A stretch of DNA of 64,000 nt from contig NZ_AOIQ01000006.1 in the NCBI RefSeq assembly GCF_000337515.1, forward strand, positions 440,265 to 504,264, written 5' to 3'. The notes beneath the pieces were generated by a model, which had not been told where the DNA came from, did not search any database, and worked only from the letters and a program-made list of their open reading frames with translations. The stretch's first letter is position 1. Every line of letters starts with the position of its first letter. The position numbers and the translations under genes are program-made. This DNA is from Halovivax asiaticus JCM 14624 (GTDB lineage: Archaea; Halobacteriota; Halobacteria; Halobacteriales; Natrialbaceae). This document shows positions 1 through 64,000 of this stretch, piece after piece.

Positions 1-186
1 GAAATCGGAAATTATTTTACGTGTTAACAGATACCACCTGACGATGTCCGCCAGGCTGGAACGAGTACGCAACCGACGCACGCGCAGCATCCGAGCGGTT
101 GATATTCCCCCGGAAAACCGGTCGCGAACGGCCGAGCCAGGGCGTCAGAGCGTGGTCGAACCCGATCGGGAGCCGAGGCGATTGCG

Positions 187-1128
187 ATGAGCCTCGGTCG
201 ACTCTTCGCCAAACGGATCGCGCTCGGCTTCGTCGCCGCATGGACGGTGCTGACGATCGTCTTTGCGGCCTTCAATCTGAGCGAGGACTGGGTCCTCGCA
301 GGAATCGAAGGCCAGATGCGTTGGGGCGGCGCGAGCGAAGCGGAGGTCGAAGCGCGAACGAGGGAGTACATGGCGTCACGCGGGCTCGACGAACCACTAC
401 TCGAACGATACGTCGACTGGATGGGCCGGATGCTCACGTTCGACTGGGGACAATCGATCACGTCGGGTGAGCCGGTGATCGGGTTGGTCCGAGAGGGACT
501 AGTACGAACCGCAGCGTACGTCGTCCCCGGCATCACGCTGGCGATCGTACTCGGCATCGGGTTCGGCCTGTACGCCGCACTCCGACCCGAAAGTAGACTG
601 GCGGGCCTCGGTATCGGCACCGCGTACCTCGCGTTCGCCGTCCCGAACTTCTGGGTCGGTGGCATGCTCTACTCGCTCGACGGAACCGCCTTCGACGCAC
701 CGCCCGTCCTGTTCGATTCGATTCTCCCGATCGTGCTAACAGCGACGACGCTCCTGGGAGGGTACGTAAGTTACGCACGTGCCCACTCGCGCGAGTACGC
801 GTCCACGCAATTCGTCAAACTCGTCAAAACCAAAGGAGCGGGACCGATCACTGTAGCCCGACACATCGTCCGTAACGCAGCGATCCCGTTCGTCTCCATG
901 GTCTTCGTCGAGGCACTGGCACTGCTCGTTCTCTCGGTGTTCGTGATCGAAACGCTGTTCGGCATCGACGGGTTCGGAATGCAGCTGTTCACGGCTATCG
1001 AGACGAGAGACTTACCTATCGTCCTCGGGAGCACGTTGGCCATCGTCGCCGTGGGGATCACCGGCAATATCCTCCAGGACATCGCATACACGGCGCTCGA
1101 TCCACGCGTCGACACGGGCGCTCGATAA
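187..1128 (+). CDS. Peptide/nickel-type ABC transporter permease (DppB-like), orphan
   Basis: 313 aa inner-membrane permease of the DppB/OppB family. It has an N-terminal TM segment, a long extracytoplasmic loop (about residues 40-100), then five further hydrophobic segments. The cytoplasmic EAA-type coupling loop is visible around residues 210-230 (KTKGAGPITVARHIVRNA), and the C-terminus ends ALDPRV, as DppB proteins do. It is divergent: the first loop lacks the usual TPGDP motif that the second DppB in this window has. No DppC, ATPase or binding-protein gene follows it on the same strand before the next promoter region, so its partner may lie upstream of the window or be borrowed from the operon at 1475-7902. 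ATG start at 187 chosen because the DppB-like N-terminus (SLGRLFAKRIALGF) begins there. Family sure, substrate unknown. Confidence 0.85.
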   Translation: MSLGRLFAKRIALGFVAAWTVLTIVFAAFNLSEDWVLAGIEGQMRWGGASEAEVEARTREYMASRGLDEPLLERYVDWMGRMLTFDWGQSITSGEPVIGLVREGLVRTAAYVVPGITLAIVLGIGFGLYAALRPESRLAGLGIGTAYLAFAVPNFWVGGMLYSLDGTAFDAPPVLFDSILPIVLTATTLLGGYVSYARAHSREYASTQFVKLVKTKGAGPITVARHIVRNAAIPFVSMVFVEALALLVLSVFVIETLFGIDGFGMQLFTAIETRDLPIVLGSTLAIVAVGITGNILQDIAYTALDPRVDTGAR

Positions 1129-1474
1129 ATTTCGGTATTCGATCAGGGACGATTCTGCATCCGCAATCGATCCGAATCGCCGCCAGGCCGATCAACAAAA
1201 CCCGACTTTCCAGGCGGCCTCACGACCGTTCGAAACACCCGGCGAATGCGTCCGCGATAGGGTCAAGAGAAATTAAATTTATATCTTCCCCAAAATAGGT
1301 AATTTGAAAGGCCGGGCGAAGGTACCGAAGATAACCAAAGGCCATATCCTTCCACTGCACCGTCTTTTGCCAAACGAACGACGGGTCGTGGCCCTACACA
1401 ACACCTATCGTGTGGGAAGCAGACTCACTCAGAAACAATACTTATATATGGGGTAAGTACACTGTTGACACACA
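1129..1474. other. Gene-free spacer upstream of the dpp operon
   Basis: This 346-base spacer has no credible ORF. It is much more AT-rich than the flanks between about 1265 and 1310, where there is a second TATA-like stretch (aattaaatttatatc, from 1271). The operon promoter lies at its right end. Confidence 0.6.
1441..1449 (+). promoter_or_regulatory. TATA box of the dpp operon
   Basis: The stretch cttatatat is centred about 30 bases before the ATG at 1475, the normal archaeal TATA-to-start-site distance. The transcript is therefore probably leaderless or nearly so. No Shine-Dalgarno sequence is seen before this ATG, which fits. Confidence 0.6.
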
Positions 1475-3436
1475 ATGGTGCTAGACCAGGCCAAATCAGC
1501 GACGGACGTTGACCGACGATCGGTTCTGAAGACTATTGGTGCAGGTGGTGGAATCGCTCTCGCCGGCTGTCTCAACGGTGGAGATGACGAGGGCGGCGAC
1601 TTCCCGATGAAAATTACGCTCGAAGTGAACGCGGACAACGACGACCGCCTTGAGATGGTCGAGCTCATCGCAGCCTCCCTCGAAAAAACGGACTACTTCG
1701 AGGCTAAGGTAAAGACGTACGAGTGGACGACGTACGTGAGTCGTGTCATGGGCTCCGAATACCCGAACAAGGGTGTCGTCCCGTGTATCGGACTGGCCGG
1801 GACGTTCAACCCCGGCAGCTTCTGTAACGCCCTCCACCACACGGACAACATCGGACAATGTTGTAACCTGACCGGCGTGGGCAACGAGGAACTGGACAGT
1901 ATGATCGAAGACGCTCGATACGGAATCGAGGTCTCCCAGGACAACGAACTCCGCGGCAAGCGCTACGACGAAGTCTGGAACGAACTCGCCGACAACAAAT
2001 TCAGTTCGATTACGCACTTCGACGTGCAGAGCGTCATTACGACGAACGAGGTCCACAACTTCGTTTCATACCCGTTCCAGCAGTCACTGATTAGTCACGC
2101 GCTTTACTCAGCCGCCGACGAACAGGTTGCGTGGATCGACCGCGATAACGCCGCGTCGCCGGACAGTCGGTCGTCGCTGTCCGATCTGAAAGAAGGTGGT
2201 GAACTGAGCGTCGGTCTCGGCGCCAACCCGTCGTCGTTCGACCCGCCGTACAGCACGGACACGACCTCGAGTATCGCCCAGTCATACATCTTCGAATACC
2301 TGACTACCTCGGACTCCCAAGGGAACGTCTACCCGTGGCTCGCCGAGGATTACACCATCGAGGACGTTCAGGATATCGATCTAATGGCGTACGAGCCGTA
2401 TATGACCGAGGTCCAGACCACGGAAGAGGACGGACTCGACACGGACGCGCAGGTCATCGTTCAACACCCGGAGGACAGCCCCGCCGATCAGGACACGGTC
2501 CGCGTCCTCACGCCAACGGAAGCCGCCGATGCGGTCGCCGACGGCACCTACGGGATGCACTTCCGGTACGAACTCGAAGAGGGCGTTTCGTTCCACAACG
2601 GCGAGGAAATGACGGCGGAAGACGTAATCGCCTCGCTCAAGCGCGTCGAAAATTCCCAGATATCCGCCCAGACGTTCGACTCGGTGCTGCACGCTGAAGC
2701 TGTCGACGACTACACCGTCGACTTCTACGCACAGATCCCGGACGCGGAAGCAGAGCGCCTCCTCACGAGTACGACGGCGATCATGCCGAAGGAGGTCGCC
2801 GAGGCGGGTAACGGCGAAGTCGACCCACGTAACAGCGTCGATCCGGTCGGCACGGGCCCATACGAGTTCGGCGAAATCGACGACGGGAACTACTTCACTG
2901 TCGAGTCGTTCGACAGCTACTGGATGCACGACAAGGGGATTCAGAACAAGCCCTGGTTCGACGGTCCCTCGGAGTTCCCGAACGGCCCAGTGGTCGACAC
3001 CGTCTACAACGAAGTCGTTCAAGACACCAGTACCCGGCAGGGATCACTTCAGGCCAACGAGCTAGACGTTACGTACGGGCTCAACGCATCGACCCTCGAT
3101 AGCTTCGTCGAGAGTGAGGACTTCATCGTCGACAGCGTCTCCGCCGGCGGATACGAGTACATCCAGTACCCACCCGCCGTCGAACCGTTCGACGATCCTC
3201 GATTCCGCAAGGCGATCAACTACCTCATTCCCCGACAAATGATCGTCGACAACATCCTCAACGGCTGGGGAGAACCGGCGTGGACGTCCCTCCCCGAGCT
3301 CGCACGCGGTGCCGGAACGGCGGACTACGAAGCGCTCGAATCTAAAGTCAGACCAACGAACGAACACAAGCCGGAAGAAGCTGTGTCGCTCCTCGAAGAA
3401 GTCATCGAGGACAAAGGCTACTCCTCGAACGTCTAG
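1475..3436 (+). CDS. Peptide ABC transporter substrate-binding lipoprotein (SBP_bac_5), apparently circularly permuted
   Basis: 653 aa family-5 extracellular solute-binding protein with a Tat signal and lipobox (RR at 14-15, LAGC with Cys32). It would bind a peptide-like ligand outside the membrane and deliver it to the downstream permeases. The order of its parts is unusual. Residues about 44-213 read like the C-terminal part of the family (MKITLEVNADNDDRLEMVE, TYEWTTYVSRV, a FNPGSF block, GVGNEELDSMI, then RYDEVWNELAD). Residues about 237-653 read like the N-terminal part (GGELSVGLGANPSSFDP, GVSFHNGEEMTAEDVIASLK, DPVGTGPYEF, PFDDPRFRKAINYLIPRQMI). The protein ends at KPEEAVSLLEE, where a normal member would continue into the 'early' segment. 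There are four extra cysteines (104, 117, 129, 130). First gene of a five-gene operon. Family call firm; permutation is inferred from motif order. Confidence 0.88.
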   Translation: MVLDQAKSATDVDRRSVLKTIGAGGGIALAGCLNGGDDEGGDFPMKITLEVNADNDDRLEMVELIAASLEKTDYFEAKVKTYEWTTYVSRVMGSEYPNKGVVPCIGLAGTFNPGSFCNALHHTDNIGQCCNLTGVGNEELDSMIEDARYGIEVSQDNELRGKRYDEVWNELADNKFSSITHFDVQSVITTNEVHNFVSYPFQQSLISHALYSAADEQVAWIDRDNAASPDSRSSLSDLKEGGELSVGLGANPSSFDPPYSTDTTSSIAQSYIFEYLTTSDSQGNVYPWLAEDYTIEDVQDIDLMAYEPYMTEVQTTEEDGLDTDAQVIVQHPEDSPADQDTVRVLTPTEAADAVADGTYGMHFRYELEEGVSFHNGEEMTAEDVIASLKRVENSQISAQTFDSVLHAEAVDDYTVDFYAQIPDAEAERLLTSTTAIMPKEVAEAGNGEVDPRNSVDPVGTGPYEFGEIDDGNYFTVESFDSYWMHDKGIQNKPWFDGPSEFPNGPVVDTVYNEVVQDTSTRQGSLQANELDVTYGLNASTLDSFVESEDFIVDSVSAGGYEYIQYPPAVEPFDDPRFRKAINYLIPRQMIVDNILNGWGEPAWTSLPELARGAGTADYEALESKVRPTNEHKPEEAVSLLEEVIEDKGYSSNV

Positions 3437-3502
3437 AATCGAACGGCTCTTTCGGACCGACGCCTTTTTAGTATGTGGGCAGCAACCACGCGATAGAATA
3501 CC

Positions 3503-4459
3503 ATGAGCCTCAGACGGTTTATCGTAAAGAGACTTCTTGCAATCATCCCAATTCTGTTCGGGGTGTCGATAATCACGTTCGGGCTGGTCCACCTTACACC
3601 AGGTGATCCAGTACAGCAGATCCTCGCTCTCAACCCGAGGGCTGGACCGACTGAAAAGCAGCAGTTACGGGAGCAATTCGGTCTCGCCGCACCGATCTGG
3701 GAACAGTATCTGAACTGGATGAAGGGCGTCTTCACCGGCGACTTCGGCGAGGTGTATCGCTCGCGCCGTGCCGTGTCCGAAGTCATCTACTCGCGCCTGC
3801 CCGAAACGCTCCTCCTCGGCCTCTTCGGCTGGGTGTTCGGGCTTGTCATCGCGATTCCGACCGGGATCTACGCCGCCGTACACAAGGACCAGCTCGGCGA
3901 CACCGTGAGCCGATTCGTGGCGCTCTCCGGGATCTCCATCCCGAACTTCTGGCTCGGTCTGATGCTCATCCTCATTGGCTCACTCACCCTCGGCTGGTGG
4001 CCGGTCACGGCACCCAAGCGGGCGCCGCTACTCTCGTTCGATATGCTATGGTACCTGATACTGCCGGGACTGACCATCGGTACTGCAGCAGCATCGTCAA
4101 TCATGCGCGTAATGCGGACGTCCATGGCCGAAGAAATGAACAAGGAGTACGTGACCGCCGCGAGAGCAAAGGGGCTCCCCGAACGGACGGTCGTCCTCAA
4201 ACACGTACTCCGAAACTCGCTCATTTCCGTAGTGACGCTGGCAGCAACGCTCACCGCGAGTATCGTCGCGGGATCCGTCATCATCGAGCAAGTGTTCGCG
4301 TGGCCAGGACTCGGACAAACGTTCATCCAGGCCATCAGAAACGCCGAATACAACCTCATCATGGCGATCACTCTCTTTACGGGCGTGTTCATCATCCTCG
4401 CTAATCTGGTAGCAGACATCCTGTACGCAGCACTCGACCCGAGGATTCGATATGACTGA
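3503..4459 (+). CDS. dppB: Peptide ABC transporter permease (DppB)
   Basis: 318 aa permease of the DppB/OppB family. It has an N-terminal TM followed by the family motif VHLTPGDPVQQIL (about residues 28-40), then an extracytoplasmic loop, five more TM segments, and the EAA coupling loop (about 213-235, EYVTAARAKGLPERTVVLKHVLRNSL). The C-terminus is ADILYAALDPRIRYD. It follows the binding-protein gene by 66 bases and overlaps the next permease by 8 bases, so the two permeases are translationally linked. It forms the membrane channel with the DppC at 4452. Confidence 0.95.
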   Translation: MSLRRFIVKRLLAIIPILFGVSIITFGLVHLTPGDPVQQILALNPRAGPTEKQQLREQFGLAAPIWEQYLNWMKGVFTGDFGEVYRSRRAVSEVIYSRLPETLLLGLFGWVFGLVIAIPTGIYAAVHKDQLGDTVSRFVALSGISIPNFWLGLMLILIGSLTLGWWPVTAPKRAPLLSFDMLWYLILPGLTIGTAAASSIMRVMRTSMAEEMNKEYVTAARAKGLPERTVVLKHVLRNSLISVVTLAATLTASIVAGSVIIEQVFAWPGLGQTFIQAIRNAEYNLIMAITLFTGVFIILANLVADILYAALDPRIRYD

Positions 4460-5507
4460 TAAAAACGTACTCTCCGGACGCGGTCGCATAGAAATCACCG
4501 GGTTCAACCCGGAACGAGTGGAACAGCGAGACAGCCTCTCCGGCTGGTCAGAGGAGGCCGGCCGAGCCACACAGAGTCGATGGTCACGGGCGTGGCAGCG
4601 GTTCAAACGCAACCGGAGCGCGCTGCTTGGCGTGGTCGTCGTGGCGCTCCTCGCCTTCCTCGCCATCTTCGCACGGCCGATCGAAGTCTTCGGCCTCACC
4701 GTACAGCCGTTTTCGCTCGCGCCGCATCCGCCGGGGGAACTCCTGTACTTCAACCACCCCGGCGAGGGATTCACCGGCGACTACCAGCCCCCGAGCATGA
4801 AGGCGCCGATGGGCGTGGACGGTGACGGACGCGACATCTTCTCGCGCCTCCTCTACGGCGGTCGCTACAGTCTCTCCATCGGATTTATCGTCGTCGGGCT
4901 AACCGCCGGCATCGGGCTCCTCTACGGCGCCGTCTCGGGATACTACGGCGGCTGGGTCGACGAGATCATGATGCGGATCGTCGACGTCATCTACGCCTTC
5001 CCCGGGCTCATCTTGTCGCTGATCATCGTCTCCATGCTCGGTCGGGGCTACACGCAACTCATCATCGCCTTCTCCCTGTTCGGCTGGGCTGGGTACGGGC
5101 GACTCGTCCGCGGGGAGGTGCTAAAGGTCAAAGAGAACGAGTACGTGATGGCAGCCAAGGCACTCGGCGCACGCGACAGAAGCGTCGTGCTCAGGCACAT
5201 CGCCCCCAACACGATGGCACCCTTACTGGTAGTCGCCTCACTACGAATCGGGACCGTCGTCATCGGCGTTGCCGCGCTCGGGTTCCTCGGACTCGGCATG
5301 CCCCCAGGAAGCGCAGAGTGGGGGACGATGCTCGATGGGGCCCGCAACTCGCTGATCCGTCTCGATACCGGCCCCAAGTGGTGGGCGACCGTCTTCCCGG
5401 GAACAGCAATCTTCCTGTTCGTGATGTCGATGAACATGATCGGTGACGGGATCAACGACGCCCTCGACGCCCAGCAGACCGGCGTCGGCAAGGGAGGTGA
5501 CGAATAA
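4452..5507 (+). CDS. dppC: Peptide ABC transporter permease (DppC)
   Basis: 351 aa permease of the DppC/OppC family. A cytoplasmic N-terminus of about 55 residues leads into the OppC_N-type segment (WSRAWQRFKRNRSALLG) and first TM. A loop with GVDGDGRDIFSRLLYGGRYS precedes the core BPD_transp_1 domain. The EAA loop is near residues 228-250 (NEYVMAAKALGARDRSVVLRHIAPN). It starts inside the end of dppB (8-base overlap), and its last base is shared with the ATG of the next gene. The linker between the first TM and the GRDIFSR motif is longer than in bacterial DppC. Confidence 0.95.
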   Translation: MTDKNVLSGRGRIEITGFNPERVEQRDSLSGWSEEAGRATQSRWSRAWQRFKRNRSALLGVVVVALLAFLAIFARPIEVFGLTVQPFSLAPHPPGELLYFNHPGEGFTGDYQPPSMKAPMGVDGDGRDIFSRLLYGGRYSLSIGFIVVGLTAGIGLLYGAVSGYYGGWVDEIMMRIVDVIYAFPGLILSLIIVSMLGRGYTQLIIAFSLFGWAGYGRLVRGEVLKVKENEYVMAAKALGARDRSVVLRHIAPNTMAPLLVVASLRIGTVVIGVAALGFLGLGMPPGSAEWGTMLDGARNSLIRLDTGPKWWATVFPGTAIFLFVMSMNMIGDGINDALDAQQTGVGKGGDE

Positions 5508-6586
5508 TGGCCCTGCTCGAAGTCGAAGATCTGACGGTCAACTTCTACACGCAGGATGGTACCGTCAACGCGGTCGACAATCTTACGTACTCCATCGAAC
5601 GCGGAGAGAAGTTCGGCGTGGTCGGCGAAAGCGGGGCCGGAAAGAGTGTAACCGCGCTCTCGCTCATGCGACTCATCGACAGTCCCGGCCACATCGAAAG
5701 CGGGGAGATCCGCTTCAAGGGCCAGGATATCCTATCGATGTCCGAAGACGAGGTTCGATCGATCCGGGGCAACGAGATCGCAATGATCTTCCAGGACGCC
5801 CAAACGGCACTCAACCCGGTGTACAGCGTCGGCGAGCAGATCGCCGAGGCGATGCGACACCACCTCGACTACAGCAAATCCGAGGCCAAAGAAGAGACGA
5901 TCGACCTCCTCGCGAAAGTCGGGATTCCGGAGGCCAGAAAGCGCTACAGTGATTACCCGCACGAATTCTCTGGAGGGATGCAACAGCGTGCCATCATCGC
6001 GATGGCCCTATCCTGTGATCCGGATCTACTGATCTGCGACGAGCCCACGACGGCGCTCGACGTGACGATCGAAGCGAAGATCTTAGAGGAAATCGAGTCC
6101 CTCGCAGAGGAGTTCGACACGGCGATTCAGCTCATCACGCACGACCTGGGAGTCATCGCAGAGATTTGCGACCGTGTCATGGTAATGTACGGGGGCAAAC
6201 CGGTCGAGAAGGCGCCTGTCGAAGAATTGTTCTACGATCCGAAACACCCCTACACGGTCGGCCTGATGAGTTCGATTCCGCGGATCGGCGACTCAACGGA
6301 CCGACTCCAGACGATTCCGGGCAAAATGCCCGACCTCGTCGAACTCCCGCCGGGGTGTAGCTTCCACCCGCGCTGTCCGTACGCCGAAGAGGCCTGTACG
6401 CTCAGCGAGCCCGAACTACTCGACACCAAGACAGGTAAGCCCGCCTCGGAGGTGGGTACCAACCACTCAGCTGCCTGTCTGGCATACTCCGGTGACCTGA
6501 CCGGCGAGCTCGACTACTCGGTTACGGTAAACGAGGATTCGAAATCGAACGCGCCCGCCAGCCAAATTACAGGTGACAACCAATGA
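5507..6586 (+). CDS. dppD: Peptide ABC transporter ATP-binding protein (DppD)
   Basis: 359 aa cytoplasmic ATPase of the Dpp/Opp type. Walker A is GESGAGKS (40-47), the signature is FSGGMQQR, Walker B is LLICDEP, and the H-loop is ITHDLGV. The C-terminal oligo_HPY region has the cysteine pattern [15 protein letters not shown] plus a later Cys in HSAACLAY, which in this family can hold an iron-sulphur cluster. A strong Shine-Dalgarno (ggaggtga) lies just before the ATG although the gene directly abuts dppC. It pairs with the ATPase at 6583. Confidence 0.95.
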
Positions 6587-7902
6587 GCGAACCCATCCTC
6601 GAAGCGCGCGGACTCAAGAAGTACTACGACACGGCCAGCGGGTTCATGGACAGTATGCTCGGTCGGTCGAACAAGGTCAAAGCCGTCGACGATATCGATC
6701 TCGAACTCCACGAGGGCGAAACGCTCGGCGTCGTCGGCGAGAGTGGGTGCGGAAAGACGACACTCGGTCGGACGATGCTGCGGCTCATCGAACCGACGGA
6801 AGGGTCGGTGTACTACAAGGGCCAGGATCTGACAGAACTGTCCTCGAGTGAACTCCGAGATGTCCGGACGGACATCCAGTACATCTTCCAGGATCCGTTC
6901 TCGAGCCTGAATCCGCGGATGACCGTCGGCGACATCATCGGCGAGCCGCTCGACATCCACGGCATCGCCGAAGGGCAAGAGCGAGACGAACGGATCTACG
7001 AACTCCTCGAAACCGTCGGCCTGAACCCGAGCCACAGTCACCGGTATCCTCACGAGTTCTCCGGTGGACAGCGCCAGCGTATCGGCATCGCCAGAGCCCT
7101 CGCTGTTGATCCGGAGGTCATCATCTGTGACGAGCCAGTCAGCGCACTGGACGTCAGCGTGCAGGCCCAGATTCTCAATCTGTTAGAAGATCTCCAGGAG
7201 GATTTCGGCCTCTCGTATATCTTCATCGCGCACGACCTGAGCGTCGTCGAGCATATCTCGGACCGCATCGCCGTGATGTACCTCGGCAAGATAGCCGAGA
7301 CCGGCACAACCGACGAGGTGTTCGAACCGCCGTACCATCCGTACGCCGAAGCCCTGCTCTCAGCGATTCCAGAACCGGATCCGCTGTGGGACGGCGAACA
7401 GATATACCTCTCAGGGTCGGTTCCATCACCAATCGATCCGCCAACCGGCTGTCGGTTCCACACCCGCTGTCCGCGGGTGATCCAGCCGGAAGAGTACAAC
7501 ATGCCACAGAAAGAGTGGCGACAGTTGATGGACTTCAAACAGCGCCTGCTTACGAGCGACAGCCTCAAGTCAATCGCACAGGTGACGGACGAAACCGTCG
7601 ACCTCGACTCGATCACGCGGGACACCCTTGACGAGCTCATCAGGCGGGAGTTCGATCTCCCAATGCAGCTTTCGGATATGCAGGCGGAACAGGTCATCTC
7701 GCAGGCCGTCGACCGACTGACGGAGGAGAACTTCGAGGATGCCCGAGCGCTCGTCGCAGACGGGTTCAAGTCGCCCTGCGAACAGGTCGATCCCGAGTTA
7801 CAGTCGACCGGCACAACCCACCGAATCGCCTGTCACCTCTACGACGATGATCCGAAACAGCCGGGTGCCACAAATACGAGCGACGCGGTAGCAGACGACT
7901 AA
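6583..7902 (+). CDS. dppF: Peptide ABC transporter ATP-binding protein (DppF) with an inserted segment in the HPY region
   Basis: 439 aa second ATPase of the transporter. Walker A is GESGCGKT (52-59), signature FSGGQRQR (159-166), Walker B VIICDEP (179-185), H-loop IAHDLSV. It overlaps dppD by 4 bases (ATGA) and has an aggtga ribosome-binding site. It is about 100 residues longer than bacterial DppF. The oligo_HPY region is split: Cys290 and Cys296 (GCRFHTRCP) are separated from Cys399 and Cys417 ([13 protein letters not shown]) by about 95 acidic, probably helical residues (about 300-396). The four-cysteine set is kept, so the cluster may still form. Last gene of the operon. Confidence 0.93.
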
Positions 7903-7950
7903 GCAGTTCTATCACAACGGTTTTGTTCACTGGCTCTCTCCCTCCTAGCG

Positions 7951-8496
7951 ATGCGTCGTATCTATGAGTCGAACGCGCTCGAGCGGGAAACGGGCCCGTT
8001 CACACCTAACGAGCGCTCCGACAGTGACAAAGGGCCAAGCGTTCCCGATGATGACGATGCTGGCTTCCTCGGAACGCTCATCCCAAATTCCATCAGTACG
8101 CGTGCCATTGCGATCGACATTTCGACGCCAAAGGAGGTCTATACCGTTGGCGAACCCATCCATTTCAGTGTCGAGGTGTACAATCGGATGCCGTTCGGCG
8201 TCTCCATCCAGACGCCGACACCGTTACTGTGGAAATGGGAGGTGGACGACTACCCAAACGCCGCACACGCCGATCTCGACGATCCGCCCGCAGACACGAG
8301 TCAACACACCTTCTCGGGCGATGGACGGAAGCGGTTCGACAAACGCTGGCTACAGCGCTTCCAACGCTCGAAGTCCGAGTGGGAACGAGCCGAGCCGGGG
8401 ACCTACACGCTTCGAGCACGAGTGAACGTCCCAGGGTCAGAACGCGCTTACCACTCGAGCGAAACGGACGTCGAAATCGTCGAAGAGAACAACTGA
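7951..8496 (+). CDS. Uncharacterised protein with an Ig-like beta domain
   Basis: 181 aa with no signal peptide or TM segment. Residues 1-50 are polar and probably disordered. From about residue 52 the pattern IAIDISTPKEVYTVGEPIHFSVEV looks like an immunoglobulin-like beta sandwich of the kind in BsuPI/intracellular proteinase-inhibitor-like domains, with a matching C-terminal strand GTYTLRARVNVPG. I do not recognise a function. It follows the dpp operon by 48 bases on the same strand, and converges with the gene ending at 8520. Confidence 0.7.
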   Translation: MRRIYESNALERETGPFTPNERSDSDKGPSVPDDDDAGFLGTLIPNSISTRAIAIDISTPKEVYTVGEPIHFSVEVYNRMPFGVSIQTPTPLLWKWEVDDYPNAAHADLDDPPADTSQHTFSGDGRKRFDKRWLQRFQRSKSEWERAEPGTYTLRARVNVPGSERAYHSSETDVEIVEENN

Positions 8497-8519
8497 CCGA
8501 AAAATCCGTTTCAAAGGCG

Positions 8520-9404
8520 CTACGGAATGAATCCCTTTTTCGCCGTCCCCTCGTCAACATCCTCCGGATCCATTTCTACAAAGTGCGAGTCACACGACTG
8601 ACACCGGTAGGTGACAACCTCGAACTCTCGACAGCAAGAGGTGGCCGTCTCCTCGTCGAACGAAACCGAGCCACCACAGGTGGGGCAGGTTTCCCAGAGC
8701 GATCGGATCGACCTGAGCAGTCTGGCGCGCTGTTCCACGGGGACGTCCAGCCAGTCGTCGCGGCTCTCCTGTAACACCTCGTGGACGGCGACGTCGACGA
8801 TGAATGCTGCTTCGGAGGGCCACTGCCGGACCCGTCGGCGGGTCTCAATCGCGGGATAGTCGTATTCGGGGACGGAGACCTCATCGGGCGTTACGTCGTA
8901 CATCTCCGCGATGAATTCGACATCGACAACTCCGTCGAACGCCGCTGCGTGTTCCTCGGCGCTCTCTTTGAACGAGGGAGTCAACGTACGTCCGTCGTCA
9001 GTTGTCTCGACGACCTCAGCATCTTGCAGGTACCGTTCCGGATCAACGCTGTGTTCCTTCCGGTACTGGATCTTCCGTACCGCATCCTCAAGCGGGTTCC
9101 CACCACCGTCAGTCAGGACGGGCGGTTCGTGTTCGAACCGTGCGAGGACGGAATCCGGAAGGTATCGCTTCGTCAACGTCGGCGTTCCGGGAACGAGATA
9201 CCCCCGGAAGTAGATTACCGCGAGCGCGAGACCGAACGTAGCCACGCCAAGCACCGGCACAGCCGTCCCGACGGCGAACCCGAAAAGGACAGCCAAACCG
9301 ACGTTGACACCGGTACACGGTGGACAGCGGTTTCTCCCGGTATAGTCGGGATCCTTGAGCGACGAGATGCCGGAGTGAATCGTCGACAGTGCTGACTTGA
9401 TCAT
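8520..9404 (-). CDS. Uncharacterised membrane protein with a C-terminal zinc ribbon
   Basis: 294 aa counted from the ATG at 9404 (MIKSALSTIHSGISS). The open frame extends upstream to 9530, but that part is basic and shadow-like. The N-terminus carries a CPPC pair and two close TM segments (VGLAVLFGFAVGTAVPVLG, VATFGLALAVIYFRGY). A long soluble region follows, ending in a treble-clef or zinc ribbon with CPTCGG and a second CQSCDS pair (about 245-280). It resembles haloarchaeal proteins with no assigned role. Metal binding is inferred from the Cys spacing. Confidence 0.72.
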   Translation of the reverse strand: MIKSALSTIHSGISSLKDPDYTGRNRCPPCTGVNVGLAVLFGFAVGTAVPVLGVATFGLALAVIYFRGYLVPGTPTLTKRYLPDSVLARFEHEPPVLTDGGGNPLEDAVRKIQYRKEHSVDPERYLQDAEVVETTDDGRTLTPSFKESAEEHAAAFDGVVDVEFIAEMYDVTPDEVSVPEYDYPAIETRRRVRQWPSEAAFIVDVAVHEVLQESRDDWLDVPVEQRARLLRSIRSLWETCPTCGGSVSFDEETATSCCREFEVVTYRCQSCDSHFVEMDPEDVDEGTAKKGFIP

Positions 9405-9552
9405 CGAATCCCCGTAAGCACGCGGACGTAAAATATGACGTGGTTTCCCAATTGCTATCTGGTCACACAGGTGTGGCAAGAGAGACCTGACGACAGAGAA
9501 CGTGAACCTCGTACGACCGTTGCTGCTCACGAAATCGCTCTCACAACGAAGC

Positions 9553-9670
9553 AGCGGGGGTAGATTTGAACTACCCCCGAGAACCTGCTCGCTTCGCTCG
9601 CAGAACCTCGATGTCGTTCAAACTACCACGTCTGAATCGGGCTGCTCGCGAATTGCTCGTAGTCAAGACG
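9553..9670 (-). repeat. Degenerate unit of the tRNA-3'-end tandem repeat
   Basis: It begins with agcgggggtagatttgaac, a slightly altered copy of the last ~20 bases of the tRNA-iMet gene (read on the opposite strand). It ends with a diverged version of the ctcgcgaatttg... tail of the two intact units. This is the most decayed of three units. Confidence 0.6.
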
Positions 9671-9784
9671 TAGCGGGAGGTAGATTTGAACCACGGTCGT
9701 TTCGCTCACTTCGTTCGCTACACTCCCTGATTCAAATCTACTCGTCGAAAGAGTGTCGCTCGCGAATTTGCCCGCGACAAAACA
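9671..9784 (-). repeat. 114-bp tandem unit beginning with a tRNA-iMet 3'-end copy
   Basis: It starts tagcgggaggtagatttgaa, identical to the 3' end of the tRNA at 9899-9973. An exact 11-base inverted repeat follows (gtagatttgaa at 9680-9690, ttcaaatctac at 9731-9741), and a further imperfect hairpin (cgctcacttcgttcgct) lies in the loop. It differs from the next unit at only about three bases. Confidence 0.85.
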
Positions 9785-9898
9785 TAGCGGGAGGTAGATT
9801 TGAACCATGGTCGTTTCGCGCACTTCGTTCGCTACACTCCCTGATTCAAATCTACTCGTCGAAAGAGTGTCGCTCGCGAATTTGCTCGCGACAAAACA
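9785..9898 (-). repeat. Second 114-bp tandem unit beginning with a tRNA-iMet 3'-end copy
   Basis: Same architecture as the unit before it: tRNA 3' end, inner hairpin, exact 11-base inverted repeat, then gctcgcgaatttgctcgcgac. It directly abuts the discriminator base of the real tRNA. Any transcript reading through the tRNA terminus would therefore carry these structures. Confidence 0.85.
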
Positions 9899-9973
9899 TA
9901 GCGGGAGGTAGATTTGAACTACCGATCTGCGGGTTATGAGCCCGCCGGAATCTCCTGGCTATCCCATCCCGCT
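9899..9973 (-). tRNA. Initiator tRNA-Met (CAU)
   Basis: Read on the minus strand, the acceptor arm AGCGGGA pairs perfectly with UCCCGCU, and the discriminator is A. The anticodon arm is GCGGG-CUCAUAA-CCCGC, so the anticodon is CAU. The T arm is GGUAG-UUCAAAU-CUACC. The A1:U72 pair and the three consecutive G:C pairs at the base of the anticodon stem are marks of an initiator rather than an elongator Met or Ile2 tRNA. No intron, and CCA is not encoded. The 3' end is duplicated downstream (9553-9898). Confidence 0.95.
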
Positions 9974-10196
9974 GACTCATGCTACCCGAGAACGACAGTT
10001 AAGGGTTGTGATTCGGGTGCCGTATGTGGGTTTGTGTCTCGATCGCTCCGCGTGTACGGACGGGCCGTCATAAAAATGGAGCGGGGCTGTTCGAGAAAGT
10101 ACTAGCAGATACTCACGGTGAATTACACAGCGCCTCGATGACTGCTCACACCCAGCAAAGAAAAAGACGCGATCGTTGGCGGAAGAGAACGACGAG

Positions 10197-10451
10197 TCAG
10201 GCCGCAGCTTCGACGACCGTAACCTCGTCGGCGTCGTAGTGTTCGACGTCCAGAAAGTGCGGAATGTACGATCTCAGTTCGTACGCCTCGCGTTCGTCTT
10301 CGGTCCCGACAGTACACCAGAGCTGGACGCGGTCGGGGCCGTGCCACTCACCCATGCGGTTGATCCCGAAACAGACCACCTCCTCGCCGTCGATCGAGAG
10401 CACGGCGTCCTTCCTGATCTCGGGGTCGCCGTGGATGATGAGTTGCTTCAT
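10197..10451 (-). CDS. HAH_0734-type conserved haloarchaeal small protein
   Basis: 84 aa from the ATG at 10451 (MKQLIIHGDPEIRKDA). The longer open frame upstream is not protein-like. It is a soluble, compact protein with alternating beta strands (VLSIDGEEVVCFGIN, DRVQLWCTVG) and an acidic end. It matches my memory of the small haloarchaeal HAH_0734 family, which has no known function. It sits divergently from the ribosomal operon, with 136 bases between the two starts. Confidence 0.75.
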   Translation of the reverse strand: MKQLIIHGDPEIRKDAVLSIDGEEVVCFGINRMGEWHGPDRVQLWCTVGTEDEREAYELRSYIPHFLDVEHYDADEVTVVEAAA

Positions 10452-10546
10452 AGTCGCTCCGTCACAGTGACAAACCGTAAGCGCTTCGGAGTGACGGAGC
10501 ATCGGTCCCCCGATGCCGTCGCGAGTCGCACGGCGAACCAAACGGG

Positions 10547-10555
10547 TTTTAAGCG
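10547..10555 (+). promoter_or_regulatory. Putative TATA box of the eL42 operon
   Basis: The AT stretch ttttaa lies in a GC-rich context about 35-40 bases before the eL42 ATG at 10588. That fits an archaeal TATA element with a short leader. Confidence 0.4.
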
Positions 10556-10587
10556 GGGGTGTCCAACTGCCGGTAAGTGAGACCGCT

Positions 10588-10872
10588 ATGCAGATGCCAC
10601 GCAGATTCAACACCTATTGCCCGCACTGCAACGAACACCACGAACACGAAGTCGAGAAGGTCCGGACCGGCCGCTCGACGGGAATGAAGAAGGTCGCCGA
10701 CAGACAACGCCGTCGCCAGACCTCAACGATCGGGAACTCCGGGAAGTTCTCGAAGGTCCCCAGTGGGAACAAACCCACGAAGAAAACCGACCTCAAGTAC
10801 CGCTGTGGCGAGTGCGGCAAGGCCCACCTCCGTGAGGGATGGCGCGCCGGCCGGCTCGAGTTCCAGGAGTGA
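10588..10872 (+). CDS. rpl44e: Large ribosomal subunit protein eL42 (L44e)
   Basis: 94 aa. It is a component of the 50S subunit near the E site. Zinc-finger cysteines C11/C14 (YCPHC) and C73/C76 (RCGECGK) flank a basic centre with [18 protein letters not shown]. The start at 10588 ([14 protein letters not shown]) matches the family; an upstream in-frame ATG at 10513 would add an unrelated leader. First gene of a tightly packed operon: eL42, eS27, aIF2-alpha, Nop10, PAC2 protein. Confidence 0.97.
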
Positions 10873-10877
10873 TTTAG

Positions 10878-11051
10878 ATGGCAGGAACATTTTACCGCGT
10901 CCGATGTGAGGATTGTGAGAACGAACAGATCGTCTTCGGCAAGGCCTCGACCGACGTCGCCTGCGCCGTCTGCGGAACGACGCTCGCCCGGCCGACCGGG
11001 GGCAAGGCCTCGATCGACCACGAGATCGTCGAACCAGTCGAGTCACGATGA
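10878..11051 (+). CDS. rps27e: Small ribosomal subunit protein eS27
   Basis: 57 aa zinc-ribbon protein of the 30S subunit, starting [17 protein letters not shown]. Metal-binding Cys10/Cys13 and Cys29/Cys32 (ACAVCG). It begins 5 bases after the eL42 stop, and its TGA overlaps the ATG of the aIF2-alpha gene (ATGA), so the two are translationally coupled. Confidence 0.97.
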
Positions 11052-11848
11052 AGTACAGCGGCTGGCCCGAATCGGGAGAGCTCGTCGTCGGCAAGATCGA
11101 CGAGATCGAAGATTTCGGCGTGTTCGTCGACCTGCAGGAGTACGAGGACAAGCGTGGCCTCGCTCACATCTCCGAGGTCGCGAGCGGCTGGATCAAGAAC
11201 GTCCGCGACCACGTCAGCGAAGGCCAGATCGCCGTCTGTAAGGTACTCGATGTCGACAAGGACGCCCAGCAAATCGACCTCTCGATCAAGGACGTCAACG
11301 ACCATCAGCGTTCCGAGAAGATCCAGGAGTGGAAGAACGAACAGAAGGCAGATAACTGGATGGAACTCGCCTTCGGTGAGGACATCGACGGCGACGCCTA
11401 CACCGCCATCGCGAACGGCCTCCTGTCGGTCCACCCAACGCTCTACGAGGCGTTCAAGGAGTCGGCGATTCACGGTACCGAGGCGCTCGACGGCAGTGGG
11501 CTGGACGACGACGATATCGAAGCGATCGTCGACACCGCACGCGAGAACGTCTCCGTCCCCTACGTCAACGTCACCGGCTACGTCGATCTCGAGAACCCAA
11601 CCGCCTCGGGCGTCGACGGCGTCAAATCGGCGCTTTCCGCCGGCGAAGGAAACGGCGAGGTGCCGGACGAGGTCGACCTCGACGTCACCTACGTCGGTGC
11701 GCCCGAATACCGGATTCAGGTCCAGGCGCCCAACTACAAGACCGCCGAAGCGGAACTCGAGGCGAGCGCCCAGCGAGCGATCACCGCCATCGAGAACGAA
11801 GGCGGCACCGGATCGTTCCACCGAGAGCGCCACACCGACGACGAATAA
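11048..11848 (+). CDS. eif2a: Translation initiation factor aIF2, alpha subunit
   Basis: 266 aa, normal length. The N-terminal S1/OB domain (about 10-80: [20 protein letters not shown], then [19 protein letters not shown]) is followed by a helical middle domain and an alpha-beta C-terminal domain that binds the gamma subunit. It works in the aIF2 heterotrimer that brings Met-tRNAi to the 30S subunit; the initiator tRNA gene is only about 1 kb away. The start overlaps the eS27 stop. Confidence 0.97.
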
Positions 11849-11872
11849 CCCCCGAAATCGCACGTTTTACCC

Positions 11873-12049
11873 GTGAAATCCGACATCCGTATCTGTCCTC
11901 GGTCGACGCACGATCGGCCAGTCTACTCGCTGACAGAGACGTGTCCCGAATGCGGCGCCGAGACTGTCAACTCCGCCCCAGCACCCTTTTCCCCCGACGA
12001 TCCATCCGGCGAGTACCGACGCGCACTTAAGCGGCGCCACCGGTCGTAG
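11873..12049 (+). CDS. nop10: Ribosome biogenesis protein Nop10
   Basis: 58 aa from a GTG start. It is a component of archaeal H/ACA guide RNPs for rRNA pseudouridylation. Recognised by KSDIRIC, the CPECG knuckle (24-28), and the conserved tail VNSAPAPFSPDDPSGEYRRALKRR. The N-terminal half of the zinc site shows a single Cys (C8). It lies 24 bases after aIF2-alpha and 3 bases before the next ATG. Confidence 0.95.
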   Translation: MKSDIRICPRSTHDRPVYSLTETCPECGAETVNSAPAPFSPDDPSGEYRRALKRRHRS

Positions 12050-12052
12050 GGT

Positions 12053-12820
12053 ATGGACGAACTCGATATCGACGTCGTCGCAGACGTCGAACTCGACGAC
12101 CCGGTACTGATCGAAGGGCTACCCGGCGTCGGCCACGTCGGATCCCTGGTCGCCGAACACCTGCTCGAAGAGTTCGAAGCCGAATCGACACTCGTCCGTC
12201 GCATCTACTCCACGGCGTTTCCGCCGCAGGTGTCCGTCGAAGACGGTGTCGCCTCCCTTACCTGCACCGAGGTCTACGCCGTCACGGAAACTGGCGGTGA
12301 GGATCTGCTCGTGTTCACCGGTGACCACCAGGCACAACACGGCGATGGACACTACATGCTCGCCGAAGCGTTTCTCGATGTCGCCGAGTCGTTCGACGTG
12401 AGCCAGTGTTACGCCCTCGGCGGCGTTCCGACCGGCGAACTCATCGAATCGTACGACGTCATCGGTGCGGTCACGGACGAGTCGATGATCGACGACCTCG
12501 AAGACGCCGGCGTCGAGTTTCGCGAGGACGAACCCGCCGGCGGCATCGTCGGCGTCTCCGGGCTGCTTCTCGGATTGGGTGTCCGCCGAGGGGTCGATGC
12601 GGCGTGTCTGATGGGGGAGACGAGCGGCTACCTCGTCGATCCGAAGAGTGCAAGAGCCGTCCTGTCGGTGCTCGAAACCCGCCTCGGATTCGACGTCGAG
12701 TACGACTCGCTCGACGAGCGTGCCGAGGAGATGGAAGCCGTCATGGGCAAGATTCGGGAAATGGAGTCACAGGCGTCGATGGACGTCCCGAGCGACGACG
12801 ACCTGCGATACATCGGCTAA
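12053..12820 (+). CDS. PAC2-family protein (proteasome assembly chaperone-like)
   Basis: 255 aa cytoplasmic protein. The PAC2 signature near the N-terminus is PVLIEGLPGVGHVGSLVAEHL, and GGIVGVSGLLLGLGVRRGVDAACLMGETSGY follows later. The C-terminal ~30 residues are probably a helical coiled coil. Archaeal homologues are adjacent to nop10 and aIF2-alpha in many genomes; a role in proteasome assembly is inferred from the eukaryotic relatives only. Spacing of 3 bases to nop10 places it in the same operon. Confidence 0.9.
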   Translation: MDELDIDVVADVELDDPVLIEGLPGVGHVGSLVAEHLLEEFEAESTLVRRIYSTAFPPQVSVEDGVASLTCTEVYAVTETGGEDLLVFTGDHQAQHGDGHYMLAEAFLDVAESFDVSQCYALGGVPTGELIESYDVIGAVTDESMIDDLEDAGVEFREDEPAGGIVGVSGLLLGLGVRRGVDAACLMGETSGYLVDPKSARAVLSVLETRLGFDVEYDSLDERAEEMEAVMGKIREMESQASMDVPSDDDLRYIG

Positions 12821-12868
12821 TCGAGCAAAGAACCACTGATACTCCGACGCACCGAGTCGTTCGCCACC

Positions 12869-13648
12869 CTACGCTTCTTTCACTTCGTACGGGACGTCGC
12901 CATCACGAAGTTCGTCGGTGACACGACCGACCACGTCCGTCGTCGCCGCCACGATCACGTCGAGGCCGCGCTCTGCCCCCGCACTCGCGACCGAGCCGGC
13001 ACCGACGGAGACGGCAGGTTCGACCCCGATCGATTCCAGTGCGACCACAGCCTCGACACCGCTGGCGACGACGAGATCCGCGGCTTCGATGGTAGTCTCC
13101 CTCGACGAGAGATCGGCCGCCCCAGCGCCGCCAGCGCGGACAGGCGGGATCTGGAAGACTGTCACCGTGCCGGGTTCGAGATCGATGACACCCTCCCACT
13201 CGGCGACGCCGACGTCGCCACCGGCAGGGGCGTCGGTCGTCGCGACGGCAGTCGCGTCGCCGTCGTCGGTCGGCGTTGCGTGGATGTAGCCCTCACGCAT
13301 CGTGAGGGAGACGGTCTCACCTTCTGTGACGTCGTCGGTTGCGATCGCCGCCGCTTCGTTCATCGCCCCGAGAAGATCCTCGGTGACGTGGTCGGCGAAT
13401 CGGCGGACGTCTTCTGCCGTCCGGAAGAGCCAGTCGACGCCTTCGTTCGTCACGCGATAGCGCGATCGCGCTTCCTTCTCGACGAAGCCCTCGTCGACGA
13501 GTTCACGGATGTACTCGCTGACGGCCTGGCTCGTCACACCCACCTCGTCGGCGATCTCGCTCTGGCTCACCGCCGGCTGGCGCTCGGCGATCTCGACGAG
13601 GATGCGAAGGCGGGTGGCGACCCGTTTGTTGTCGAGGACGTCGACCAT
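12869..13648 (-). CDS. Winged-HTH transcriptional regulator (COG1497-like)
   Basis: 259 aa from the ATG at 13648 (MVDVLDNKRVATRLRIL). The N-terminal MarR/ArsR-like wHTH spans about 8-70 (RQPAVSQSEIADEVGVTSQAVSEYIRELVDEGFV). A C-terminal ligand-binding-like domain has repeated short beta strands and Ala/Gly-rich stretches. Matches a haloarchaeal predicted-regulator family whose targets are unknown. Convergent with the PAC2 gene. Confidence 0.85.
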   Translation of the reverse strand: MVDVLDNKRVATRLRILVEIAERQPAVSQSEIADEVGVTSQAVSEYIRELVDEGFVEKEARSRYRVTNEGVDWLFRTAEDVRRFADHVTEDLLGAMNEAAAIATDDVTEGETVSLTMREGYIHATPTDDGDATAVATTDAPAGGDVGVAEWEGVIDLEPGTVTVFQIPPVRAGGAGAADLSSRETTIEAADLVVASGVEAVVALESIGVEPAVSVGAGSVASAGAERGLDVIVAATTDVVGRVTDELRDGDVPYEVKEA

Positions 13649-13754
13649 ACCAGCCCATGCGGGGGGAGACGCAAAAAGATCGGTGATCCACTGGAGAGGC
13701 GTAGATTCGACGGGAAGGCGGTCAGTCGAGTCGACGAATCCGTCTCGCCCGGGA

Positions 13755-14207
13755 TCACTCGGTCGGGCACTTGCGCGAGAGGACCGTCCGATCGAACTCG
13801 CAGACGACCTCGTCGTCCTGATTGGAGACGGTGACGTGCATCGTAACGACGCCGCGCTCACCGTCGGACGTCTCTCGCTTGTCGGTCACCGTCGACGAGA
13901 CGGAGATCGTATCGCCGTGGAACACCGGCTTCGGATGCTCGACGTTGTCGTAGGAGAGGTTCGCGACGATCGTCCCGTCGGTGGTCTCCGGAATCGTGAT
14001 GCCGACCGCGAGCGCCATCGTGTAGAGGCCGTTGACGAGTCGCTCGCCGAAGTTCGTCTCGGCGGCGAACTCGGCGTCTAAGTGCAGCGGTTGCTGATTC
14101 ATCGTCATATCGCAAAATTGCTGGTTGTCACTCTCCGAGATCGTTCGACGACGCTCGTGTTCGATCGTCTCGCCCACCTCGAATTCTTCGTAGTACAGGC
14201 CTGGCAT
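13755..14207 (-). CDS. MaoC-family hydratase (hot-dog fold)
   Basis: 150 aa single hot-dog domain: YYEEFEVGETIEHERRRTIS, then the hydratase motif DNQQFCDMTMNQQPLHLDAEFA with the catalytic-type Asp and His, then GLYTMALAVGI. It probably hydrates a CoA-linked enoyl substrate. Haloarchaeal mesaconyl-CoA hydratase is also MaoC-like but, as I recall, much longer, so that role is not supported. It lies near a CitE-like lyase and glutamate dehydrogenase, which often group in haloarchaea. Confidence 0.88.
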   Translation of the reverse strand: MPGLYYEEFEVGETIEHERRRTISESDNQQFCDMTMNQQPLHLDAEFAAETNFGERLVNGLYTMALAVGITIPETTDGTIVANLSYDNVEHPKPVFHGDTISVSSTVTDKRETSDGERGVVTMHVTVSNQDDEVVCEFDRTVLSRKCPTE

Positions 14208-14258
14208 ACGTGATCGATCGTTTCCGCCGGGGCAAAAACGAATCGAAGCGCCGTCGCG

Positions 14259-16157
14259 TCAGTTTCCGTTCGCCTCGCGGAACGCATCACGACCGCCGAC
14301 GACCGGGAGTTCGAACGTCGACCAGCCCGGGATAAGCTGGAGTTCCGGCTGGTGTGACGGCCGCCGCGTGAAGTCGTAGTCACTCGATCGGACGACGAGC
14401 CCGAGTCGGTGGTCGGGCTCGAAGACGTGGTCGACGGCCTGCATCGGGAAGGTGACGGACTGGCCCGGCAGTTTGGCCGAGATGCGTTCGGATTCGTACA
14501 GCGAGTCCGCGTTCGTGGCGTTCATCCAGCCGCGGGAGACGATGTGTGCCTCGTCCGACGGGTCGTACTCGACGAGCACGACGGTGACGAGTGCGGCGGG
14601 CTCGTCGGACGCGAGTGCGAGGCGTGGTTCGATCGTTCCCGAGACGTGGACGGCCGATTGCAACGGCTCGGTTCGATACACCACAGCGTACGGCGAGTCG
14701 AACGTCTCGACGAGGGACGTGGTCGGCACCGACGGGTCGTCGACGAACGACTCCGGTTCGGGGTCGCCGATCGTCGGCTGAACGGTCAACATTCCCGGCC
14801 CGTCAGCGATCGAGAGCGGTGTGACGTCGACGCGTTCGACGGCCTGGTGTGGCCAGGCGTCGTAAGTGTCGAGCCCCCCGGCTGACCGCTCGACCGTCGC
14901 GGTCGGAATGTCGTCGATCGCATCGCCCTGTTCGTGGAGCCAGTGCGTGAGCCAGACGTTCAGCGTGTCGATCCAGGGCTCCGGATGATGCTGGATCGGA
15001 TCGGCGTGGGCCGCCTGCATGAGCCACATCCGGTGGGAGTGCTCGCCGTCGCCGGCTGTCAGTGCGTCGTACCAGCGAGCGACGTTTCGCGTCTTGACGT
15101 TTGTGTCGTCGAGGCCGTGGACCGCGAAGACGGCCGCCTCGACGTCGTCGACATCGTGGACGTAGTCGCGTTCGTCCCAGAAGTCGTTCCTGTTCCCCGT
15201 CAGGCGCTCTTGCCCGTCGACGAGGTCCTGTCTACTGGCGTCACAGACGGACGGATTCGAGCGCGTGATGATCGCGTCGAAGAGCGAGTCGGTGTCCATC
15301 GCCGACCCCGCCCCCGGGCCGGTGGCAATGACAGCGCCGTTCGAGCGGTAGTAGTCGTACCAGCTCGAAATCGCCGCAATCGGCACGATCGTCTCGAGGC
15401 CGTCGACACCCGTGGCGGCGACGCCGTTCGGAAGTGTGCCGTTGTAGGAGACCCCGAGCATGCCAGTCGCACCACCCGTCCAGGTCGCCTCGACGGGTGA
15501 GCCGCCGACACGTGAGTCGTAGGCGGTCGCCCGCCCGTTGAACCAATCGACGACCGTCTCGATGCCCTCGATCTCGGTCGGACCGCCGATCGACGGACAG
15601 CCCGTCGACCGTTCCGTTCCGATCGACGCCGCGTAGGCCCAGGCGAATCCCTTGGGGAGAAACTCGGTCTCGTACGCACTCGGTCCGATGGTGTCGGCCG
15701 CGGTGCCAGTGAACTCGAGTAGGTCGTCTTCCGAGGTGATAACCGGGTCACCCGTCCCCGCGCTCGCTCTCGCGTCCGACTCCGGCGGGACGTAGAGCTC
15801 CTCGTCCATCCGGTGTGACGAGCCCCGGTTCAGCCCGCCGTAGTACGGACTCGGCTGCACGACGACCGGCAGTTGATTGTCCGGTCCCGTGTCCGCCGGG
15901 CGAGCAACTTCGACGTGTACCCGATCCGGTGAGCCGGACCCATCCGTATCGAGATTCGTCTCGACCCAGACATCCTCGCGAATCACGTTCGCGTCGGCGA
16001 AGACTGGCTGGGCACGTCCGTTCCGGATCGTGACCTCACGCTGTCGACCGTCTCCGCGCGCGGCGGCGGGCGTCGCCACGAATGCCGTTCCGGCAACCCC
16101 GGCTGCCCTGAGCACGCGACGCCGTGACGTCTGCGATCGATCGACCCCGTCACTCAT
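14259..16157 (-). CDS. Secreted S15/CocE-type peptidase or esterase (Xaa-Pro dipeptidyl-peptidase-like)
   Basis: 632 aa. The Tat signal (SRRRVLRAAG at 11-20, hydrophobic stretch, TPAAARG) has no lipobox, so the protein is probably released. The alpha/beta-hydrolase domain has nucleophile Ser237 in GVSYNG (235-240), the acid in GLDDTN (350-351) and His384 in AAHADP. A C-terminal jelly-roll (PepX_C) domain begins near residue 430. The family cleaves Xaa-Pro dipeptides or related esters and amides. Peptides it releases could be taken up by the dpp system about 7 kb away; that link is inference. Confidence 0.88.
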   Translation of the reverse strand: MSDGVDRSQTSRRRVLRAAGVAGTAFVATPAAARGDGRQREVTIRNGRAQPVFADANVIREDVWVETNLDTDGSGSPDRVHVEVARPADTGPDNQLPVVVQPSPYYGGLNRGSSHRMDEELYVPPESDARASAGTGDPVITSEDDLLEFTGTAADTIGPSAYETEFLPKGFAWAYAASIGTERSTGCPSIGGPTEIEGIETVVDWFNGRATAYDSRVGGSPVEATWTGGATGMLGVSYNGTLPNGVAATGVDGLETIVPIAAISSWYDYYRSNGAVIATGPGAGSAMDTDSLFDAIITRSNPSVCDASRQDLVDGQERLTGNRNDFWDERDYVHDVDDVEAAVFAVHGLDDTNVKTRNVARWYDALTAGDGEHSHRMWLMQAAHADPIQHHPEPWIDTLNVWLTHWLHEQGDAIDDIPTATVERSAGGLDTYDAWPHQAVERVDVTPLSIADGPGMLTVQPTIGDPEPESFVDDPSVPTTSLVETFDSPYAVVYRTEPLQSAVHVSGTIEPRLALASDEPAALVTVVLVEYDPSDEAHIVSRGWMNATNADSLYESERISAKLPGQSVTFPMQAVDHVFEPDHRLGLVVRSSDYDFTRRPSHQPELQLIPGWSTFELPVVGGRDAFREANGN

Positions 16158-16237
16158 GCAGCATCACCGTCGACTCCAGCTTCGGCCACGTCTCGTGTCG
16201 GCTGTTGCATACTGCAATCAGACGCCCGCCCTTCCAA

Positions 16238-16247
16238 TAAATATATC
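16238..16247 (-). promoter_or_regulatory. Putative TATA box for the S15 peptidase gene
   Basis: The minus-strand stretch atatattta lies about 80 bases before the peptidase ATG, within an AT-rich island at about 16230-16300. The second half of that island may serve the divergent CitE-like gene. Confidence 0.4.
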
Positions 16248-16441
16248 TTCAAACACAATCTATAAAATGTATTATTGTTGCCGTAGTATTATACCCAGAT
16301 TACAGGGTTCCAGATAGTGAAGGTAGTGTTGACAGAACCACGGCGACGAATCACGAAGAGCGTCCAAGGCGCCGACAACCGACCAGACGAGTCGACGGAG
16401 GAATCCACACGTTCAACAAGACGCCTGGCTAACGAGTAGCC

Positions 16442-17299
16442 ATGGTTCGACGTTCGATCATGTTCACCCCGGGAGACCGTCCTGAAATGCTGCGCAAGGC
16501 GCCCGACGCGGGCGCCGACGTGATCGTCTTCGATCTCGAGGACGCGGTCGCCCCGACCCGGAAAGCCGAGGCGCGCGACGCGATTACAGCCGTCCTCGAC
16601 GACCCGTCGTTCGACCCCGACGCCGAGGTGTGCGTCCGGGTGAACAGCACACAGACGGCGTGGCAGGCAGATCTTGAGGCCCTTCTCGGTGGGGACGCCG
16701 ACATACCGGATTCCATCATGGTTCCCAAGGCCGACTCGTCGGCAACGCTTCGCTCGATCGCGGAAGCGATTCCGGAGTACGGCGAGTCGCTCCCGGTGCT
16801 CGCGCTGCTCGAAAGCGCACGGGGCATCCTCAACGCGGCCGAAATTGCCGGGGTCGAGACCGTCGACGCACTGGTATTCGGGTCGGAAGACCTCGCGGCC
16901 GACCTGGGCGCGACGACGACCCCGTCGCTCTCGGAAGTCACGTACGCCCGCCAGCGTGTGGTCCTCGCCGCTGCAGCCCACCGGACAGACGCCATCGACA
17001 CGATGGTGACCGACTTTTCCGACAAAGCGCAACTGATCGCGTCGGCGGAAACAGCCGTTCAGTACGGCTTCGACGGGAAATTGGCCATCCACCCGTCGCA
17101 GGTCGACCCCATCAACGAGGCGTTCACCCCTGACGAGGCCCAACGGGAGTGGGCGCGAGCCGTTCTCGACGCGAAAGCCGAGGCCGAGGCGGCGGGACGC
17201 GGGGTGTTCGAGGTCGACGGCGAAATGATCGACGCGCCGCTGATCGCGAAGGCAGAGCGTATCGCCGACCAGTCGAAAGCAGCCGGAGTCTGGGACTGA
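16442..17299 (+). CDS. HpcH/HpaI aldolase / CitE-like lyase
   Basis: 285 aa TIM-barrel lyase: MVRRSIMFTPGDRPEMLRKA, VIVFDLEDAVAPTRK (phosphate/CoA and Mg sites), LLESARGILNA, VFGSEDLAADLG, and LAIHPSQVDPINEAF near the C-terminus. The family cleaves or forms (3S)-citryl-, malyl- or methylmalyl-CoA thioesters. No citrate-lyase alpha or acyl-carrier subunit is nearby, so citrate lyase is unlikely. A beta-methylmalyl-CoA or malyl-CoA lyase role is possible. Proximity to glutamate dehydrogenase and MaoC is suggestive only. Confidence 0.88.
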   Translation: MVRRSIMFTPGDRPEMLRKAPDAGADVIVFDLEDAVAPTRKAEARDAITAVLDDPSFDPDAEVCVRVNSTQTAWQADLEALLGGDADIPDSIMVPKADSSATLRSIAEAIPEYGESLPVLALLESARGILNAAEIAGVETVDALVFGSEDLAADLGATTTPSLSEVTYARQRVVLAAAAHRTDAIDTMVTDFSDKAQLIASAETAVQYGFDGKLAIHPSQVDPINEAFTPDEAQREWARAVLDAKAEAEAAGRGVFEVDGEMIDAPLIAKAERIADQSKAAGVWD

Positions 17300-17438
17300 G
17301 TTTACAGTCAGACGCCGACGATCGGCTGTTCGACGACAGCCGCCTAAATCCGCTCCTGATCGGTCGAGCCGCGTTCGGTGACTGTGCAAGAATTACGCCG
17401 TTGCTTCGTTTGATACTCGTTGGCACAGTAGTGCGAGT

Positions 17439-18683
17439 ATGAGCCCGACCACGCCGTACGAGAACTTCCGATCCCAGCTACGGAGCGCTATGGCCCACAT
17501 CGAGATCGACGACGGGTTGTTCGATCGGCTGTCGCACCCGGAGCGCGTCCTCGAGACGAACCTGACGATCGAGCGCGACGACGGCACCCTGGACCAGTTC
17601 AAGGCCTACCGCTCGCAGTTCAACGGCGACCGCGGCCCGTACAAGGGCGGGATCAGATACCACCCGGATATCGATCGCGACGAGGTGATCGCGCTCTCGG
17701 GCTGGATGACCTACAAGTGCGCAATCGTCGACATCCCGTTCGGCGGCGGAAAAGGTGGGATCGAGCTCGACCCGGCCGACTACTCGACGGCCGAGCTCGA
17801 ACGCCTGACGCGAGCGTTCGCGACGGAACTGCGCCCGCTCGTCGGTGAAGATCGAGACGTCCCGGCACCGGACGTCAACACCGGCCCGCGCGAGATGAAC
17901 TGGTTCAAAGACACCTACGAGACGCTCGAAAACACGACCGCACCCGGCGTCGTCACCGGCAAAGCGATCGAGAGCGGCGGCAGCGCCGGCCGGGTTGCGG
18001 CGACCGGGCGCTCGACGGTGCTGGCCGCGCGCGAGGCATTTTCCCACCTCGGTCGATCGCTCGCCGACGCGACCGTCGCAGTGCAGGGCTACGGTAACGC
18101 TGGCTGGATTGCGGCCCGGCTACTCGACGAACGCGGCGCGACCGTCGTGGCCGTGAGCGACTCCGACGGGGCGGTCGTCGACCGCGACGGTCTCGATCCG
18201 GTCGACGTAAAACGGCACAAAGACGAGACTGGAAGCGTCGTCAATTACCCTGGTGCAGACACGCGAACGAACGAGGACCTGCTCACTCTCGACGTCGATC
18301 TCCTGATCCCCGCCGGGCTCGAAAACGCCATCGACGCGGACCTGGCCGGCGACGTCGCGGCCGACGTGGTTTCCGAGGCGGCGAACGGACCGACCACGCC
18401 GGCGGCCGACGACGTGCTGATCGAAAACGACGTCTTCGTCGTCCCGGACATTCTCGCCAACGCGGGCGGCGTCGTCGTTTCGTACTACGAGTGGGTCCAG
18501 AACCGACAGCGCGTCTCCTGGAGCGAATCGCGCGTGAACGAAGCCCTCGAAACGCACGTTGTCGACGCCTTCGACGAGCTCACCGCGACGATGGCGGAGT
18601 ACGATCTCGACGATCCGCGGACGGCCGCGTACATCGTCGCGCTCGAACGCGTCGCCACCGCGGCCGAACAACGCGGGTGGTGA
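17439..18683 (+). CDS. gdhA: Glutamate dehydrogenase (Glu/Leu/Phe/Val family)
   Basis: 414 aa, normal length. It interconverts glutamate and 2-oxoglutarate plus ammonia. The substrate domain has KGGIRYHPD and the catalytic Lys105 in PFGGGKGGI. The Rossmann domain has GYGNAG (217-222) followed by VSDSDG. The C-terminus holds [18 protein letters not shown]. The Asp after the beta-2 strand (AVSDSDG) suggests NAD rather than NADP, but this is weak. The gene stands alone after the CitE-like gene, 139 bases downstream. Confidence 0.95.
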
Positions 18684-18698
18684 TGCTACGACGACGGG

Positions 18699-18920
18699 CT
18701 AGCCGACAGAAAATACGAGGATCGCCACACCGATCACGACGAGTGTCGCACCGGCCCAGGGCGTCGTCCGAACCATATCGTCGACGAAGTCGTCGTCACG
18801 ATTGGCAGCGATGTCGGGCCCGTGCGTGCGCTGGAGGTCGATAGCCGTCTCGGGCCGAACGATGGCAAATGCCCCCACGAGCACACTGAAGACGCCGAGC
18901 ATCGTCAGCAGCCAGTTCAT
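18699..18920 (-). CDS. Small two-TM membrane protein
   Basis: 73 aa from the ATG at 18920 (MNWLLTMLGVFSVLVGAF). Two hydrophobic segments, about 3-20 and 55-72, are separated by a charged loop (DIAANRDDDFVDDMV). No function recognised. Its end is 15 bases from the end of gdhA on the opposite strand. Confidence 0.7.
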   Translation of the reverse strand: MNWLLTMLGVFSVLVGAFAIVRPETAIDLQRTHGPDIAANRDDDFVDDMVRTTPWAGATLVVIGVAILVFSVG

Positions 18921-19029
18921 ATAGCAGGTGTCCGTGCGTCGGTGAAAAAGGCCATCGATCACCACCGAACGACCGATAATCAGCACCCAGTCCCGTTTCT
19001 CACACGGGCCGCGAGCGTCAATCGGGTTC

Positions 19030-20172
19030 CTACAGGCCGAGTTCCCGGCCGATGACGAGGTGCTGGATCTCGCTCGTCCCCTCGCCGATCTCCATGAGCT
19101 TGGCGTCGCGGTAGAACCGTTGTGGGGCGAAGTCGGTGGTGTAGCCGTAGCCGCCGAGTACCTGCACGGCTTGCTCTGCGACCTCGCGGGCGGCTTCGGA
19201 CGCGTCGAGTTTCGCCAGCGCGGACGCCTTGGTGACCGGCTGGCCCTCATCGTAGCGGCGCGCAGCCTTGTGAGTCAGCAAACGGGCACGCTCGGTCTTT
19301 CGGTACATGTCGACTAACTTGTCGCGAATCGCGTCGAAGTCGCTGATCGGCTGGCCGAACTGTTCGCGCTGGCCGGCGTACTCCGTCGCATGTTCGTACG
19401 CGCCCTGCGCGAGACCGGTCGAGAGGGCGGCGATGGAGATCCGGCCGCCGTCTAACGTCTTCTTCGTCTGGTCCCAGCCGGCGCCCTCCTCTCCGAGCAA
19501 ACGGTTCTCCGGGACGCGAACGGAGTCGAGTGAGAGCTCGCAGGTCGGCGAGGCGTTCAGCCCCATCTTGTCCCAGACGGTGGTCACCTCGAATCCATCG
19601 TCCGCCTCGGGGTCGACGATAAACGTCGAGATTCCGTCGTAGCCGGCGCCGGGGTCGGTGACCGCCTTGACGAGGACGGAGCCGGCCTCGGAGGCGTTCG
19701 TGATGAACTGCTTCGTGCCGTCGATAACCCACTCGTCGCCGTCCTTCTCGGCGGTGGTGTTCATGTCGGAGGCGTCGGAGCCACTTCCCGGCTCGGTCAG
19801 CGCCCAGCCGCCGAGGTACTCGCCCTCCGCGAGCGGACGGAGCCAGCGTTCTTTCTGTTCGGCGGTACCGAAGAGTTCGAGCGGCTTGGAGGCCAGCGAG
19901 GTGTGTGCGACGTAGGAGAGTCCCACCGAGCCCGAGACGCGGCCGAGTTCCTCCGCGACGACGGCGTACATGAGCGTGTCGCCGCCGAGCCCGCCGTACT
20001 CGTCGGTGATCGGCACGCCCATCACGTCCAGATCCGCCAGCTGGTCGAAGATTTCGGCGGGGAAGCGGTGTTCGTCCTCGATCTCCTGGGCGATCGGTTC
20101 GAGTTCGTCAGCACAGAAGTCCCGCACCGTCTTGCGGATCATCCGGTGCTCCTCGGGGAGCTCGAAGTTCAT
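19030..20172 (-). CDS. Acyl-CoA dehydrogenase
   Basis: 380 aa from the ATG at 20172 (MNFELPEEHRMIRKTVRDFC). An FAD enzyme that introduces the 2,3-double bond into an acyl-CoA. N-terminal helical domain; the middle beta domain carries GGWALTEPGSGSDASDM and WVIDGTKQFITNA. The C-terminal helical domain ends QVLGGYGYTTDFAPQRFYRDAK, then IGEGTSEIQ with the likely catalytic Glu. The chain-length preference cannot be read; short- or branched-chain is the closest resemblance. The electron acceptor would be ETF; no ETF gene is in the window. Confidence 0.93.
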   Translation of the reverse strand: MNFELPEEHRMIRKTVRDFCADELEPIAQEIEDEHRFPAEIFDQLADLDVMGVPITDEYGGLGGDTLMYAVVAEELGRVSGSVGLSYVAHTSLASKPLELFGTAEQKERWLRPLAEGEYLGGWALTEPGSGSDASDMNTTAEKDGDEWVIDGTKQFITNASEAGSVLVKAVTDPGAGYDGISTFIVDPEADDGFEVTTVWDKMGLNASPTCELSLDSVRVPENRLLGEEGAGWDQTKKTLDGGRISIAALSTGLAQGAYEHATEYAGQREQFGQPISDFDAIRDKLVDMYRKTERARLLTHKAARRYDEGQPVTKASALAKLDASEAAREVAEQAVQVLGGYGYTTDFAPQRFYRDAKLMEIGEGTSEIQHLVIGRELGL

Positions 20173-20275
20173 ATTGCAACAATTGCCGACCCCTGAGATA
20201 AACGCTCCGAACGCGGCTGGTCGTTGTATCGAAGACGAGTCAGGTTCAACACGTACCGACCGCGACCGAGGTGAC

Positions 20276-20310
20276 ATCCTCGCCCGCCCCCAGGGGGCGG
20301 GTATCCTCGC
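20276..20310. repeat. Solitary GC hairpin flanked by ATCCTCGC repeats (IS200/IS605-end-like)
   Basis: A perfect 9-bp stem with a one-base loop (cccgccccc-a-gggggcggg, 20283-20301) is flanked by direct copies of atcctcgc at 20276-20283 and 20303-20310. Haloarchaeal IS200/IS605 (TnpB) elements end in a similar 'TCCTCGCCC hairpin TCCTC' structure. No tnpA or tnpB remnant is seen. It could equally act as a terminator for the gene ending at 20386. Confidence 0.55.
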
Positions 20311-20385
20311 TAGCGCAAGATGAACCGGGGGAACGGGTCAGCTGGAGGGCTCCACACGCCCTCACGATTCGATTCGGCGCTCATA

Positions 20386-21615
20386 TCACCATCCATCGTC
20401 CCGATCTCGGTCGTCGTTGCGATAGCCCCACCCGTCGTCGTGATTATCTTCGTCGGTTCGATCCGGTTCGTCGCCGCGATACCCCCAGTCGTCGGACGTG
20501 TCCCGGCCCTCGTCAGGTCGATCCGACTCGGTTTCGTCCCTCGGAGACGACCACGAGTCCGACGAGTCACGGGACGACGGCCCGGCCCAGTTGTCGCCCT
20601 GGTCCCACTCCTCCCATCCGGAGTCTGATCGGGTGGTGTCGCGCCGATCCGGGATTAGATCCAGCGTCGAATCCGTCGCCCCCAGGACGAGGAGGGCGTA
20701 GTAGCGGACGTAGACGACGAGCGGCATCCGAATCGCCGCAGTGAGGAGCAAGAACGTGACGGCGCCCGCGACGACGAGAACGATCAGTAATGGGATCGCG
20801 AGCGGGCCGAGAAAGAGCGCGACGATCGCGAGCGCCACGAACGGAATCGCGACGACGATCCCCACGGCGGCGGTGACGATCCCCACGGCGATCGCGCCGA
20901 CGAAATCCACCACCGTCACCAGGACGAGGTAGACGACGTACTCGCCAACGTTCGATCGAAACGTCTGCCCAAATCGACCCCACCCGGCGCGAACGCCGCT
21001 ATCCGTTCCCAGCATAACCGGGACGACGAACTCCGTCGTCAGCCGCATCACGATCCAGTAGACGAGACCGACGACGAGCGCCAGCAGGATCAGGCCACCG
21101 AGGGTCGAAAGCGACGCCTGCTGGATCGGTTCGATCGGCTGGCTCGGGTCGATCGGACGCAACTGGAGGAAGGCGGGGAGTGTAATCAGCGTGAGCGCGA
21201 GCACAGCCAGCACTAGCCTGAACGCGAACAGAGACAGCCCCTTCCACGCGTGTGCCCGAACGCCGGCCCGAATCTCGACGGGTCCCGAGCGGAGTGCCTC
21301 GATCAACACGAATTCGAGGAGCGACCCGACCAACGTGAAGACCAGCCACACGCCGAAAAGTAGTGCCGCCACGGCGATGGCCAGCGCAATCAGATCGGCG
21401 TCAGAAATCGGCTGATCGAACGGCATCGGCTCGGTCGTCCCGTCCACGACCGGCGTCGGGGACGGCTCACCCGCCGGCATCGACGGTGGCGTCACCGCCA
21501 GCCCCGAGACGAACACGACCACGACAGCGAGTTTGAACCACTGTCTGGCGTCGACGGGTGTCAGATAGTCTCGCGTCACGGCGATCGCATCGCCGAAAGC
21601 CGATACGGCGTGCAT
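20386..21615 (-). CDS. Polytopic membrane protein (DUF7544-like) with an acidic Trp-rich tail
   Basis: 409 aa from the ATG at 21615 (MHAVSAFGDAIAVTRDYL). Six or more TM segments lie between residues about 25 and 310, including a Val/Ala-rich run around 255-300. It looks like the large haloarchaeal family of multi-pass proteins related to glycerophosphodiesterase-type membrane domains. The last ~80 residues are hydrophilic, with repeated DDWGYRGDEPDRTDED-type blocks ending DDGW; such a tail would be cytoplasmic or exposed and is low-complexity. Function unknown. Its stop is 76 bases from the hairpin at 20276-20310. Confidence 0.75.
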   Translation of the reverse strand: MHAVSAFGDAIAVTRDYLTPVDARQWFKLAVVVVFVSGLAVTPPSMPAGEPSPTPVVDGTTEPMPFDQPISDADLIALAIAVAALLFGVWLVFTLVGSLLEFVLIEALRSGPVEIRAGVRAHAWKGLSLFAFRLVLAVLALTLITLPAFLQLRPIDPSQPIEPIQQASLSTLGGLILLALVVGLVYWIVMRLTTEFVVPVMLGTDSGVRAGWGRFGQTFRSNVGEYVVYLVLVTVVDFVGAIAVGIVTAAVGIVVAIPFVALAIVALFLGPLAIPLLIVLVVAGAVTFLLLTAAIRMPLVVYVRYYALLVLGATDSTLDLIPDRRDTTRSDSGWEEWDQGDNWAGPSSRDSSDSWSSPRDETESDRPDEGRDTSDDWGYRGDEPDRTDEDNHDDGWGYRNDDRDRDDGW

Positions 21616-21922
21616 GTACCCGACGTTTCGCCTCGATGACTGTAAAAGACTAGCGACGGGTAGCTGTGCCAGTGGATGTCTATACTCGGGCTTCGACCCA
21701 CAAAACCGAGCCTGAACACGAGGACGGCAGTCACCGTCCACCCTACAAACGAGACACCTGCTGGCGCTACATCAGTTCCATCATCGAGTCGAGCCCACGC
21801 CGCGCTACGGCCACCGTCGAACCAACGGTTGGAGCGAACGGCTCGCCCAACACGCCACTACTCGCTGAAATCCGGTGTAACGGTTGTCCCGTTTTAGCCG
21901 TGTGGGTGCAGAGCGCGAGCAC

Positions 21923-22963
21923 ATGGTATCCGGAGTCAAGGCGATTGGAATCGGCATCGTCGTACTCGGAGTCGTCCTCGCGGGGAGCATCGTCCTCGCC
22001 GGGACACCCGGTGGCGCGAGTGGGGACGGACCGAACGAAACGAACCGGAGTGACGCGGTCACCGAACACGACGGCGGCACATCGAACGCGAGCGAGAACC
22101 GAAGCGCTGCGGAGGGAGCGCCTGAAACCGATCCAACGAACGAGAGCGAGGCAAAACCCCCCGTCGTGGACAACGAGACGACGAACGAACGTGAAGTAAA
22201 TACCCCGGCAGTTGACAACAAGACGACTGACCGTGACGAACATCCCGACACGGCAGCACCCGAGTCGGACGATAGCACGTCCGTGGAAGACGAGGGCCAC
22301 CCGTTCGAGTACGAGACCGTCACCGTCGAGAACGTGACTGTCGAACAACTGCACGTTGCTCGCGTCGACATCGAGGAAGATGCCGAGATCGCGGCCGAAC
22401 TTGGCGTAGACGAGGACTCGATGTCCCTCTCGGACGTTCACATCGCGTTCCTCGAACTGGAGAACGTCTCGGCGACGGATCTTGGGATCACTGACGAGTC
22501 AGGTGCCACGGTGAATATGATCGACGAGGATGCGGACGAACTGGTGTTTCGGAACGGGACGGTCGAGTCGATGAACGTCTCGCAGGTCACCGTCGAGACC
22601 TTGTCCGTCGCCGAGCCTGCCGGTGACGGGGCCGTACCGATGCCCGTGGCCGCGGATGGCGGGTCGAGCGCCGCTCACACGCAAGCGAACAACACCGACA
22701 AAGATTGCAAATCAAACTCGGAGAACACGACTGACGCGACGGACGAGAGGGCGACCGAGCACGAAACCGGCGGTACGGACGAAACGTCTGGTGCGTCCGA
22801 CACGGGCACCGTGACAGCCGACGCAGCGTCGACGCAAGAGATCACGGCGTTCACGATCGAACGAATCGAAGTCGACGAGATTTCGGTCGACGCGCTGGCT
22901 GTCGGCGTCGTGCAGGATCCGTCCGACGTGCCGGGAACCGACCCGGCGTCGAACGGAAATTGA
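21923..22963 (+). CDS. Secreted acidic repeat protein, function unknown
   Basis: 346 aa from the ATG at 21923 (MVSGVKAIGIGIVVLG). A single N-terminal hydrophobic segment (about 4-27) is a signal anchor or Sec signal. It is followed by a disordered Asn/Glu/Thr/Asp-rich stretch. Then come short hydrophobic-alternating repeats such as VTVENVTVEQLHVARVD, SMNVSQVTVETLSV and FTIERIEVDEISVDALAV, which look like beta-solenoid turns. A second disordered linker lies near 255-310. Several NxS/T sequons could be N-glycosylated. I do not recognise a family. Confidence 0.7.
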   Translation: MVSGVKAIGIGIVVLGVVLAGSIVLAGTPGGASGDGPNETNRSDAVTEHDGGTSNASENRSAAEGAPETDPTNESEAKPPVVDNETTNEREVNTPAVDNKTTDRDEHPDTAAPESDDSTSVEDEGHPFEYETVTVENVTVEQLHVARVDIEEDAEIAAELGVDEDSMSLSDVHIAFLELENVSATDLGITDESGATVNMIDEDADELVFRNGTVESMNVSQVTVETLSVAEPAGDGAVPMPVAADGGSSAAHTQANNTDKDCKSNSENTTDATDERATEHETGGTDETSGASDTGTVTADAASTQEITAFTIERIEVDEISVDALAVGVVQDPSDVPGTDPASNGN

Positions 22964-23052
22964 CACCGCCCTCCGCCTTCGAGCGAGCACCCATCTGCGT
23001 GGGAGCGTCGCGCCGAGACGATTATACCATCGGGGGGCAAATGTGCCAACGG

Positions 23053-23862
23053 ATGGACATCCGCCAGCTGGCTCGTGGCACGATCGCCTGGGATCGACTG
23101 GAGCGCGTCGCCAGTTCCCTCGCCGAGCGATACGGCCGCGACGAGGTTCGCGTCGAGTTTCTGGCGGCCGATAACTGGCTCTCGACCCCCTGTGTGATCG
23201 ACGACGAGTGGTTCGTCAAGATCGTCTCCACCCAGAACACGCGCGTCCACTCGCTGCTGACGGCCGGTCGAAACGCCGGGGCGATCACCACCGGAACCAG
23301 CGGCTTCTTCGACCGGTTCGACTCGCCGCTCGAGATGGTCGAACACGAGTACGAGGCGACCAATCGTATCAGAGAGATCGGCTGCCACGCGCCGGAACCG
23401 ATGGACGCGTTCGAGGTGAACGGGCTCGGCGTGCTCGTCCTCGAGTACCTCCCGTCGTTCGAATCACTCGACGAACTTACGGACGAGTCCGTTCGGGCCA
23501 TCGCTCCCGACCTGTTCGAGACGCTCGCGACGATGCACCGGCACGGACTCGCCCACGGCGACCTCCGCGCCGAGAATCTCCTCGTGACCGACGGCGACCT
23601 CTACGTCATCGATGCGACGCGCGTGAGGGAGGGACGCGAGCGGGTGACCCGCGGCTACGACCTCGCCTGTGCACTCGCCGTCCTCGAACCCCGGCTCGGG
23701 GCCCGGGACGCCGTGGCAATCGCGGCCAGCCACTACGGTGGCGAAGACCTGCTCGCCGCACGTGAGTTTCTCGATTTCGTCCGGCTGCGTCCCGACCACG
23801 AGTTCGACAGCACGGTCCTCCGCGGCGAACTCGAGAAAGTTGCCGATCTTGACGGGACGTGA
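23053..23862 (+). CDS. RIO/Kdo-kinase-like protein kinase
   Basis: 269 aa from the ATG at 23053 (MDIRQLARGTIAWDRL); an ATG at 23041 is also possible. Protein-kinase-like fold: Lys56 in EWFVKIVST is the likely ATP lysine. EYEATNRIREIG corresponds to the C-helix. The catalytic loop is HGDLRAEN (168-175), and the metal-binding segment is VIDATRV with Asp187. The short catalytic loop resembles RIO kinases and WaaP-type kinases. The N-terminal wHTH of Rio2 is not evident. The substrate is unknown; roles in ribosome maturation or sugar-phosphate transfer are guesses. Confidence 0.82.
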   Translation: MDIRQLARGTIAWDRLERVASSLAERYGRDEVRVEFLAADNWLSTPCVIDDEWFVKIVSTQNTRVHSLLTAGRNAGAITTGTSGFFDRFDSPLEMVEHEYEATNRIREIGCHAPEPMDAFEVNGLGVLVLEYLPSFESLDELTDESVRAIAPDLFETLATMHRHGLAHGDLRAENLLVTDGDLYVIDATRVREGRERVTRGYDLACALAVLEPRLGARDAVAIAASHYGGEDLLAAREFLDFVRLRPDHEFDSTVLRGELEKVADLDGT

Positions 23863-23960
23863 CAGCACGTTTCGACGGGCGAATCGACTTCGACCTCGGC
23901 CTCGGTCCGCCGGCCGGATAGCAGGGTTTTTCATGCCGGTTGGCGAAATTTTGCCTGAAC

Positions 23961-25496
23961 ATGAGTCAACAGGCCGATACAGACGCCTACGGCCACTACA
24001 TCGGTGGCGAGTGGACCGAAGGCACAGGCAGTGAAACGTTCGACAGTCAGAATCCGGCGACGGGCGAATCGATCGCCACGTTCCACCGCGGGACCGAGGA
24101 CGACGTCGACGCCGCGCTCGCCGCGGCCGACGACGCGTTCGACGAGTGGCGCGAACTCTCCTACATCGACCGCGCCGAGTACCTCTGGGACATCTACCAC
24201 GAGATGCGCGATCGAACCGACGAACTCGGGGAGATCGTCACCAAAGAGTGTGGCAAGGAGATCAGCGAAGGCAAAGCCGACGTTGTCGAGGCCTACCACA
24301 TGGTCGAGTGGGCCGCCGCGAACGCCCGCCACCCACACGGCGACGTCGTCCCCTCGGAGGTCGGCGCGAAGGACGCCTACATGCGCCGCAAGCCCCGCGG
24401 CGTGATCGGCTGCATCACCCCGTGGAACTTCCCGGTCGCCATCCCGTTCTGGCACATGGCGCTCGCGCTGGTCGAGGGTAACACCGTCGTCTGGAAGCCC
24501 GCCGAGCAGACCCCGTGGTGCGGCCAGGTCATCGCCGAGATGATGGAAGACGCGGGTCTCCCCGAGGGCGTCTTCAACATGGTCCAGGGCTACGGCGACG
24601 CCGGCGCGGCGATCACCGACGACGAGCGCGTCGATACCGTCCTCTTCACCGGCTCCGCCGAGGTCGGCCACGAGATCGCCGGCAAGGTCGGCGGCGAACC
24701 CGGCAAGCTCGCTGCCTGTGAGATGGGCGGCAAGAACGGCATCGTGATCACCGAAGAGGCCGATCTCGACATCGCCGTCCACGCCGCGATCATGTCCTCG
24801 TTCAAGACGACCGGCCAACGCTGTGTCTCGTCCGAGCGCCTCATCGTCCACGAGGACGTCTACGACGAGTTCAAGGAACGCTACGTCGAGACGGCGAAGC
24901 AGGTCTCCGTCGACGACCCGCTCGACGAGAACACCTTCATGGGCCCGGCGATCGAGCCCGGCCACGTCGAGAAGATCCGGAAGCACAACGAACTCGCCGA
25001 GCAGGAGGGCGCCGACGTGCTCGTCGACCGGTTTGAACTCGACGACGACGAGATTCCCGAGGGTCACGAGGACGGCAACTGGGTCGGCCCGTTCGTCTAC
25101 GAGATCGACTACGATCCCGACCTTCGCTGCATCAAAGAGGAGTGTTTCGGCCCGCACGTCGCCCTGATGAAGTACTCGGGTGACATCGAGCGTGCCCTCG
25201 AGATCCACAACGACACGCCATACGGCCTGGCCGGCGCCATCATCTCCGAGGACTACCGCCAGATCAACTACTTCCGCGACCACGCCGACCTCGGCCTCGC
25301 CTACGCCAACCTGCCGTGTATCGGTGCCGAGATCCAGCTGCCCTTCGGCGGCGTCAAGAAGTCCGGCAACGGCTACCCGAGCGCCCGCGAGGCCATCGAG
25401 GCCGTCACGGAGCGCACCGCCTGGACGCTGAACAACTCGAAGGAGATCGAGATGGCCCAGGGTCTCTCCGCGGACATCAAGACCGAAGACGACTAA
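23961..25496 (+). CDS. Aldehyde dehydrogenase (ALDH superfamily)
   Basis: 511 aa from the ATG at 23961 (MSQQADTDAYGHYIGGEW). An NAD(P)-dependent enzyme oxidising an aldehyde to an acid. ITPWNFPVAIPFW, then the cofactor motif FTGSAEVGHEIAGK. The catalytic Glu is in ACEMGGKN and the nucleophile Cys in GQRCVSSER. IKEECFGPHVALMKY follows, and LPFGGVKKSGNGYPS lies near the end. Substrate not determinable; it is of the semialdehyde-dehydrogenase-like group. Monocistronic, closed by a T-run terminator. Confidence 0.92.
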   Translation: MSQQADTDAYGHYIGGEWTEGTGSETFDSQNPATGESIATFHRGTEDDVDAALAAADDAFDEWRELSYIDRAEYLWDIYHEMRDRTDELGEIVTKECGKEISEGKADVVEAYHMVEWAAANARHPHGDVVPSEVGAKDAYMRRKPRGVIGCITPWNFPVAIPFWHMALALVEGNTVVWKPAEQTPWCGQVIAEMMEDAGLPEGVFNMVQGYGDAGAAITDDERVDTVLFTGSAEVGHEIAGKVGGEPGKLAACEMGGKNGIVITEEADLDIAVHAAIMSSFKTTGQRCVSSERLIVHEDVYDEFKERYVETAKQVSVDDPLDENTFMGPAIEPGHVEKIRKHNELAEQEGADVLVDRFELDDDEIPEGHEDGNWVGPFVYEIDYDPDLRCIKEECFGPHVALMKYSGDIERALEIHNDTPYGLAGAIISEDYRQINYFRDHADLGLAYANLPCIGAEIQLPFGGVKKSGNGYPSAREAIEAVTERTAWTLNNSKEIEMAQGLSADIKTEDD

Positions 25497-25957
25497 CTCG
25501 CGAACACACCGTTTTCACGCGTTTTTTTTTTTTCGGCTCGTCGTGCGTTTTCTCGCCTCGGTGAGCGCCGGTGTCCCAGAAGAGTGGGGACAAGCAACCC
25601 TGGATGTCACCAGATAGTCGAGAATTACGTCGATGAACGAGCGGTTGTACCCGACCTCACGAACCACGCCACGCCGGAGAGACGACCCGGCTGCCGGCGT
25701 GGCCGGGTCGTGGGGCAGGCGTGGGTCCTGGCGGTGGCGACCGAGCGGATGTACCGATATCGACGTGAAAAGCGCCGGATACCGGCAGGTAATCCAATGT
25801 TAGCTATCACCAAAAGTGTCCCGGTCGGTACCCGTTCGGCGATATCACCGCCTGTGTCGCTCGATGACGGTACACAGGGAATCTGACAAACGACCAGAGA
25901 AGAGATTTCGCCTGGGGCGCGGACCACTACGCGCCTCACCGGTTCGTAATCATCGAT
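25497..25957. other. Gene-free spacer between aldehyde dehydrogenase and nitrilase-family genes
   Basis: About 460 bases hold the T-run at 25522-25533, then moderately GC-rich sequence. Two overlapping open frames here (a + frame at about 25584-25886 and a - frame at about 25625-25939) have Arg/Pro-rich, non-haloarchaeal composition. I do not call them. An imperfect inverted repeat sits near 25675-25710 (gagacgacccggctgccgg / ccgggtcgt). Confidence 0.5.
25522..25533 (+). terminator. Oligo-T terminator after the aldehyde dehydrogenase
   Basis: A run of 12 T on the coding strand starts 26 bases after the stop codon. Archaeal RNA polymerase stops at such U-tracts without a hairpin. Confidence 0.75.
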
Positions 25958-26782
25958 TCACACTGTGTCCCGTCGATCAGCGAGCGCCGGGAAGTCCGCA
26001 CGAACGTCGCTAACCGTGGCCGGATCGAGATCCGCGACGACGAGTCCGGAATCGTCCCCGGTCGACGCGATCGGTGTCCCCCAGGGATCGTAGACCGTCG
26101 ACCGGCCGAGTAACGTCGATTCCTCGATCGACCCGGCGCCGTTGACCGCACCGAGGTACAGCTGGTTCTCGATGGCACGTGATCGAGTGAGTGTCTGCCA
26201 GTGTTCGACGCGGGGATACGGCCAGGCACTGGGAACGAGGACGAGCGTCGCCCCCTGCTCGACCAGTTGGCGGTAGAGTTCGGGAAATCTGAGGTCGTAG
26301 CACGTGGTCACGCCGATGGTAAACGGGCCGATTTCGGCGACATCGACGGCGTCGCCGGGAACGAGCAGGTCGCTCTCCGCCGACTCGTACCCGAAGAGGT
26401 GGTGCTTTCGGTAGACGAGACGACGCTCACCGTCGGCATCGAAGAGCATCGCCGTGTTGGCCAGACCCGACGGTGCAGGCGTCTGCACGCTCTCTGTCGC
26501 CGCGAGATCCTCGACGATCGTCCCCGCGAGGACGGCGACGTCGTTGGTGGCCGCAGCGTCGGCGACGAGTCGGGCCGTCTCACCCTCGATCGGTTCGCTC
26601 GCCCGTTCGTAGGCGTCGAACGCGAAGTAGCCGACCGAGAACAGCTCGGGGAGTGCGACGAGATCGGCACCGCGAGCCGCTGCCCGTTCGATCAGTTCGA
26701 TCGCTCGCGCTCGATTGTCGGCGACCGCGCCTGCGTCGGGCCCGAACTGGGCGAGCGCGAGCCGGAACGACCCGTCGGTCAC
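25958..26782 (-). CDS. Carbon-nitrogen hydrolase (nitrilase superfamily)
   Basis: 274 aa. The Glu-Lys-Cys triad is visible: Glu46 (ALPELFSVGYF), Lys126 (YRKHHLFG) and Cys161 (GVTTCYDLRFPELYRQL). It hydrolyses a C-N bond in an amide, most like omega-amidase/Nit-type members. The remaining landmark is AIENQLYLGAVNGAG. The start overlaps the stop of the upstream SRPBCC gene by 4 bases, so the two are co-translated. Metabolic role unknown. Confidence 0.92.
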   Translation of the reverse strand: MTDGSFRLALAQFGPDAGAVADNRARAIELIERAAARGADLVALPELFSVGYFAFDAYERASEPIEGETARLVADAAATNDVAVLAGTIVEDLAATESVQTPAPSGLANTAMLFDADGERRLVYRKHHLFGYESAESDLLVPGDAVDVAEIGPFTIGVTTCYDLRFPELYRQLVEQGATLVLVPSAWPYPRVEHWQTLTRSRAIENQLYLGAVNGAGSIEESTLLGRSTVYDPWGTPIASTGDDSGLVVADLDPATVSDVRADFPALADRRDTV

Positions 26783-27228
26783 GCCGATCCCTCCGTCGAC
26801 TCCCGTTCGAACGCTCGCTCGGCCGCCCGGCGGAGGTTCTCGAGTTCGTCGTCTAACTTTCGGGTGAAGTAGCGTTCGACGCCGGGAAGCCGCCCCTCGA
26901 CGACGAACTCGCTTCGAAGCTGGGACCCACCGTCCCGGTCGGCGATCTCGTGTCGGCCGGTGACGTCTAAGGCCGAAGACTGGCCGACGAATTCCACGTT
27001 CGTCGGCGGCTCACGGACACGATCGTACGTCTCGACGGTGGCCGTTCGATCAAAAAACGGAATCGGTAATGTGACCTCCCAGGTACAGCGCCGGCCGTCC
27101 GCCGAATCGATCGAGAACGATTCGACGACGCTGATCGCCCGAGCCCGGTTCGCCGGATCGGCGATGAACGCCCAGAGCTGTGCGGGTTCGACGTCGAACT
27201 CGTCGGTCCGTTCGACCCGTACGGTCAT
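26779..27228 (-). CDS. SRPBCC / polyketide cyclase-like protein
   Basis: 149 aa from the ATG at 27228 (MTVRVERTDEFDVEPAQLW); an in-frame ATG five codons upstream is possible. START/Bet v1-like helix-grip fold: an N-terminal strand, the helix AFIADPANRARAI, and a long C-terminal helix starting RYFTRKLDDELENLRRAAE. Such proteins bind hydrophobic ligands. It overlaps the amidohydrolase gene and probably shares its transcript. Confidence 0.85.
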   Translation of the reverse strand: MTVRVERTDEFDVEPAQLWAFIADPANRARAISVVESFSIDSADGRRCTWEVTLPIPFFDRTATVETYDRVREPPTNVEFVGQSSALDVTGRHEIADRDGGSQLRSEFVVEGRLPGVERYFTRKLDDELENLRRAAERAFERESTEGSA

Positions 27229-27292
27229 GACCTCACTGGGCACGCGGTAGCTAAAAAGTCGGCGACCGGCAACTGCAGGGCAGTTAGGTCAA

Positions 27293-27517
27293 TCAACTGA
27301 TCGTGACGCGCCAGGTGGTCGAGCGCGCACGTCCCCACTTCTCGATGTCGACGTCTTCAGACTTCTCGGAGAGTTCCGGAAGTCGGGCACCGACCTGCTT
27401 CGAAGAGAGGCCGATCGCACTGGCGATGTTCTTCGCCCGGAAGTACTGTTCACCCCGGGCTGCACTCTCACGAAGATACGAGAGGATCCGCCGGTCTTCG
27501 TCGGAGTAGTCGCTCAT
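27293..27517 (-). CDS. Small winged-HTH protein (DUF7123-like)
   Basis: 74 aa from the ATG at 27517 (MSDYSDEDRRILSYLRES). HTH-like pattern: FRAKNIASAIGLSSKQVGARLPELSEKS, then a strand and TTWRVTIS. It looks like one of the conserved haloarchaeal single-domain wHTH proteins; likely a DNA-binding regulator. Targets unknown. Confidence 0.8.
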   Translation of the reverse strand: MSDYSDEDRRILSYLRESAARGEQYFRAKNIASAIGLSSKQVGARLPELSEKSEDVDIEKWGRARSTTWRVTIS

Positions 27518-27573
27518 TCGTTCACCGAAAGTACGCACTCGCGGGCCTTAACTGTTGGCAGGAGGGAGGGCGC

Positions 27574-27756
27574 TCACCAGAGCTTGTGGGCGGCGACGAC
27601 TGCCAGACAGCCAAAGATGACGGCTGCGGCGAATCCCCAGGCCGCCAGTTGCTCCGGCGCACCGACTGCCATCACGATCGCACCCAGCACGGCCAGCGCG
27701 CCGAAGAGCACCGAGAGTCCGATGCCGCGATCCGTCGCATTCGTTGACGTAGTCAT
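27574..27756 (-). CDS. Small two-TM membrane protein (DUF7525-like)
   Basis: 60 aa from the ATG at 27756 (MTTSTNATDRGIGLSVLFG). Two TM helices (about 11-30 and 37-57) with a short polar turn (GAPEQ). A conserved haloarchaeal small membrane protein with no known role. Confidence 0.75.
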   Translation of the reverse strand: MTTSTNATDRGIGLSVLFGALAVLGAIVMAVGAPEQLAAWGFAAAVIFGCLAVVAAHKLW

Positions 27757-27856
27757 GCTACGCCCTCGTGACGGCACTGTCTTAACTTTGGCCATCGCGC
27801 CCGGGTCGAGACCTGAAGGCTGACCGAAAGTGCGGCGTCGCACTCCAGACGGGTCG

Positions 27857-28888
27857 TCAGGAGATCGTCGTGTGGGCCGATTCCTCGTTTAGTGACAGGT
27901 TGGCCGCGATTTCTGCATTTCTGACGGCGTACTGGGCCGTCTGCTCCAGACTGACGAGGACTTCCCTGATCTGGAGCAGATCCTCGTTCGGCATCTCGGG
28001 TAACGACGTCAGGATCTCGCGTTCGTGGGCGGAGATCTCACCGAAACTCGTCCGGGCGTCGATCGCGAGATCGTACTCGCGATTCACGGCAGCTTCCACG
28101 GCCAGGGTGGTGATCTCGTCGACCTCGTCGTTCAACGCACGGACGTCGGCCATGACGGCGTTTTCGACGTCCAGGGTGTGGCCGTCGGTTTCCATGACGA
28201 TGTCGGCGACGTCTTCTGCGTTGTCGGCCGTGAGTTCGAGGTTCTTCGCGATGGATCGGTAGCCGATCAGCGAGACGCCGCCGTCGAGACCGACGGCCTG
28301 CGCGACCGCCGGATTGCCGTGTGCGCTAAAGATGAGCCGGAGGATGAGCACGAAGATCTTGTTCGCCTGGCGTTCGCGGTTGAGCGCACGCTCTGCGAGA
28401 TCTGGGTTCCCGTGGGCGAGCGCCTTGATCGCCTCACCACGCATCGTCCGGCCGGTGCGTTCGAGCCGGGTGAGCAAGTTATCGAGCGTGAAATCCGCCG
28501 GATCGACGGAACACCGGATGGCGATGCTCTCGGGCGTCTCTTCGATCACGCCGAGACCCATCAGTTGCGTCTCCGCGCGATAGACCGCGTTGATGATGTC
28601 CGAGTCGAGCGCTCCATCTTCGCGTTCGACGTGGATCACGCGCCGACCGAGGGCGTACTGTGCGACGATTGCCCGCTCGACGGCGTTAGCATCGAGTTCG
28701 TCGGAGTGAACCACCGCTTCCGTCTCCTCGGCGTGGGCCGACTCCGGTAGTACCGTCAGCGTTCCATTCGACCCCATCCGCAGCGACACCTCGTCACCCT
28801 TCTCGACGTCCTGTGCGCTCGCCCACTCCGCGGGCAGCGTCATCGCGAGCGTGGACGGTCCGAGTCGCTGGACCTTTCGCGTTTTCAT
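27857..28888 (-). CDS. phoU: PhoU-family regulator with N-terminal AbrB-like domain
   Basis: 343 aa from the ATG at 28888 (MKTRKVQRLGPSTLAMTLP). An N-terminal SpoVT/AbrB-like swapped-hairpin DNA-binding domain (about 1-48, ending GDEVSLRMGSNGTLTVLP) is fused to two PhoU helical repeats (about 110-195 and 225-325), with NREYDLAIDARTSFGEIS in the second. This fused form is typical of haloarchaea. It probably senses or regulates phosphate uptake, but no pst genes are in the window. A clear TATA box lies upstream (28933-28941). Confidence 0.92.
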   Translation of the reverse strand: MKTRKVQRLGPSTLAMTLPAEWASAQDVEKGDEVSLRMGSNGTLTVLPESAHAEETEAVVHSDELDANAVERAIVAQYALGRRVIHVEREDGALDSDIINAVYRAETQLMGLGVIEETPESIAIRCSVDPADFTLDNLLTRLERTGRTMRGEAIKALAHGNPDLAERALNRERQANKIFVLILRLIFSAHGNPAVAQAVGLDGGVSLIGYRSIAKNLELTADNAEDVADIVMETDGHTLDVENAVMADVRALNDEVDEITTLAVEAAVNREYDLAIDARTSFGEISAHEREILTSLPEMPNEDLLQIREVLVSLEQTAQYAVRNAEIAANLSLNEESAHTTIS

Positions 28889-28932
28889 AGGAGCGGGTAG
28901 GACGAGAGTGTGTTTAACCCTATCCATAGTGC

Positions 28933-28941
28933 CTTATATAC
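28933..28941 (-). promoter_or_regulatory. TATA box of the phoU gene
   Basis: On the minus strand gtatataag lies about 48 bases before the ATG at 28888. This predicts a leader of about 20 bases. Confidence 0.6.
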
Positions 28942-29084
28942 GATCCAAAAGTACTGCATCCCTAGGGGTGTTCCATCGGACGCGACGCCTTCCCCTGTGT
29001 CGCGCGAAATCGGCTGCGAGAGCGTGAGTGAGAGTTAGAGAGGAAGCACATCGCCCAATCCAGTGAGGGAGGCTGCGCTGACCA

Positions 29085-30161
29085 CTAGACTACTTTGACC
29101 ATTCGCGTGGTGAACCGTCCGGTTCGAACGTCCATCCAGCCGCGGAGCGACTCGTCGAGCGCCGCGTCGTCCGTGTCGACCCGGAGGACGTCGATCCCGT
29201 CGAGTTTCGCTCCCGACGCGACCACCTCGATGTCGTCGGCCCGCCGCAGGACGGTGGGCGAGAGCTGGTGATTGCCGCGCCCGAAGACGAAGCCCTGGCC
29301 GCCGATCGGCGAGACGACGACGGTCGTCGGGTCGGTCATCGTCTCGAGAACGTCCGCTTCGGCGGCGTCGCGTGCGAGGGTCTCCCCGTCGCGCCAGACG
29401 TCGACCCCCAGCGGTGACGACTCGGCCTCGAGTGCATCCTGAATCGCGCCGACGGTACCACCGGGGCCGAAGACGTACGTCCGCTCCGGATCGATCTCGC
29501 GGGCGAACCCGGCGGCGAGCGTCTCGGTGCTCCCGCTCGCGAGCTGTTTGCCAGACTGGACACGTCGCGTCACAGGCACGGGAACGACGGCCTTGAGTTC
29601 GGTCTGGACCGTTCCCTCCCGATAAGCGGCTTCGTCGATGTCGTTCACCTCGCGAGACGCGACATCGTCGTACGTCGCGGCGACGCGACCAGCGTCCGCC
29701 GGCGTGACCCCGAACACCGCGGAGTAGATCTTCACGCCGGCTGGGACGCCCAGCATCGGGGTTTCGCCGTCGCTTGCTTCGAGGACGGAAGCGACATCCA
29801 CGGCCGTCCCGTCGCCGCCGACGAACAGGACGAGATCCACGTCGTGGTCGAGAAGCGAGCGGACCGTCTCCCGGGTATCGCTGGCACTCGTCTCGGACAG
29901 TGTCTCCGGCGGTTCGTACACGACGGTCGGTTCGATACCGGCGTCACGAACGGCGTCCGCACCCATCGGTGATCCCGCAGTGAAAATTGTCGCGTCGGGA
30001 TCACGCCCAACGTACGCCTCGATGGCCTCGCGGGCTCGCTCGGGTGCCCGCGGCTCAGCTCCTCGGTCGCGAGCCTCCGCGAGCATCCCGTCGGTCCCCT
30101 TCAACCCGACTCGCCCGCCCATCCCCGCGATCGGGTTCACGACGAACCCCAGTTTACTCAT
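29085..30161 (-). CDS. ATP-NAD kinase family protein (COG3199-like)
   Basis: 358 aa from the ATG at 30161 (MSKLGFVVNPIAGMGGRVG). NAD-kinase-like fold with the diphosphate-binding motif GGDGT (115-119) and the N-terminal NPIAGMGG loop. SPIGGQGFVFGRGNHQLSPTVL lies near the C-terminus. The longer N- and C-terminal parts separate it from the housekeeping NAD kinase; diacylglycerol-kinase-like activity has been considered for relatives. The substrate is uncertain. Confidence 0.87.
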   Translation of the reverse strand: MSKLGFVVNPIAGMGGRVGLKGTDGMLAEARDRGAEPRAPERAREAIEAYVGRDPDATIFTAGSPMGADAVRDAGIEPTVVYEPPETLSETSASDTRETVRSLLDHDVDLVLFVGGDGTAVDVASVLEASDGETPMLGVPAGVKIYSAVFGVTPADAGRVAATYDDVASREVNDIDEAAYREGTVQTELKAVVPVPVTRRVQSGKQLASGSTETLAAGFAREIDPERTYVFGPGGTVGAIQDALEAESSPLGVDVWRDGETLARDAAEADVLETMTDPTTVVVSPIGGQGFVFGRGNHQLSPTVLRRADDIEVVASGAKLDGIDVLRVDTDDAALDESLRGWMDVRTGRFTTRMVKVV

Positions 30162-30301
30162 GCTACTGGATTGGACCGGCATCGGCAAAAGACACGCGGC
30201 TCCGGCGGTAGCAGCAGAGACGAATCCACGTCGCGACGCGGCAAAGACCGACCGTCGCGAATATCTGAACGGTTAAGGGGCCGGCACCAACAGTACCGGG
30301 T

Positions 30302-30427
30302 ATGTTCGAACACTCGCAGATCGTCCTCGAGACCGGGTCCGACCTTCCGATCGACGCCGTGGGCTGGGGCGTCCTCGCACTCAGTCTGGTCGTGACGGGC
30401 GTCTGGCTCGCCTACGTCTACCGCTGA
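30302..30427 (+). CDS. 41-aa single-TM microprotein
   Basis: 41 aa: a polar N-terminus MFEHSQIVLETGSDLPIDAV followed by one TM helix (GWGVLALSLVVTGVWLAYVY) and a terminal Arg. It starts 140 bases from the divergent ATP-NAD kinase gene, with full haloarchaeal codon bias. The clean TM and the good start context make it credible. Function unknown. Confidence 0.6.
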   Translation: MFEHSQIVLETGSDLPIDAVGWGVLALSLVVTGVWLAYVYR

Positions 30428-30706
30428 GCGGCGCCACAGCAGGTCGAACCGGCGACAGGGACGGACGCATGACGAATACACGCGTCGGATGAGGCGTCGT
30501 GCGAACAGAGGTGGGGCATCCCCCGGATAGTCGGTACAGTAAATTCATACCCGGTACCAGTCGCTTCAGGACCTATCGGCAAATCCGCCCCACAGTTCAG
30601 AAACTGAAGAGCCCTCCCGTTTCCATCCAGCCCAGACTATCAGTAATCGGTGATAGTATCGACAACCACAAGATTCAACTCTGATACTTGGCAATCGTGG
30701 AGTAGG

Positions 30707-31060
30707 ATGTCACAGAGTCCCCAGGCAGGGAAGCCGGACCCCGGGACGGTTCTCGGCGCCCTCGGGAGCAAATATAGCGCGGAAATCTTGTGTGCGGCGG
30801 GAACACCGAAATCGGCACAGACACTCAGCGACGATATCGAGATACCGATCGCGACCTGTTATCGACGCATCGAAGACCTCGTCGAGGCCGGGCTGTTGGA
30901 ACGCGAAGGTCGTCAGCTCTCGGACGAGGGGCGGCGAACGAACATCTACCGCCGGACGATCGACGAAGTCGAGATCGACTTCAGCGACGAATCCCCCCGA
31001 TTTTCGGAGAAACGTCGGACAGAAGCGAAGAATCGACTGCAGGACCAGCGACTGGAGTAA
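30707..31060 (+). CDS. Winged-HTH (ArsR-like) transcriptional regulator
   Basis: 117 aa from the ATG at 30707 (MSQSPQAGKPDPGTVLGAL). ArsR-like wHTH: ALGSKYSAEILCAAGTPKSA, recognition region EIPIATCYRRIEDLVEAGLLE, wing RTNIYRRTIDEVEIDF. It resembles the two wHTH genes at 54517 and 63459. Its target is unknown; no kinase lies beside it. Confidence 0.85.
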   Translation: MSQSPQAGKPDPGTVLGALGSKYSAEILCAAGTPKSAQTLSDDIEIPIATCYRRIEDLVEAGLLEREGRQLSDEGRRTNIYRRTIDEVEIDFSDESPRFSEKRRTEAKNRLQDQRLE

Positions 31061-31195
31061 GTCGACGACGGAGTCAGCACCGGGCGGTGAAACGGTAGGT
31101 CATCCAACTGCATCGGTTCTTCCTTCAGGATAGGTGACTGTGGGAAACGATTCCGGCACTGGCAGCCGACACAGCCGGATGAACTGCGATCACAC

Positions 31196-32116
31196 TCACC
31201 CATCATGGTCCCGAGTGCGAGTGGTCGCGAATATGCCACCGAGGACGAGCACCCCACCTGCGAGCGTGATCGCGTCCGGCACCTCGCCGAGGAGGCCGAA
31301 CGCGAGCAGCGTCGCGCCAAGCGGTTCGCCCAGCCAGGCGACGCTGACGACGACCGATTCGACGTGTTCGAGCGTCCAGTTGATCAGCGTGTGACCCAGA
31401 ATACCCGGGACGAGCGCCATGGCGAGAAAGAGCAGCCACTCGGTGGGTGGATAGGCCACGAAGGCGTGGCCCTGGACGCCGACGACGGCGAACAGGGAGA
31501 TCGCACACGCGGCGTAGACAACGGTGACGTACGGAAAGAGCGAGACGCGCTGACGGATCGACCGCCCGGCGAGGACGTACCCGGCCAGCGTCATCGCACC
31601 GACGAGCGCGAGGCCATTTCCGAATGCGGTCGAATCAGCAAGCGGCGCCTGCCCGGCGTCCCCAAAGGACATGACCGCGGCACCGGCGATCGCGACGCCG
31701 ATGGCGGCGACTGTACGGCGAGTGATCCGCTCGCCGAGGACGAGTCCTGCACCGAGGACCACGAAGACCGGTTGTAACTGGACGAGCGTTACGCTCGCCG
31801 CCACACTCGTGTGATCCAGACTCTCGAACCAGGTTCCGAAGTGGATCGCGAGCGCGACACCGGCCAGCGTGGCGAGGCCGAGATTGCGCCGCGAGAGCCG
31901 GGCGAACTCTTCGCGATGAAACCAGACGGCGATTGGCGCCACGAGCAGTGTCGTGAAGAGCACGCGGTAGAACGCGGCGACCGTCGACGGAGCACCACTC
32001 CAGCGGACCAAAATCGCGCTCGTACTCGCCGCGAACACGGCGACCGCGAGACCAGCCAGCGGCGTAACGCGACGGTCGGGTATCGAACGCACGTTCGTGC
32101 CCAGCCGGGCCAGCAC
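31196..32116 (-). CDS. EamA/DMT-family transporter
   Basis: About 306 aa from a GTG at 32116; a GTG at 32092 is also possible, and there is no in-frame ATG before the first TM. Ten TM segments in two EamA repeats: first from PLAGLAVAVFAASTSAILVR, second from GNGLALVGAMTLAGYVLAG. LGEPLGATLLAFGLLGE is the family's typical penultimate loop. It exports or imports a small metabolite; the substrate is unknown. Third gene after the AsnC regulator and NosL lipoprotein, 40 bases after the latter. Confidence 0.85.
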   Translation of the reverse strand: MLARLGTNVRSIPDRRVTPLAGLAVAVFAASTSAILVRWSGAPSTVAAFYRVLFTTLLVAPIAVWFHREEFARLSRRNLGLATLAGVALAIHFGTWFESLDHTSVAASVTLVQLQPVFVVLGAGLVLGERITRRTVAAIGVAIAGAAVMSFGDAGQAPLADSTAFGNGLALVGAMTLAGYVLAGRSIRQRVSLFPYVTVVYAACAISLFAVVGVQGHAFVAYPPTEWLLFLAMALVPGILGHTLINWTLEHVESVVVSVAWLGEPLGATLLAFGLLGEVPDAITLAGGVLVLGGIFATTRTRDHDG

Positions 32117-32156
32117 CCAATCCTTTTCGACCGCGGCAGTCGCTTCGTGAGCAGGT

Positions 32157-32834
32157 TCAGTCGCCCGTGGCGGTCGGCGCGTCGGGCATCCGATTGCCCC
32201 GATAGAAGTCGGCCAGTTCGAAATCCACGTCGTCCATGGTGATGATCGCATCCTCGTCCAGGTGATCCGCGTCCTCGACGTACGCCGCCGCGCGCTCACG
32301 CGTCGCGAACGGGACCGGATTCCCGCCCATCGGCCCGTTCTGATTCTCCAGTTCGGTCTCTGCGACGAGGTAGCCGTCTGCGGCATCGAACAGTTCGATT
32401 TTCACGGCGTCGACGAACCAGATGCGCTCGATCGGTGCGTCGGTCGGATGGGCTCGCGGGACGACGACGTATGCGAGGAGGCAGCCCGGCGACTCGAAGA
32501 ACAGGCCAGTGCCGTCCGCGTGAGCGAGTTGACAGGCCCACCCGGCGTAATCCGCCGGCCCCATCCCACAGACAGGACACTTGTGAGATCGGATGAACTT
32601 GACCGGTTCGTCGATCGGGTGGTCGTCGATGGCGTTCCCGGCTGCGGTGTAGGGGACGTCCGACCCGTCATCCGACGGGTCGTCGGGTCCGTCCGGCTCT
32701 TCTTCGCCACCCACACACCCGGCGACGAGCGAGACACCACCGACACCCGCAGCCGCGAGAACACGTCGACGCGTCGTCGAACGGGCGATCGAGCGGCTGT
32801 CTCGACCGCGGCGGTCCCCGTCACGTGCGTTCAT
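32157..32834 (-). CDS. NosL-like copper-binding lipoprotein
   Basis: 225 aa Tat lipoprotein (RRR at 22-24, lipobox Cys40 in LVAGC). The NosL domain begins with the copper-site motif KCPVCGM (Cys86, Cys89, Met91). NosL proteins bind Cu(I) and help build the copper sites of nitrous oxide reductase, but no nos genes are in the window, so it is a stand-alone copper chaperone here. Its start overlaps the stop of the Lrp/AsnC gene by 4 bases. Confidence 0.88.
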   Translation of the reverse strand: MNARDGDRRGRDSRSIARSTTRRRVLAAAGVGGVSLVAGCVGGEEEPDGPDDPSDDGSDVPYTAAGNAIDDHPIDEPVKFIRSHKCPVCGMGPADYAGWACQLAHADGTGLFFESPGCLLAYVVVPRAHPTDAPIERIWFVDAVKIELFDAADGYLVAETELENQNGPMGGNPVPFATRERAAAYVEDADHLDEDAIITMDDVDFELADFYRGNRMPDAPTATGD

Positions 32835-33259
32835 TTCAGTCGCTCCTGCAGGAAGCAGGGGTGGGCTGCCGTGATGCCGTCGACCGCGAGGAGTTGCTCG
32901 TTGATGATCGAGCCGAGTTCGTCCCCGTCAGGGGCACGGACCTCCGCGAGGAGCATGTGATCGCCCGTACAGCTGTAGAGACTCTCGACGACGTCCATCT
33001 CCTTCAACGCCTGCGTGGCCTCGATGTAGGATTCGCTCTCGACGTCCATTCCCACGAGCGAGATGAGCTGGTTCGAGAGTTTCTTCGGATCGAGGTCGGC
33101 CGAATAACCGACGATCACTCCTTCGGATTCCAGTTCGTCGATGTACTTTCTGACCGTGGGTTTCGAGACATCGGCCTGCTCCGCGATATCGGCGTAGGAA
33201 GCTTGCGCGTCCGACTCCAGGACGGAGAGGATACGGTCCCGGGTCGACTGGGTACTCAT
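32831..33259 (-). CDS. Lrp/AsnC-family transcriptional regulator
   Basis: 142 aa from the ATG at 33259 (MSTQSTRDRILSVLESD). N-terminal HTH (ASYADIAEQADVSKPTVRKYIDELESEGVI), then a RAM/AsnC effector domain with LISLVGMDVESESYIEA and GDHMLLAEVRA. Lrp-like proteins bind amino acids, or in some archaea metals or redox cues. Co-translation with the copper lipoprotein suggests it controls that gene. A TATA box lies just upstream. Confidence 0.9.
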   Translation of the reverse strand: MSTQSTRDRILSVLESDAQASYADIAEQADVSKPTVRKYIDELESEGVIVGYSADLDPKKLSNQLISLVGMDVESESYIEATQALKEMDVVESLYSCTGDHMLLAEVRAPDGDELGSIINEQLLAVDGITAAHPCFLQERLK

Positions 33260-33282
33260 AGGAGGAAAATTTGCGCCAGCGG

Positions 33283-33291
33283 AAAAATATC
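33283..33291 (-). promoter_or_regulatory. Putative TATA box of the AsnC-nosL-eamA operon
   Basis: On the minus strand gatattttt lies about 25-30 bases before the regulator's ATG, which would give a nearly leaderless mRNA. A ggagg-like stretch (tttcctcc on this strand is not one) does not precede the ATG, consistent with leaderless translation. Confidence 0.4.
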
Positions 33292-33438
33292 TTTTGTATC
33301 GAAAACCGTCGTGCACACGTTCGTGATCCTGACGGTTCACCCCTGCGACTGCCAGTCAGTTCTCGCGGACGCGAACGAAATCGACCCGCCCGGTGAGCAA
33401 CACAAGACGTATTTCTCACACCCACGGAGTCACCGACA

Positions 33439-33768
33439 ATGGTCGAAGTGCACTGGCTGAGTGGCGGCGTCTGGGCCCTGGGCGGGGTCTGCATGCTCGG
33501 CCTCGGCTACCTCATCGCGTTCCGGGACCGCGTCGACCTCCACGCCGACTTCGACGAATCGGGTGCCGTCGATCGAACCGTCGCCGGGAGACGCGTCGGC
33601 GCGGTCGCCCTGCTCATGGGCAGCGTGACCCTCGGGTACGGGCTCCGCGAGATGATCGTCGGGTTCGACCCGACGGCTCTCGGAGTGCTCCTCGTGCTCT
33701 TGCTGGTCGGAAGCTGGTTCACCAGGCTCTTCGCCAAGGGTTGGTCGCCGGCGCAATCTGGCAACTGA
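33439..33768 (+). CDS. Small membrane protein, function unknown
   Basis: 109 aa with three hydrophobic segments (about 8-27, 50-70 and 78-93). Between the first two is a cytoplasmic or exposed polar loop (RDRVDLHADFDESGAVDRT). No family recognised. Convergent with porB. Confidence 0.75.
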   Translation: MVEVHWLSGGVWALGGVCMLGLGYLIAFRDRVDLHADFDESGAVDRTVAGRRVGAVALLMGSVTLGYGLREMIVGFDPTALGVLLVLLLVGSWFTRLFAKGWSPAQSGN

Positions 33769-33797
33769 ACACGGCGACGAAAGAAAAGTGGGCGACG

Positions 33798-34733
33798 TTA
33801 CGTGTGTCGTTCGAGCAGGTCGTAGCTGCGCTCCCACTCGGCATCGTCGTCGAAGTAGCGTTCGGCGACCGGTTCGTCGGGGAGTTCGCCGAGCGCTCGC
33901 TTCTCTTCCTGGTAGGACGGGCGGTCCTCGTCGACGTAGTAGCGACCGGTGAGCACCTCGCCCTCGTAGAGGGCGCTCTCGGTCTCGTACATCATCTCGG
34001 CGGCCTCACGCCGGTCGGTGATGTCGAAGTCGTAGTCGTCGGATTCCTGGACGTCGACGTAGGGCACGTACTGGCGGGCGTCCTTGTTCCAGGTCGGACA
34101 CTGGGTGAGGAAGTCCACGTGGGCGAAGCCGTCGTGTTCCATGGCCTCGACGAGGATCTCCTTGGCCTGGTTCGGGTTCACTGCGGCGGTGCGGGCGACG
34201 TAGCTCGAACCCGCGGTGAGACTCATCGAGAGCGGTCGGAGCGGATCCTTGGCGCTGCCCGAGGGCTGGGTCTTCGACTTGTGACCTTTCGGGCTCGTGG
34301 GCGAAGTCTGGCCCTTCGTCAGGCCGAAGACCTCGTTGTTGAACACGATGTAGGTCATGTCGTGATTCTCGCGGGCAGAGTGGATGAAGTGGTTGCCCCC
34401 GATGCCGTAGCCGTCACCGTCACCGCCGGCGGCGATCACTTCGAGGCCGGGGTTGGCCAGCTTCGCCGCGCGAGCGACCGGCAGCGATCGGCCGTGGATC
34501 GTGTGGAAGCCGTAAGAGTCGAGGTAGCTGTTCAGCTTGCCCGAACAGCCGATCCCCGTCACACAGAGGACTTCCTCCGGGTTTCTTCCGACCTCCGGGA
34601 GCGCCTGCTTCAGCGCCTTCAGGACGCTGAAGTCACCACAGCCGGGACACCACGTGGGCTGGGGTTCGACGCTCGGGGTGTACTCGTCACGGTCGATCTC
34701 GCGGTCGTCGCCGATTGCGTTGAACGCACTCAT
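33798..34733 (-). CDS. porB: Pyruvate:ferredoxin oxidoreductase, beta subunit
   Basis: 311 aa thiamine-diphosphate subunit. PTWCPGCGDF (first cluster/TPP motif), VTGIGCSGKLNSYLDSYGFHTIHGR, and the TPP-binding GDGDGYGIGG followed by FNNEVFGLTKGQTSPTS. With porA it converts pyruvate to acetyl-CoA and reduces ferredoxin. The lengths (632 + 311) fit the haloarchaeal PorA/PorB pair better than the shorter 2-oxoglutarate KorA/KorB, from memory. It starts 2 bases after the porA stop. Confidence 0.88.
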   Translation of the reverse strand: MSAFNAIGDDREIDRDEYTPSVEPQPTWCPGCGDFSVLKALKQALPEVGRNPEEVLCVTGIGCSGKLNSYLDSYGFHTIHGRSLPVARAAKLANPGLEVIAAGGDGDGYGIGGNHFIHSARENHDMTYIVFNNEVFGLTKGQTSPTSPKGHKSKTQPSGSAKDPLRPLSMSLTAGSSYVARTAAVNPNQAKEILVEAMEHDGFAHVDFLTQCPTWNKDARQYVPYVDVQESDDYDFDITDRREAAEMMYETESALYEGEVLTGRYYVDEDRPSYQEEKRALGELPDEPVAERYFDDDAEWERSYDLLERHT

Positions 34734-34735
34734 TG

Positions 34736-36634
34736 TTAGTCACCTGCGGCCGGTTCGATCCGGACCTGTGCACTGGGTTCTGCCGCGCCGCCGTCGAGGC
34801 GGATCTCGTAGCTCTCGACGATCTCGGCGGGCTCGAACGGGTTCCCGTTGTACTTCAGCAGGCTGGTGAGCTTCTCGCCGTAGCGGCCGAGCTCCTTCTG
34901 GATCAGCCCGCGGAACTGTGCGGTCGCGTTCATCTCGACGACCATCGCCTCGTCGACGCTCTCGATAAACTCGACGAGTTCGTCCTCGGCCAGCGGCATC
35001 ATGTCGGAGACACCGATCGCCTTGACCGAGTGGCCCTCGTCGTTCAGTCGGGAAACGGCCTCGAAGACGGCGCCCTGGCTCGACCCCCAGGTGATGAGGC
35101 CGTAGTCGGCGTCGTCGGGACCGACGTACGTCTGGTTCGTCTCGCCTTCGTCGAGATCGTCGCGAATGTGCTCGAGTTTCTCGAGACGACGCTCCATCTG
35201 GAAGACGCGATTGTCTGGGTCTTCGCTGATGTGCCCGACCGGCGAGTGCTCGTTGCCCGTCGCGAGGTAGCGTCCGCCTTGCTGTCCGGGGATCGAGCGC
35301 TGGCTGACGCCGCGCTCGTTGTCGTCGTAGCCGAAGCGCTCGAACTTGCCCGAAGCGTCGTGGGCGGCCTCCTTGAGTTCGTCCTCGGTCAGCGTCGAGC
35401 CGAGGTCTGGCGCGGGTTCGCGGTCGAAGAACTCGACGTCGACGTTGGTGTTCTCGCCCGAGAGCTTCTGGTCGTAGACGATGATCGCCGGAATCTGGTA
35501 GTCGTAGGCGATCTCGAAGGCGATGCGGGTCTGCTCGTAGGCCTCCTCGACGTTGCCGGGGGCGAAGACGACGCGCGAGGAGTCGCCCTGGCTCGTGTAG
35601 AGGACGTGTTCCAGGTCACCCTGTTCTGGCTTGGTCGGCATCCCCGTCGAGGGGCCCGCTCGCATCGCTTCGAGCAGGACGATCGGCGTCTCGGTCATCT
35701 CCGCGAGCCCGAGCGGTTCGGACATCAGCGCGAAGCCGCCGCCCGAAGAACCGGACATGGCCTTCGCACCGGCGTGACTCGCACCGACGGCGAGTGCGGC
35801 CGCAGCGATCTCGTCTTCGACCTGTTCGGCGACGCCGCCCATGTCGGGGAAGTTCTGGCTGAGGATGGTGAAGACGTCCGTCCACGGCGTCATCGGGTAG
35901 CCGGAGATGAAGCGACAGCCGGCGTCGATAGCACCGTAGGCGATTGCGTTCGAGCCCGAGAGGAGCGCCTGTTCGGTCTCGTGGCTCCCTTCGGGGACCG
36001 TGAGGTCGTGGGACGTGTCGAACTCGTCGACCATCTCGTAGGCTTCCTGCAGAATCTGGAGGTTGGCCTCCAGCACGTCGCCGGACATGGCGTCTTCCAT
36101 CAGGTCCTCGATATGGGCGAGGTCCATCCCGATCAGGCCGGCAGTGACGCCGACACCCGCGGTGTTGCGCATGACCTCGCGACCGTGTTCTTTCGCGAGG
36201 TCGCGAAGGTCGACGGGGTAGACGTGCCAGCCGTTCTCCTCGGCCCGCGCCTCCAGGTCGAGTTCGGCGACATCGTCCTCGTCGAGCAGCCCCTCGTCGT
36301 AGACGATGATCCCGCCTTCGTTCAAGTCGTCCAAGTTCTCCGACAGTGGCTTCAGTTCCTCGTTGCCGTAGTAGGCCTCGTCCTGCGGGTTACGGGCGAA
36401 CGAGTCGCCCAGCGCGAGCAGGAAGTTGTAGCCGTCGCCACGTGACTGTACGTCGTGGCCCGCCGCCCGAATCTCGACGTACGTGTGGCCACCCCGAATC
36501 CGCGACGGATAGTGGCGGTGCGTGAAGACGTCGAGGCCCGAGCGCATCAGGGCCTTCGCGAAGTTCTGGCTCGTCGAGTCGATCCCGTCGCCGGAACCGC
36601 CTGCGATCCGCCAGATGAGTTCGTCGGTAGTCAT
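34736..36634 (-). CDS. porA: Pyruvate:ferredoxin oxidoreductase, alpha subunit (gamma-alpha fusion)
   Basis: 632 aa fusion. The N-terminal gamma-type domain (about 1-190) has RIAGGSGDGIDSTSQNFAKA and HYPSRIRGGHTYVEIRA. The alpha pyrimidine-binding domain follows from about residue 215 (LLSGSNAIAYGAIDAGCRF, ISGYPMTPWTD, then MSGSSGGGFALMSEPLGLA). Domain II is at the C-terminus. The haloarchaeal enzyme has two subunits and uses 2Fe-2S ferredoxin. The substrate call (pyruvate rather than 2-oxoglutarate) rests on length. Confidence 0.88.
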   Translation of the reverse strand: MTTDELIWRIAGGSGDGIDSTSQNFAKALMRSGLDVFTHRHYPSRIRGGHTYVEIRAAGHDVQSRGDGYNFLLALGDSFARNPQDEAYYGNEELKPLSENLDDLNEGGIIVYDEGLLDEDDVAELDLEARAEENGWHVYPVDLRDLAKEHGREVMRNTAGVGVTAGLIGMDLAHIEDLMEDAMSGDVLEANLQILQEAYEMVDEFDTSHDLTVPEGSHETEQALLSGSNAIAYGAIDAGCRFISGYPMTPWTDVFTILSQNFPDMGGVAEQVEDEIAAAALAVGASHAGAKAMSGSSGGGFALMSEPLGLAEMTETPIVLLEAMRAGPSTGMPTKPEQGDLEHVLYTSQGDSSRVVFAPGNVEEAYEQTRIAFEIAYDYQIPAIIVYDQKLSGENTNVDVEFFDREPAPDLGSTLTEDELKEAAHDASGKFERFGYDDNERGVSQRSIPGQQGGRYLATGNEHSPVGHISEDPDNRVFQMERRLEKLEHIRDDLDEGETNQTYVGPDDADYGLITWGSSQGAVFEAVSRLNDEGHSVKAIGVSDMMPLAEDELVEFIESVDEAMVVEMNATAQFRGLIQKELGRYGEKLTSLLKYNGNPFEPAEIVESYEIRLDGGAAEPSAQVRIEPAAGD

Positions 36635-36853
36635 GTGTATGAAACTGGGACCGATAGCCCCGCTGGTCCGTGCGCGAATTTTGCCACAGACCGCCTAAAG
36701 CCTTTGCTATCGATTGCCATGCATTTATCGTGAGGAATGTAGAATCACCACGAACTTTCAGCGATTGTGAGAGACAGAGAAAGATACGACCAGCGGCGGT
36801 GGCGCCCGATTCGAGGTGACGGGCTCCTGTTGGCTATCGGCTAGAAGAGTCAT

Positions 36854-38650
36854 ATGTCCCGACCGTCACTCGTTCGTATCGTGAGTACAGTCTCAGTTGC
36901 GATTGCGGATCTGCTGCCCGATCACGTCGTCGGCCGAGTCACCGTCACGCGCTACACCCCCGGTTCCGGGTTCGACCCAGCGACGCTCGCCGCGATCGAC
37001 TCGCGCTACTTGCTGTACGTGACGGCCTTCTCCCTCGCCGCACTCGCCTGTCTCGTCAGCCTCAGCCGACTGTCGGCGATCGCCGACACCGACACCCGAC
37101 GCGGTCTCGGTGCACTGCTGGTGACGAGCGGTGGGTGGGCCGGTTCACAGGTTGGGTACCTCGTCGCCCCGACGCGAGCACTCACCCTCGCGAGTTACGT
37201 GAGTGGGCTCGTTCTTGGCTTCACCGCGGTCGGAGCCTGGCTGTACTTCTGTTCAGCCTACACGGGACGTGGCTACCACCGAAATCCGACGTACCGGCGC
37301 CTCGGGCTGGCCGTCTTGCTCCCCGTCATCGCCCTGAAGGTCACGAATCCACTCCACCAGGGGTACTTTTCGACCGTGGAGGCGACGACACCCTTTCCCC
37401 ATCTCGCGATCCAGACCGGGCCGCTCCACTGGACCGCGATGGGACTGGCCTACGCACTGACGTTCGTGGGCTTTTTCATGCTGTTCGAACTCTTCACCGC
37501 CGTCGACCACGATACTCGCCCGCTCTTCGTTCTGGTCGGATTGACCGGACTCCCGGTGGTCGGTGATATCGTCGGCGCCACGACGCCCCACCTCGTGGAC
37601 ATGACCTACGAGCCACTCGGCGTGGCCGTCTTCGCCGTCGGCGTCGCGTTCGTCTCGCTCGAGCAGTTCGAAGCGGTCAGAGTCGCCGGCGAACGAGAGA
37701 CACCGCTCATCTCGCTCGATAGCGATGGACGGATCCGAGACACGAATCGCGCGGCGCGGACCGTCTTCCCGGCACTCGATGGATCGCACGGCGAGCCGCT
37801 CGACGCCATCCTGCCGACGGTGACCGAACGGATACACGGAGACGATCCGATCATCCCGATCGAACGGAGCGGAGACACGCAGTACCTCCGGGTAACTGAA
37901 AGTCCGCTCGCCAGCGGAACGGCCGACCTCGGCCGAACGATCGTCCTCACCGACGTGACCGAACGCAAGGCGTACCGACGTGAACTCGAGCGGCAAAACG
38001 ACCGACTCGATCGCTTCGCCAGCGTGGTGAGCCACGACCTGCGAAACCCCCTGAACGTGGCGACGGGTCGTCTCGAAATCGCACGGGAAACGGATCCAGA
38101 CGACGAAAACCTCGCCGAAATCGAGGCCGCCCTCGATCGAATGGGGACGTTGATCGACGACGTCCTCGTCCTCGCCAGAGAGGGCCAAACAGTCGAAAGC
38201 CGCGAACCGCTCACCCTCTCGACGGTCACTGCCGACTCCTGGGAGATGGTCGACGGTCCCGACGCCGAGTGTACGATCGAGACCGATCTGAACTTCGCCG
38301 GCGACTCCGACCGGCTCACCCGCCTCTTCGAGAACCTCTTTCGCAACGCCCTCGATCACGCGGGCGACGATGTCGCCATCACCGCCGGCGCCTTCCCAGA
38401 TCGATCGGGTTTCTTCGTCGAAGACGACGGCCCCGGGATCGACCCGGCCAAGCGCGACGACGTCTTCGAACAGGGCTACACGTCCGATCCCGATGGGACG
38501 GGCTTCGGCCTCGCGATCGTCGCCGAGATCGTAGCCGCCCACGGCTGGTCGATCGGCGTGACAGAGAGCCAGGAGGGAGGTGCCCGATTCGAGATCACGG
38601 GCGTGACGGAACAAACGAGCGGGAAGCCACCGGAGCGGGCTGCCACGTAA
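36854..38650 (+). CDS. 7TM-PAS sensor histidine kinase
   Basis: 598 aa. An N-terminal 7TM receptor module (about 50-270; GAWLYFCSAYTGRGYHRN is typical of this haloarchaeal kinase sensor). A PAS-like domain spans about 283-370. HisKA has the phospho-acceptor His394 in SHDLRNPL, and HATPase_c has FENLFRNALDHAG (N box), DDGPGID (G1) and GTGFGLAIV (G2). All catalytic boxes are intact. No response regulator is adjacent. The first ~50 residues are not clearly part of the family, so the true start could be further in. Confidence 0.9.
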   Translation: MSRPSLVRIVSTVSVAIADLLPDHVVGRVTVTRYTPGSGFDPATLAAIDSRYLLYVTAFSLAALACLVSLSRLSAIADTDTRRGLGALLVTSGGWAGSQVGYLVAPTRALTLASYVSGLVLGFTAVGAWLYFCSAYTGRGYHRNPTYRRLGLAVLLPVIALKVTNPLHQGYFSTVEATTPFPHLAIQTGPLHWTAMGLAYALTFVGFFMLFELFTAVDHDTRPLFVLVGLTGLPVVGDIVGATTPHLVDMTYEPLGVAVFAVGVAFVSLEQFEAVRVAGERETPLISLDSDGRIRDTNRAARTVFPALDGSHGEPLDAILPTVTERIHGDDPIIPIERSGDTQYLRVTESPLASGTADLGRTIVLTDVTERKAYRRELERQNDRLDRFASVVSHDLRNPLNVATGRLEIARETDPDDENLAEIEAALDRMGTLIDDVLVLAREGQTVESREPLTLSTVTADSWEMVDGPDAECTIETDLNFAGDSDRLTRLFENLFRNALDHAGDDVAITAGAFPDRSGFFVEDDGPGIDPAKRDDVFEQGYTSDPDGTGFGLAIVAEIVAAHGWSIGVTESQEGGARFEITGVTEQTSGKPPERAAT

Positions 38651-38743
38651 CAGACGTAACGGAAGCATCTGTAGCGCGGGTAGGCATCGGGCCATCAGGC
38701 ATGAACCCCACGACCGTGCAGGCGAGATCGGCGGCGATCGTCG

Positions 38744-39898
38744 CTACTCGGTTCGCGGATTGGACGGATGATAGTCGGTGTCGTATTCGCCCGGATCGTC
38801 GTCAACCCGGTCGGGGTTCAGCCGCCCGGACAAGAGCATGAAGTCGACCAGCGTGAGCGCGAGCATCGCCTCCACGACGGGAACACCGCGGGGCGGCAAG
38901 ACCGGATCGTGCCGGCCGATCACCTGTGCGTCCTCTATCACTTCGCCGGTCTCCCAGTCGACGGTCTGCTGTTCGGCGGGGATCGACGTCGGTGCGTGCA
39001 GGGAGACCTCGCCGTAGATCGGTTCACCCGAGGAGATGCCGCCCTGGATACCCCCGTGGTCGTCGTCGGCGGGTTTCGGGTTACCATCCTCGTCGAACTC
39101 CCACTCGTCGTTTCGATCCGTCCCCGCGTACTCCCTAGCTTCGCGGCCGAGGCCGAACTCGAACGCCGTCGCGGCGGGGACGGCCATCATCGCCTGGCCG
39201 AGACGAGCCGACAGCGAATCGAATCGGGGGGCGCCCAGCCCGACGGGGACGCCGCGGGCTTCGAAGTAGATCCCGCCGCCGATCGAGTCGCCTTCCCGCT
39301 GGTACTCCTCGATACGTTCTTGCATTCGCTCGGCGGTATCGAGATCCGCACAACGAACGTCCATCTCGTCGACGCGCTCGCGGATCTCGTCGAACGGAAC
39401 CTCGGGGGCCTCGATATCACCGATCTGGCAGACGTGGGCGGCGATCTCGATGCCCTCGCGAGCAAGCAATTTCTTCGCGATGGCGCCCGCCGCGACCCAG
39501 TTGACCGTCTCGCGGGCCGACGAACGCCCGCCGCCGCCCCAGTTGCGCGTGCCGAACTTCGCGGAGTAAGTGAAGTCACCGTGGGAGGGTCGCGGCGCGG
39601 TGATGAACGGCTCGTACTTGCCCGAGCGGGCGTCCTTGTTCTCGATCGTGAGGCCGATCGGCGTTCCCGTGGTGAAGCCGTCCTGGATCCCCGATTCGAT
39701 AGAGACAGCGTCCGGTTCGCCGCGGCTCGTCGTAATCTTCGATTGGCCCGGCTTTCGCCGGTCGAGTTCGCGCTGGATATCCGCTTCGGAGAGTTCGAGG
39801 CCAGCGGGACAACCCGAGACGGTACAGCCCATCGAGGGACCGTGGCTCTCCCCGTACGTCGTCACCTGAAAGAGTCGGCCGAAGCGATTGCCGTTCAT
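38744..39898 (-). CDS. aroC: Chorismate synthase
   Basis: 384 aa from the ATG at 39898 (MNGNRFGRLFQVTTYGESHG). It makes chorismate from EPSP with reduced FMN, the last step of the shikimate pathway. Signatures: GESHGPSMGCTVSGCPAG, RPSHGDFTYSAKFGTRNWGGGGRSSARET (split over about 85-115) and IQGGISSGEPI. Other shikimate genes are not in the window. Confidence 0.97.
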   Translation of the reverse strand: MNGNRFGRLFQVTTYGESHGPSMGCTVSGCPAGLELSEADIQRELDRRKPGQSKITTSRGEPDAVSIESGIQDGFTTGTPIGLTIENKDARSGKYEPFITAPRPSHGDFTYSAKFGTRNWGGGGRSSARETVNWVAAGAIAKKLLAREGIEIAAHVCQIGDIEAPEVPFDEIRERVDEMDVRCADLDTAERMQERIEEYQREGDSIGGGIYFEARGVPVGLGAPRFDSLSARLGQAMMAVPAATAFEFGLGREAREYAGTDRNDEWEFDEDGNPKPADDDHGGIQGGISSGEPIYGEVSLHAPTSIPAEQQTVDWETGEVIEDAQVIGRHDPVLPPRGVPVVEAMLALTLVDFMLLSGRLNPDRVDDDPGEYDTDYHPSNPRTE

Positions 39899-39983
39899 TG
39901 CCAGAGGGTGTGCGACCACGGCACTTAGCGGTGGGGTTTTGGTGGAATGTTGTCGCCACCTGGCGGCAGTTGCTTCGAATCGC

Positions 39984-40412
39984 TCACCCGTCAGTGGGCA
40001 AGTGAGACTGGACTGACCGCCCAATCATGCGCGTTTCCAGGTCCAGCAATCGCCGTTTCGTCGCCACGCCCCCGGTCGCCGAGTAGCCACCCAGACCACC
40101 GTCGGTCGCGACGACGCGATGGCACGGAACGAGCAAGGGGACCGGGTTTCGACCGCAGGCCTGGCCGACCGCGACCGGCGCAGTATCGAGGGCAGTGGCG
40201 AGTTCGCCGTAGGTACGGGTCTCGCCGTACGGAATCTGGGCCATCGCACTCATCACGTCGCCGAGAAACCCGTCGGGAAGAGCGATCTCGAGGGCGAACT
40301 CGGTTCGCCCGCCTCGCTCGTAGTCTCGGACTTGCCGACGGATCTCGGCCGGCGGTGCGTCGACGAACGACTCGTCAAGTTCGATCGTCGCGTCTATGAT
40401 ATCTACGTGCAT
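39984..40412 (-). CDS. Methylated-DNA--[protein]-cysteine S-methyltransferase (Ogt-like)
   Basis: 142 aa from the ATG at 40412 (MHVDIIDATIELDESFVDA). The C-terminal ATase domain has IPYGETRTYGELATAL (HTH region) and the active-site PCHRVV with Cys97. It repairs O6-alkylguanine by suicidal transfer to that Cys, or could be an alkyltransferase-like protein with altered range. The N-terminal domain is shortened relative to bacterial Ogt. Confidence 0.92.
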   Translation of the reverse strand: MHVDIIDATIELDESFVDAPPAEIRRQVRDYERGGRTEFALEIALPDGFLGDVMSAMAQIPYGETRTYGELATALDTAPVAVGQACGRNPVPLLVPCHRVVATDGGLGGYSATGGVATKRRLLDLETRMIGRSVQSHLPTDG

Positions 40413-40450
40413 GAGAGTCTCCGTGGTTGAGACGGTGGGCCGGCGTTCGG

Positions 40451-41830
40451 TCACCACGTCAATCCGTCGTAGGCGTCCAGCCGATCTCGATCGACGTCGA
40501 TCCGACGTCCGTCGACGAGGATTCGCTGGTTCATGGTCTCGACCGGCAGGTCGTCGTACTCCGGCCAGTCGGTGGCCAGGACGGCACCGTCGACCCCCGC
40601 GAGTGCCTCCGCGACGGATTCTTCGAAGGTGAGCGATCCCGTTTCGACGTCGGTAGCCGAGTCGGCGGACCCGCCGTTCCGTTCGGCGTAGTATTCGCGC
40701 ACGTTCTCGATCGCCACCGGGTCGTGAGCGACCACGTCGACGCCCCGCTCGCGGAGCCGATCGATCACTAGCAGCGAACGGGACTTCCGGATGTCGTCGG
40801 TGTGCGGCTTGAACGAGAGGCCGAGGACGGTAATTCTGGCGCCCTCGATGTCGACGTGATTGGCCAGTAGCGAGACGAGACGATCGGGCTGGCCGTCGTT
40901 GACGGCGACGACCGCATCGAGCAGACCCGGCTCGTAACCCTGGTCGCGGGCCCCAGCCCGCAACGCGTTGACGTCCTTGGGAAAGCACGAGCCACCCCAG
41001 CCGAGCCCGGAGCGCATGAATCGCTCCGAGATTCTGTCGTCGAGCCCGACCGCGTCGAGCACTTCGTAGGCGTCCGCGCCGTACGATTTCGCGATATTAC
41101 CGAGTTCGTTGACCAGCGACACCTTCGACGCGAGGAAGGCGTTGTTCGCGTACTTGATGAGTTCGGCCGAGCGGACATCCGTTTCGACGTACTCCGTTCC
41201 ATCCTGGTCGAGAATCGGCGCGTAGAGCGCACGGAGGGTCGCGGCCGCGTCTTCGCTCGTCGCGCCGACGACGACCTTGTCGGGATCCAGGAAATCCGAG
41301 ACGGCCGTCCCCATCCGGAGGAACTCCGGATTCATCGCGAGATCGAGGTCGTCGCCGACTGTCATCCCGCCAGCCTCGGCGACGAGCGGGCCGACGACGT
41401 CCTCGGTGGTCCCGGGGAGGACCGTGCTCTTGACGACGACGAGGTGGGAGTCGGTGCCGGGATTTGCATCCTCGTGTGCCCCGGTAGCCGCGTCATCGGC
41501 GTCTGCAAGCGCCTCGCCGAGCGACTCGCTCGCCGCGCGCATCGGACCGAGGTCCAGACTCCCGTCCTCGTGCTGGGGTGTCGGTAGGCAGAGCATCGTG
41601 AGATCGGTGTCGACGATCTCGCCGTAGTCGGTCGTCGCACGCAGGCGACTGCCGGCGTGCTCGTCGATCAGGGGCGCCAGTCCGGGCTCGTGGATCGGCG
41701 ATTCGCCGGCGTTGATCGCGTCGACGATGTCCTCGTCGATGTCGACGTTGACGACCTCGTGGCCCATATCGGCGAAGCAAGCCGCGACGGTCGTCCCGAC
41801 ATAGCCGCTGCCGACGATGGAGACGTGCAT
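40451..41830 (-). CDS. aglM: UDP-glucose 6-dehydrogenase
   Basis: 459 aa. It oxidises UDP-glucose twice to UDP-glucuronate. NAD site GSGYVG (7-12); the catalytic Cys282 is in GGSCFPKD; GLSFKPHTDDIRKS marks the C-terminal domain. A polar insertion near residues 108-128 (DADDAATGAHEDANPG) is specific to haloarchaeal copies or this organism. In Haloferax the homologue AglM acts with AglF in S-layer N-glycosylation. Here aglF is only 323 bases away in the same direction. Confidence 0.95.
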   Translation of the reverse strand: MHVSIVGSGYVGTTVAACFADMGHEVVNVDIDEDIVDAINAGESPIHEPGLAPLIDEHAGSRLRATTDYGEIVDTDLTMLCLPTPQHEDGSLDLGPMRAASESLGEALADADDAATGAHEDANPGTDSHLVVVKSTVLPGTTEDVVGPLVAEAGGMTVGDDLDLAMNPEFLRMGTAVSDFLDPDKVVVGATSEDAAATLRALYAPILDQDGTEYVETDVRSAELIKYANNAFLASKVSLVNELGNIAKSYGADAYEVLDAVGLDDRISERFMRSGLGWGGSCFPKDVNALRAGARDQGYEPGLLDAVVAVNDGQPDRLVSLLANHVDIEGARITVLGLSFKPHTDDIRKSRSLLVIDRLRERGVDVVAHDPVAIENVREYYAERNGGSADSATDVETGSLTFEESVAEALAGVDGAVLATDWPEYDDLPVETMNQRILVDGRRIDVDRDRLDAYDGLTW

Positions 41831-41910
41831 ACGCGTGGGGATGACGTGTGGGGCTTAGTGGTTTGTGGGCCTGGGCGAAGAGATTTGGGGACGGCAGTTC
41901 ACGGACGAGT

Positions 41911-42143
41911 GTGACCGAAGCGACCGAACGAGAATCGCTCGACGAAAAGCGCAACCGGAATCGACAGCAGCGCCTCACCGCCGTCAAACGCTGGGTCGAG
42001 TACATCGAAACGCACGATCCGGACGTATGGGTGAGCAACAGAACAAGCTGATCGATTCGCAGTTCGAGTCCGCCCATCACTCCGAAATCGACGTCGAACA
42101 CCGCCGACGCGTCGCGAAGGCTGGTCGCGACCGGTCGCAGTAA
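41911..42143 (+). pseudogene. Small haloarchaeal protein apparently split by a 1-base frameshift
   Basis: Two overlapping short frames cover this stretch. The first (GTG at 41911, stop 42051, 46 aa) ends RWVEYIETHDPDVW then VSNRTS. The second (ATG at 42027, to 42143, 38 aa) reads GEQQNKLIDSQFESAHHSE and ends KAGRDRSQ. One extra G in the ggg run at 42029-42031 would join them as ...DPDVWGEQQNKLIDSQ..., giving a single acidic/basic helical protein of about 77 aa. This could be a real lesion, a sequencing error, or two genes. No function known. Confidence 0.5.
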
Positions 42144-42152
42144 CTACCGTTC

Positions 42153-42887
42153 TCACTCCGTCACTTCCGGCGCCTGGGCCTCCTGGACGAGCTCCTCGGC
42201 CCGGTCGCGATCCTCGGGGTAGCCGACGTCGATGCGCCAGCCGTCCATCCGGATGGCGTCGATGGTGCGGCCGGACTGTATGAGGAGATCGATCGCGTCC
42301 GGGAGTTCGTACTCGCCGCGGTCGGAGGGCTGAACGAGATGGCAAGCGTGGAAGATCGCCGGCGTGAACGTGTAGAAGCCGGTCATCACGAGATTCGACG
42401 GTGGGTCGTCGGGCTTCTCCATAACCTCGACGACTTCGCCGTATTCGTTCGTGTCGAGTACGCCGTACCGGGAGGCTTCCTCCCACGGAACTTCCTCGAC
42501 GAGGAAGGCTGCGTCAGCGCGATCCTCCTGCTGGCGATTGACGACATCGCCGAGGTTCCCGCGGAAGATGTTGTCGCCCAGCATCAACACGAAGTCGTCG
42601 TCGATGTGCGGTTCGGCCTGTAAGATCGCGTGGGCGAGCCCGGCCTGTTCGCGCTGGTGGGCGTAGGTGATGGGGACGCCGCGGTACTCGTCACCGTAGC
42701 GTTCGATGATCTGTTCTTTCAGGTGGCCGACGACCACGATGAGTTCCGCCGCGCCGATCTCGATCAAGTTGTCGAAGACGTCTTCGACGAGCGGGGTGCC
42801 GTCGACCTCGACAAGTGCCTTGGGGGTGTCCTCGGTGAGCGGCTCGAGCCGGGTACCCTTCCCGGCTGCGAGTACGACGGCTTGCAT
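42153..42887 (-). CDS. aglF: UTP--glucose-1-phosphate uridylyltransferase (AglF-type)
   Basis: 244 aa. Nucleotidyltransferase with LAAGKGTRLEPLTEDTPKALVEV (1-30), LGDNIFRGNLGDV and EKPDDPPSNLVMTGFYTF. It closely matches what I recall of Haloferax AglF, which makes UDP-glucose for the N-glycan uronic acids. No left-handed beta-helix domain, unlike the two longer paralogues at 44532 and 48801. Same direction as aglM. Confidence 0.9.
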   Translation of the reverse strand: MQAVVLAAGKGTRLEPLTEDTPKALVEVDGTPLVEDVFDNLIEIGAAELIVVVGHLKEQIIERYGDEYRGVPITYAHQREQAGLAHAILQAEPHIDDDFVLMLGDNIFRGNLGDVVNRQQEDRADAAFLVEEVPWEEASRYGVLDTNEYGEVVEVMEKPDDPPSNLVMTGFYTFTPAIFHACHLVQPSDRGEYELPDAIDLLIQSGRTIDAIRMDGWRIDVGYPEDRDRAEELVQEAQAPEVTE

Positions 42888-42980
42888 GCCGATACATTCG
42901 GCCGCCAGGCGCTATATCCTTTCGGGGATGCCATCAGCAACCGCGAAACGGACCGGGCAGACTCGAACAACGAGCCAGCG

Positions 42981-44402
42981 TCAGTCGGACTCACGCTCGA
43001 CGGTCTCGTCGACCAGTTGTCGGGCGGCCTCGAACACCTCCTGGGCGCGATCGTCGTCCCTTGCCTGTGCCGTAATCCGGACGAGTGGCTGGGTGCCGCT
43101 CGCGCGAAGGAGGTACCAGGCGTCGCCCAGATCGACGCGAAGCCCGTCGCGATCGTCCGTGGCCTCGATCGGTCCCGGGCCGGCCCCGTCGGCGATCGAC
43201 GCGGCGAGGGCCCCCACGACGGCGGCTTTCTCGTCCGTTTCGATCGACTCGCGGTGGATCGGATACGACGGAACGTCGGCCGCAAGATCGGAGAGCGGTC
43301 CATCGCGAGCCACGAGCGCGGCGAGTCGGCAGGCCGCGAGCGGGCCGTCCGGACACGGCGTCTCGTCCGGCCAGATCCACGCGCCGGAGGGCTCGCCGCC
43401 GAAGACGACGGCCGGGTCAGTGGCTCGCTCGGCGACGTAGCCGTCACCGACGCGCGTTCGCGTGAGGGAGGCGCCGACGTCGGCGAGGGCATCGTCCACC
43501 GCGAGGCTCGTGTTGACCGGCGCCGCGACGAGGAGCTCGTCGCTGGACACGGCGGGCTCACTCGACTCCCCACCTGTGTGCTCTAAGGCATCCGCCCGCT
43601 CGACGGCATCGCACCCGAACAGCGCCAGCAGAACGTCACCGTCGAGAATCGTCCCGTCCTTGGTGACGGCCACCAGCCGGTCGGCGTCCCCGTCGTGTGC
43701 CACGCCGAGGTCGGCGTCGGTCGTCGCGACGACGCGTGACAGCGTCTCGCAGTTCGCTGGCGTCGGTTCGCTCGGACGGGCTGGGAATCGGCCGTCCGGC
43801 AGCGCGTTCAGCGTCTCCACGTGACAGCCCAGTTCTCGGAGCGCGGCAGCGGTGATCGACCCCGTTCCCGAGCCGACGTCGACGACGACCGACGGCTGGC
43901 GCTCGAGTGCCGGTTCGTCAGGTATCGACACCGCATCGACGAGTGCGTCGACGTGGCGATCGGTCGCCTCGGTCCACGAGGTTCGCTCGCCGACGGCGTC
44001 CCAGGCGACGAGATCGGTTTCGCCAACCTCGATTCGTTCCTCGATCGTCGAGAGCGAGTCGCGATCGAGCGCCTTGCCGGTCTCGTCCCAGAGCTTGAGC
44101 CCGTTGTCCGCAGGTGGGTTGTGCGAAGCGGTGACGGCGATCCCGAGATCCGCGTCGCGCCAGCCCACTGACCGGGCGATCGTCGGCGTCGTCGCGACCC
44201 CGACGTCCACGACGTCGGTCCCGGACTCTCGAAGCCCCGCGGCGACGGCGTCGACGAGCAGGTCGCCCGTCTCGCGCACGTCCCGCCCGACCACGACGCG
44301 ATCGGCGTCGACGCCGACCGCACGCCCCACAGACAGTGCCAGCTCCGCAGTGACGACATCCCCGACCGGGCCGCGGACGCCGCTCGTTCCGAACAGTGAC
44401 AT
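42981..44402 (-). CDS. glmM: Phosphoglucosamine mutase / phosphohexomutase
   Basis: 473 aa from the ATG at 44402 (MSLFGTSGVRGPVGD). It interconverts hexosamine (or hexose) 6- and 1-phosphates. The phospho-serine loop is TASHNPPADNG with Ser93. The Mg loop is HDGDADRLVAV, the sugar loop is FGGEPSGAWIW, and the phosphate loop at the C-terminus is LRASGTQPLVRI. Position between aglF and the glmU-like gene supports the GlcN role. Confidence 0.92.
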   Translation of the reverse strand: MSLFGTSGVRGPVGDVVTAELALSVGRAVGVDADRVVVGRDVRETGDLLVDAVAAGLRESGTDVVDVGVATTPTIARSVGWRDADLGIAVTASHNPPADNGLKLWDETGKALDRDSLSTIEERIEVGETDLVAWDAVGERTSWTEATDRHVDALVDAVSIPDEPALERQPSVVVDVGSGTGSITAAALRELGCHVETLNALPDGRFPARPSEPTPANCETLSRVVATTDADLGVAHDGDADRLVAVTKDGTILDGDVLLALFGCDAVERADALEHTGGESSEPAVSSDELLVAAPVNTSLAVDDALADVGASLTRTRVGDGYVAERATDPAVVFGGEPSGAWIWPDETPCPDGPLAACRLAALVARDGPLSDLAADVPSYPIHRESIETDEKAAVVGALAASIADGAGPGPIEATDDRDGLRVDLGDAWYLLRASGTQPLVRITAQARDDDRAQEVFEAARQLVDETVERESD

Positions 44403-44531
44403 GCCGGTGACTCCGGGTGGCCCGCTCGAAAACGTTGGGATCCGTTCCACCACGTGAGAGATCGATGGCGGGAGTGGCGATCGGCCGGTCCGTGGCTGCG
44501 TGATCGTGTGACGGCGCCACCGCGGCCGTCG

Positions 44532-45752
44532 TTACCGATCGCGCGTCACGGATTCGCCTGGCTTCGTCGTCGCGCCCGTCGAGAGCGTGACGCCCGCGTT
44601 GAGATTGGTGTCGATTCCCGTCTTGGCGTCGTCGCCGAGGACGACGCCGAACTTCCGGCGACCAGTCGAAACTCGCTCGCCCTTGACAGTGAGTTCGACC
44701 GGGTCGTCGTCGTGACGGAGGTTGGCGACGACGGAGCCCGCACCGAAGTTGACGTCGCGGCCGAGGATCGAATCACCGACGTAGGAAAGGTGGTTGACCG
44801 CAGCACCGGCCATCAGGACAGAGTTCTTCACCTCGACGGCGTGGCCGACGCTGGCATCCTGGCCGACCAGTGTCGTTCCCCGAATGTAGGCGTTCGGGCC
44901 GACGGTCGCACCCGACCGGATCAGCGCGGGCCCCTCGATGGCGACGCCCTCGCGGACGGTCGCGCCGGATTCGACGACGACCGGGCCGCGGATCGTCGCG
45001 TCGTCGCTGACCGTCCCGTCGAACGATTCGGCACTCGTGTTGTCGGTACTCGACCCGTTCCGGTCGGCGAGTTCGGCGATCTTCCACTCGTTCGCTTCGA
45101 GGAGTTCCCACGGCCGACCCACGTCGAGCCATCGGGAGAGGGGGACCGGGCGGACGTCCACCCGGTCGATCGTGTGCTCGACGACGTCGGTGAGTTCGTG
45201 TTCGCCCCGCTCGCTCTTCGGAACGTCGAGCCACTCGCGTGCCGCCGCCGGGAAGTGATACGCGCCGGCGTTGATCAGATTCGACGGCGGGTCGGCCGGC
45301 TTTTCGACGATGCCGGTGACGGTATCGTCGTCGACGTCGAGGACGCCGTACTGGGTGGGGTCGTCGACCCGGACACTGGCGATGGCGGGGCCGCCGTCGA
45401 AGAGTTCGTCGAGGCCGTCCTGGTCGAACAGCGCGTCGCCGTTCAGGACGACGAACGGGGCGTCGTCGAGTGACGCGCTGGCGGCCCGAACCGCGTCGGC
45501 CGTCCCGAGTCGTTCCGTCTGTCGAACGTAGGTGATCGGGACGCCAGCGTACGTCTCGCCGAAGTACTCGCGAATCGGCTCGGCCTCGTAGCCCACGACG
45601 AGGAAAATCCAGGAGGCACCCGCCTCGACGGCGGCGTCGACGGTGTGGGCCACGAGCGGTCGGTTCGCGACCGGAACCATCGGTTTCGGGCGGCGATCCG
45701 TGAGGGGACGCATCCGCGTTCCTTTCCCGGCCGCGAGAACGACAGTTTGCAT
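44532..45752 (-). CDS. glmU: GlmU-type sugar-1-phosphate nucleotidyltransferase / acetyltransferase
   Basis: 406 aa. The N-terminal nucleotidyltransferase (1-235) has LAAGKGTRMRPLTDRRPKPMVPV, FVVLNGDALF and EKPADPPSNLINAG. The C-terminal left-handed beta-helix hexapeptide repeats (about 250-390) contain VEVKNSVLMAGAAVNHLSYVGDSILG and the NFGAGSV block typical of GlmU acetyltransferases. It would make UDP-GlcNAc from GlcN-1-P. The acetyltransferase part looks complete. Confidence 0.92.
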   Translation of the reverse strand: MQTVVLAAGKGTRMRPLTDRRPKPMVPVANRPLVAHTVDAAVEAGASWIFLVVGYEAEPIREYFGETYAGVPITYVRQTERLGTADAVRAASASLDDAPFVVLNGDALFDQDGLDELFDGGPAIASVRVDDPTQYGVLDVDDDTVTGIVEKPADPPSNLINAGAYHFPAAAREWLDVPKSERGEHELTDVVEHTIDRVDVRPVPLSRWLDVGRPWELLEANEWKIAELADRNGSSTDNTSAESFDGTVSDDATIRGPVVVESGATVREGVAIEGPALIRSGATVGPNAYIRGTTLVGQDASVGHAVEVKNSVLMAGAAVNHLSYVGDSILGRDVNFGAGSVVANLRHDDDPVELTVKGERVSTGRRKFGVVLGDDAKTGIDTNLNAGVTLSTGATTKPGESVTRDR

Positions 45753-46168
45753 ATTCCACCCTGGATCCGGGACGTAAATAGTCGTTGCGCCCTCACTCGG
45801 GAAACGAAATCTCCGGAAGTGACGTAAGCACTGGATACACGCATCGATCAGATGGTGATTGGTGTGGAGGATTTCGCGAGCTTGAACGAGCCGATCGTTC
45901 GGCCCGCCTCTCGTCGATGAACCGGCATCGTAACTACCGAGTATGAGGTAACTTGGTCCAATCGGATTCTGTGCGAGACCGCTGTTTCTCAGTAACTCGT
46001 TGGCCAGTTGTGTGAACTCGGCTCCGTTGAAACCCCATTAGTTCGACACCATCTACTGTGAAATGTCCGGTAGGAAGGGATGCGTACTATTCGATGTTCT
46101 CCAGTACGGGTCACGCAGAGTACTCCGTCACCTTACTTGCTTATGGAGCGAGGAGATGTCTTTCCTCT
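45753..46168. other. Gene-free spacer at the left edge of the lower-GC block
   Basis: These 416 bases hold no credible ORF. The base composition drops visibly from about 45830 onwards. I see nothing recognisable except a plausible ggagatg-type sequence before the ATG at 46169. This spacer is where the glm cluster is interrupted. Confidence 0.5.
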
Positions 46169-46888
46169 ATGACCGATTCAGGTAGCGACGAATTCGACCC
46201 AACTGCACCGGATCAACGGGAGATTGGCCGCGAAATGGTTGACGATAGTACGGGACTCGGTTCGTTGATGGCCCACGTCTATCGCGGAGAGGTAGACCGA
46301 GTGGGGACGTGGCGCCAGCGCCTCGACGAGACAACGACGTGGGCGGTGACGCTGATGGCAGCAATCTTGACGTGGGCGTTTTCGAGTGCCGATAACCCAC
46401 ACTATATCTTGCTGATCGGGATCGTCGTCGTCACCATCTTTGTGGGTATCGAAGCGCGGCGGTACCGGGACTACGATGTCTTTCGTTCTCGTGCGCGAGT
46501 CATCCAGGAGAACCTGTTCGCAAACGCCCTCGATCCGTCCCAGGGCACTGAAAGCCACGGCTGGCGAGCGGAACTGAGCAGGGATTATCGCAAGCCAACG
46601 CTGAAAGTCTCGGTATACGAAGCCCTCGCCAATCGGCTCCGGCGTGTGTACCTTGCGCTGCTCAGTGTCCTCTTGGCCGCATGGGTCTTCAGGATTACAG
46701 CGTTCGCGCCGCGCCAGGACTGGCTGACAGCCGCCGAAATCGCCCGTCTCCCCGGGGTTGCTGTGGTTGCTGTTGTGGGTGTGTTCTACGTCGTACTGCT
46801 GGTCGTCACCTTCTGGCCCCACGAGCGCCATGCCAAGGGCGAATTCCGTGAAGGAGACCCGGACGACTGGAAAGAGACGGACCAATAA
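46169..46888 (+). CDS. DUF2270 membrane protein
   Basis: 239 aa from the ATG at 46169 (MTDSGSDEFDPTAPDQRE). DUF2270 landmarks: MAHVYRGEVDRVGTWRQRLD, two TM segments close together (WAVTLMAAILTWAFS, ILLIGIVVVTIFVGIEARRYR), the motif YDVFRSRARVIQENLF, and two more TM segments near the C-terminus. Conserved in haloarchaea and some bacteria; function unknown. Leads a three-gene group with the next two genes. Confidence 0.88.
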   Translation: MTDSGSDEFDPTAPDQREIGREMVDDSTGLGSLMAHVYRGEVDRVGTWRQRLDETTTWAVTLMAAILTWAFSSADNPHYILLIGIVVVTIFVGIEARRYRDYDVFRSRARVIQENLFANALDPSQGTESHGWRAELSRDYRKPTLKVSVYEALANRLRRVYLALLSVLLAAWVFRITAFAPRQDWLTAAEIARLPGVAVVAVVGVFYVVLLVVTFWPHERHAKGEFREGDPDDWKETDQ

Positions 46889-47010
46889 ATCCGTTCTCTG
46901 TTCTGAGTGCATTGCTGGGCGTCCAAGCAGGCCGTCTTCCGTATCAGGAATGTTCCCACTATCGAGGTAGTGGAGCGGGGTATAGAGGGCTGCAGCACCT
47001 ACTAGTAGTG

Positions 47011-47217
47011 ATGGCCGAATCAGAAGTGACCAACTGGGAATACGAGACGCTTCGCCCACCGCGCGATGAGAGCCAAAAAGAAGCAGACGATCCGAAAGCA
47101 GAGTTGAATCAACTCGGTGCAGAGGGCTGGGAGTTCGTGGGGACGATCGACTACGAGGGAGGCGGCTCCAAGTACCTCGTTTTCAAGCGACCTGCCCGAT
47201 CGGGTGAGCCAGTATGA
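47011..47217 (+). CDS. DUF4177 small protein
   Basis: 68 aa from the ATG at 47011 (MAESEVTNWEYETLRPP). The DUF4177 core is WEYETLRPPRD, then LNQLGAEGWEFVGTIDYEGG and YLVFKRP. A soluble single alpha-beta domain of unknown function. The stop overlaps the next start by 4 bases (ATGA). Confidence 0.85.
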   Translation: MAESEVTNWEYETLRPPRDESQKEADDPKAELNQLGAEGWEFVGTIDYEGGGSKYLVFKRPARSGEPV

Positions 47218-48230
47218 CTGACGAGACCGACATCAGTACGGCCAACACGATGCGCGAGCGCTCAGGCGAGAGTCGGATTAAAATCTGGTTGCTGCTGGGC
47301 GCGAACCGCCTTCTCGTCTCCACCATCCTGACCAGTGCCGTGTTCGTCGCATTCGTCATCGCCGTCGCCGTCCTCGACCCACCGTTTTCACGGCAAATCG
47401 CGTCCGAGGACACGATCGAAACGATGTTCTCGACGATGATCACGGTCATCGTAACCGGGACGACACTCGTCGTCACGATCGGTCAGCTCGTCCTCTCCCA
47501 AGAGAACGGCCCGCTCGGCGATCAACGCGAGCGTATGTCCAGCTCGATGGATGTCCGGGACTTTACCGAAGAATTAATCGGGTCTCCGAGTCCTACCGAT
47601 CCATCCGAATTCCTTCGGCAGCTCATCGGAATCACGGCACAACGGACGACGGCCCTTCGAGAGGCTATTGACAAGAATGATAACGAGGACCTCCGAGAAG
47701 AGGTCGACGAATTCGCTGAAAGTGTCACTGGAAACGCTGACACAGTTCGTGACCAACTTGAGGATGCACAGTTCGGCTCGTTCGATGTGGTATATGCTGC
47801 ACTAAACTTCAACTATAGCTGGAAAATATTCCAAGTAGAACGGTTTGAGGACGAATACGAGGAGAGCCTCAATGAGGAAATACGCGGCCTGCTTGACGAC
47901 CTCAAAACAGCGCTGTCTCTATTTGGGCCGGCACGCGAGCACATCAAGACGCTGTACTTCCAGTGGGCACTCATCGACTTGTCGCAGATGATTCTCTATG
48001 CTGCAGTCCCGGCATTGGCCGTTGCGGGTATCATGGTCGGAATCGTCGATGCGGGGACGTTCCCAGGAAGCACACTCGGCCTCGATCACATCATCCTCGT
48101 CGTGGGCGGTGCGTTTGCGGTGACGCTCGTTCCATTCATGCTGTTCGTCTCATACGTCCTTCGCATCGTCACCATAGCGAAACGGACACTTGCCATCGAG
48201 CCGCTGATCCTCCGCGAATCACAACGCTGA
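47214..48230 (+). CDS. Four-TM membrane protein with a large cytoplasmic helical region
   Basis: 338 aa. TM pairs at about 36-56/78-98 and 258-280/290-318 bracket a long acidic, helical, probably coiled-coil stretch (about 100-255; ALREAIDKNDNEDLREEVDEF, DEYEESLNEEIRGLLDDLK). It resembles haloarchaeal hypothetical membrane proteins related in layout to bestrophin or UPF0187-like channels, but I see no diagnostic motif. Codon use is more AT-rich than its neighbours in the middle region (47600-47950). Translationally coupled to the DUF4177 gene. Confidence 0.75.
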   Translation: MTDETDISTANTMRERSGESRIKIWLLLGANRLLVSTILTSAVFVAFVIAVAVLDPPFSRQIASEDTIETMFSTMITVIVTGTTLVVTIGQLVLSQENGPLGDQRERMSSSMDVRDFTEELIGSPSPTDPSEFLRQLIGITAQRTTALREAIDKNDNEDLREEVDEFAESVTGNADTVRDQLEDAQFGSFDVVYAALNFNYSWKIFQVERFEDEYEESLNEEIRGLLDDLKTALSLFGPAREHIKTLYFQWALIDLSQMILYAAVPALAVAGIMVGIVDAGTFPGSTLGLDHIILVVGGAFAVTLVPFMLFVSYVLRIVTIAKRTLAIEPLILRESQR

Positions 48231-48327
48231 GATCCGATGCAGAACTCAATCCTTAGACACGGTTGGATGTGGACGCTTCGTGAGGTGGTAAGAGTAGTCG
48301 CTCGCAGAATGGACGTCGATTCCTCGC

Positions 48328-48567
48328 CTTCGGGACCTAACTGAGAAGGGGTTTGTCGAGAAGTTGGAACTAGATGTCGAGACGATCCCAAATACGATGC
48401 CCCAGACTTTCTATGCGGCAACACCATTTGCGATCGAACAACTCCAAGAGATGGGTCTGTGGGAGAATCTAGGGATGGTGTATCAACTCTACGATTCCCT
48501 TGAACGCCCTGACATCATCCGGGCAATCGAAGACTGGGAAGAGAGACCGATTCCTGGCTGGATTTGA
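48328..48567 (+). pseudogene. Truncated winged-HTH regulator remnant
   Basis: In frame with the stop at 48567 the sequence reads RLRDLTEKGFVEKLELD, then TIPNTMPQTFYAATPFAIEQ and LERPDIIRAIEDWEERPIP. This is the C-terminal half of a haloarchaeal wHTH regulator. The N-terminal half is missing or scrambled: a helix-like piece WTLREVV lies upstream at about 48270 in another frame. No proper start codon precedes it. I call it a decayed gene rather than a small functional one. Confidence 0.6.
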
Positions 48568-48800
48568 GGCAATACCATCCACTGAACTGAATTCGACGTG
48601 TGCAACTATCTCGGGGATGTCGCCATCCGGAACCGACCGCAGACGTGGGGTTCGAGTTGCCTCTCCGCTGAATCTGGCCATGGGGACGTGGCAGATTCAA
48701 GACCGCTCCCTCGGAGGTGGCGAGTTCTGAAACCCACCACCTCAACGTCCCCGACGACCGTGCCCGATGTATTCAAGTGTCTCACGGGTAAATCAGCTAT

Positions 48801-49973
48801 ATGCGCGATTCTTCGGTCCCTGCGATCGTTCTCGCTGCCGGCGAAGGGCGGCGGCTGGCGCCGCTGACCCACCGGCGCCCGAAACCGATGGTCCCCGTGG
48901 CGAATCGGCCCCTCCTCGAACACGTCGTTTCGGCCATCGCCGAAGCGGGCGTCGATCGGATCGTCCTCGTCGTCGGCCACCGACAGGAACGCATCCGGAC
49001 GCACTTCGGTGACGGCGACGCCTGGAACGTCGCGATCGAGTACGTCGAACAGCCGACGCGACTCGGCACTGCCCACGCCGTCGCACAGGCCGAAGGGGCC
49101 GTCGACGGTCCCTTCCTGGTTCTCAACGGCGATCGCATCGTCGACGCGGACCTGATTCGACAGGTTCGAGAGCGGCTCCTGGCCGAGGGCGGCCCGGTCG
49201 TGAGCGTCACCCCCTCCGATCGCCCGAGCGATTACGGCGTCGTGACACTGGATGGCGACCGCGTCGCCTCCATCGAGGAGAAGCCCCACGCCGCCGCGTC
49301 CTCGTCGCTCATCAACGCCGGCGTCTACGGCTTCGCGCCCGCGATTTTCGACGCCATTCGCGAGACACCACAAGAGGCCGGAGAACTCGGCATCCCGACG
49401 ACGCTCGCGAGGGCCGTCGAGACGGGATCGATCTCGGCCGTGCGCTACCGCGGGACCTGGCTCGATGTCTCCCACCTCTGGGACCTGCTGTACGTGACCG
49501 CGGCCACGATCGAGGGGGGAGACGGAGTCGACAGAACCGGCGTCCACGAGAGTGCCGTACTCGCCGCCGACATCGTCCTCGGTGACAACGCGCGCGTCGG
49601 GCCCAACGCAACGATCGGCGGCGCGACAGCGCTGGGCGACAACGTGACGGTCGAGTCGAACGCCGTCGTCGCCAACGCCGTCGTCCTGCCCGACGCGGTG
49701 ATCGAGTCGGGCGCAGTCGTCCGTGACGCGGTCGTCGGTGAAAACGCCCACGTGGGGGCCAACGCGACGATCGCCGGCGGTCCGGCCTCGGTCGTCGTCG
49801 AGAACGAAGTCCACGACGACGTCGAATTCGGCGGCGTGATCGGCGACACCGCCCACGTCGGCGGTGGCGCGACCGTCGAGCCCGGAACGATCGTCGGTGA
49901 CGGCGTCGACATCGCCGGCGGGGCGAGCGTCCGCGGTCGCTTCGAGACCGATGCAGTCGTCAGGAGGGGCTAA
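48801..49973 (+). CDS. Sugar-1-phosphate nucleotidyltransferase with left-handed beta-helix domain
   Basis: 390 aa paralogue of the GlmU-type gene at 44532. The N-terminal NTP-transferase has LAAGEGRRLAPLTHRRPKPMVPV, LVLNGDRIVDADL and EEKPHAAASSSLINAGVYGF. The C-terminal hexapeptide repeats (about 245-385) are simpler: rows of VLGDNARVGPNATIGG type, without the clear GlmU acetyltransferase block. The substrate may be glucose- or N-acetylglucosamine-1-phosphate. It ends 2 bases before glmS, so the two are an operon. Confidence 0.88.
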   Translation: MRDSSVPAIVLAAGEGRRLAPLTHRRPKPMVPVANRPLLEHVVSAIAEAGVDRIVLVVGHRQERIRTHFGDGDAWNVAIEYVEQPTRLGTAHAVAQAEGAVDGPFLVLNGDRIVDADLIRQVRERLLAEGGPVVSVTPSDRPSDYGVVTLDGDRVASIEEKPHAAASSSLINAGVYGFAPAIFDAIRETPQEAGELGIPTTLARAVETGSISAVRYRGTWLDVSHLWDLLYVTAATIEGGDGVDRTGVHESAVLAADIVLGDNARVGPNATIGGATALGDNVTVESNAVVANAVVLPDAVIESGAVVRDAVVGENAHVGANATIAGGPASVVVENEVHDDVEFGGVIGDTAHVGGGATVEPGTIVGDGVDIAGGASVRGRFETDAVVRRG

Positions 49974-49975
49974 TC

Positions 49976-51865
49976 ATGTGTGGAATCTTCGGGTACGTCG
50001 GCATGGAATCGGCCGGTCCGATCGTCTATCGTGGCCTCGAAACGCTCGAGTACCGGGGCTACGACTCCGCCGGGATCGCTCTTCGCGAGGACGGGTCTGA
50101 CACGCTGTCCGTCGCGAAGCGCGCGGGCGAGGTGTCGGCGCTGTCGGTCCCGGACGAGTCGGCATCGACCTGCGCCATCGGCCACACGCGCTGGTCGACC
50201 CACGGCCCGCCGACGGACGCGAACGCACACCCACACACCGATTGTGCTGACTCCGTCGCGGTCGTTCACAACGGCATCGTCGAGAACCACGAGGAACTCG
50301 CCGAAGAACTCGCCGATCACACGTTCACGAGCGAGACCGATACCGAAGTGATCCCGCACCTGCTCGAAGCGGCGTTCGACGAGAACGCAAGCGAGGAGCC
50401 CCTCGACGGGAGCACGTCGCGTACCGACGGCGGGAGCGCGACCGACGGCGTATCAAGTCGCGTCGCGACGGAGTTGCGTCGTGGCGTCGAATCGGTGACG
50501 GACCGGCTGGAAGGAAGTTACGCCGTCGCGGCGGTTCATACCGGGGCCGATTGCATCGTCGCGACGCGCCAAGAGAGCCCACTCGTCGTCGGTCACGGCG
50601 AGGATGCGTCGTACCTGGCGAGTGACGTGCCAGCGCTGGTCGAGCACACGCGCGAGGTGACGTATCTAGAGGACGGCGACATTGCGGTCCTCCAGGCGGG
50701 GGAGGTCTCGATCTATCGAGACGGCGAACGGGTCGAACCGACGCGTTCGACGATCGACTGGGACGCCGACGCGGCCCAGAAGGGCGGCTACGAACACTAT
50801 ATGCGAAAGGAGATCCACGAGCAACCGACGGCGCTGCGCCAGACGCTCGGGAGCCGCGTCGACGTGAACGCGGGGACGGCTTCGCTGGACGTGGACTTTC
50901 CGAAAGGGTACCTGGAGTCGCTTGAGGAGATCCAGTTACTCGCGATGGGGACGTCCTACTACGCCGGTCAGTACGCCGCGACGCTGTTCGAATCGCTGGC
51001 GGGTGTCCGGGCGACGCCGGTGATGGCCAGCGAGTACACCTACACGGGCGGGCGCGATCCGTGGCGAACCCTCTCGGTCGCGGTGACCCAGAGCGGTGAG
51101 ACGGCCGACACGTTAGGGGCGCTTCGAGAGGCCGGGGCGGCCGGCGCGCGAACACTCGGGGTGACGAACACGCTCGGAAGTTCCGTCACTCGCGAGGCCG
51201 ACGACGCGCTGTTCATCCGGGCCGGGCCCGAGATCGGCGTCGCCGCGACGAAGACCTTCGCCTCCCAGGTGAGTACGCTCGCGCTTCTGGCCATCGCCAT
51301 CGGCCGGGAGCGCGGCGAGCTGTCCGCTGCCGAGGCGCGATCGCATCTGGAGGACCTGACCGGCTTGCCCGGCGCGATTCAGCAGGTCCTGGACGAGGAA
51401 GCACGGATTCGCGAGACGGCTCACGAGTACGCCGACTCGGACGCGTTCTTCTTCGTCGGCCGGGAGTACGGTCACCCGGTCGCGCTGGAAGGCGCGTTGA
51501 AACTGAAGGAGATCTCCTACGACCACGCAGAGGGGTTCGCCGCGGGCGAGCTGAAACACGGTCCGCTGGCACTAGTCACCGATCAGACGCCCGTCCTCGC
51601 CGTGCTGACCGAGGGATCACGCCCGCAGGAGACGCTGAACAACGTCGCCGAAGTCCAGGCCCGCGGCGCGCCTACTATCGGCGTGACGAGCGACGACGTC
51701 GCGGCCAGCTCGCTCACCGAGACGTTCGACGTCCCCGATGCCGGCATCTTCGAACCGCTCGTGGCCAACGTCTACTTCCAACTGTTCGCCTACCACGTCG
51801 CGAACGCGAAGGGCCGGTCGATCGACAAGCCACGGAACCTGGCCAAGAGCGTCACGGTGGAGTGA
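49976..51865 (+). CDS. glmS: Glutamine--fructose-6-phosphate aminotransferase (isomerizing)
   Basis: 629 aa. The N-terminal nucleophile glutaminase has catalytic Cys2 (MCGIFGYVG), HTRWSTHGPPTDANAHPHTD and HNGIVENHEEL. Two SIS domains follow: one from about 305 with AMGTSYYAGQYAA and TQSGETADT, the other near 470 with FVGREYGHPVALEGALKLKE. The C-terminus ends DKPRNLAKSVTVE. It makes glucosamine-6-P, the first step to UDP-GlcNAc. An acidic, low-complexity insertion near residues 130-160 (EEPLDGSTSRTDGGSATDG) lies inside the glutaminase domain. Confidence 0.96.
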   Translation: MCGIFGYVGMESAGPIVYRGLETLEYRGYDSAGIALREDGSDTLSVAKRAGEVSALSVPDESASTCAIGHTRWSTHGPPTDANAHPHTDCADSVAVVHNGIVENHEELAEELADHTFTSETDTEVIPHLLEAAFDENASEEPLDGSTSRTDGGSATDGVSSRVATELRRGVESVTDRLEGSYAVAAVHTGADCIVATRQESPLVVGHGEDASYLASDVPALVEHTREVTYLEDGDIAVLQAGEVSIYRDGERVEPTRSTIDWDADAAQKGGYEHYMRKEIHEQPTALRQTLGSRVDVNAGTASLDVDFPKGYLESLEEIQLLAMGTSYYAGQYAATLFESLAGVRATPVMASEYTYTGGRDPWRTLSVAVTQSGETADTLGALREAGAAGARTLGVTNTLGSSVTREADDALFIRAGPEIGVAATKTFASQVSTLALLAIAIGRERGELSAAEARSHLEDLTGLPGAIQQVLDEEARIRETAHEYADSDAFFFVGREYGHPVALEGALKLKEISYDHAEGFAAGELKHGPLALVTDQTPVLAVLTEGSRPQETLNNVAEVQARGAPTIGVTSDDVAASSLTETFDVPDAGIFEPLVANVYFQLFAYHVANAKGRSIDKPRNLAKSVTVE

Positions 51866-52450
51866 CCACGTCCTGGAGAGGGGCGTCCGGGAAAGGGATA
51901 CGGCCCGGCCGACTATTGTATCGACTCACCGCGAGACAGAGGGCCGCAGAAAACCACTCGCGGCGGAACTTAATACTGAGAACTGATCGCGTCGCGTACG
52001 GGCGTGTCTCAGCGGGAGAACGGAAGCGACTACCACAGAATCCGGTCGCCATCGCCGGACGAGAAAGAAGGCACGACTCTCAGCGGACCGATACGGACGT
52101 CTCCCCACTCGTCCGCCCGGGTCGGTTGCCAGGAGTACCGTTCGCAACGACGGATGTCAGAGGCGGTTGATCGAACGGCGCCTTTCGAGCGCGTCATCGA
52201 CGGATTGTCCCTGTGACGAGACGCAGACCACCGGGTTGGTCACCTCCGTGTCCGGGTGGGTAGTTGGGACGAAAAATAGGTTCTCACGCCGCGTTTCAGA
52301 CTCAGAAACCCCGTCCGGGAAACTCGAACGGACGACGACCGGCGGTGACCCGACGATCCGGAGGTGAGTCGAACGAGGCCCCACAGCCGGTGTTTCACGG
52401 CGAGAGAGGCGGCATGCAGTTACTTTCCGACGGTGTCTGACCGTCCACGC
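51866..52450. other. Gene-free spacer between glmS and the LURP-one-like gene
   Basis: 585 bases without a gene I can support. Short frames here are Arg/Ser/Pro-rich and lack an acidic bias. One tiny frame, 52154-52216 (MSEAVDRTAPFERVIDGLSL), has reasonable composition but is only 20 aa, so I do not call it. No tRNA, no convincing hairpin cluster. A TATA-like aacttaata sits at about 51968. Confidence 0.45.
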
Positions 52451-53035
52451 ATGAGCACAGGTCGATACGGCATCGATGGCCTTGATCTCTCGGACGACAC
52501 GTACACCGTCGAACAGAATCTCGTTCGGAACAAGTACGAAGCGTTGGACGCCAGCGGAGAGACGGTTCTCGAAGGCGAACAAGAGACGTTCAAACTAACG
52601 GAGGAATTTCCGTTCGTCGACGAGAACGGCGACGCAGTGTGTACCGTAAACGCCCAACAGATTCGAGACTACAAAGGCGAGTACGTGCTCACGGACGCCC
52701 GTAGCGGCGACGATATCGTCGTTTTCGAGCACGAATACTCGGTACTCGAGCAGATTACCGGAGTCACCTGGAACATTTGTGACGCCGAGTCAGGGAGCAA
52801 ACTGGCCGAGATCACGTCCCGGAAGTTCGTCGGGCTCGTTCGACACGGGCTCCTTGGGAATCTGATCCCCCATCACTACGAGATCACGGACGTCGACGGC
52901 ACGCAGGTGGGGACGATCTCCGGTCGACTCTCGATGAAAGATCGGTACGACATCCAGATCGCCGACGCGAGCACGGTCTCGCGAGAGCTGGTCGTAGCCG
53001 CCGCGATACTTATCGACGCCATCGAAGGAAATTGA
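52451..53035 (+). CDS. LURP-one-related / scramblase-like protein
   Basis: 194 aa from the ATG at 52451 (MSTGRYGIDGLDLSDDTYT). Tubby-like beta-barrel pattern: VEQNLVRNKYEALDASGETV, LTEEFPFVDENGDAVCTVNAQ, then KFVGLVRHGLLGN and YEITDVDGTQVGTISGRLS, and a final hydrophobic helix (LVVAAAILIDAIEG). The LOR/scramblase family binds phospholipids or membranes; function in archaea is unknown. Confidence 0.85.
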   Translation: MSTGRYGIDGLDLSDDTYTVEQNLVRNKYEALDASGETVLEGEQETFKLTEEFPFVDENGDAVCTVNAQQIRDYKGEYVLTDARSGDDIVVFEHEYSVLEQITGVTWNICDAESGSKLAEITSRKFVGLVRHGLLGNLIPHHYEITDVDGTQVGTISGRLSMKDRYDIQIADASTVSRELVVAAAILIDAIEGN

Positions 53036-53178
53036 GTCTCCCGACCGAGACGGAGACTGGCGCAGTTCGACGGGCGAAGAGACCACCGGGCCGTCCGGAT
53101 CCGATCGATTGTTTCTCGGCCGGAGATCGGTCGGGCCACTTTACGGGTATACCGGCCGACCGTGCGAACGATCCGATC

Positions 53179-53667
53179 ATGACCAGTAAGAACGGTTCCG
53201 ACAGCAGTTCGCTCTCCAGACGAACGTTTCTCGCGGCCAGTGGAACGACGGTAGTGGCGACGACGGCCGGCTGTACGGAGCTGCTGAATTTCATCGGTGA
53301 CAAGTTGCTGGAAGAGGTAAACGTCTTCAACGAAACCGACATGCGCGTCGCCGGGTCGATCTCCGTCAGTGGTCCCGCTGGTGATACTGCACTCGACGAG
53401 TCGTTCGACATCGCCTCGTCGGAAAGCGAAGCTAGCGACGACGACCAGTCCGTGGCAGTATACGACGACGTCTGGGACGGGTCGGGATCGTACGAAGTTG
53501 CCGTCGAACTGACCGACGTCGAAATCGATGGGGAATCACAGGCGAGCGCAACGGTAGCGATCGACAACCCCGACGAGCAGATGCTCGCCGTCGGACTGGG
53601 TACCGGAGAGACCGACGCCCCGATCGACTTCAGTGTCGGAGAGAGCCTCTCGGATTTCGGCCGCTAG
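53179..53667 (+). CDS. Tat lipoprotein, function unknown
   Basis: 162 aa from the ATG at 53179 (MTSKNGSDSSSLSRRTFLA). Tat signal with lipobox TTAGC. The mature part is a predicted beta sandwich, starting LLEEVNVFNETDMRVAGSIS and continuing EVAVELTDVEIDGESQASATVAID. It looks like a haloarchaeal surface protein of the kind that follows small extracytoplasmic beta folds. Start chosen so that the twin-Arg sits at residues 14-15. Confidence 0.78.
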   Translation: MTSKNGSDSSSLSRRTFLAASGTTVVATTAGCTELLNFIGDKLLEEVNVFNETDMRVAGSISVSGPAGDTALDESFDIASSESEASDDDQSVAVYDDVWDGSGSYEVAVELTDVEIDGESQASATVAIDNPDEQMLAVGLGTGETDAPIDFSVGESLSDFGR

Positions 53668-53746
53668 AATCGTCGCCGGCTGCTGCCGGCGGCCGAACTA
53701 AATCGGGCCGGGCCACGTTCGGGGCAACGACGTGCGGATGAGCTTT

Positions 53747-54322
53747 TTATCGGCTTTCGCGCGCGATATCGTCGAACGCATCGAAGAGTTCCGTCGCGTT
53801 TCCGAGAAGCCGTCGTGCGCGTCCTTCGAGGCGCTGTGAACGCTCTTCAGTGCGTTGGTACTCGTCGTGTGCCTCCCGTCGATCGGCCGGGAGTTCGGCT
53901 GCGATCACCTGGCGCTTGGCCTCGACACTGAAGTACTCGCTGAGGGTTGCGTACCCGAGGATCGTACACTGCTGGGTTACGGCCGCTCGGACGTCCTCGC
54001 GGTCGACCGGTTTGCACAGGTAGTCGTCGAAGGGCATATCGAGGATGTCGAAGGTGGGATCGATCGCCGTGACCATGATGACGCGACCGGCAAAGTCCAT
54101 CGCGTCGAGTTCGTCGAGTACGTCGTCGCCCGACAACCCGGGCATGTGCCGATCGAGGAGAACCACGTCGATAGCAGAGTCGCGGACGGTCTCGAGAGCT
54201 GACTCGCCGTCGTACGCCGTTTTGGTCTCACACAGCCCACGTAATCGGAGCGCGTACGCGTCCGCGACCTCCCGCTCGTCGTCCACCACCAGCGCGTGCG
54301 GGAGTTCCGCCTGTTCCTCCAT
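53747..54322 (-). CDS. HalX-domain response regulator
   Basis: 191 aa. Receiver domain 1-120 with DD at 14-15, phospho-acceptor Asp57 (VVLLDRHMPG) and Lys104 (YLCKPVD). The C-terminal HalX domain (about 125-188, LPADRREAHDEYQRTEERSQ) is a helical module found in haloarchaeal receivers; no DNA-binding domain is present. Candidate partner for one of the kinases downstream, but it faces the other way. Confidence 0.92.
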   Translation of the reverse strand: MEEQAELPHALVVDDEREVADAYALRLRGLCETKTAYDGESALETVRDSAIDVVLLDRHMPGLSGDDVLDELDAMDFAGRVIMVTAIDPTFDILDMPFDDYLCKPVDREDVRAAVTQQCTILGYATLSEYFSVEAKRQVIAAELPADRREAHDEYQRTEERSQRLEGRARRLLGNATELFDAFDDIARESR

Positions 54323-54516
54323 CGATCGAAGTAGTGGTGTGACTTCGCATAAATGTCTGTCCTTCGTCTCTCGTCGAGCGTCACCATCCCTTCCCCCTCA
54401 TCCCGCGCGAGGAGTGGTAACTGGACAGGTCTGTATAGCTAGTGTCGGCGGCGTGGCGGAGTCTCGGTAGCTAGCTACCATCGATACCACCAACGGGGCG
54501 TTTTCTCGACATACCG

Positions 54517-54933
54517 ATGGCGAGCGAATTAGTCCCCCCCCGTGACCAAGCAACGGAAGCGCCGTGCGCGGCGACCGAAGGCGATGAATGGCGACACGAA
54601 AATCCGACGGCGCTGCTCCAACAACTCGGTGACGAGTACACGCGAGCCGCGTTCGAGGCCGTTCTCGACCGACCTCGAAGCGGGCGAGCGGTCGCGGCGG
54701 CGACCGACATGTCTCGACCGACGGCGTTCCGACGGCTCAACGCACTCGTCGAACTCGGCTTGCTGGAGACGGACCGTCGGATCGACGGGGAGGACGGCCA
54801 CCACCACAAACGGTACCGCGCCGTCATCGATGGGTTTTCGGTACGGATCGAGGACGGCGACATCGACATCGTCATCGAATCCGACACCTCGGCAGAACCC
54901 GCGCGGATCGAGCGACGACCGGAGTGTGACTGA
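54517..54933 (+). CDS. Winged-HTH regulator, paralogue of the gene at 63459
   Basis: 138 aa. wHTH: ALLQQLGDEYTRAAFEAVLD, recognition helix TDMSRPTAFRRLNALVELGL, wing EDGHHHKRYRAVIDGFSVRI. The last 30 residues are acidic. The same core (TDMSRPT...RRL...DGHH...R) is in the gene at 63459, and both sit beside sensor kinases. Followed by two kinases on the same strand after 161 bases. Confidence 0.87.
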   Translation: MASELVPPRDQATEAPCAATEGDEWRHENPTALLQQLGDEYTRAAFEAVLDRPRSGRAVAAATDMSRPTAFRRLNALVELGLLETDRRIDGEDGHHHKRYRAVIDGFSVRIEDGDIDIVIESDTSAEPARIERRPECD

Positions 54934-55094
54934 CCGAGCACGCTCGGTCCGGCGGTCGGGTCCAATCCCCTGCATCCAAGTGGGAGGCCGAGACTACGGG
55001 ACGCATGCCACGGCGATCGATCCGCGGCCCGGGAGCCGCCGTGGCGTCGACTCCGACGACCCAGGACTGATGTGAAACGGGTCGAGAACGACAC

Positions 55095-56744
55095 ATGGAC
55101 TCTCTCACCTTCCTCCGCATCGGGATCGCCACGGTCGCTGCGTTCGTGGCGGTCGCGCTCATCGTGGTCCTCCGTCCGTATCGCGAGCGCGCCAGCGCTC
55201 GAGCGCTCCTCGGCGTCGGCGCGACGATGGCGGTGGGTTCGGCCCTGCACCTGCTCGTCGCCGATCTCACACCACCGAACGCAGCGCTCGACGTAACCGG
55301 CTGGGACCTCGAGCCGACGGCCTGGATCGTGGTCGGGTCGACTACTACGGTGATCGCCGGCGGGGTGTGGGTGCTGTTCGTCTTTCGATACACTGGTCGG
55401 TCGCGACGCGTCCGGCAGCTGACCGCCGCGATCGTCGCCGGAATCGATTTCGGAGCCGTCGCCGTCGCGACGGTCGCTCTCACGGCGGCCTCGGCGATCG
55501 CCTACCAGGCCCTCACGATGGCGTTCCTCCTCGTCGGCTTTCTGATCACGATCGGCGTGTTCCTGCTCCTGTGGCCGTCGATCGGACAACACGCGGTCCA
55601 GATCCGTGAACCCCTGACGCTCTCCGCCGGCGCTATCGGACTGCTGTCCGGGAGTTTCGTTGCGCAGATCTTCGAGCGTCCCCTCCTGTTCCCGGCGCTG
55701 TGGGCCGTCGCTGGCGGACTGTTTCTGGTCGCCGTCGTCCGCTACCCGGTCTTCGAGACGCCGCCGTCCGCACGCGTGCTCGGTCGTGATCGAGTCGTCG
55801 AGGAACTGTCCGACGGCGTTCTCATCGTCGATCGGCGGGGTCGAATTCGCGATTGCAATCCTGCCGCGAAGCGCCTGTTCGGCCTCGAACGGGCGTCGAT
55901 CCGGGAGAAACGGCTCGAGTCGATCTTCCCGACCGCCATCGATCCGAGGGAGCTGGCGACGAAGGCGGAACCGCTCCGGGTCGAACTGTCGGACGGGACG
56001 ACGCTGAACGTAACCGCCGATCCCATTACCGACGGCCGGAATCGGCAGTTCGGCTCACTCTTATTCTGTACGGACGTGACCAAGAGAAAGCGACGGGAGG
56101 ACCAATCGACGCTGCTTAGCCGGTTTCTCGTCGAGGAGATCCGGGAACGGATGGTCGAGGTGGCCGACGGGGCAAGACATGCACAGCGGACGGGAGCCGA
56201 CGACGTGACCGCTGCAGCTCGAATCTGGGAGCGGACGACCGTCCTGACGAGCCTCGTCGCCCAGACCCGGTCGATCGAGCGCGCCATCGCCGAGGACGGC
56301 GTTCGTGGAAACCGGCGGATCGACCCCCATCCAGTCCTGCGTGAGATCCGCGATTCGATTGCCACCGACGACGGGCCACGTATCGCGATCGACGGCCCGG
56401 AAGCGCCGATCGACACGACAGTCAATCGGGCGCTGCTACGGTCGCTTCTCGAACCGGTTGTCAGAGACGCGTACGAACACGCTTCGACGCGAGTCGAGGT
56501 CGGCGTCGATGGCGACGCGCCCCACGTTCGGATCGTCGACGATCGGCCGGATGCGAGCACCGAGACGGAGGACGAACGCGAAACCGGGTCACCGTTGACC
56601 GTCACGCGACTGGCGCTCGAACAACTCGGGAGCCGCCTCTCCGTAGAACGGGACGGCGCCGGTCGCCGCGTGGTCGTCGAACTGCCAACCGACCGCCCGG
56701 ACCGGGTGGCTAGCGCCGCACCTGACGGGGGTGGAAGTCGGTGA
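55095..56744 (+). CDS. 7TM-PAS degenerate histidine kinase (likely pseudokinase)
   Basis: 549 aa. 7TM sensor module (about 5-220, with FVFRYTGRSRRVRQ), PAS domain (about 232-330: DGVLIVDRRGRIRDCNPAAKRLFG), then a HisKA-like helix in which the expected His is Glu347 (LLSRFLVEEIRERM against LNRVVRHNLRND in the next gene). The ATPase-like region is also degenerate: the N-box is EPVVRDAYEHAS without its Asn, and the G1 position reads VDDRPDAS rather than DxGxG. It overlaps the start of the intact kinase at 56741 by 4 bases, so they are co-translated. Confidence 0.85.
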   Translation: MDSLTFLRIGIATVAAFVAVALIVVLRPYRERASARALLGVGATMAVGSALHLLVADLTPPNAALDVTGWDLEPTAWIVVGSTTTVIAGGVWVLFVFRYTGRSRRVRQLTAAIVAGIDFGAVAVATVALTAASAIAYQALTMAFLLVGFLITIGVFLLLWPSIGQHAVQIREPLTLSAGAIGLLSGSFVAQIFERPLLFPALWAVAGGLFLVAVVRYPVFETPPSARVLGRDRVVEELSDGVLIVDRRGRIRDCNPAAKRLFGLERASIREKRLESIFPTAIDPRELATKAEPLRVELSDGTTLNVTADPITDGRNRQFGSLLFCTDVTKRKRREDQSTLLSRFLVEEIRERMVEVADGARHAQRTGADDVTAAARIWERTTVLTSLVAQTRSIERAIAEDGVRGNRRIDPHPVLREIRDSIATDDGPRIAIDGPEAPIDTTVNRALLRSLLEPVVRDAYEHASTRVEVGVDGDAPHVRIVDDRPDASTETEDERETGSPLTVTRLALEQLGSRLSVERDGAGRRVVVELPTDRPDRVASAAPDGGGSR

Positions 56745-58420
56745 TTCACCTCGACTGGGCGACGCTCGGGGCTGTCGTGTTGGGCGCCGGCGTCCTCGTC
56801 GCGAGCCGAACCGCACAACGGCACGAACGCCCCGGCGTGATACCCTTCGCACTGTTGGTCATCCTGCTGGCCGGGCTCAGCGCGGTGATCGCACTCGGGC
56901 GCTCCGGGCTGGTGTTGATCCAACTCGGAGCCGGGAAGGATCTGCTCCTGATCGGCGGGTACGGGTTCGCGTCGTTGCTGTGGGTCGGCTTCGTCTTCGA
57001 GTATACGGGACGGGGACCGGTGCTCACGCCGCGTCGCTGGGGCGGGATCGTCTTCCTCGGCGGACTACTCGTCGCGAGCACGACCGTGACCTGGGGACAA
57101 CAAACGGGCCGGTTTGAGTTCGCCCTGCTCGGACAGCTTTCGTACCTTACGACGTTCGTACTGCAGGTGGCCGTCTTCTCGTTCGGCCTGCTCGGCGTCG
57201 TACTGATCGGTCGCTCGACGATCACCTACGACGATCTGGCGCGCGGGTCGGCGGCGTCACTCGTAGTCGCCGGGATCGGTATCACGTTGCTCCCCCTCTC
57301 GATACGGTACGGACGGCAGTTACCCGGAACGTCGATGTATTCGGTCGTCCTGTGGCAGCTCCTGGCCGTCGCCGGCGCGCTCGCCTGGACAGCGATCGGT
57401 ACCGACGCGTTCGAACGAGGAGCCGGCGCGGGACATCTCGCCAGAGAGACGGCCCTCGACGCGATGTCCGTCCCCGTTGTCGTCGTCGATCGAGCTGACC
57501 GGTTACTGGACGTGAACCGGGCTGCAGTGGAAACCTTCTCGGTCGATCGGACGCAACTCAGGGACGAGTCACTCACGGACGTCATTGACGTACCTGAAGA
57601 ACCTCCCGGAGGGCAGGCAATCTCGCTTCGGACGACAGCCGGGCGACGGGAATTCATCGTCGAACAGAGCGAGATCACCGACACGGACGGGGAGACGCTC
57701 GGTCGCGCCTACCGGTTTCGTGACGTCACGGAACGAGAAACCAGCGAACAGCGGATACAGGTCTTGAACAGGGTCGTCCGACACAATCTGCGGAACGATC
57801 TGGATGCGATCCGCGGCTTCGCCGAACCGATCCGGAACGACGCGTTCCCGGCCGACGAGGCGACGCAGTATTACGGACGGATCGAGACGATCGCAACCGG
57901 GCTCGTCGACCTCGCAAACGCGGTCGCGCGATCCGAACGCATACTCACGGAACCGCGCCTCGAACGGGAGCGGTGTGATCTCGTCGAAATCGCGGAACGA
58001 GCCGTCGACAGGTCATCCGACGCGGATATCACGCTGGAGGCTTCGGCCGACGTCGAGATCCGATCGGATCCGGACGCAGTCCGGATCGTGCTCGCCGAAC
58101 TGATCGACAACGCCGTGACACACGCGAGCCAAGAGCCACAATCGGTGACGATCCGCGTCGATCCCACCACCGCCGGTGGGCGGATCGAGGTGCGTGACGA
58201 TGGCCCGGGAATCCCGTCGGAAGAGCGGGCCGTGCTCGTCGACGGGGAGGAGACGCCGATCAAACACGGCAGCGGGATCGGGCTCTGGCTGGTCTACTGG
58301 ACCGTCACGCGATTAGGAGGGGAGCTGTCGTTCGAAGAGCGAGAGCCGCACGGGAGTATCGTCGTCGTCGATTTTCCGGATTTCGGTTCAGCGAGTACCC
58401 ACGGGTCGACGGATGCGTGA
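56741..58420 (+). CDS. 7TM-PAS sensor histidine kinase
   Basis: 559 aa from a GTG start inside the stop of the previous gene (GTGA). 7TM module (about 8-222, GFVFEYTGRGPVLTPRRW), PAS domain (about 238-335), HisKA with His348 (NRVVRHNLRND), and HATPase with ELIDNAVTHAS, DDGPGI and GSGIGLWLVYW. All boxes are intact. The 7TM part is alignable with that of the degenerate kinase, which suggests the pair arose by duplication. Confidence 0.92.
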   Translation: MIHLDWATLGAVVLGAGVLVASRTAQRHERPGVIPFALLVILLAGLSAVIALGRSGLVLIQLGAGKDLLLIGGYGFASLLWVGFVFEYTGRGPVLTPRRWGGIVFLGGLLVASTTVTWGQQTGRFEFALLGQLSYLTTFVLQVAVFSFGLLGVVLIGRSTITYDDLARGSAASLVVAGIGITLLPLSIRYGRQLPGTSMYSVVLWQLLAVAGALAWTAIGTDAFERGAGAGHLARETALDAMSVPVVVVDRADRLLDVNRAAVETFSVDRTQLRDESLTDVIDVPEEPPGGQAISLRTTAGRREFIVEQSEITDTDGETLGRAYRFRDVTERETSEQRIQVLNRVVRHNLRNDLDAIRGFAEPIRNDAFPADEATQYYGRIETIATGLVDLANAVARSERILTEPRLERERCDLVEIAERAVDRSSDADITLEASADVEIRSDPDAVRIVLAELIDNAVTHASQEPQSVTIRVDPTTAGGRIEVRDDGPGIPSEERAVLVDGEETPIKHGSGIGLWLVYWTVTRLGGELSFEEREPHGSIVVVDFPDFGSASTHGSTDA

Positions 58421-58502
58421 CGCAGCGTGATAACCGCGCTTATGGTTCTCGTCTCCCAACGCATCGGGTACCGATCGACAAATCGATCTCCGCCACCGAC
58501 CA

Positions 58503-59855
58503 ATGACACGTCTTCACCGTCGTCGGTTTCTCGAACTCGGTGCGGGAGCGGCGGCCGTCGCACTCGGCGGCTGTTTCGGATCCGACGACGAAGCGGCGTC
58601 CTACGCGAAGTGGGTGCCGGCGAGAACCGGCGGCGTCCACGTCGGCTATCTGGATTTCAGTATCACGACCGAAGTACGCGAGGGCGACGAACTGTTGCCT
58701 TTGATCCTCCCTGCGAACGCGACCGAGCGTACCGAGCACATCCTGACAGATATGTCGATTCTCGATAGCGTCGAGGATCCGTTGCTCACCTGGCCGATCG
58801 AGGTCGGCGGCCAGTTGGTCGGAGGAGCCGCCCTTGGCATCGCCGCATCCGGGCTCGGCTACCTCATCGATCCGGAGCGGCCTGACCAGGGGGTAGACGA
58901 GCTGTTCACGGCAGACGCCGTCGCGATCGGACGGGGAACGATCGATCTCGACGAAGCCACGGAGACCCTCCGATCGGGGTCCGAGGGAGTCTTCGGTGAC
59001 GTTCCGTTTGAACGAACCGGATCCATCGGCGATTTCAGCCTGTATGCGCCGACGAGCGGTGATCTAGACGGCGTCACAGCACTCAGCGAGACGACCGTCA
59101 TGGTCGCCGACACTCGCGAGGAGATCCAGCGTATCGTCGAGACCACGCGAGGAGATCGCGCCGGCGCACTCCAGGAATCGGACGTGTTCGAGTGGCTACA
59201 GGAGACAGCCGGAAGCGGTCACATTGCGGGCGGGTGGGTCGGACCGATCGAGCTCGAGAGCCACTTTATGAGCGACCCGTCCGAACGGCCCGCGGCCGAC
59301 CTCCTCCGGGCAGCCGACAACGTGCTCGCCTCGTTAACGGTGACCGCCGACGACAGTGAGGTCACGGCCAATCTCGCCGCGCAGCGGGGGTCTCTCGACG
59401 ACGAGACGGCGCGCGAGTTCGACCGCCGATTCGGGTCCGCGAGCGTAGAGGGGACGACGACAGTCGACGGAAACCGCGTTACCGCCAGTGGGACCTACAC
59501 GGAAGACGTCCTCGATATCGAGTTCTCCCAACCCGATCAGTCGACACCGCCCGACGACGCGGATCCGGGGGAACCCGTCGATCCGCCCCCCGAAGTCGCT
59601 GCTGCCGTTCCCGAGAAAGGATTCGGGTTCACCTACCTGGACGAAGGCGGACGAGTCGAAGTATCGTTCCCCGCTGGATTCGACGCCGAGGAAGTAACGC
59701 TGACTGCCGTCGACCAGGATCACGAGGTGTCGACGACGTCGGCGGAGCACCTTCGCTCGATGACGGTGAATGTCGATCCGGACGGCGATACCGTGCTCGT
59801 GACGGTTACCGTCGACGGGACGTCCGGCGTCGTTGCTCGCTGGGAAGGCCCCTGA
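58503..59855 (+). CDS. Large Tat lipoprotein, function unknown
   Basis: 450 aa. RRR at 6-8 and lipobox GGC with Cys24. The mature protein begins SYAKWVPARTGGVHVGYLDF and has two domains: a mixed alpha-beta part to about residue 340, then an acidic/Pro linker (QSTPPDDADPGEPVDPPPE), then a beta domain FGFTYLDEGGRVEVSFPAG. It resembles haloarchaeal surface proteins with no assigned role. It is 82 bases downstream of the kinase pair and may be the extracellular partner of their sensor; this is inference. Confidence 0.8.
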   Translation: MTRLHRRRFLELGAGAAAVALGGCFGSDDEAASYAKWVPARTGGVHVGYLDFSITTEVREGDELLPLILPANATERTEHILTDMSILDSVEDPLLTWPIEVGGQLVGGAALGIAASGLGYLIDPERPDQGVDELFTADAVAIGRGTIDLDEATETLRSGSEGVFGDVPFERTGSIGDFSLYAPTSGDLDGVTALSETTVMVADTREEIQRIVETTRGDRAGALQESDVFEWLQETAGSGHIAGGWVGPIELESHFMSDPSERPAADLLRAADNVLASLTVTADDSEVTANLAAQRGSLDDETAREFDRRFGSASVEGTTTVDGNRVTASGTYTEDVLDIEFSQPDQSTPPDDADPGEPVDPPPEVAAAVPEKGFGFTYLDEGGRVEVSFPAGFDAEEVTLTAVDQDHEVSTTSAEHLRSMTVNVDPDGDTVLVTVTVDGTSGVVARWEGP

Positions 59856-59945
59856 CGCCGTCGGTCCGATCGAGAGTTAGGATGCGGAGCGGCGGCCCCT
59901 CTCGACGGTCCCGCCGCTGCTTTACTCCGAATAGCCCTGCGTCAC

Positions 59946-60401
59946 TCAGGGTCGCACGACGATCGTGTTGCCGACCCGGTCGCCGAGTCGCCGCTCCGAC
60001 TTCGAGACGGCGAGGGTCACGATCCCGACCAGATAGAAGGCGGGAAGCCAGTCGACGAGGCGGAAGACGTTCCGGAGCAGCGAGCCCAGAAACGACGGCG
60101 CCGAGCCGTCCGGCCGAGTCACCTCGATGCTGACGAGGTACTTGCCGAGGGTCTTGCCCCACCGCCACTCCAGGACCGTGTGATACAGTATCGAGATGGC
60201 AAGCCAGAGCCCCAGCCCCGCTAGCGCCGGGCCGCCGTCGAGATTGGTTTCGATCCGCGTGCTCGAGGTCTGTAAGTCGCCGGTTACGAGGCCGACCGCC
60301 GGGATGGCTACCATGAACAGTCCGATCCAGACGACCGAGTCGATGGCCATCGCGACGCCGCGGATGCCCACGCCACACCGTCGTTGCGTATTCGATGTCA
60401 T
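59946..60401 (-). CDS. RDD-family membrane protein
   Basis: 151 aa from the ATG at 60401 (MTSNTQRRCGVGIRGVAMA). RDD features: RGVAMAIDSVVWIGLF at the first TM, then the motif RWGKTLGKYLVSIEVTRPDG. A second TM pair follows at VDWLPAFYLVGIVTLAVS, and the C-terminus is RRLGDRVGNTIVV. Possibly a transporter; some RDD proteins act in sodium or polyol transport. Function unproven. Confidence 0.87.
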   Translation of the reverse strand: MTSNTQRRCGVGIRGVAMAIDSVVWIGLFMVAIPAVGLVTGDLQTSSTRIETNLDGGPALAGLGLWLAISILYHTVLEWRWGKTLGKYLVSIEVTRPDGSAPSFLGSLLRNVFRLVDWLPAFYLVGIVTLAVSKSERRLGDRVGNTIVVRP

Positions 60402-60589
60402 TTCACGTCGGAGGGATGCAGTACGGTCGTAAAGTACGGCCGCGCGTGTTTCTGCTGGCGAAACGCGCCGACCGTCGTGGGGCGACGGGTCCACGGTGGA
60501 TTCTCGCGGAATCGAGTCCGACCGAGCGAGACGAACCGTCCGAACGGATCACGTATCCTTAACTATCGGCCGGCAGTCACTCGAAGACG

Positions 60590-62152
60590 ATGGACACGGG
60601 GGTCGAGCACGCACCGATCGGGGTTCTGGAGGCGAGTCACGACGGCGTCGTTAGTGACGTGAACGAAACCGCCGCGACCATGCTCGACGTGGATCCGGAC
60701 GCCGCCACGGGCGAACCGATCGGCGCCGTCGTTCCGGCGTCCGTCGACGCGTCCGTCCCGGAGGCGTTCGAGACGGCCCTCGAGACCCCAGTGTCCGCCG
60801 AGGAGTTCTACCCCGAACTGGATCGATGGCTCTCGGTCGACATCAGTCCAACGAGCGACGCTGTCTACGTCTACCTCCGGGACGTGACCGACGAGCGCCG
60901 ACGCACACAGCGGCTGGAGTCGCTCCAATCTGATCTCCACCGACTGACGATCGGGAACGAACTCATCGCGGACGTCCTCGGGGAACTCGTCCGGGCCTCC
61001 ACACGCGAGGAGATCGCCCGAAGCATCTGTCAGGAACTGGGTGAGACCGACATTTACGAATTCGCCTGGGTCGGCGAACGGGCGGTCGGCTCCGACGAGA
61101 TCGTGCGTCGGGCCGCTGCCGGAACGACCGGGCGCACGCTAGAGCGGATCGATACCGCGCTCGACGGTAATGTAGCGCTGCCCGAATCGCGCGCGATCGA
61201 GCGCGGCGAACCGACCGTTATCCGGTCGCTCGGTGAGAACGGCTCCGTCCCGGAACGGATCCGACGGGCGGCGTTCGCCGACGGGCTGGGATCGCTACTG
61301 GCCGTGCCACTGACCTACGGATCGAGCGTGTACGGCATCGTCGGCGTGTACGCGGCCGAGCGGGACGCGTTCTCGGAACGCGAGCGCAAGAGCTTCGGGA
61401 CCGTCGGTAAGATGGCCGGGTTCGCCATCAACGCGACCCGCAACCGGTCGTTGCTCTCGGCCGACCGGGTCGTCGAGCTCACGTTCCAGTTGTCGGATCC
61501 CGCAGCCCCGTTCGTCACGACGGTCGCCGAAACGAACGCGAGGCTCGACGTGGCCGGCGCGATCCCGCAGGGCGAGCACCTCCTCTGTTACGTCGACGCC
61601 GAGACCGCGACTCCCACCGCGGAGGAAATCGCCGCCGTGCTGGCCGAGCACGAGGCGGTCGTCGAGACGCGGACGATCACCGACCGCGACGCCGACGGCT
61701 CGATCGAAGTACGCCAGCGCACCGAGACGCCCCTCGGGCACCTCCTCAGCCAGGGCGGGACCGTCCGGTCGGCCACGTTCGGCGGCGACGACAATCGCGT
61801 CGTCGTCGACCTCCCACCGTCGGAAGACGTCCGCCGAATCGCGGACGCGATCACGCGCCGCTACGACGCTGCGGTGCTCGCCAAACGGGAGCGGCGACCG
61901 GACGAGCGATCGACCCGGGAGTTCCGGAACGCGCTGACCGATCGGCTGACCGATCGCCAGGAGGACGCCCTTCGCACCGCGTTCTTCGCTGCGTACTTCG
62001 AATCCCCGCGCGGGAGTTCCGCGGCGGAAGTCGCAGACGCCCTCGGGATCACCGGTCCGACGTTACTCCATCATCTCCGGGCCGGCCAGCGGAAACTCCT
62101 GGAAGAACTCTTCGAGGTGACCGATCGACCGTCGGCCGTCGATCGTCCGTGA
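60590..62152 (+). CDS. Bat-type transcriptional activator (PAS-GAF-HTH_10)
   Basis: 520 aa. PAS domain (about 5-105, ASHDGVVSDVNETAATML), GAF domain (about 120-285, LLAVPLTYGSSVYGIVGVYA), a BAT regulatory domain (about 290-430), and the C-terminal HTH_10 (about 450-510: LTDRQEDALRTAFFAAYFES, SAAEVADALGITGPTLLHHL). Related to the bacterio-opsin activator; such proteins respond to light or oxygen cues. No bop or carotenoid gene is in the window. Confidence 0.92.
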   Translation: MDTGVEHAPIGVLEASHDGVVSDVNETAATMLDVDPDAATGEPIGAVVPASVDASVPEAFETALETPVSAEEFYPELDRWLSVDISPTSDAVYVYLRDVTDERRRTQRLESLQSDLHRLTIGNELIADVLGELVRASTREEIARSICQELGETDIYEFAWVGERAVGSDEIVRRAAAGTTGRTLERIDTALDGNVALPESRAIERGEPTVIRSLGENGSVPERIRRAAFADGLGSLLAVPLTYGSSVYGIVGVYAAERDAFSERERKSFGTVGKMAGFAINATRNRSLLSADRVVELTFQLSDPAAPFVTTVAETNARLDVAGAIPQGEHLLCYVDAETATPTAEEIAAVLAEHEAVVETRTITDRDADGSIEVRQRTETPLGHLLSQGGTVRSATFGGDDNRVVVDLPPSEDVRRIADAITRRYDAAVLAKRERRPDERSTREFRNALTDRLTDRQEDALRTAFFAAYFESPRGSSAAEVADALGITGPTLLHHLRAGQRKLLEELFEVTDRPSAVDRP

Positions 62153-62235
62153 AGTAAATCCGAGACCTCGGATGGAAGTTCCGGGCTGCCGCCGGTTCGC
62201 GCCGACGAAATTGGCCCGCGCCTGAAGACGCAGGG

Positions 62236-63246
62236 CTAGGCGACATTCTCACACCCGATTTCGAGACCGGTGATCTCGAAGCGAGCGCCATCGGCCGCGG
62301 ATTCGGTGATCGTGATTTCCCACCCGTGCAGATCGACGATTCGGCCGACGATCGACAGGCCGAGGCCGGTCCCATGGTCGTCTGTGCTGAAACCGGGATC
62401 GAAGACCTGCTCCCGTCGACCCGGCTGAATCCCGCGGCCGTCGTCAGCAACGTAAAATCCCGCGGCCTCGGCGAGGGGGCCCACGGTCACCGTCACGTCC
62501 ACCCCGCCGTGCTCGACAGCATTCCGAAAGAGATTCTCGAAGAGCCGGCCGAGGCGGTTGGAATCCGCGACGACAGTGGGCAACGACCCGTCGACGGCGA
62601 AGTCGGCGTCGTGGGTCTCGACGGTCCCCCACGCCGCCGCCGCAGCAGACGCCAAATCGACCCGCTCGTCGGGTTGGACGACGGCAGCGCCCCTGGCCAA
62701 CGTCAGCACATCCTCGACGATCCGTTCCATCCGGTCGTGGGCGCGGGCGACGTGTTCGAAGTGCTTGTCCTCGCCGGATTCTCGAGCGGCCCGCAAACGG
62801 GCGTTGGCAACGTCCAACGGATTCCGGAGGTCGTGACTGATCACGCTCGCCACGTGATCCAGACCAATCTCGCCCGCCGCCCGGGTTGCCCCCGTCGGAA
62901 GCGGGCTGAACAGGAACACCCCGTCGGCGTTCTCGTCTGCGGAGACCACTCGCAGGAGGTACCGATCACGAGAACCCGCCGTAGTCGACCGCGTTCCGGA
63001 CTCGATGATGAGGGTGTCGTCGGTCGTTCCGATCTCGCCCGGGTCGTCCGGACCCAGCACGACCGACAGTTCGAGCGTTTCGAACACCGAGGCCGCCGGT
63101 TCGCCCGCTTCCACCGATCCGAAGGTCAGTTCGAAGCCCTCGTTCACCCATTCGACGATCGGCGTCCCATCGTCAGTGGCAACCTGACAGACCGGGTCGG
63201 GCCACTGTCCGATGGCGGACGAGTGGGTTATCCCGTCGTCGGTCAT
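62236..63246 (-). CDS. Soluble PAS sensor histidine kinase
   Basis: 336 aa from the ATG at 63246 (MTDDGITHSSAIGQWPDPV); the extension upstream is Arg/Pro-rich and not protein-like. PAS-like domain (15-120), HisKA with His138 (SVISHDLRNPLDVAN), HATPase with FENLFRNAVEHGG, DDGRGIQ and GTGLGLSIV. The kinase core is closely similar to that of the 7TM kinase at 36854, but the 7TM module is absent. Divergent from a wHTH gene that begins 213 bases away. Confidence 0.9.
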   Translation of the reverse strand: MTDDGITHSSAIGQWPDPVCQVATDDGTPIVEWVNEGFELTFGSVEAGEPAASVFETLELSVVLGPDDPGEIGTTDDTLIIESGTRSTTAGSRDRYLLRVVSADENADGVFLFSPLPTGATRAAGEIGLDHVASVISHDLRNPLDVANARLRAARESGEDKHFEHVARAHDRMERIVEDVLTLARGAAVVQPDERVDLASAAAAAWGTVETHDADFAVDGSLPTVVADSNRLGRLFENLFRNAVEHGGVDVTVTVGPLAEAAGFYVADDGRGIQPGRREQVFDPGFSTDDHGTGLGLSIVGRIVDLHGWEITITESAADGARFEITGLEIGCENVA

Positions 63247-63458
63247 GGCGTGGGTGGTGCTCGGTCCGGACCCCACAATACCCCGACCAGGAGCGATCTT
63301 GGCGACGTCATCTATCGATGGCGATAGGTTCGATTCGGCCCGTCCACGTAAAGTCCCGAAGGCTAGTAATACAGACTCCGGCGTCGGGTACTGCCGCGGC
63401 GATCGCTTCGGCATACCTAGCCCCGGAATCCAGGGAGGGACAGCACGAACGCCCGGCT

Positions 63459-63878
63459 ATGAACGGGCGACAATCGAAACGCGCGGACGAGCCGACACCC
63501 CGCGACCACGGGCACGACGGCCAGCCCGAGTTAGCGGACATATCGACCGAAACGGTCTGTGACCTACTCGGGGATAGGTACGCCCGCCGGCTTCTGACGT
63601 TGCTGGTCGAACGGCCACGGACCGGTCGTGAGCTTATCGAGGAGACCGACATGTCCCGACCGACGGTGTACAGACGGCTCGGTCGGTTACGCACGAGTGG
63701 ACTCGTCCGAACGGAGACGGAACTCGATACCGATGGACACCATCGAAACCGATTCTACGCCACCGTCAACGGCTGCGACTTCGCCGTCGGAGACACGGGA
63801 ATCGAGACGCGTGTTCGGCCCTCGGACGATGACCGAAGTGGACGCGGCGGGTCGATCACGAGCGGACACGACGAGTAA
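63459..63878 (+). CDS. Winged-HTH regulator, paralogue of the gene at 54517
   Basis: 139 aa from the ATG at 63459 (MNGRQSKRADEPTPRDHGH). wHTH: CDLLGDRYARRLLTLLVERP, recognition helix TDMSRPTVYRRLGRLRTSGL, wing TDGHHRNRFYATVNGCDFAV. A disordered acidic tail follows. Head-to-head with the soluble kinase, with a shared control region at about 63247-63458. Confidence 0.86.
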   Translation: MNGRQSKRADEPTPRDHGHDGQPELADISTETVCDLLGDRYARRLLTLLVERPRTGRELIEETDMSRPTVYRRLGRLRTSGLVRTETELDTDGHHRNRFYATVNGCDFAVGDTGIETRVRPSDDDRSGRGGSITSGHDE

Positions 63879-63912
63879 GCAAATAGCCCTCGCTAGCAGC
63901 TACGACGGTCGC

Positions 63913-64000
63913 TCACGACGCTCGGACGAGTGGCTCGTACCACTCGTGGTTGTCTTCGTACCACTCGACGAACTGGGAGACCCCTTCGCGGATGCTGGTG
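63913..64000 (-). CDS. dTDP-glucose 4,6-dehydratase-like (RmlB-type), 3' end only
   Basis: The last 28 codons of a gene that continues past the right edge. They read TSIREGVSQFVEWYEDNHEW then YEPLVRAS and stop, which matches the C-terminus of haloarchaeal RmlB or related NAD-sugar epimerase/dehydratases. It would extend the sugar-nucleotide theme of the region. Only the tail can be seen, so substrate is open. Confidence 0.7.
   Translation of the reverse strand, partial: TSIREGVSQFVEWYEDNHEWYEPLVRAS

Follow-up and report, generated by a model that had tools for sequence, protein, structure and literature searches.

A circularly permuted SBP_bac_5 lipoprotein of haloarchaeal Dpp-type operons, and evidence that its chain order has probably switched repeatedly

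The first gene of a Dpp-type operon in Halovivax asiaticus JCM 14624 raises the question of whether a substrate-binding protein (SBP) can carry the parts of its chain in exchanged order and still serve its transporter and, if so, how often the order has changed. Natural circular permutations are mostly seen as ancient changes that happened once and set distant homologues apart, a view that makes their origin and importance hard to test. For the locus studied here, a stretch of 64,000 nucleotides (the window, in whose numbering coordinates are given), we put at about 0.85 the probability that the gene is real and working and that it encodes, in circularly permuted form, the cluster-C (SBP_bac_5) lipoprotein with which a Dpp/Opp-type ABC importer binds its substrate. 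The further proposal, that this one operon has seen repeated switching, with a permutation, at least one natural reversion (in genome G142) and a second permutation elsewhere (in G074), is in our judgment somewhat better supported than not. The gene and its parts, with A and B denoting the N-terminal and middle segments of a normal chain and C its C-terminal part, are as follows.

1475..3436, plus strand: permuted SBP_bac_5 substrate-binding lipoprotein, 653 amino acids, module order signal-C-A-B
1475..1570, plus strand: signal peptide, with the RR pair at residues 14-15 and the lipobox LAGC ending in Cys32
1571..1600, plus strand: short acidic, Gly-containing tether linker from Cys32 to the C-module, residues 33-42 (pLDDT below 50 over residues 1-40)
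1601..2140, plus strand: C-module, residues 43-222, equivalent to the stretch with which a normal SBP_bac_5 chain ends (from alignment with Pfam, PDB entries and orthologues)
2141..2194, plus strand: linker between what were once the C- and N-termini, residues ~223-240 (from homologue spacing to the GG motif and low pLDDT over 207-237)
2195..3424, plus strand: N-terminal and middle part (A-B), residues 241-650, with the new C-terminus KGYSSNV-stop (Pfam, PDB and orthologue alignments)
2426..2491, plus strand: loop, residues ~318-339, intact here and equivalent by alignment to the cut of the second permutant, on L183

The whole protein scores 176.8 bits against PF00496 (gathering score 32.4), and because Pfam thus treats it as an ordinary SBP_bac_5 protein, its order is overlooked by annotation tools. 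The original prediction was that the modules of the chain are swapped and that the N-terminal piece and the rest would match late and early parts of the family profile respectively, and alignments to Pfam, PDB and orthologous sequences bear this out: profile positions 284-339 align with residues 38-96 (E=0.0046, weak taken alone) and positions 16-276 with residues 360-643 (E=9e-52). With so modest a Pfam score for the N-terminal piece, it is on the orthologues that the case for permutation rests. Against AppA (1xoc), chain residues 9-310 match 229-604 of the query and 357-488 match 40-182, and the same swapped picture emerges when a profile built from 31 permuted homologues is aligned with AppA, a second family member and GbpA. 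The blocks swap fully relative to co-linear haloarchaeal orthologues, at ~50-57% identity per block, and both segments are homologous to one and the same co-linear orthologue in exchanged order, as expected of a circular permutation. The canonical co-linear order of SBP_bac_5 chains is thus absent, and the window protein is a permuted variant of SBP_bac_5 (cluster C) and not a canonical member. The earlier coordinates proved correct to ~10 residues: the chain does end at KGYSSNV-stop, and the C-module and linker, which had been placed at 44-213 and 214-236, both exist with their limits shifted to 43-222 and ~223-240.

The Pfam TAT_signal model gives the window protein only 11.6 bits, below its cut-off. 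R14, R15, G31 and C32 are nevertheless invariant, except at G22-type positions, in the 31 permuted and 27 co-linear proteins aligned, and since the twin arginine and the lipobox cysteine are kept in both forms alike, both orders should be Tat-exported and lipid-anchored. The predicted new linker, and the predicted shift of the membrane tether to the C-lobe, find support in sequence, synteny and this RR/Cys conservation. Three further cysteines, at residues 117 (SFC) and 129 and 130 (the vicinal pair of QCC), show little or no variation among the 31 aligned permuted homologues, and the QCCN pair is also invariant among the aligned co-linear proteins; they are perhaps disulfides or a feature of the ligand site.

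An AlphaFold model of the window protein made with the 31 permuted sequences has a pTM of 0.75, its low-confidence parts being chiefly the tether (1-40), the linker (207-237, below 50) and some loops, while a co-linear control, the G142 protein, reaches 0.81. In Foldseek the control aligns with AppA at a TMt of 0.81 over 620 columns and the permuted model at 0.43 over 481 columns, a chain-order alignment to which the poorer model also contributes; so low a sequential score is what a permutation predicts, and a poor model alone would fit it too. Among the Foldseek matches listed, the permuted model pairs with SBP_bac_5-type proteins, aligned sequentially in part.

A search of haloarchaeal relatives for both orders recovered 84 distinct family ORFs, 38 of them C-A-B as in the window, 43 A-B-C, two co-linear without a detectable A-segment (45 co-linear in total) and one B-C-A. 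The permuted form is spread over 11 genera in three haloarchaeal families, as judged by group codes; the plasmid collection yielded one match, co-linear, in Halocatena salina, and no permuted form. The window genome is a 24-contig draft, which might point to an assembly artefact or a decaying gene. What refutes an artefact is that 37 more homologues, drawn from many independent assemblies, show this order, one of them lying in a single-contig genome of the same genus at 83% identity; end-to-end matches in the same order were found at 50-83% identity, among 100 relatives and then among 392 genomes of the class. Reading frames are intact, and the comparison with the congener (dN ~0.10, dS ~0.59, dN/dS ~0.17) shows that the gene is under purifying selection, so that we give artefact and decay practically no credence. 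The presence of several SBP_bac_5 paralogues in the window genome could likewise point to a fused gene whose C- and N-modules descend from separate paralogues, not one permuted gene, but trees of the AB-half and of the C-half concur on the key placements and both halves group with orthologues of the same operon, which makes a fusion very improbable. The permutation thus stands, while the route originally proposed for it, a tandem duplication whose outer halves were then lost, has the standing of a conjecture: a search around ~60 loci turned up neither tandem nor partial intermediates, and the route, though plausible, would also require removal of an internal signal peptide.

The genes that follow the permuted gene are those of a complete importer.

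3503..4459, plus strand: DppB-like permease, kept 3' of the SBP gene in permuted and co-linear operons
4452..5507, plus strand: DppC-like permease (operon comparison)
5507..6586, plus strand: DppD-like ATPase (operon comparison)
6583..7902, plus strand: DppF-like ATPase (operon comparison)
7951..8496, plus strand: conserved 181-amino-acid ORF of the same cluster, found after dppF in most operons compared

The locus thus has two permeases and two ATPases, "Dpp" being a family-level label only. Wherever enough of the operon is present to tell, the SBP gene lies before dppBC, usually dppBCDF, and almost all long loci run SBP, dppB, dppC, dppD, dppF and a ~180-residue ORF whichever the chain order. 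In G038, G056 and G299 (L179, L180 and L182) dppB and dppC come after the permuted SBP gene but ATPase genes do not, and a complete, convergent co-linear operon lies ~10 kb away; the two systems may share ATPases. Matches to dppD in L179, L180, L181, L182, L155, L164 and L167 are split by ~240-310 bp near query residues 63-82, which suggests that in some operons the ATPase contains an insertion. Just 5' of the permuted gene the window has a lone DppB-like permease (187-1128), and farther upstream, on the opposite strand (L174, 6230-11125), stand dppC-, dppD- and dppF-like genes of another system; the same upstream arrangement occurs in G344 and G386, where the SBP is co-linear. Beyond the operon, at 9544-9973, there are three degenerate tandem copies, spaced by ~114 nt, of a segment overlapping the tRNA-Met annotated on the minus strand at 9899-9973, which adjoins them; the copies create a repetitive spurious ORF at 9502-9939 and look like repeated attachment-site scars of integrating elements.

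From its signal, the permuted SBP would be exported by Tat and lipidated on Cys32. We expect it to form the usual two-lobed flytrap, with the old N- and C-termini close together and bridged by the linker of ~15-18 residues, and to hand its substrate to the DppBCDF-type translocator encoded 3'. The lipid anchor would then attach to the middle of the C-lobe, instead of the N-terminus of the N-lobe as in the co-linear form. Similar permeases serve either order in sister operons, which suggests that the orders are near-equivalent and that a change between them is probably near-neutral. Alternatively, the permutation may have been adaptive, the C-lobe anchor and a shorter tether repositioning the flytrap on the translocator or nearer the membrane. 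The linker from Cys to fold is indeed shorter in the permuted form (median 14, range 6-35, against 32, range 26-45, in the co-linear form), yet the test (p=5e-12) ignores shared ancestry, and each order has its own definition of where the fold begins. The scoop motif of DppB in the Escherichia coli DppABCDF system touches both lobes of DppA (PMC12136057), so that geometry or the side of the anchor could matter, and a tethering rationale has been proposed by Brautigam et al. for the permuted TpMglB-2 (PMC4990184). With sister operons of similar permeases using either order, we regard the adaptive explanation as rather unlikely.

How the orders are related is best seen in one pair of genomes. 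In trees built from a de-permuted alignment, the co-linear SBP of G142 is sister to the permuted SBP of G128 (support 100/99 and 73% identity for the full protein; 96/92 and 97/92 on each half alone), and the permeases beside them are sisters as well (support 99), at 87% identity. At the DNA level the signal, C and A-B blocks of the two genes all align, and their order alone differs. Such lability of order in matching haloarchaeal gene clusters, with a third order found elsewhere, offers a rare chance to watch a protein being rewired, probably once back to normal. The permuted rows do not form one clade, and a single permuted clade is rejected by the AU test (p=0.000265), while permuted rows plus G142 as one clade are not (p=0.166). 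With G142 and G128 sisters and all modules and permeases orthologous, chain order has therefore changed at least twice at the cut of the window protein and once at another.

Shared details of the permuted chains speak to the direction of these changes. Permuted homologues hardly vary in the spacing between their C-module and the GG motif (15-18 residues), a linker of the P-x-x-T/S type is found in 15 of the 38, and a GY tail stands at the new C-terminus in eight, G128 included, against one of the 43 co-linear forms with GY near the equivalent position. Because linker length, linker motif and GY tail are shared in this way, we favour one permutation followed by one reversion, in G142, over repeated permutation; the direction of change in G142 is thereby probable, the shared linker and GY features being short, and the native residues before GG in co-linear forms resemble part of the permuted linker. 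If instead the G142 order is ancestral, there was no reversion, and the G128 lineage and at least one other were permuted independently at the same site, the loop and the adjacent old termini being perhaps the easiest place to cut. The B-C junction of G142, GDIDFPI, is not unlike ancestral junctions; permuted operons are scattered over several clades of a permease tree whose deep branches are weak; and the family, to judge from G074, tolerates such events. Against this stand the linker and tail features shared among the permuted forms and a clade joining them with G142, which the AU test does not reject, and we hold repeated permutation to be possible but less likely. The chain history that we prefer would accordingly begin with an ancestral permutation to C-A-B, with a probable later return to the normal order and, independently, a permutation to B-C-A.

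Three other candidates were set aside. The junction at L184 is too similar to other junctions to serve as a clear scar of reversion, and an eight-row co-linear clade nested in the tree is not required to be a second reversion by the AU test (p=0.166). Gene conversion of G142 from a co-linear paralogue leaves no visible donor tract: when it is compared in segments of 60 residues, seven of ten match its permuted sister L120 best, and in the other three, where L120 ranks 5, 20 and 2, another permuted protein outscores the best co-linear one.

The third order is that of a protein of 634 amino acids in G074, encoded at L183:2906-4810 on the minus strand and found also on L033, with a Tat lipobox signal of its own; it is known from a single metagenome-assembled genome, 76% complete. 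Against the co-linear sister L039, its residues 7-33 correspond to 6-32, 75-545 to 168-643 and 552-634 to 57-142. The cut thus falls within the acidic loop that separates segment A from segment B, the old ends are bridged by only a few residues, and this permutation is independent of the C-A-B one; no further relatives of the G074 permutant were found in its family or in a phylum-wide sample. The original prediction did not bring out the age and wide spread of the permutation, the difference in order between sister operons, or the existence of a second permutation with another cut.

Both modules of the window protein are homologous to AppA (1xoc), DppA (1dpp) and GbpA/HbpA (3m8u), lipoproteins likewise adjoining DppBCDF-type genes, although cluster C chains run A-B-C, whereas the window protein runs C-A-B and has a C-lobe anchor and an extra acidic A/B segment. 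The S-G-D-N-G-D-P stretch of GbpA, which we take to be the region that in DppA holds the ligand-binding Asp436, aligns to S-G-T-F-N-P in the window protein, so a dipeptide ligand is not implied. The co-linear haloarchaeal orthologues (Haloarcula, Halocatena, G142, G005) share its operon, modules and Tat lipobox signal, and differ in their A-B-C order and longer N-terminal tether. The open-licence PMC literature yielded no natural SBP_bac_5 permutant and no report of order switching between sister orthologues or within an orthologous operon; if the reversion is true, we know of no earlier example in nature of a circular permutation being undone between sister orthologues. More than one permuted order within a domain family also occurs in the cpRAS circularly permuted GTPases, whose fold is unrelated (PMC2430557). 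The one natural precedent found among binding proteins is TpMglB-2 (Tp0684) of Treponema pallidum, a circularly permuted, tethered lipoprotein of an ABC importer that is, like the window protein, conserved in relatives (PMC4990184). TpMglB-2 is a Type I/cluster B sugar binder ("Type Ic / Cluster Bc"), unrelated in family and cut (PMC4990184), whereas the window protein's sequence matches in Pfam and PDB, like its listed Foldseek matches, are of SBP_bac_5 type. In sequence, the permuted part of TpMglB-2 resembles the usual form poorly, while the modules of the window protein are clearly orthologous to those of co-linear sisters in the same operon.

Follow-up and report, generated by a model that had tools for sequence, protein, structure and literature searches.

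A conserved haloarchaeal pseudo-histidine kinase predicted to act with the intact 7TM histidine kinase encoded by the next gene

Introduction

Pseudo-histidine kinases have so far been described as a few bacterial cases, each studied singly. Among those nearest to the system described here is DivL of Caulobacter, which acts on the kinase CckA. DivL has a histidine kinase fold, its phospho-acceptor is replaced across the family, by Tyr in DivL itself, and it has no kinase or phosphatase activity, yet it dimerises and binds phosphorylated DivK; DivL with the His restored showed ATP-dependent phosphorylation upon stimulation by DivK~P (PMC4211667). In Corynebacterium, a laboratory-evolved ChrS pseudokinase, an inactive paralogue that arose by a frameshift and kept its His, promotes signalling by the active HrrS, and the same article cites RetS-GacS of Pseudomonas, in which one kinase controls another through hetero-oligomerisation (PMC9491836). 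From archaea, 'HisKA, no HATPase' proteins are known, which are sensors built like kinases but lacking kinase activity; they keep the His and have no recognisable ATPase domain (PMC5847659). A BAT/HalX motility regulator has been described in Haloferax (PMC7824242).

Here we describe a natural and old family, represented by protein A, in which the histidine was lost once, the presumed client is encoded by the next gene, and 30 gene pairs are available for comparison. The founding member was found in a 64,000-nucleotide stretch of the Halovivax asiaticus JCM 14624 genome, referred to below as the window. Like DivL, A has the fold of a histidine kinase, an acceptor replaced throughout its family, and an active kinase as its likely client. 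A differs in being a haloarchaeal 7TM-PAS protein whose gene is coupled to that of the presumed client, and it is not a DivL orthologue: the acceptor site holds Glu, Asp or Gly rather than Tyr (or Ala), and a single PAS domain follows the 7TM region where DivL has several. RetS differs from A as well, being a hybrid kinase whose gene is not known to be coupled to gacS. The ChrS pseudokinase resembles A in the role proposed here, that of an inactive paralogue that promotes an active kinase, but not in its laboratory origin or its retained His. The archaeal proteins without HATPase present the reverse of A, which has a degenerate ATPase-domain fold and no His; in its accessible text, the 2018 archaeal census describes kinase-like proteins that lack the ATPase domain and keep the His, not the type of A (PMC5847659). 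Literature searches, which took in few subscription papers, found no report of an archaeal pseudokinase-kinase pair.

Results

The gene pair at the center of this analysis consists of A and its downstream partner B, with the following features in the window.

55095..56744, + strand: A, pseudo-histidine kinase of 549 aa with seven membrane helices, a PAS domain, a DHp domain and a degenerate CA domain (ORF, Pfam, model and motif counts)
56133..56135, + strand: Glu347 codon of A, at the alignment position where B has its phospho-acceptor His
56466..56468, + strand: Asp458 codon of A, at the alignment position where B has the N-box Asn
56741..56744, + strand: GTGA overlap, the start of B on the stop of A
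56741..58420, + strand: B, intact 7TM-PAS histidine kinase of 559 aa with a GTG start (ORF, Pfam, alignment and model)
57782..57784, + strand: His348 codon of B, predicted phospho-acceptor

The initial annotation of this locus, which was made by a model from the sequence alone, had placed Glu347 of A opposite His348 of B and had reported the loss of the N-box Asn and of the G1 Gly from A. Alignment of the two proteins (26% identity across 477 aligned columns) and inspection of the codons confirmed these assignments, along with the coordinates, the lengths and the four-base overlap. The N-box Asn is now Asp458, and G1 reads DDRPDAS in A where B has DDGPGIP, the glycines being gone. The G2 glycines, whose loss had escaped the initial annotation, are also missing from A in the alignment with B. 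The Pfam HATPase_c profile scores 14.3 bits in A and 66 bits in B (cut-off 26.4). B thus has the acceptor His, N-box, G1 and G2 of an active HisKA kinase and is predicted to be active, whereas A lacks the H-box His, the N-box Asn and the G1 and G2 glycines. Judged by these motifs, A cannot obtain phosphate from ATP by the usual route and is without a site to put it. In NCBIfam, A received no curated name above cut-off apart from the generic PAS domain. The Pfam HisKA_7TM profile (PF16927) scores 22.2 bits in A and 18.7 bits in B, both below the gathering score of 28.6, so the 7TM label of both proteins rests on predicted helices and a weak profile match.

A structural model of A (29 sequences, mean pLDDT 80.6, pTM 0.47) contains seven membrane helices and the PAS, DHp and CA folds, although the low pTM makes the relative positions of these domains unreliable. 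The two DHp helices span residues 329-366, which include Glu347, and 370-399. A Foldseek search matched the model to the solved histidine kinases WalK, ThkA, CpxA and HK853; the predicted DHp two-helix bundle and CA fold are those of HisKA-type kinases. The model of B (pLDDT 78.8, seven membrane helices) resembles that of A.

The pair was then compared across haloarchaea. To collect A genes, we searched 149 relatives, scanned named genome contigs and ran a profile against 392 genomes of the order; together these gave 31 distinct A genes, that of the window included. The contig scan contributed 11 loci, among them those of Halorhabdus amylolytica (64%), three Halorientalis species, Salinarchaeum laminariae, Natronococcus pandeyae, Natronorubrum halalkaliphilum and a Haloarchaeobius. 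We removed six loci duplicating those of genomes already represented (L045, L048, L050, L084, L100 and L101), together with L107, whose A gene is cut off by a contig end. The resulting comparison set consists of 30 A-B pairs from 29 haloarchaeal genomes, the window's pair included. The range outside haloarchaea was judged from a single genome-contig scan with two peptide patterns. None of the plasmid records searched matches more than 80% of A; four match partially, at 27-31%.

An intact B kinase lies directly downstream of A in 30 of the 31 cases, the exception being the truncated L107. An in-frame ATG or GTG overlaps the A stop by four bases in 26 of the 30 pairs, and in the other four the B start overlaps A by 1, 1, 7 and 8 bases. 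In the profile searches of the 392 genomes, in which the best three candidates per genome were scored (further copies may exist), A matches from 275 bits and B matches from 447 bits upward were counted as clear, cuts chosen after seeing gaps in the score lists. Within these limits, 23 A matches in 22 genomes and 22 B matches were clear, the next B score being 372. Each of the 22 B genes immediately follows one of the 23 A genes; the A gene left over is cut by a contig end. It follows that in this 392-genome sample no clear B occurs without A and no uncut A without B. Independent occurrence of the two genes, which by the initial annotation would have told against it, is thus not seen among the clear matches.

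Across the 30 pairs, the acceptor column of A holds Glu in 12 proteins, Asp in nine and Gly in eight, with one deletion. None of the A proteins has His at this site, an observation that would likewise have told against the initial annotation. The same column is His in 30/30 B proteins, in 17/17 related single kinases and in every outgroup 7TM kinase with an aligned DHp (L002 has none). The N-box column of A holds Asp in 24 proteins, Ala in two, Gly in two, Arg in one and Gln in one, and is Asn in every B and every related single kinase. At the glycine columns of G1 and G2 the residues of A vary widely, while those of B are almost invariant. The residues flanking the acceptor site of A are mostly Val, Ala, Thr or Ser, as against the Arg-His-Asn of the kinases. 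On the tree, the His was lost once and the replacement residue has switched at least seven times among Glu, Asp and Gly. Glu is thus not a conserved residue here; going by these counts, the conserved feature of the site is the absence of His and not a charge.

In its sensor and PAS parts A is conserved to the same degree as B, and its catalytic part has become more variable. Over 29 pairs (L049, whose A lacks a stretch of the DHp, was excluded from the domain identities and from the folding alignments), mean A-A and B-B identities are 0.33 and 0.32 in the 7TM region, 0.40 and 0.41 in the PAS domain, 0.39 and 0.53 in the DHp, and 0.26 and 0.48 in the CA domain. Together with the seven helices and PAS fold of the model, this upholds the view that the sensor and PAS parts of A are intact. 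Within a locus, A and B are about 17% (7TM) to 25% (PAS, DHp) identical. Across the 14 closest comparisons, the dN/dS of A stays under 1 in all domains (7TM 0.22-0.36, PAS 0.15-0.42, DHp 0.13-0.50, CA 0.31-0.64) and is highest or near-highest in the CA domain; these values come from a simple method and are good for comparison only. Column mean hydrophobicity of A and B correlates at r 0.76 and 0.77 in the DHp helices and 0.82 in the CA domain, an agreement that far exceeds that after shifts of one to five columns. Taken together, the conservation, dN/dS and hydrophobicity patterns indicate that A retains the fold and the dimer-forming bundle with the chemistry gone. As estimated from dN/dS, A is under purifying selection, which makes a functional partner a sensible reading of A, and loss of the acceptor throughout a family under selection likens it to the DivL kind of pseudo-kinase. 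A local pseudogene, local decay or a sequencing artefact is ruled out by the 30 open pairs and dN/dS values below 1, and the recurrence of His loss, pairing and overlap across the 30 pairs goes beyond chance.

A forms one clade in a tree built on the 7TM and PAS columns only (99/99), and again in a tree with outgroup kinases (SH-aLRT 99). The latter omits ten pairs and is a quick, unrooted tree with weak deep branches; in it, A lies apart and is not the sister of B, and B groups with intact single 7TM kinases. The B proteins form one clade in this quick tree (93) but not in the careful tree, where its monophyly is not rejected (p-AU 0.494). A and B subclades correspond largely locus by locus and their identity matrices correlate at r 0.96, a value that any co-inherited linked genes would also push up. 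The matching subclades suggest that the pair was probably established once and then inherited jointly. A recent tandem duplication of B is unsupported, as A lies apart from both B and the single kinases in the outgroup tree.

The pair is part of a larger cluster. Homologues of its members were counted near the 30 pairs, with some of the stretches being short or cut by contig ends (that of L106 is 6.3 kb).

51866..63912, no strand: segment of about 12 kb carrying the entire cluster, missing between the same flanking genes in four congeners
53747..54322, - strand: REC-HalX response regulator (REC 63.3 bits, HalX 44.6 bits; cut-offs 30.2 and 23.2), near 23/30 pairs
54517..54933, + strand: winged-helix (wHTH) regulator, homologue near 22/30 pairs
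58503..59855, + strand: lipoprotein with a twin-arginine-like signal and a lipobox (motifs by eye), homologue near 15/30 pairs
59946..60494, - strand: RDD-family membrane protein, near 11/30 pairs
60590..62152, + strand: BAT-type regulator, PAS-GAF-BAT-HTH_10, near 22/30 pairs
62236..63414, - strand: second (soluble) histidine kinase, HisKA and HATPase_c above cut-off, near 21/30 pairs

Much of this cluster is also found around a single 7TM kinase. At L039 and L099 the same cluster surrounds one intact 7TM kinase without A. Around 12 other single-kinase loci, the HalX and wHTH regulators occur at five, the soluble kinase at six and the BAT protein at six. Six single kinases (L039, L099, L108, L110, L117 and L119) resemble the pair in architecture and in their HalX, wHTH, soluble kinase and BAT neighbors, although L110 has only a weak soluble-kinase match; they differ from the pair in having one intact kinase and no A. 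These loci suggest that the module commonly runs on one 7TM kinase and that the A-B pair is a variant of it. A homologue of the lipoprotein was found near none of the 14 loci that carry one intact 7TM kinase. An obligate part for the lipoprotein is ruled out by its absence around half the pairs (some stretches being contig-cut), and the proposal in the initial annotation that the pair senses through it is correspondingly weak; the lipoprotein appears to be an accessory of some lineages.

The segment carrying the cluster has a distribution of its own. Its flanking genes (glmS-like and epimerase-like; putative names) are separated by about 12 kb in the window genome and by about 0.2 to 1.8 kb in each of the four congeners, and the alignment to the closest congener, at about 91-94% DNA identity, ends at 51865 and restarts at 63913. 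The window's A and B group with a Halorhabdus pair in both trees, and the Halorhabdus locus L041 has the same gene order from the HalX regulator through the second HTH gene. The absence of the segment from four congeners and the grouping with Halorhabdus suggest that it probably moved en bloc, in which case A and B would have traveled together. The simplest account is that the whole module was acquired from a Halorhabdus-like donor; alternatively, all four congeners have lost the segment.

Discussion

These findings suggest that the dead half, A, has been kept to steer the live B. The reading that we favor, with some reservation, is that A is a dedicated pseudo-histidine kinase that acts with B, most likely in an A-B heterodimer of which it forms the sensory half. 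A is taken as the sensory protomer because it is kept, is coupled to B, and still has the 7TM sensor, the PAS domain and the DHp bundle; with its acceptor His and ATP-binding motifs gone, B would do all of the chemistry. A would pair with B through the DHp and PAS domains as a second, purely sensory or allosteric protomer, and translational coupling would favor equal amounts of the two proteins. Input through the 7TM and PAS domains of A would set the switch of B between autophosphorylation and an off state. Since A has neither the His nor the ATP motifs, B in such a heterodimer would necessarily autophosphorylate in cis, and B would then hand its phosphate on to the cluster's own REC-HalX regulator. 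The losses in A, the pairing with its overlap, the selection and the cluster are shown by the data above, whereas the dimer, the cis reaction, this target and the sign of the regulation are inferred. Some points count against a heterodimer. Gene pairing alone falls short of proving physical pairing, a purely sensory subunit might have shed the CA fold that A still has, and the low identity between A and B (about 17-25%) means that A may homodimerise instead. In addition, A is not the sister of B, so a heterodimer would not simply have been inherited from a recent homodimer.

A homodimer of A that works in the manner of DivL is unlikely but is the strongest of the alternatives. Here the transmitter of A would read, for example, the phosphorylated HalX regulator and modulate B by contact between homodimers. 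The DHp and CA folds kept in the model of A and the precedent of DivL, a dimer that binds a phosphorylated regulator, agree with this, as do residues conserved specifically in A just past the acceptor site, where 23/30 A proteins have Arg and 23/30 have Met in place of the Asp and Leu of B. The helix after the acceptor is where regulators dock, and in A it departs from the form common to B and the single kinases, so that it is not evident that A would bind the same regulator there. The strict one-to-one coupling of A and B is also a better fit for a stoichiometric complex than for separate homodimers. The comparison with DivL extends to the ATP-binding motifs, as the G1 and G2 lost from A stand against the ATP-dependent phosphorylation seen in DivL once its His was restored.

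We consider it still less likely that A serves as a dominant-negative dampener. Should B act in trans, an A-B dimer would be dead, having one protomer with neither acceptor nor ATP motifs, and the A:B ratio, which translational coupling would fix, would set the number of live B homodimers. Equal synthesis of A and B would, however, leave little active B, and a mere dampener need not retain a 7TM region and PAS domain as conserved as those of B.

The working principle put forward in the initial annotation, a permanently charged residue that mimics phospho-His and so controls the partner, now seems very improbable. Glu or Asp does occupy the site in 21 of the 29 A proteins that have a residue there, but the other eight have Gly, and this together with the repeated switching among Glu, Asp and Gly rules it out as a principle common to the family; the flanking residues, too, are unlike those of the kinases. 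Finally, that A is a decaying, functionless duplicate is hardly credible given that it has an open frame in all 30 pairs, which come from several families, together with dN/dS well below 1, one old origin and probable joint transfer, even though its catalytic domain is fast-diverging and variable in length (112-167 residues, compared with 136-144 in B).

With A as the sensory partner of B, a broader proposal can be made, which we offer tentatively and hold at slightly less than even chances. Haloarchaea may have evolved, a single time, an obligate asymmetric sensor kinase, a dimer of two 7TM-PAS receptors of which one is non-catalytic, such that two signals are merged before a single phosphorylation; the module (receptor pair, HalX, wHTH, second kinase and BAT protein) would spread between families as one piece. 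The A-B pairs make several ideas testable, namely a dead half as the sensor of a live kinase, action in cis and the merging of two inputs.

Three further pairs (L096-L098) fall under both profile cuts, with A genes at 192-208 bits and B genes at 338-348 bits. Their B genes score among the single kinases in the B-profile list. At least one unclassified match to the A profile, G337:C22 at 201.5 bits, falls amid the scores of their A genes.

Probable transfer and composition of the signalling cluster

The whole signalling cluster lies within a segment of approximately 12 kb (51866-63912) that is missing between the same two genes in the four other Halovivax genomes compared. The closest likeness of this segment is to Halorhabdus, and horizontal transfer en bloc is its probable origin. 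No integrase was seen among the genes scanned within the segment.

Besides the pseudo-histidine kinase gene (A) and the adjoining intact 7TM-PAS kinase gene (B), the cluster encodes a second intact-looking kinase (62236-63414). Since the HalX regulator (53747-54322) is the only REC-bearing regulator in the cluster, two of its kinases may feed this one regulator as a common target.

Module neighbours in other haloarchaea

A small putative lipoprotein gene (53032-53667) has relatives near three distant A-B pairs (loci L093-L095) and is possibly another accessory of the module. In Natronorubrum (L038) and in a genome with a single intact 7TM kinase and no A (L039), a large transporter-like gene (2559-5093 in L038, 519-3035 in L039), labelled MMPL by the look of its sequence, adjoins the cluster in place of the lipoprotein and RDD genes. 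A Halococcaceae genome bin carries an A-B pair (L046) and, approximately 3 kb beyond it, a single 7TM kinase (L046, 8455-10129) that is intact and whose closest likeness is the single kinase of L039; a second A-B pair (L106) is present in the same genome (G176).

The G+C content is 0.59-0.60 at 1-12000, whereas it is 0.62-0.66 across the rest of the window, and the first genes there, judged by eye, have the appearance of a peptide-type ABC transporter.
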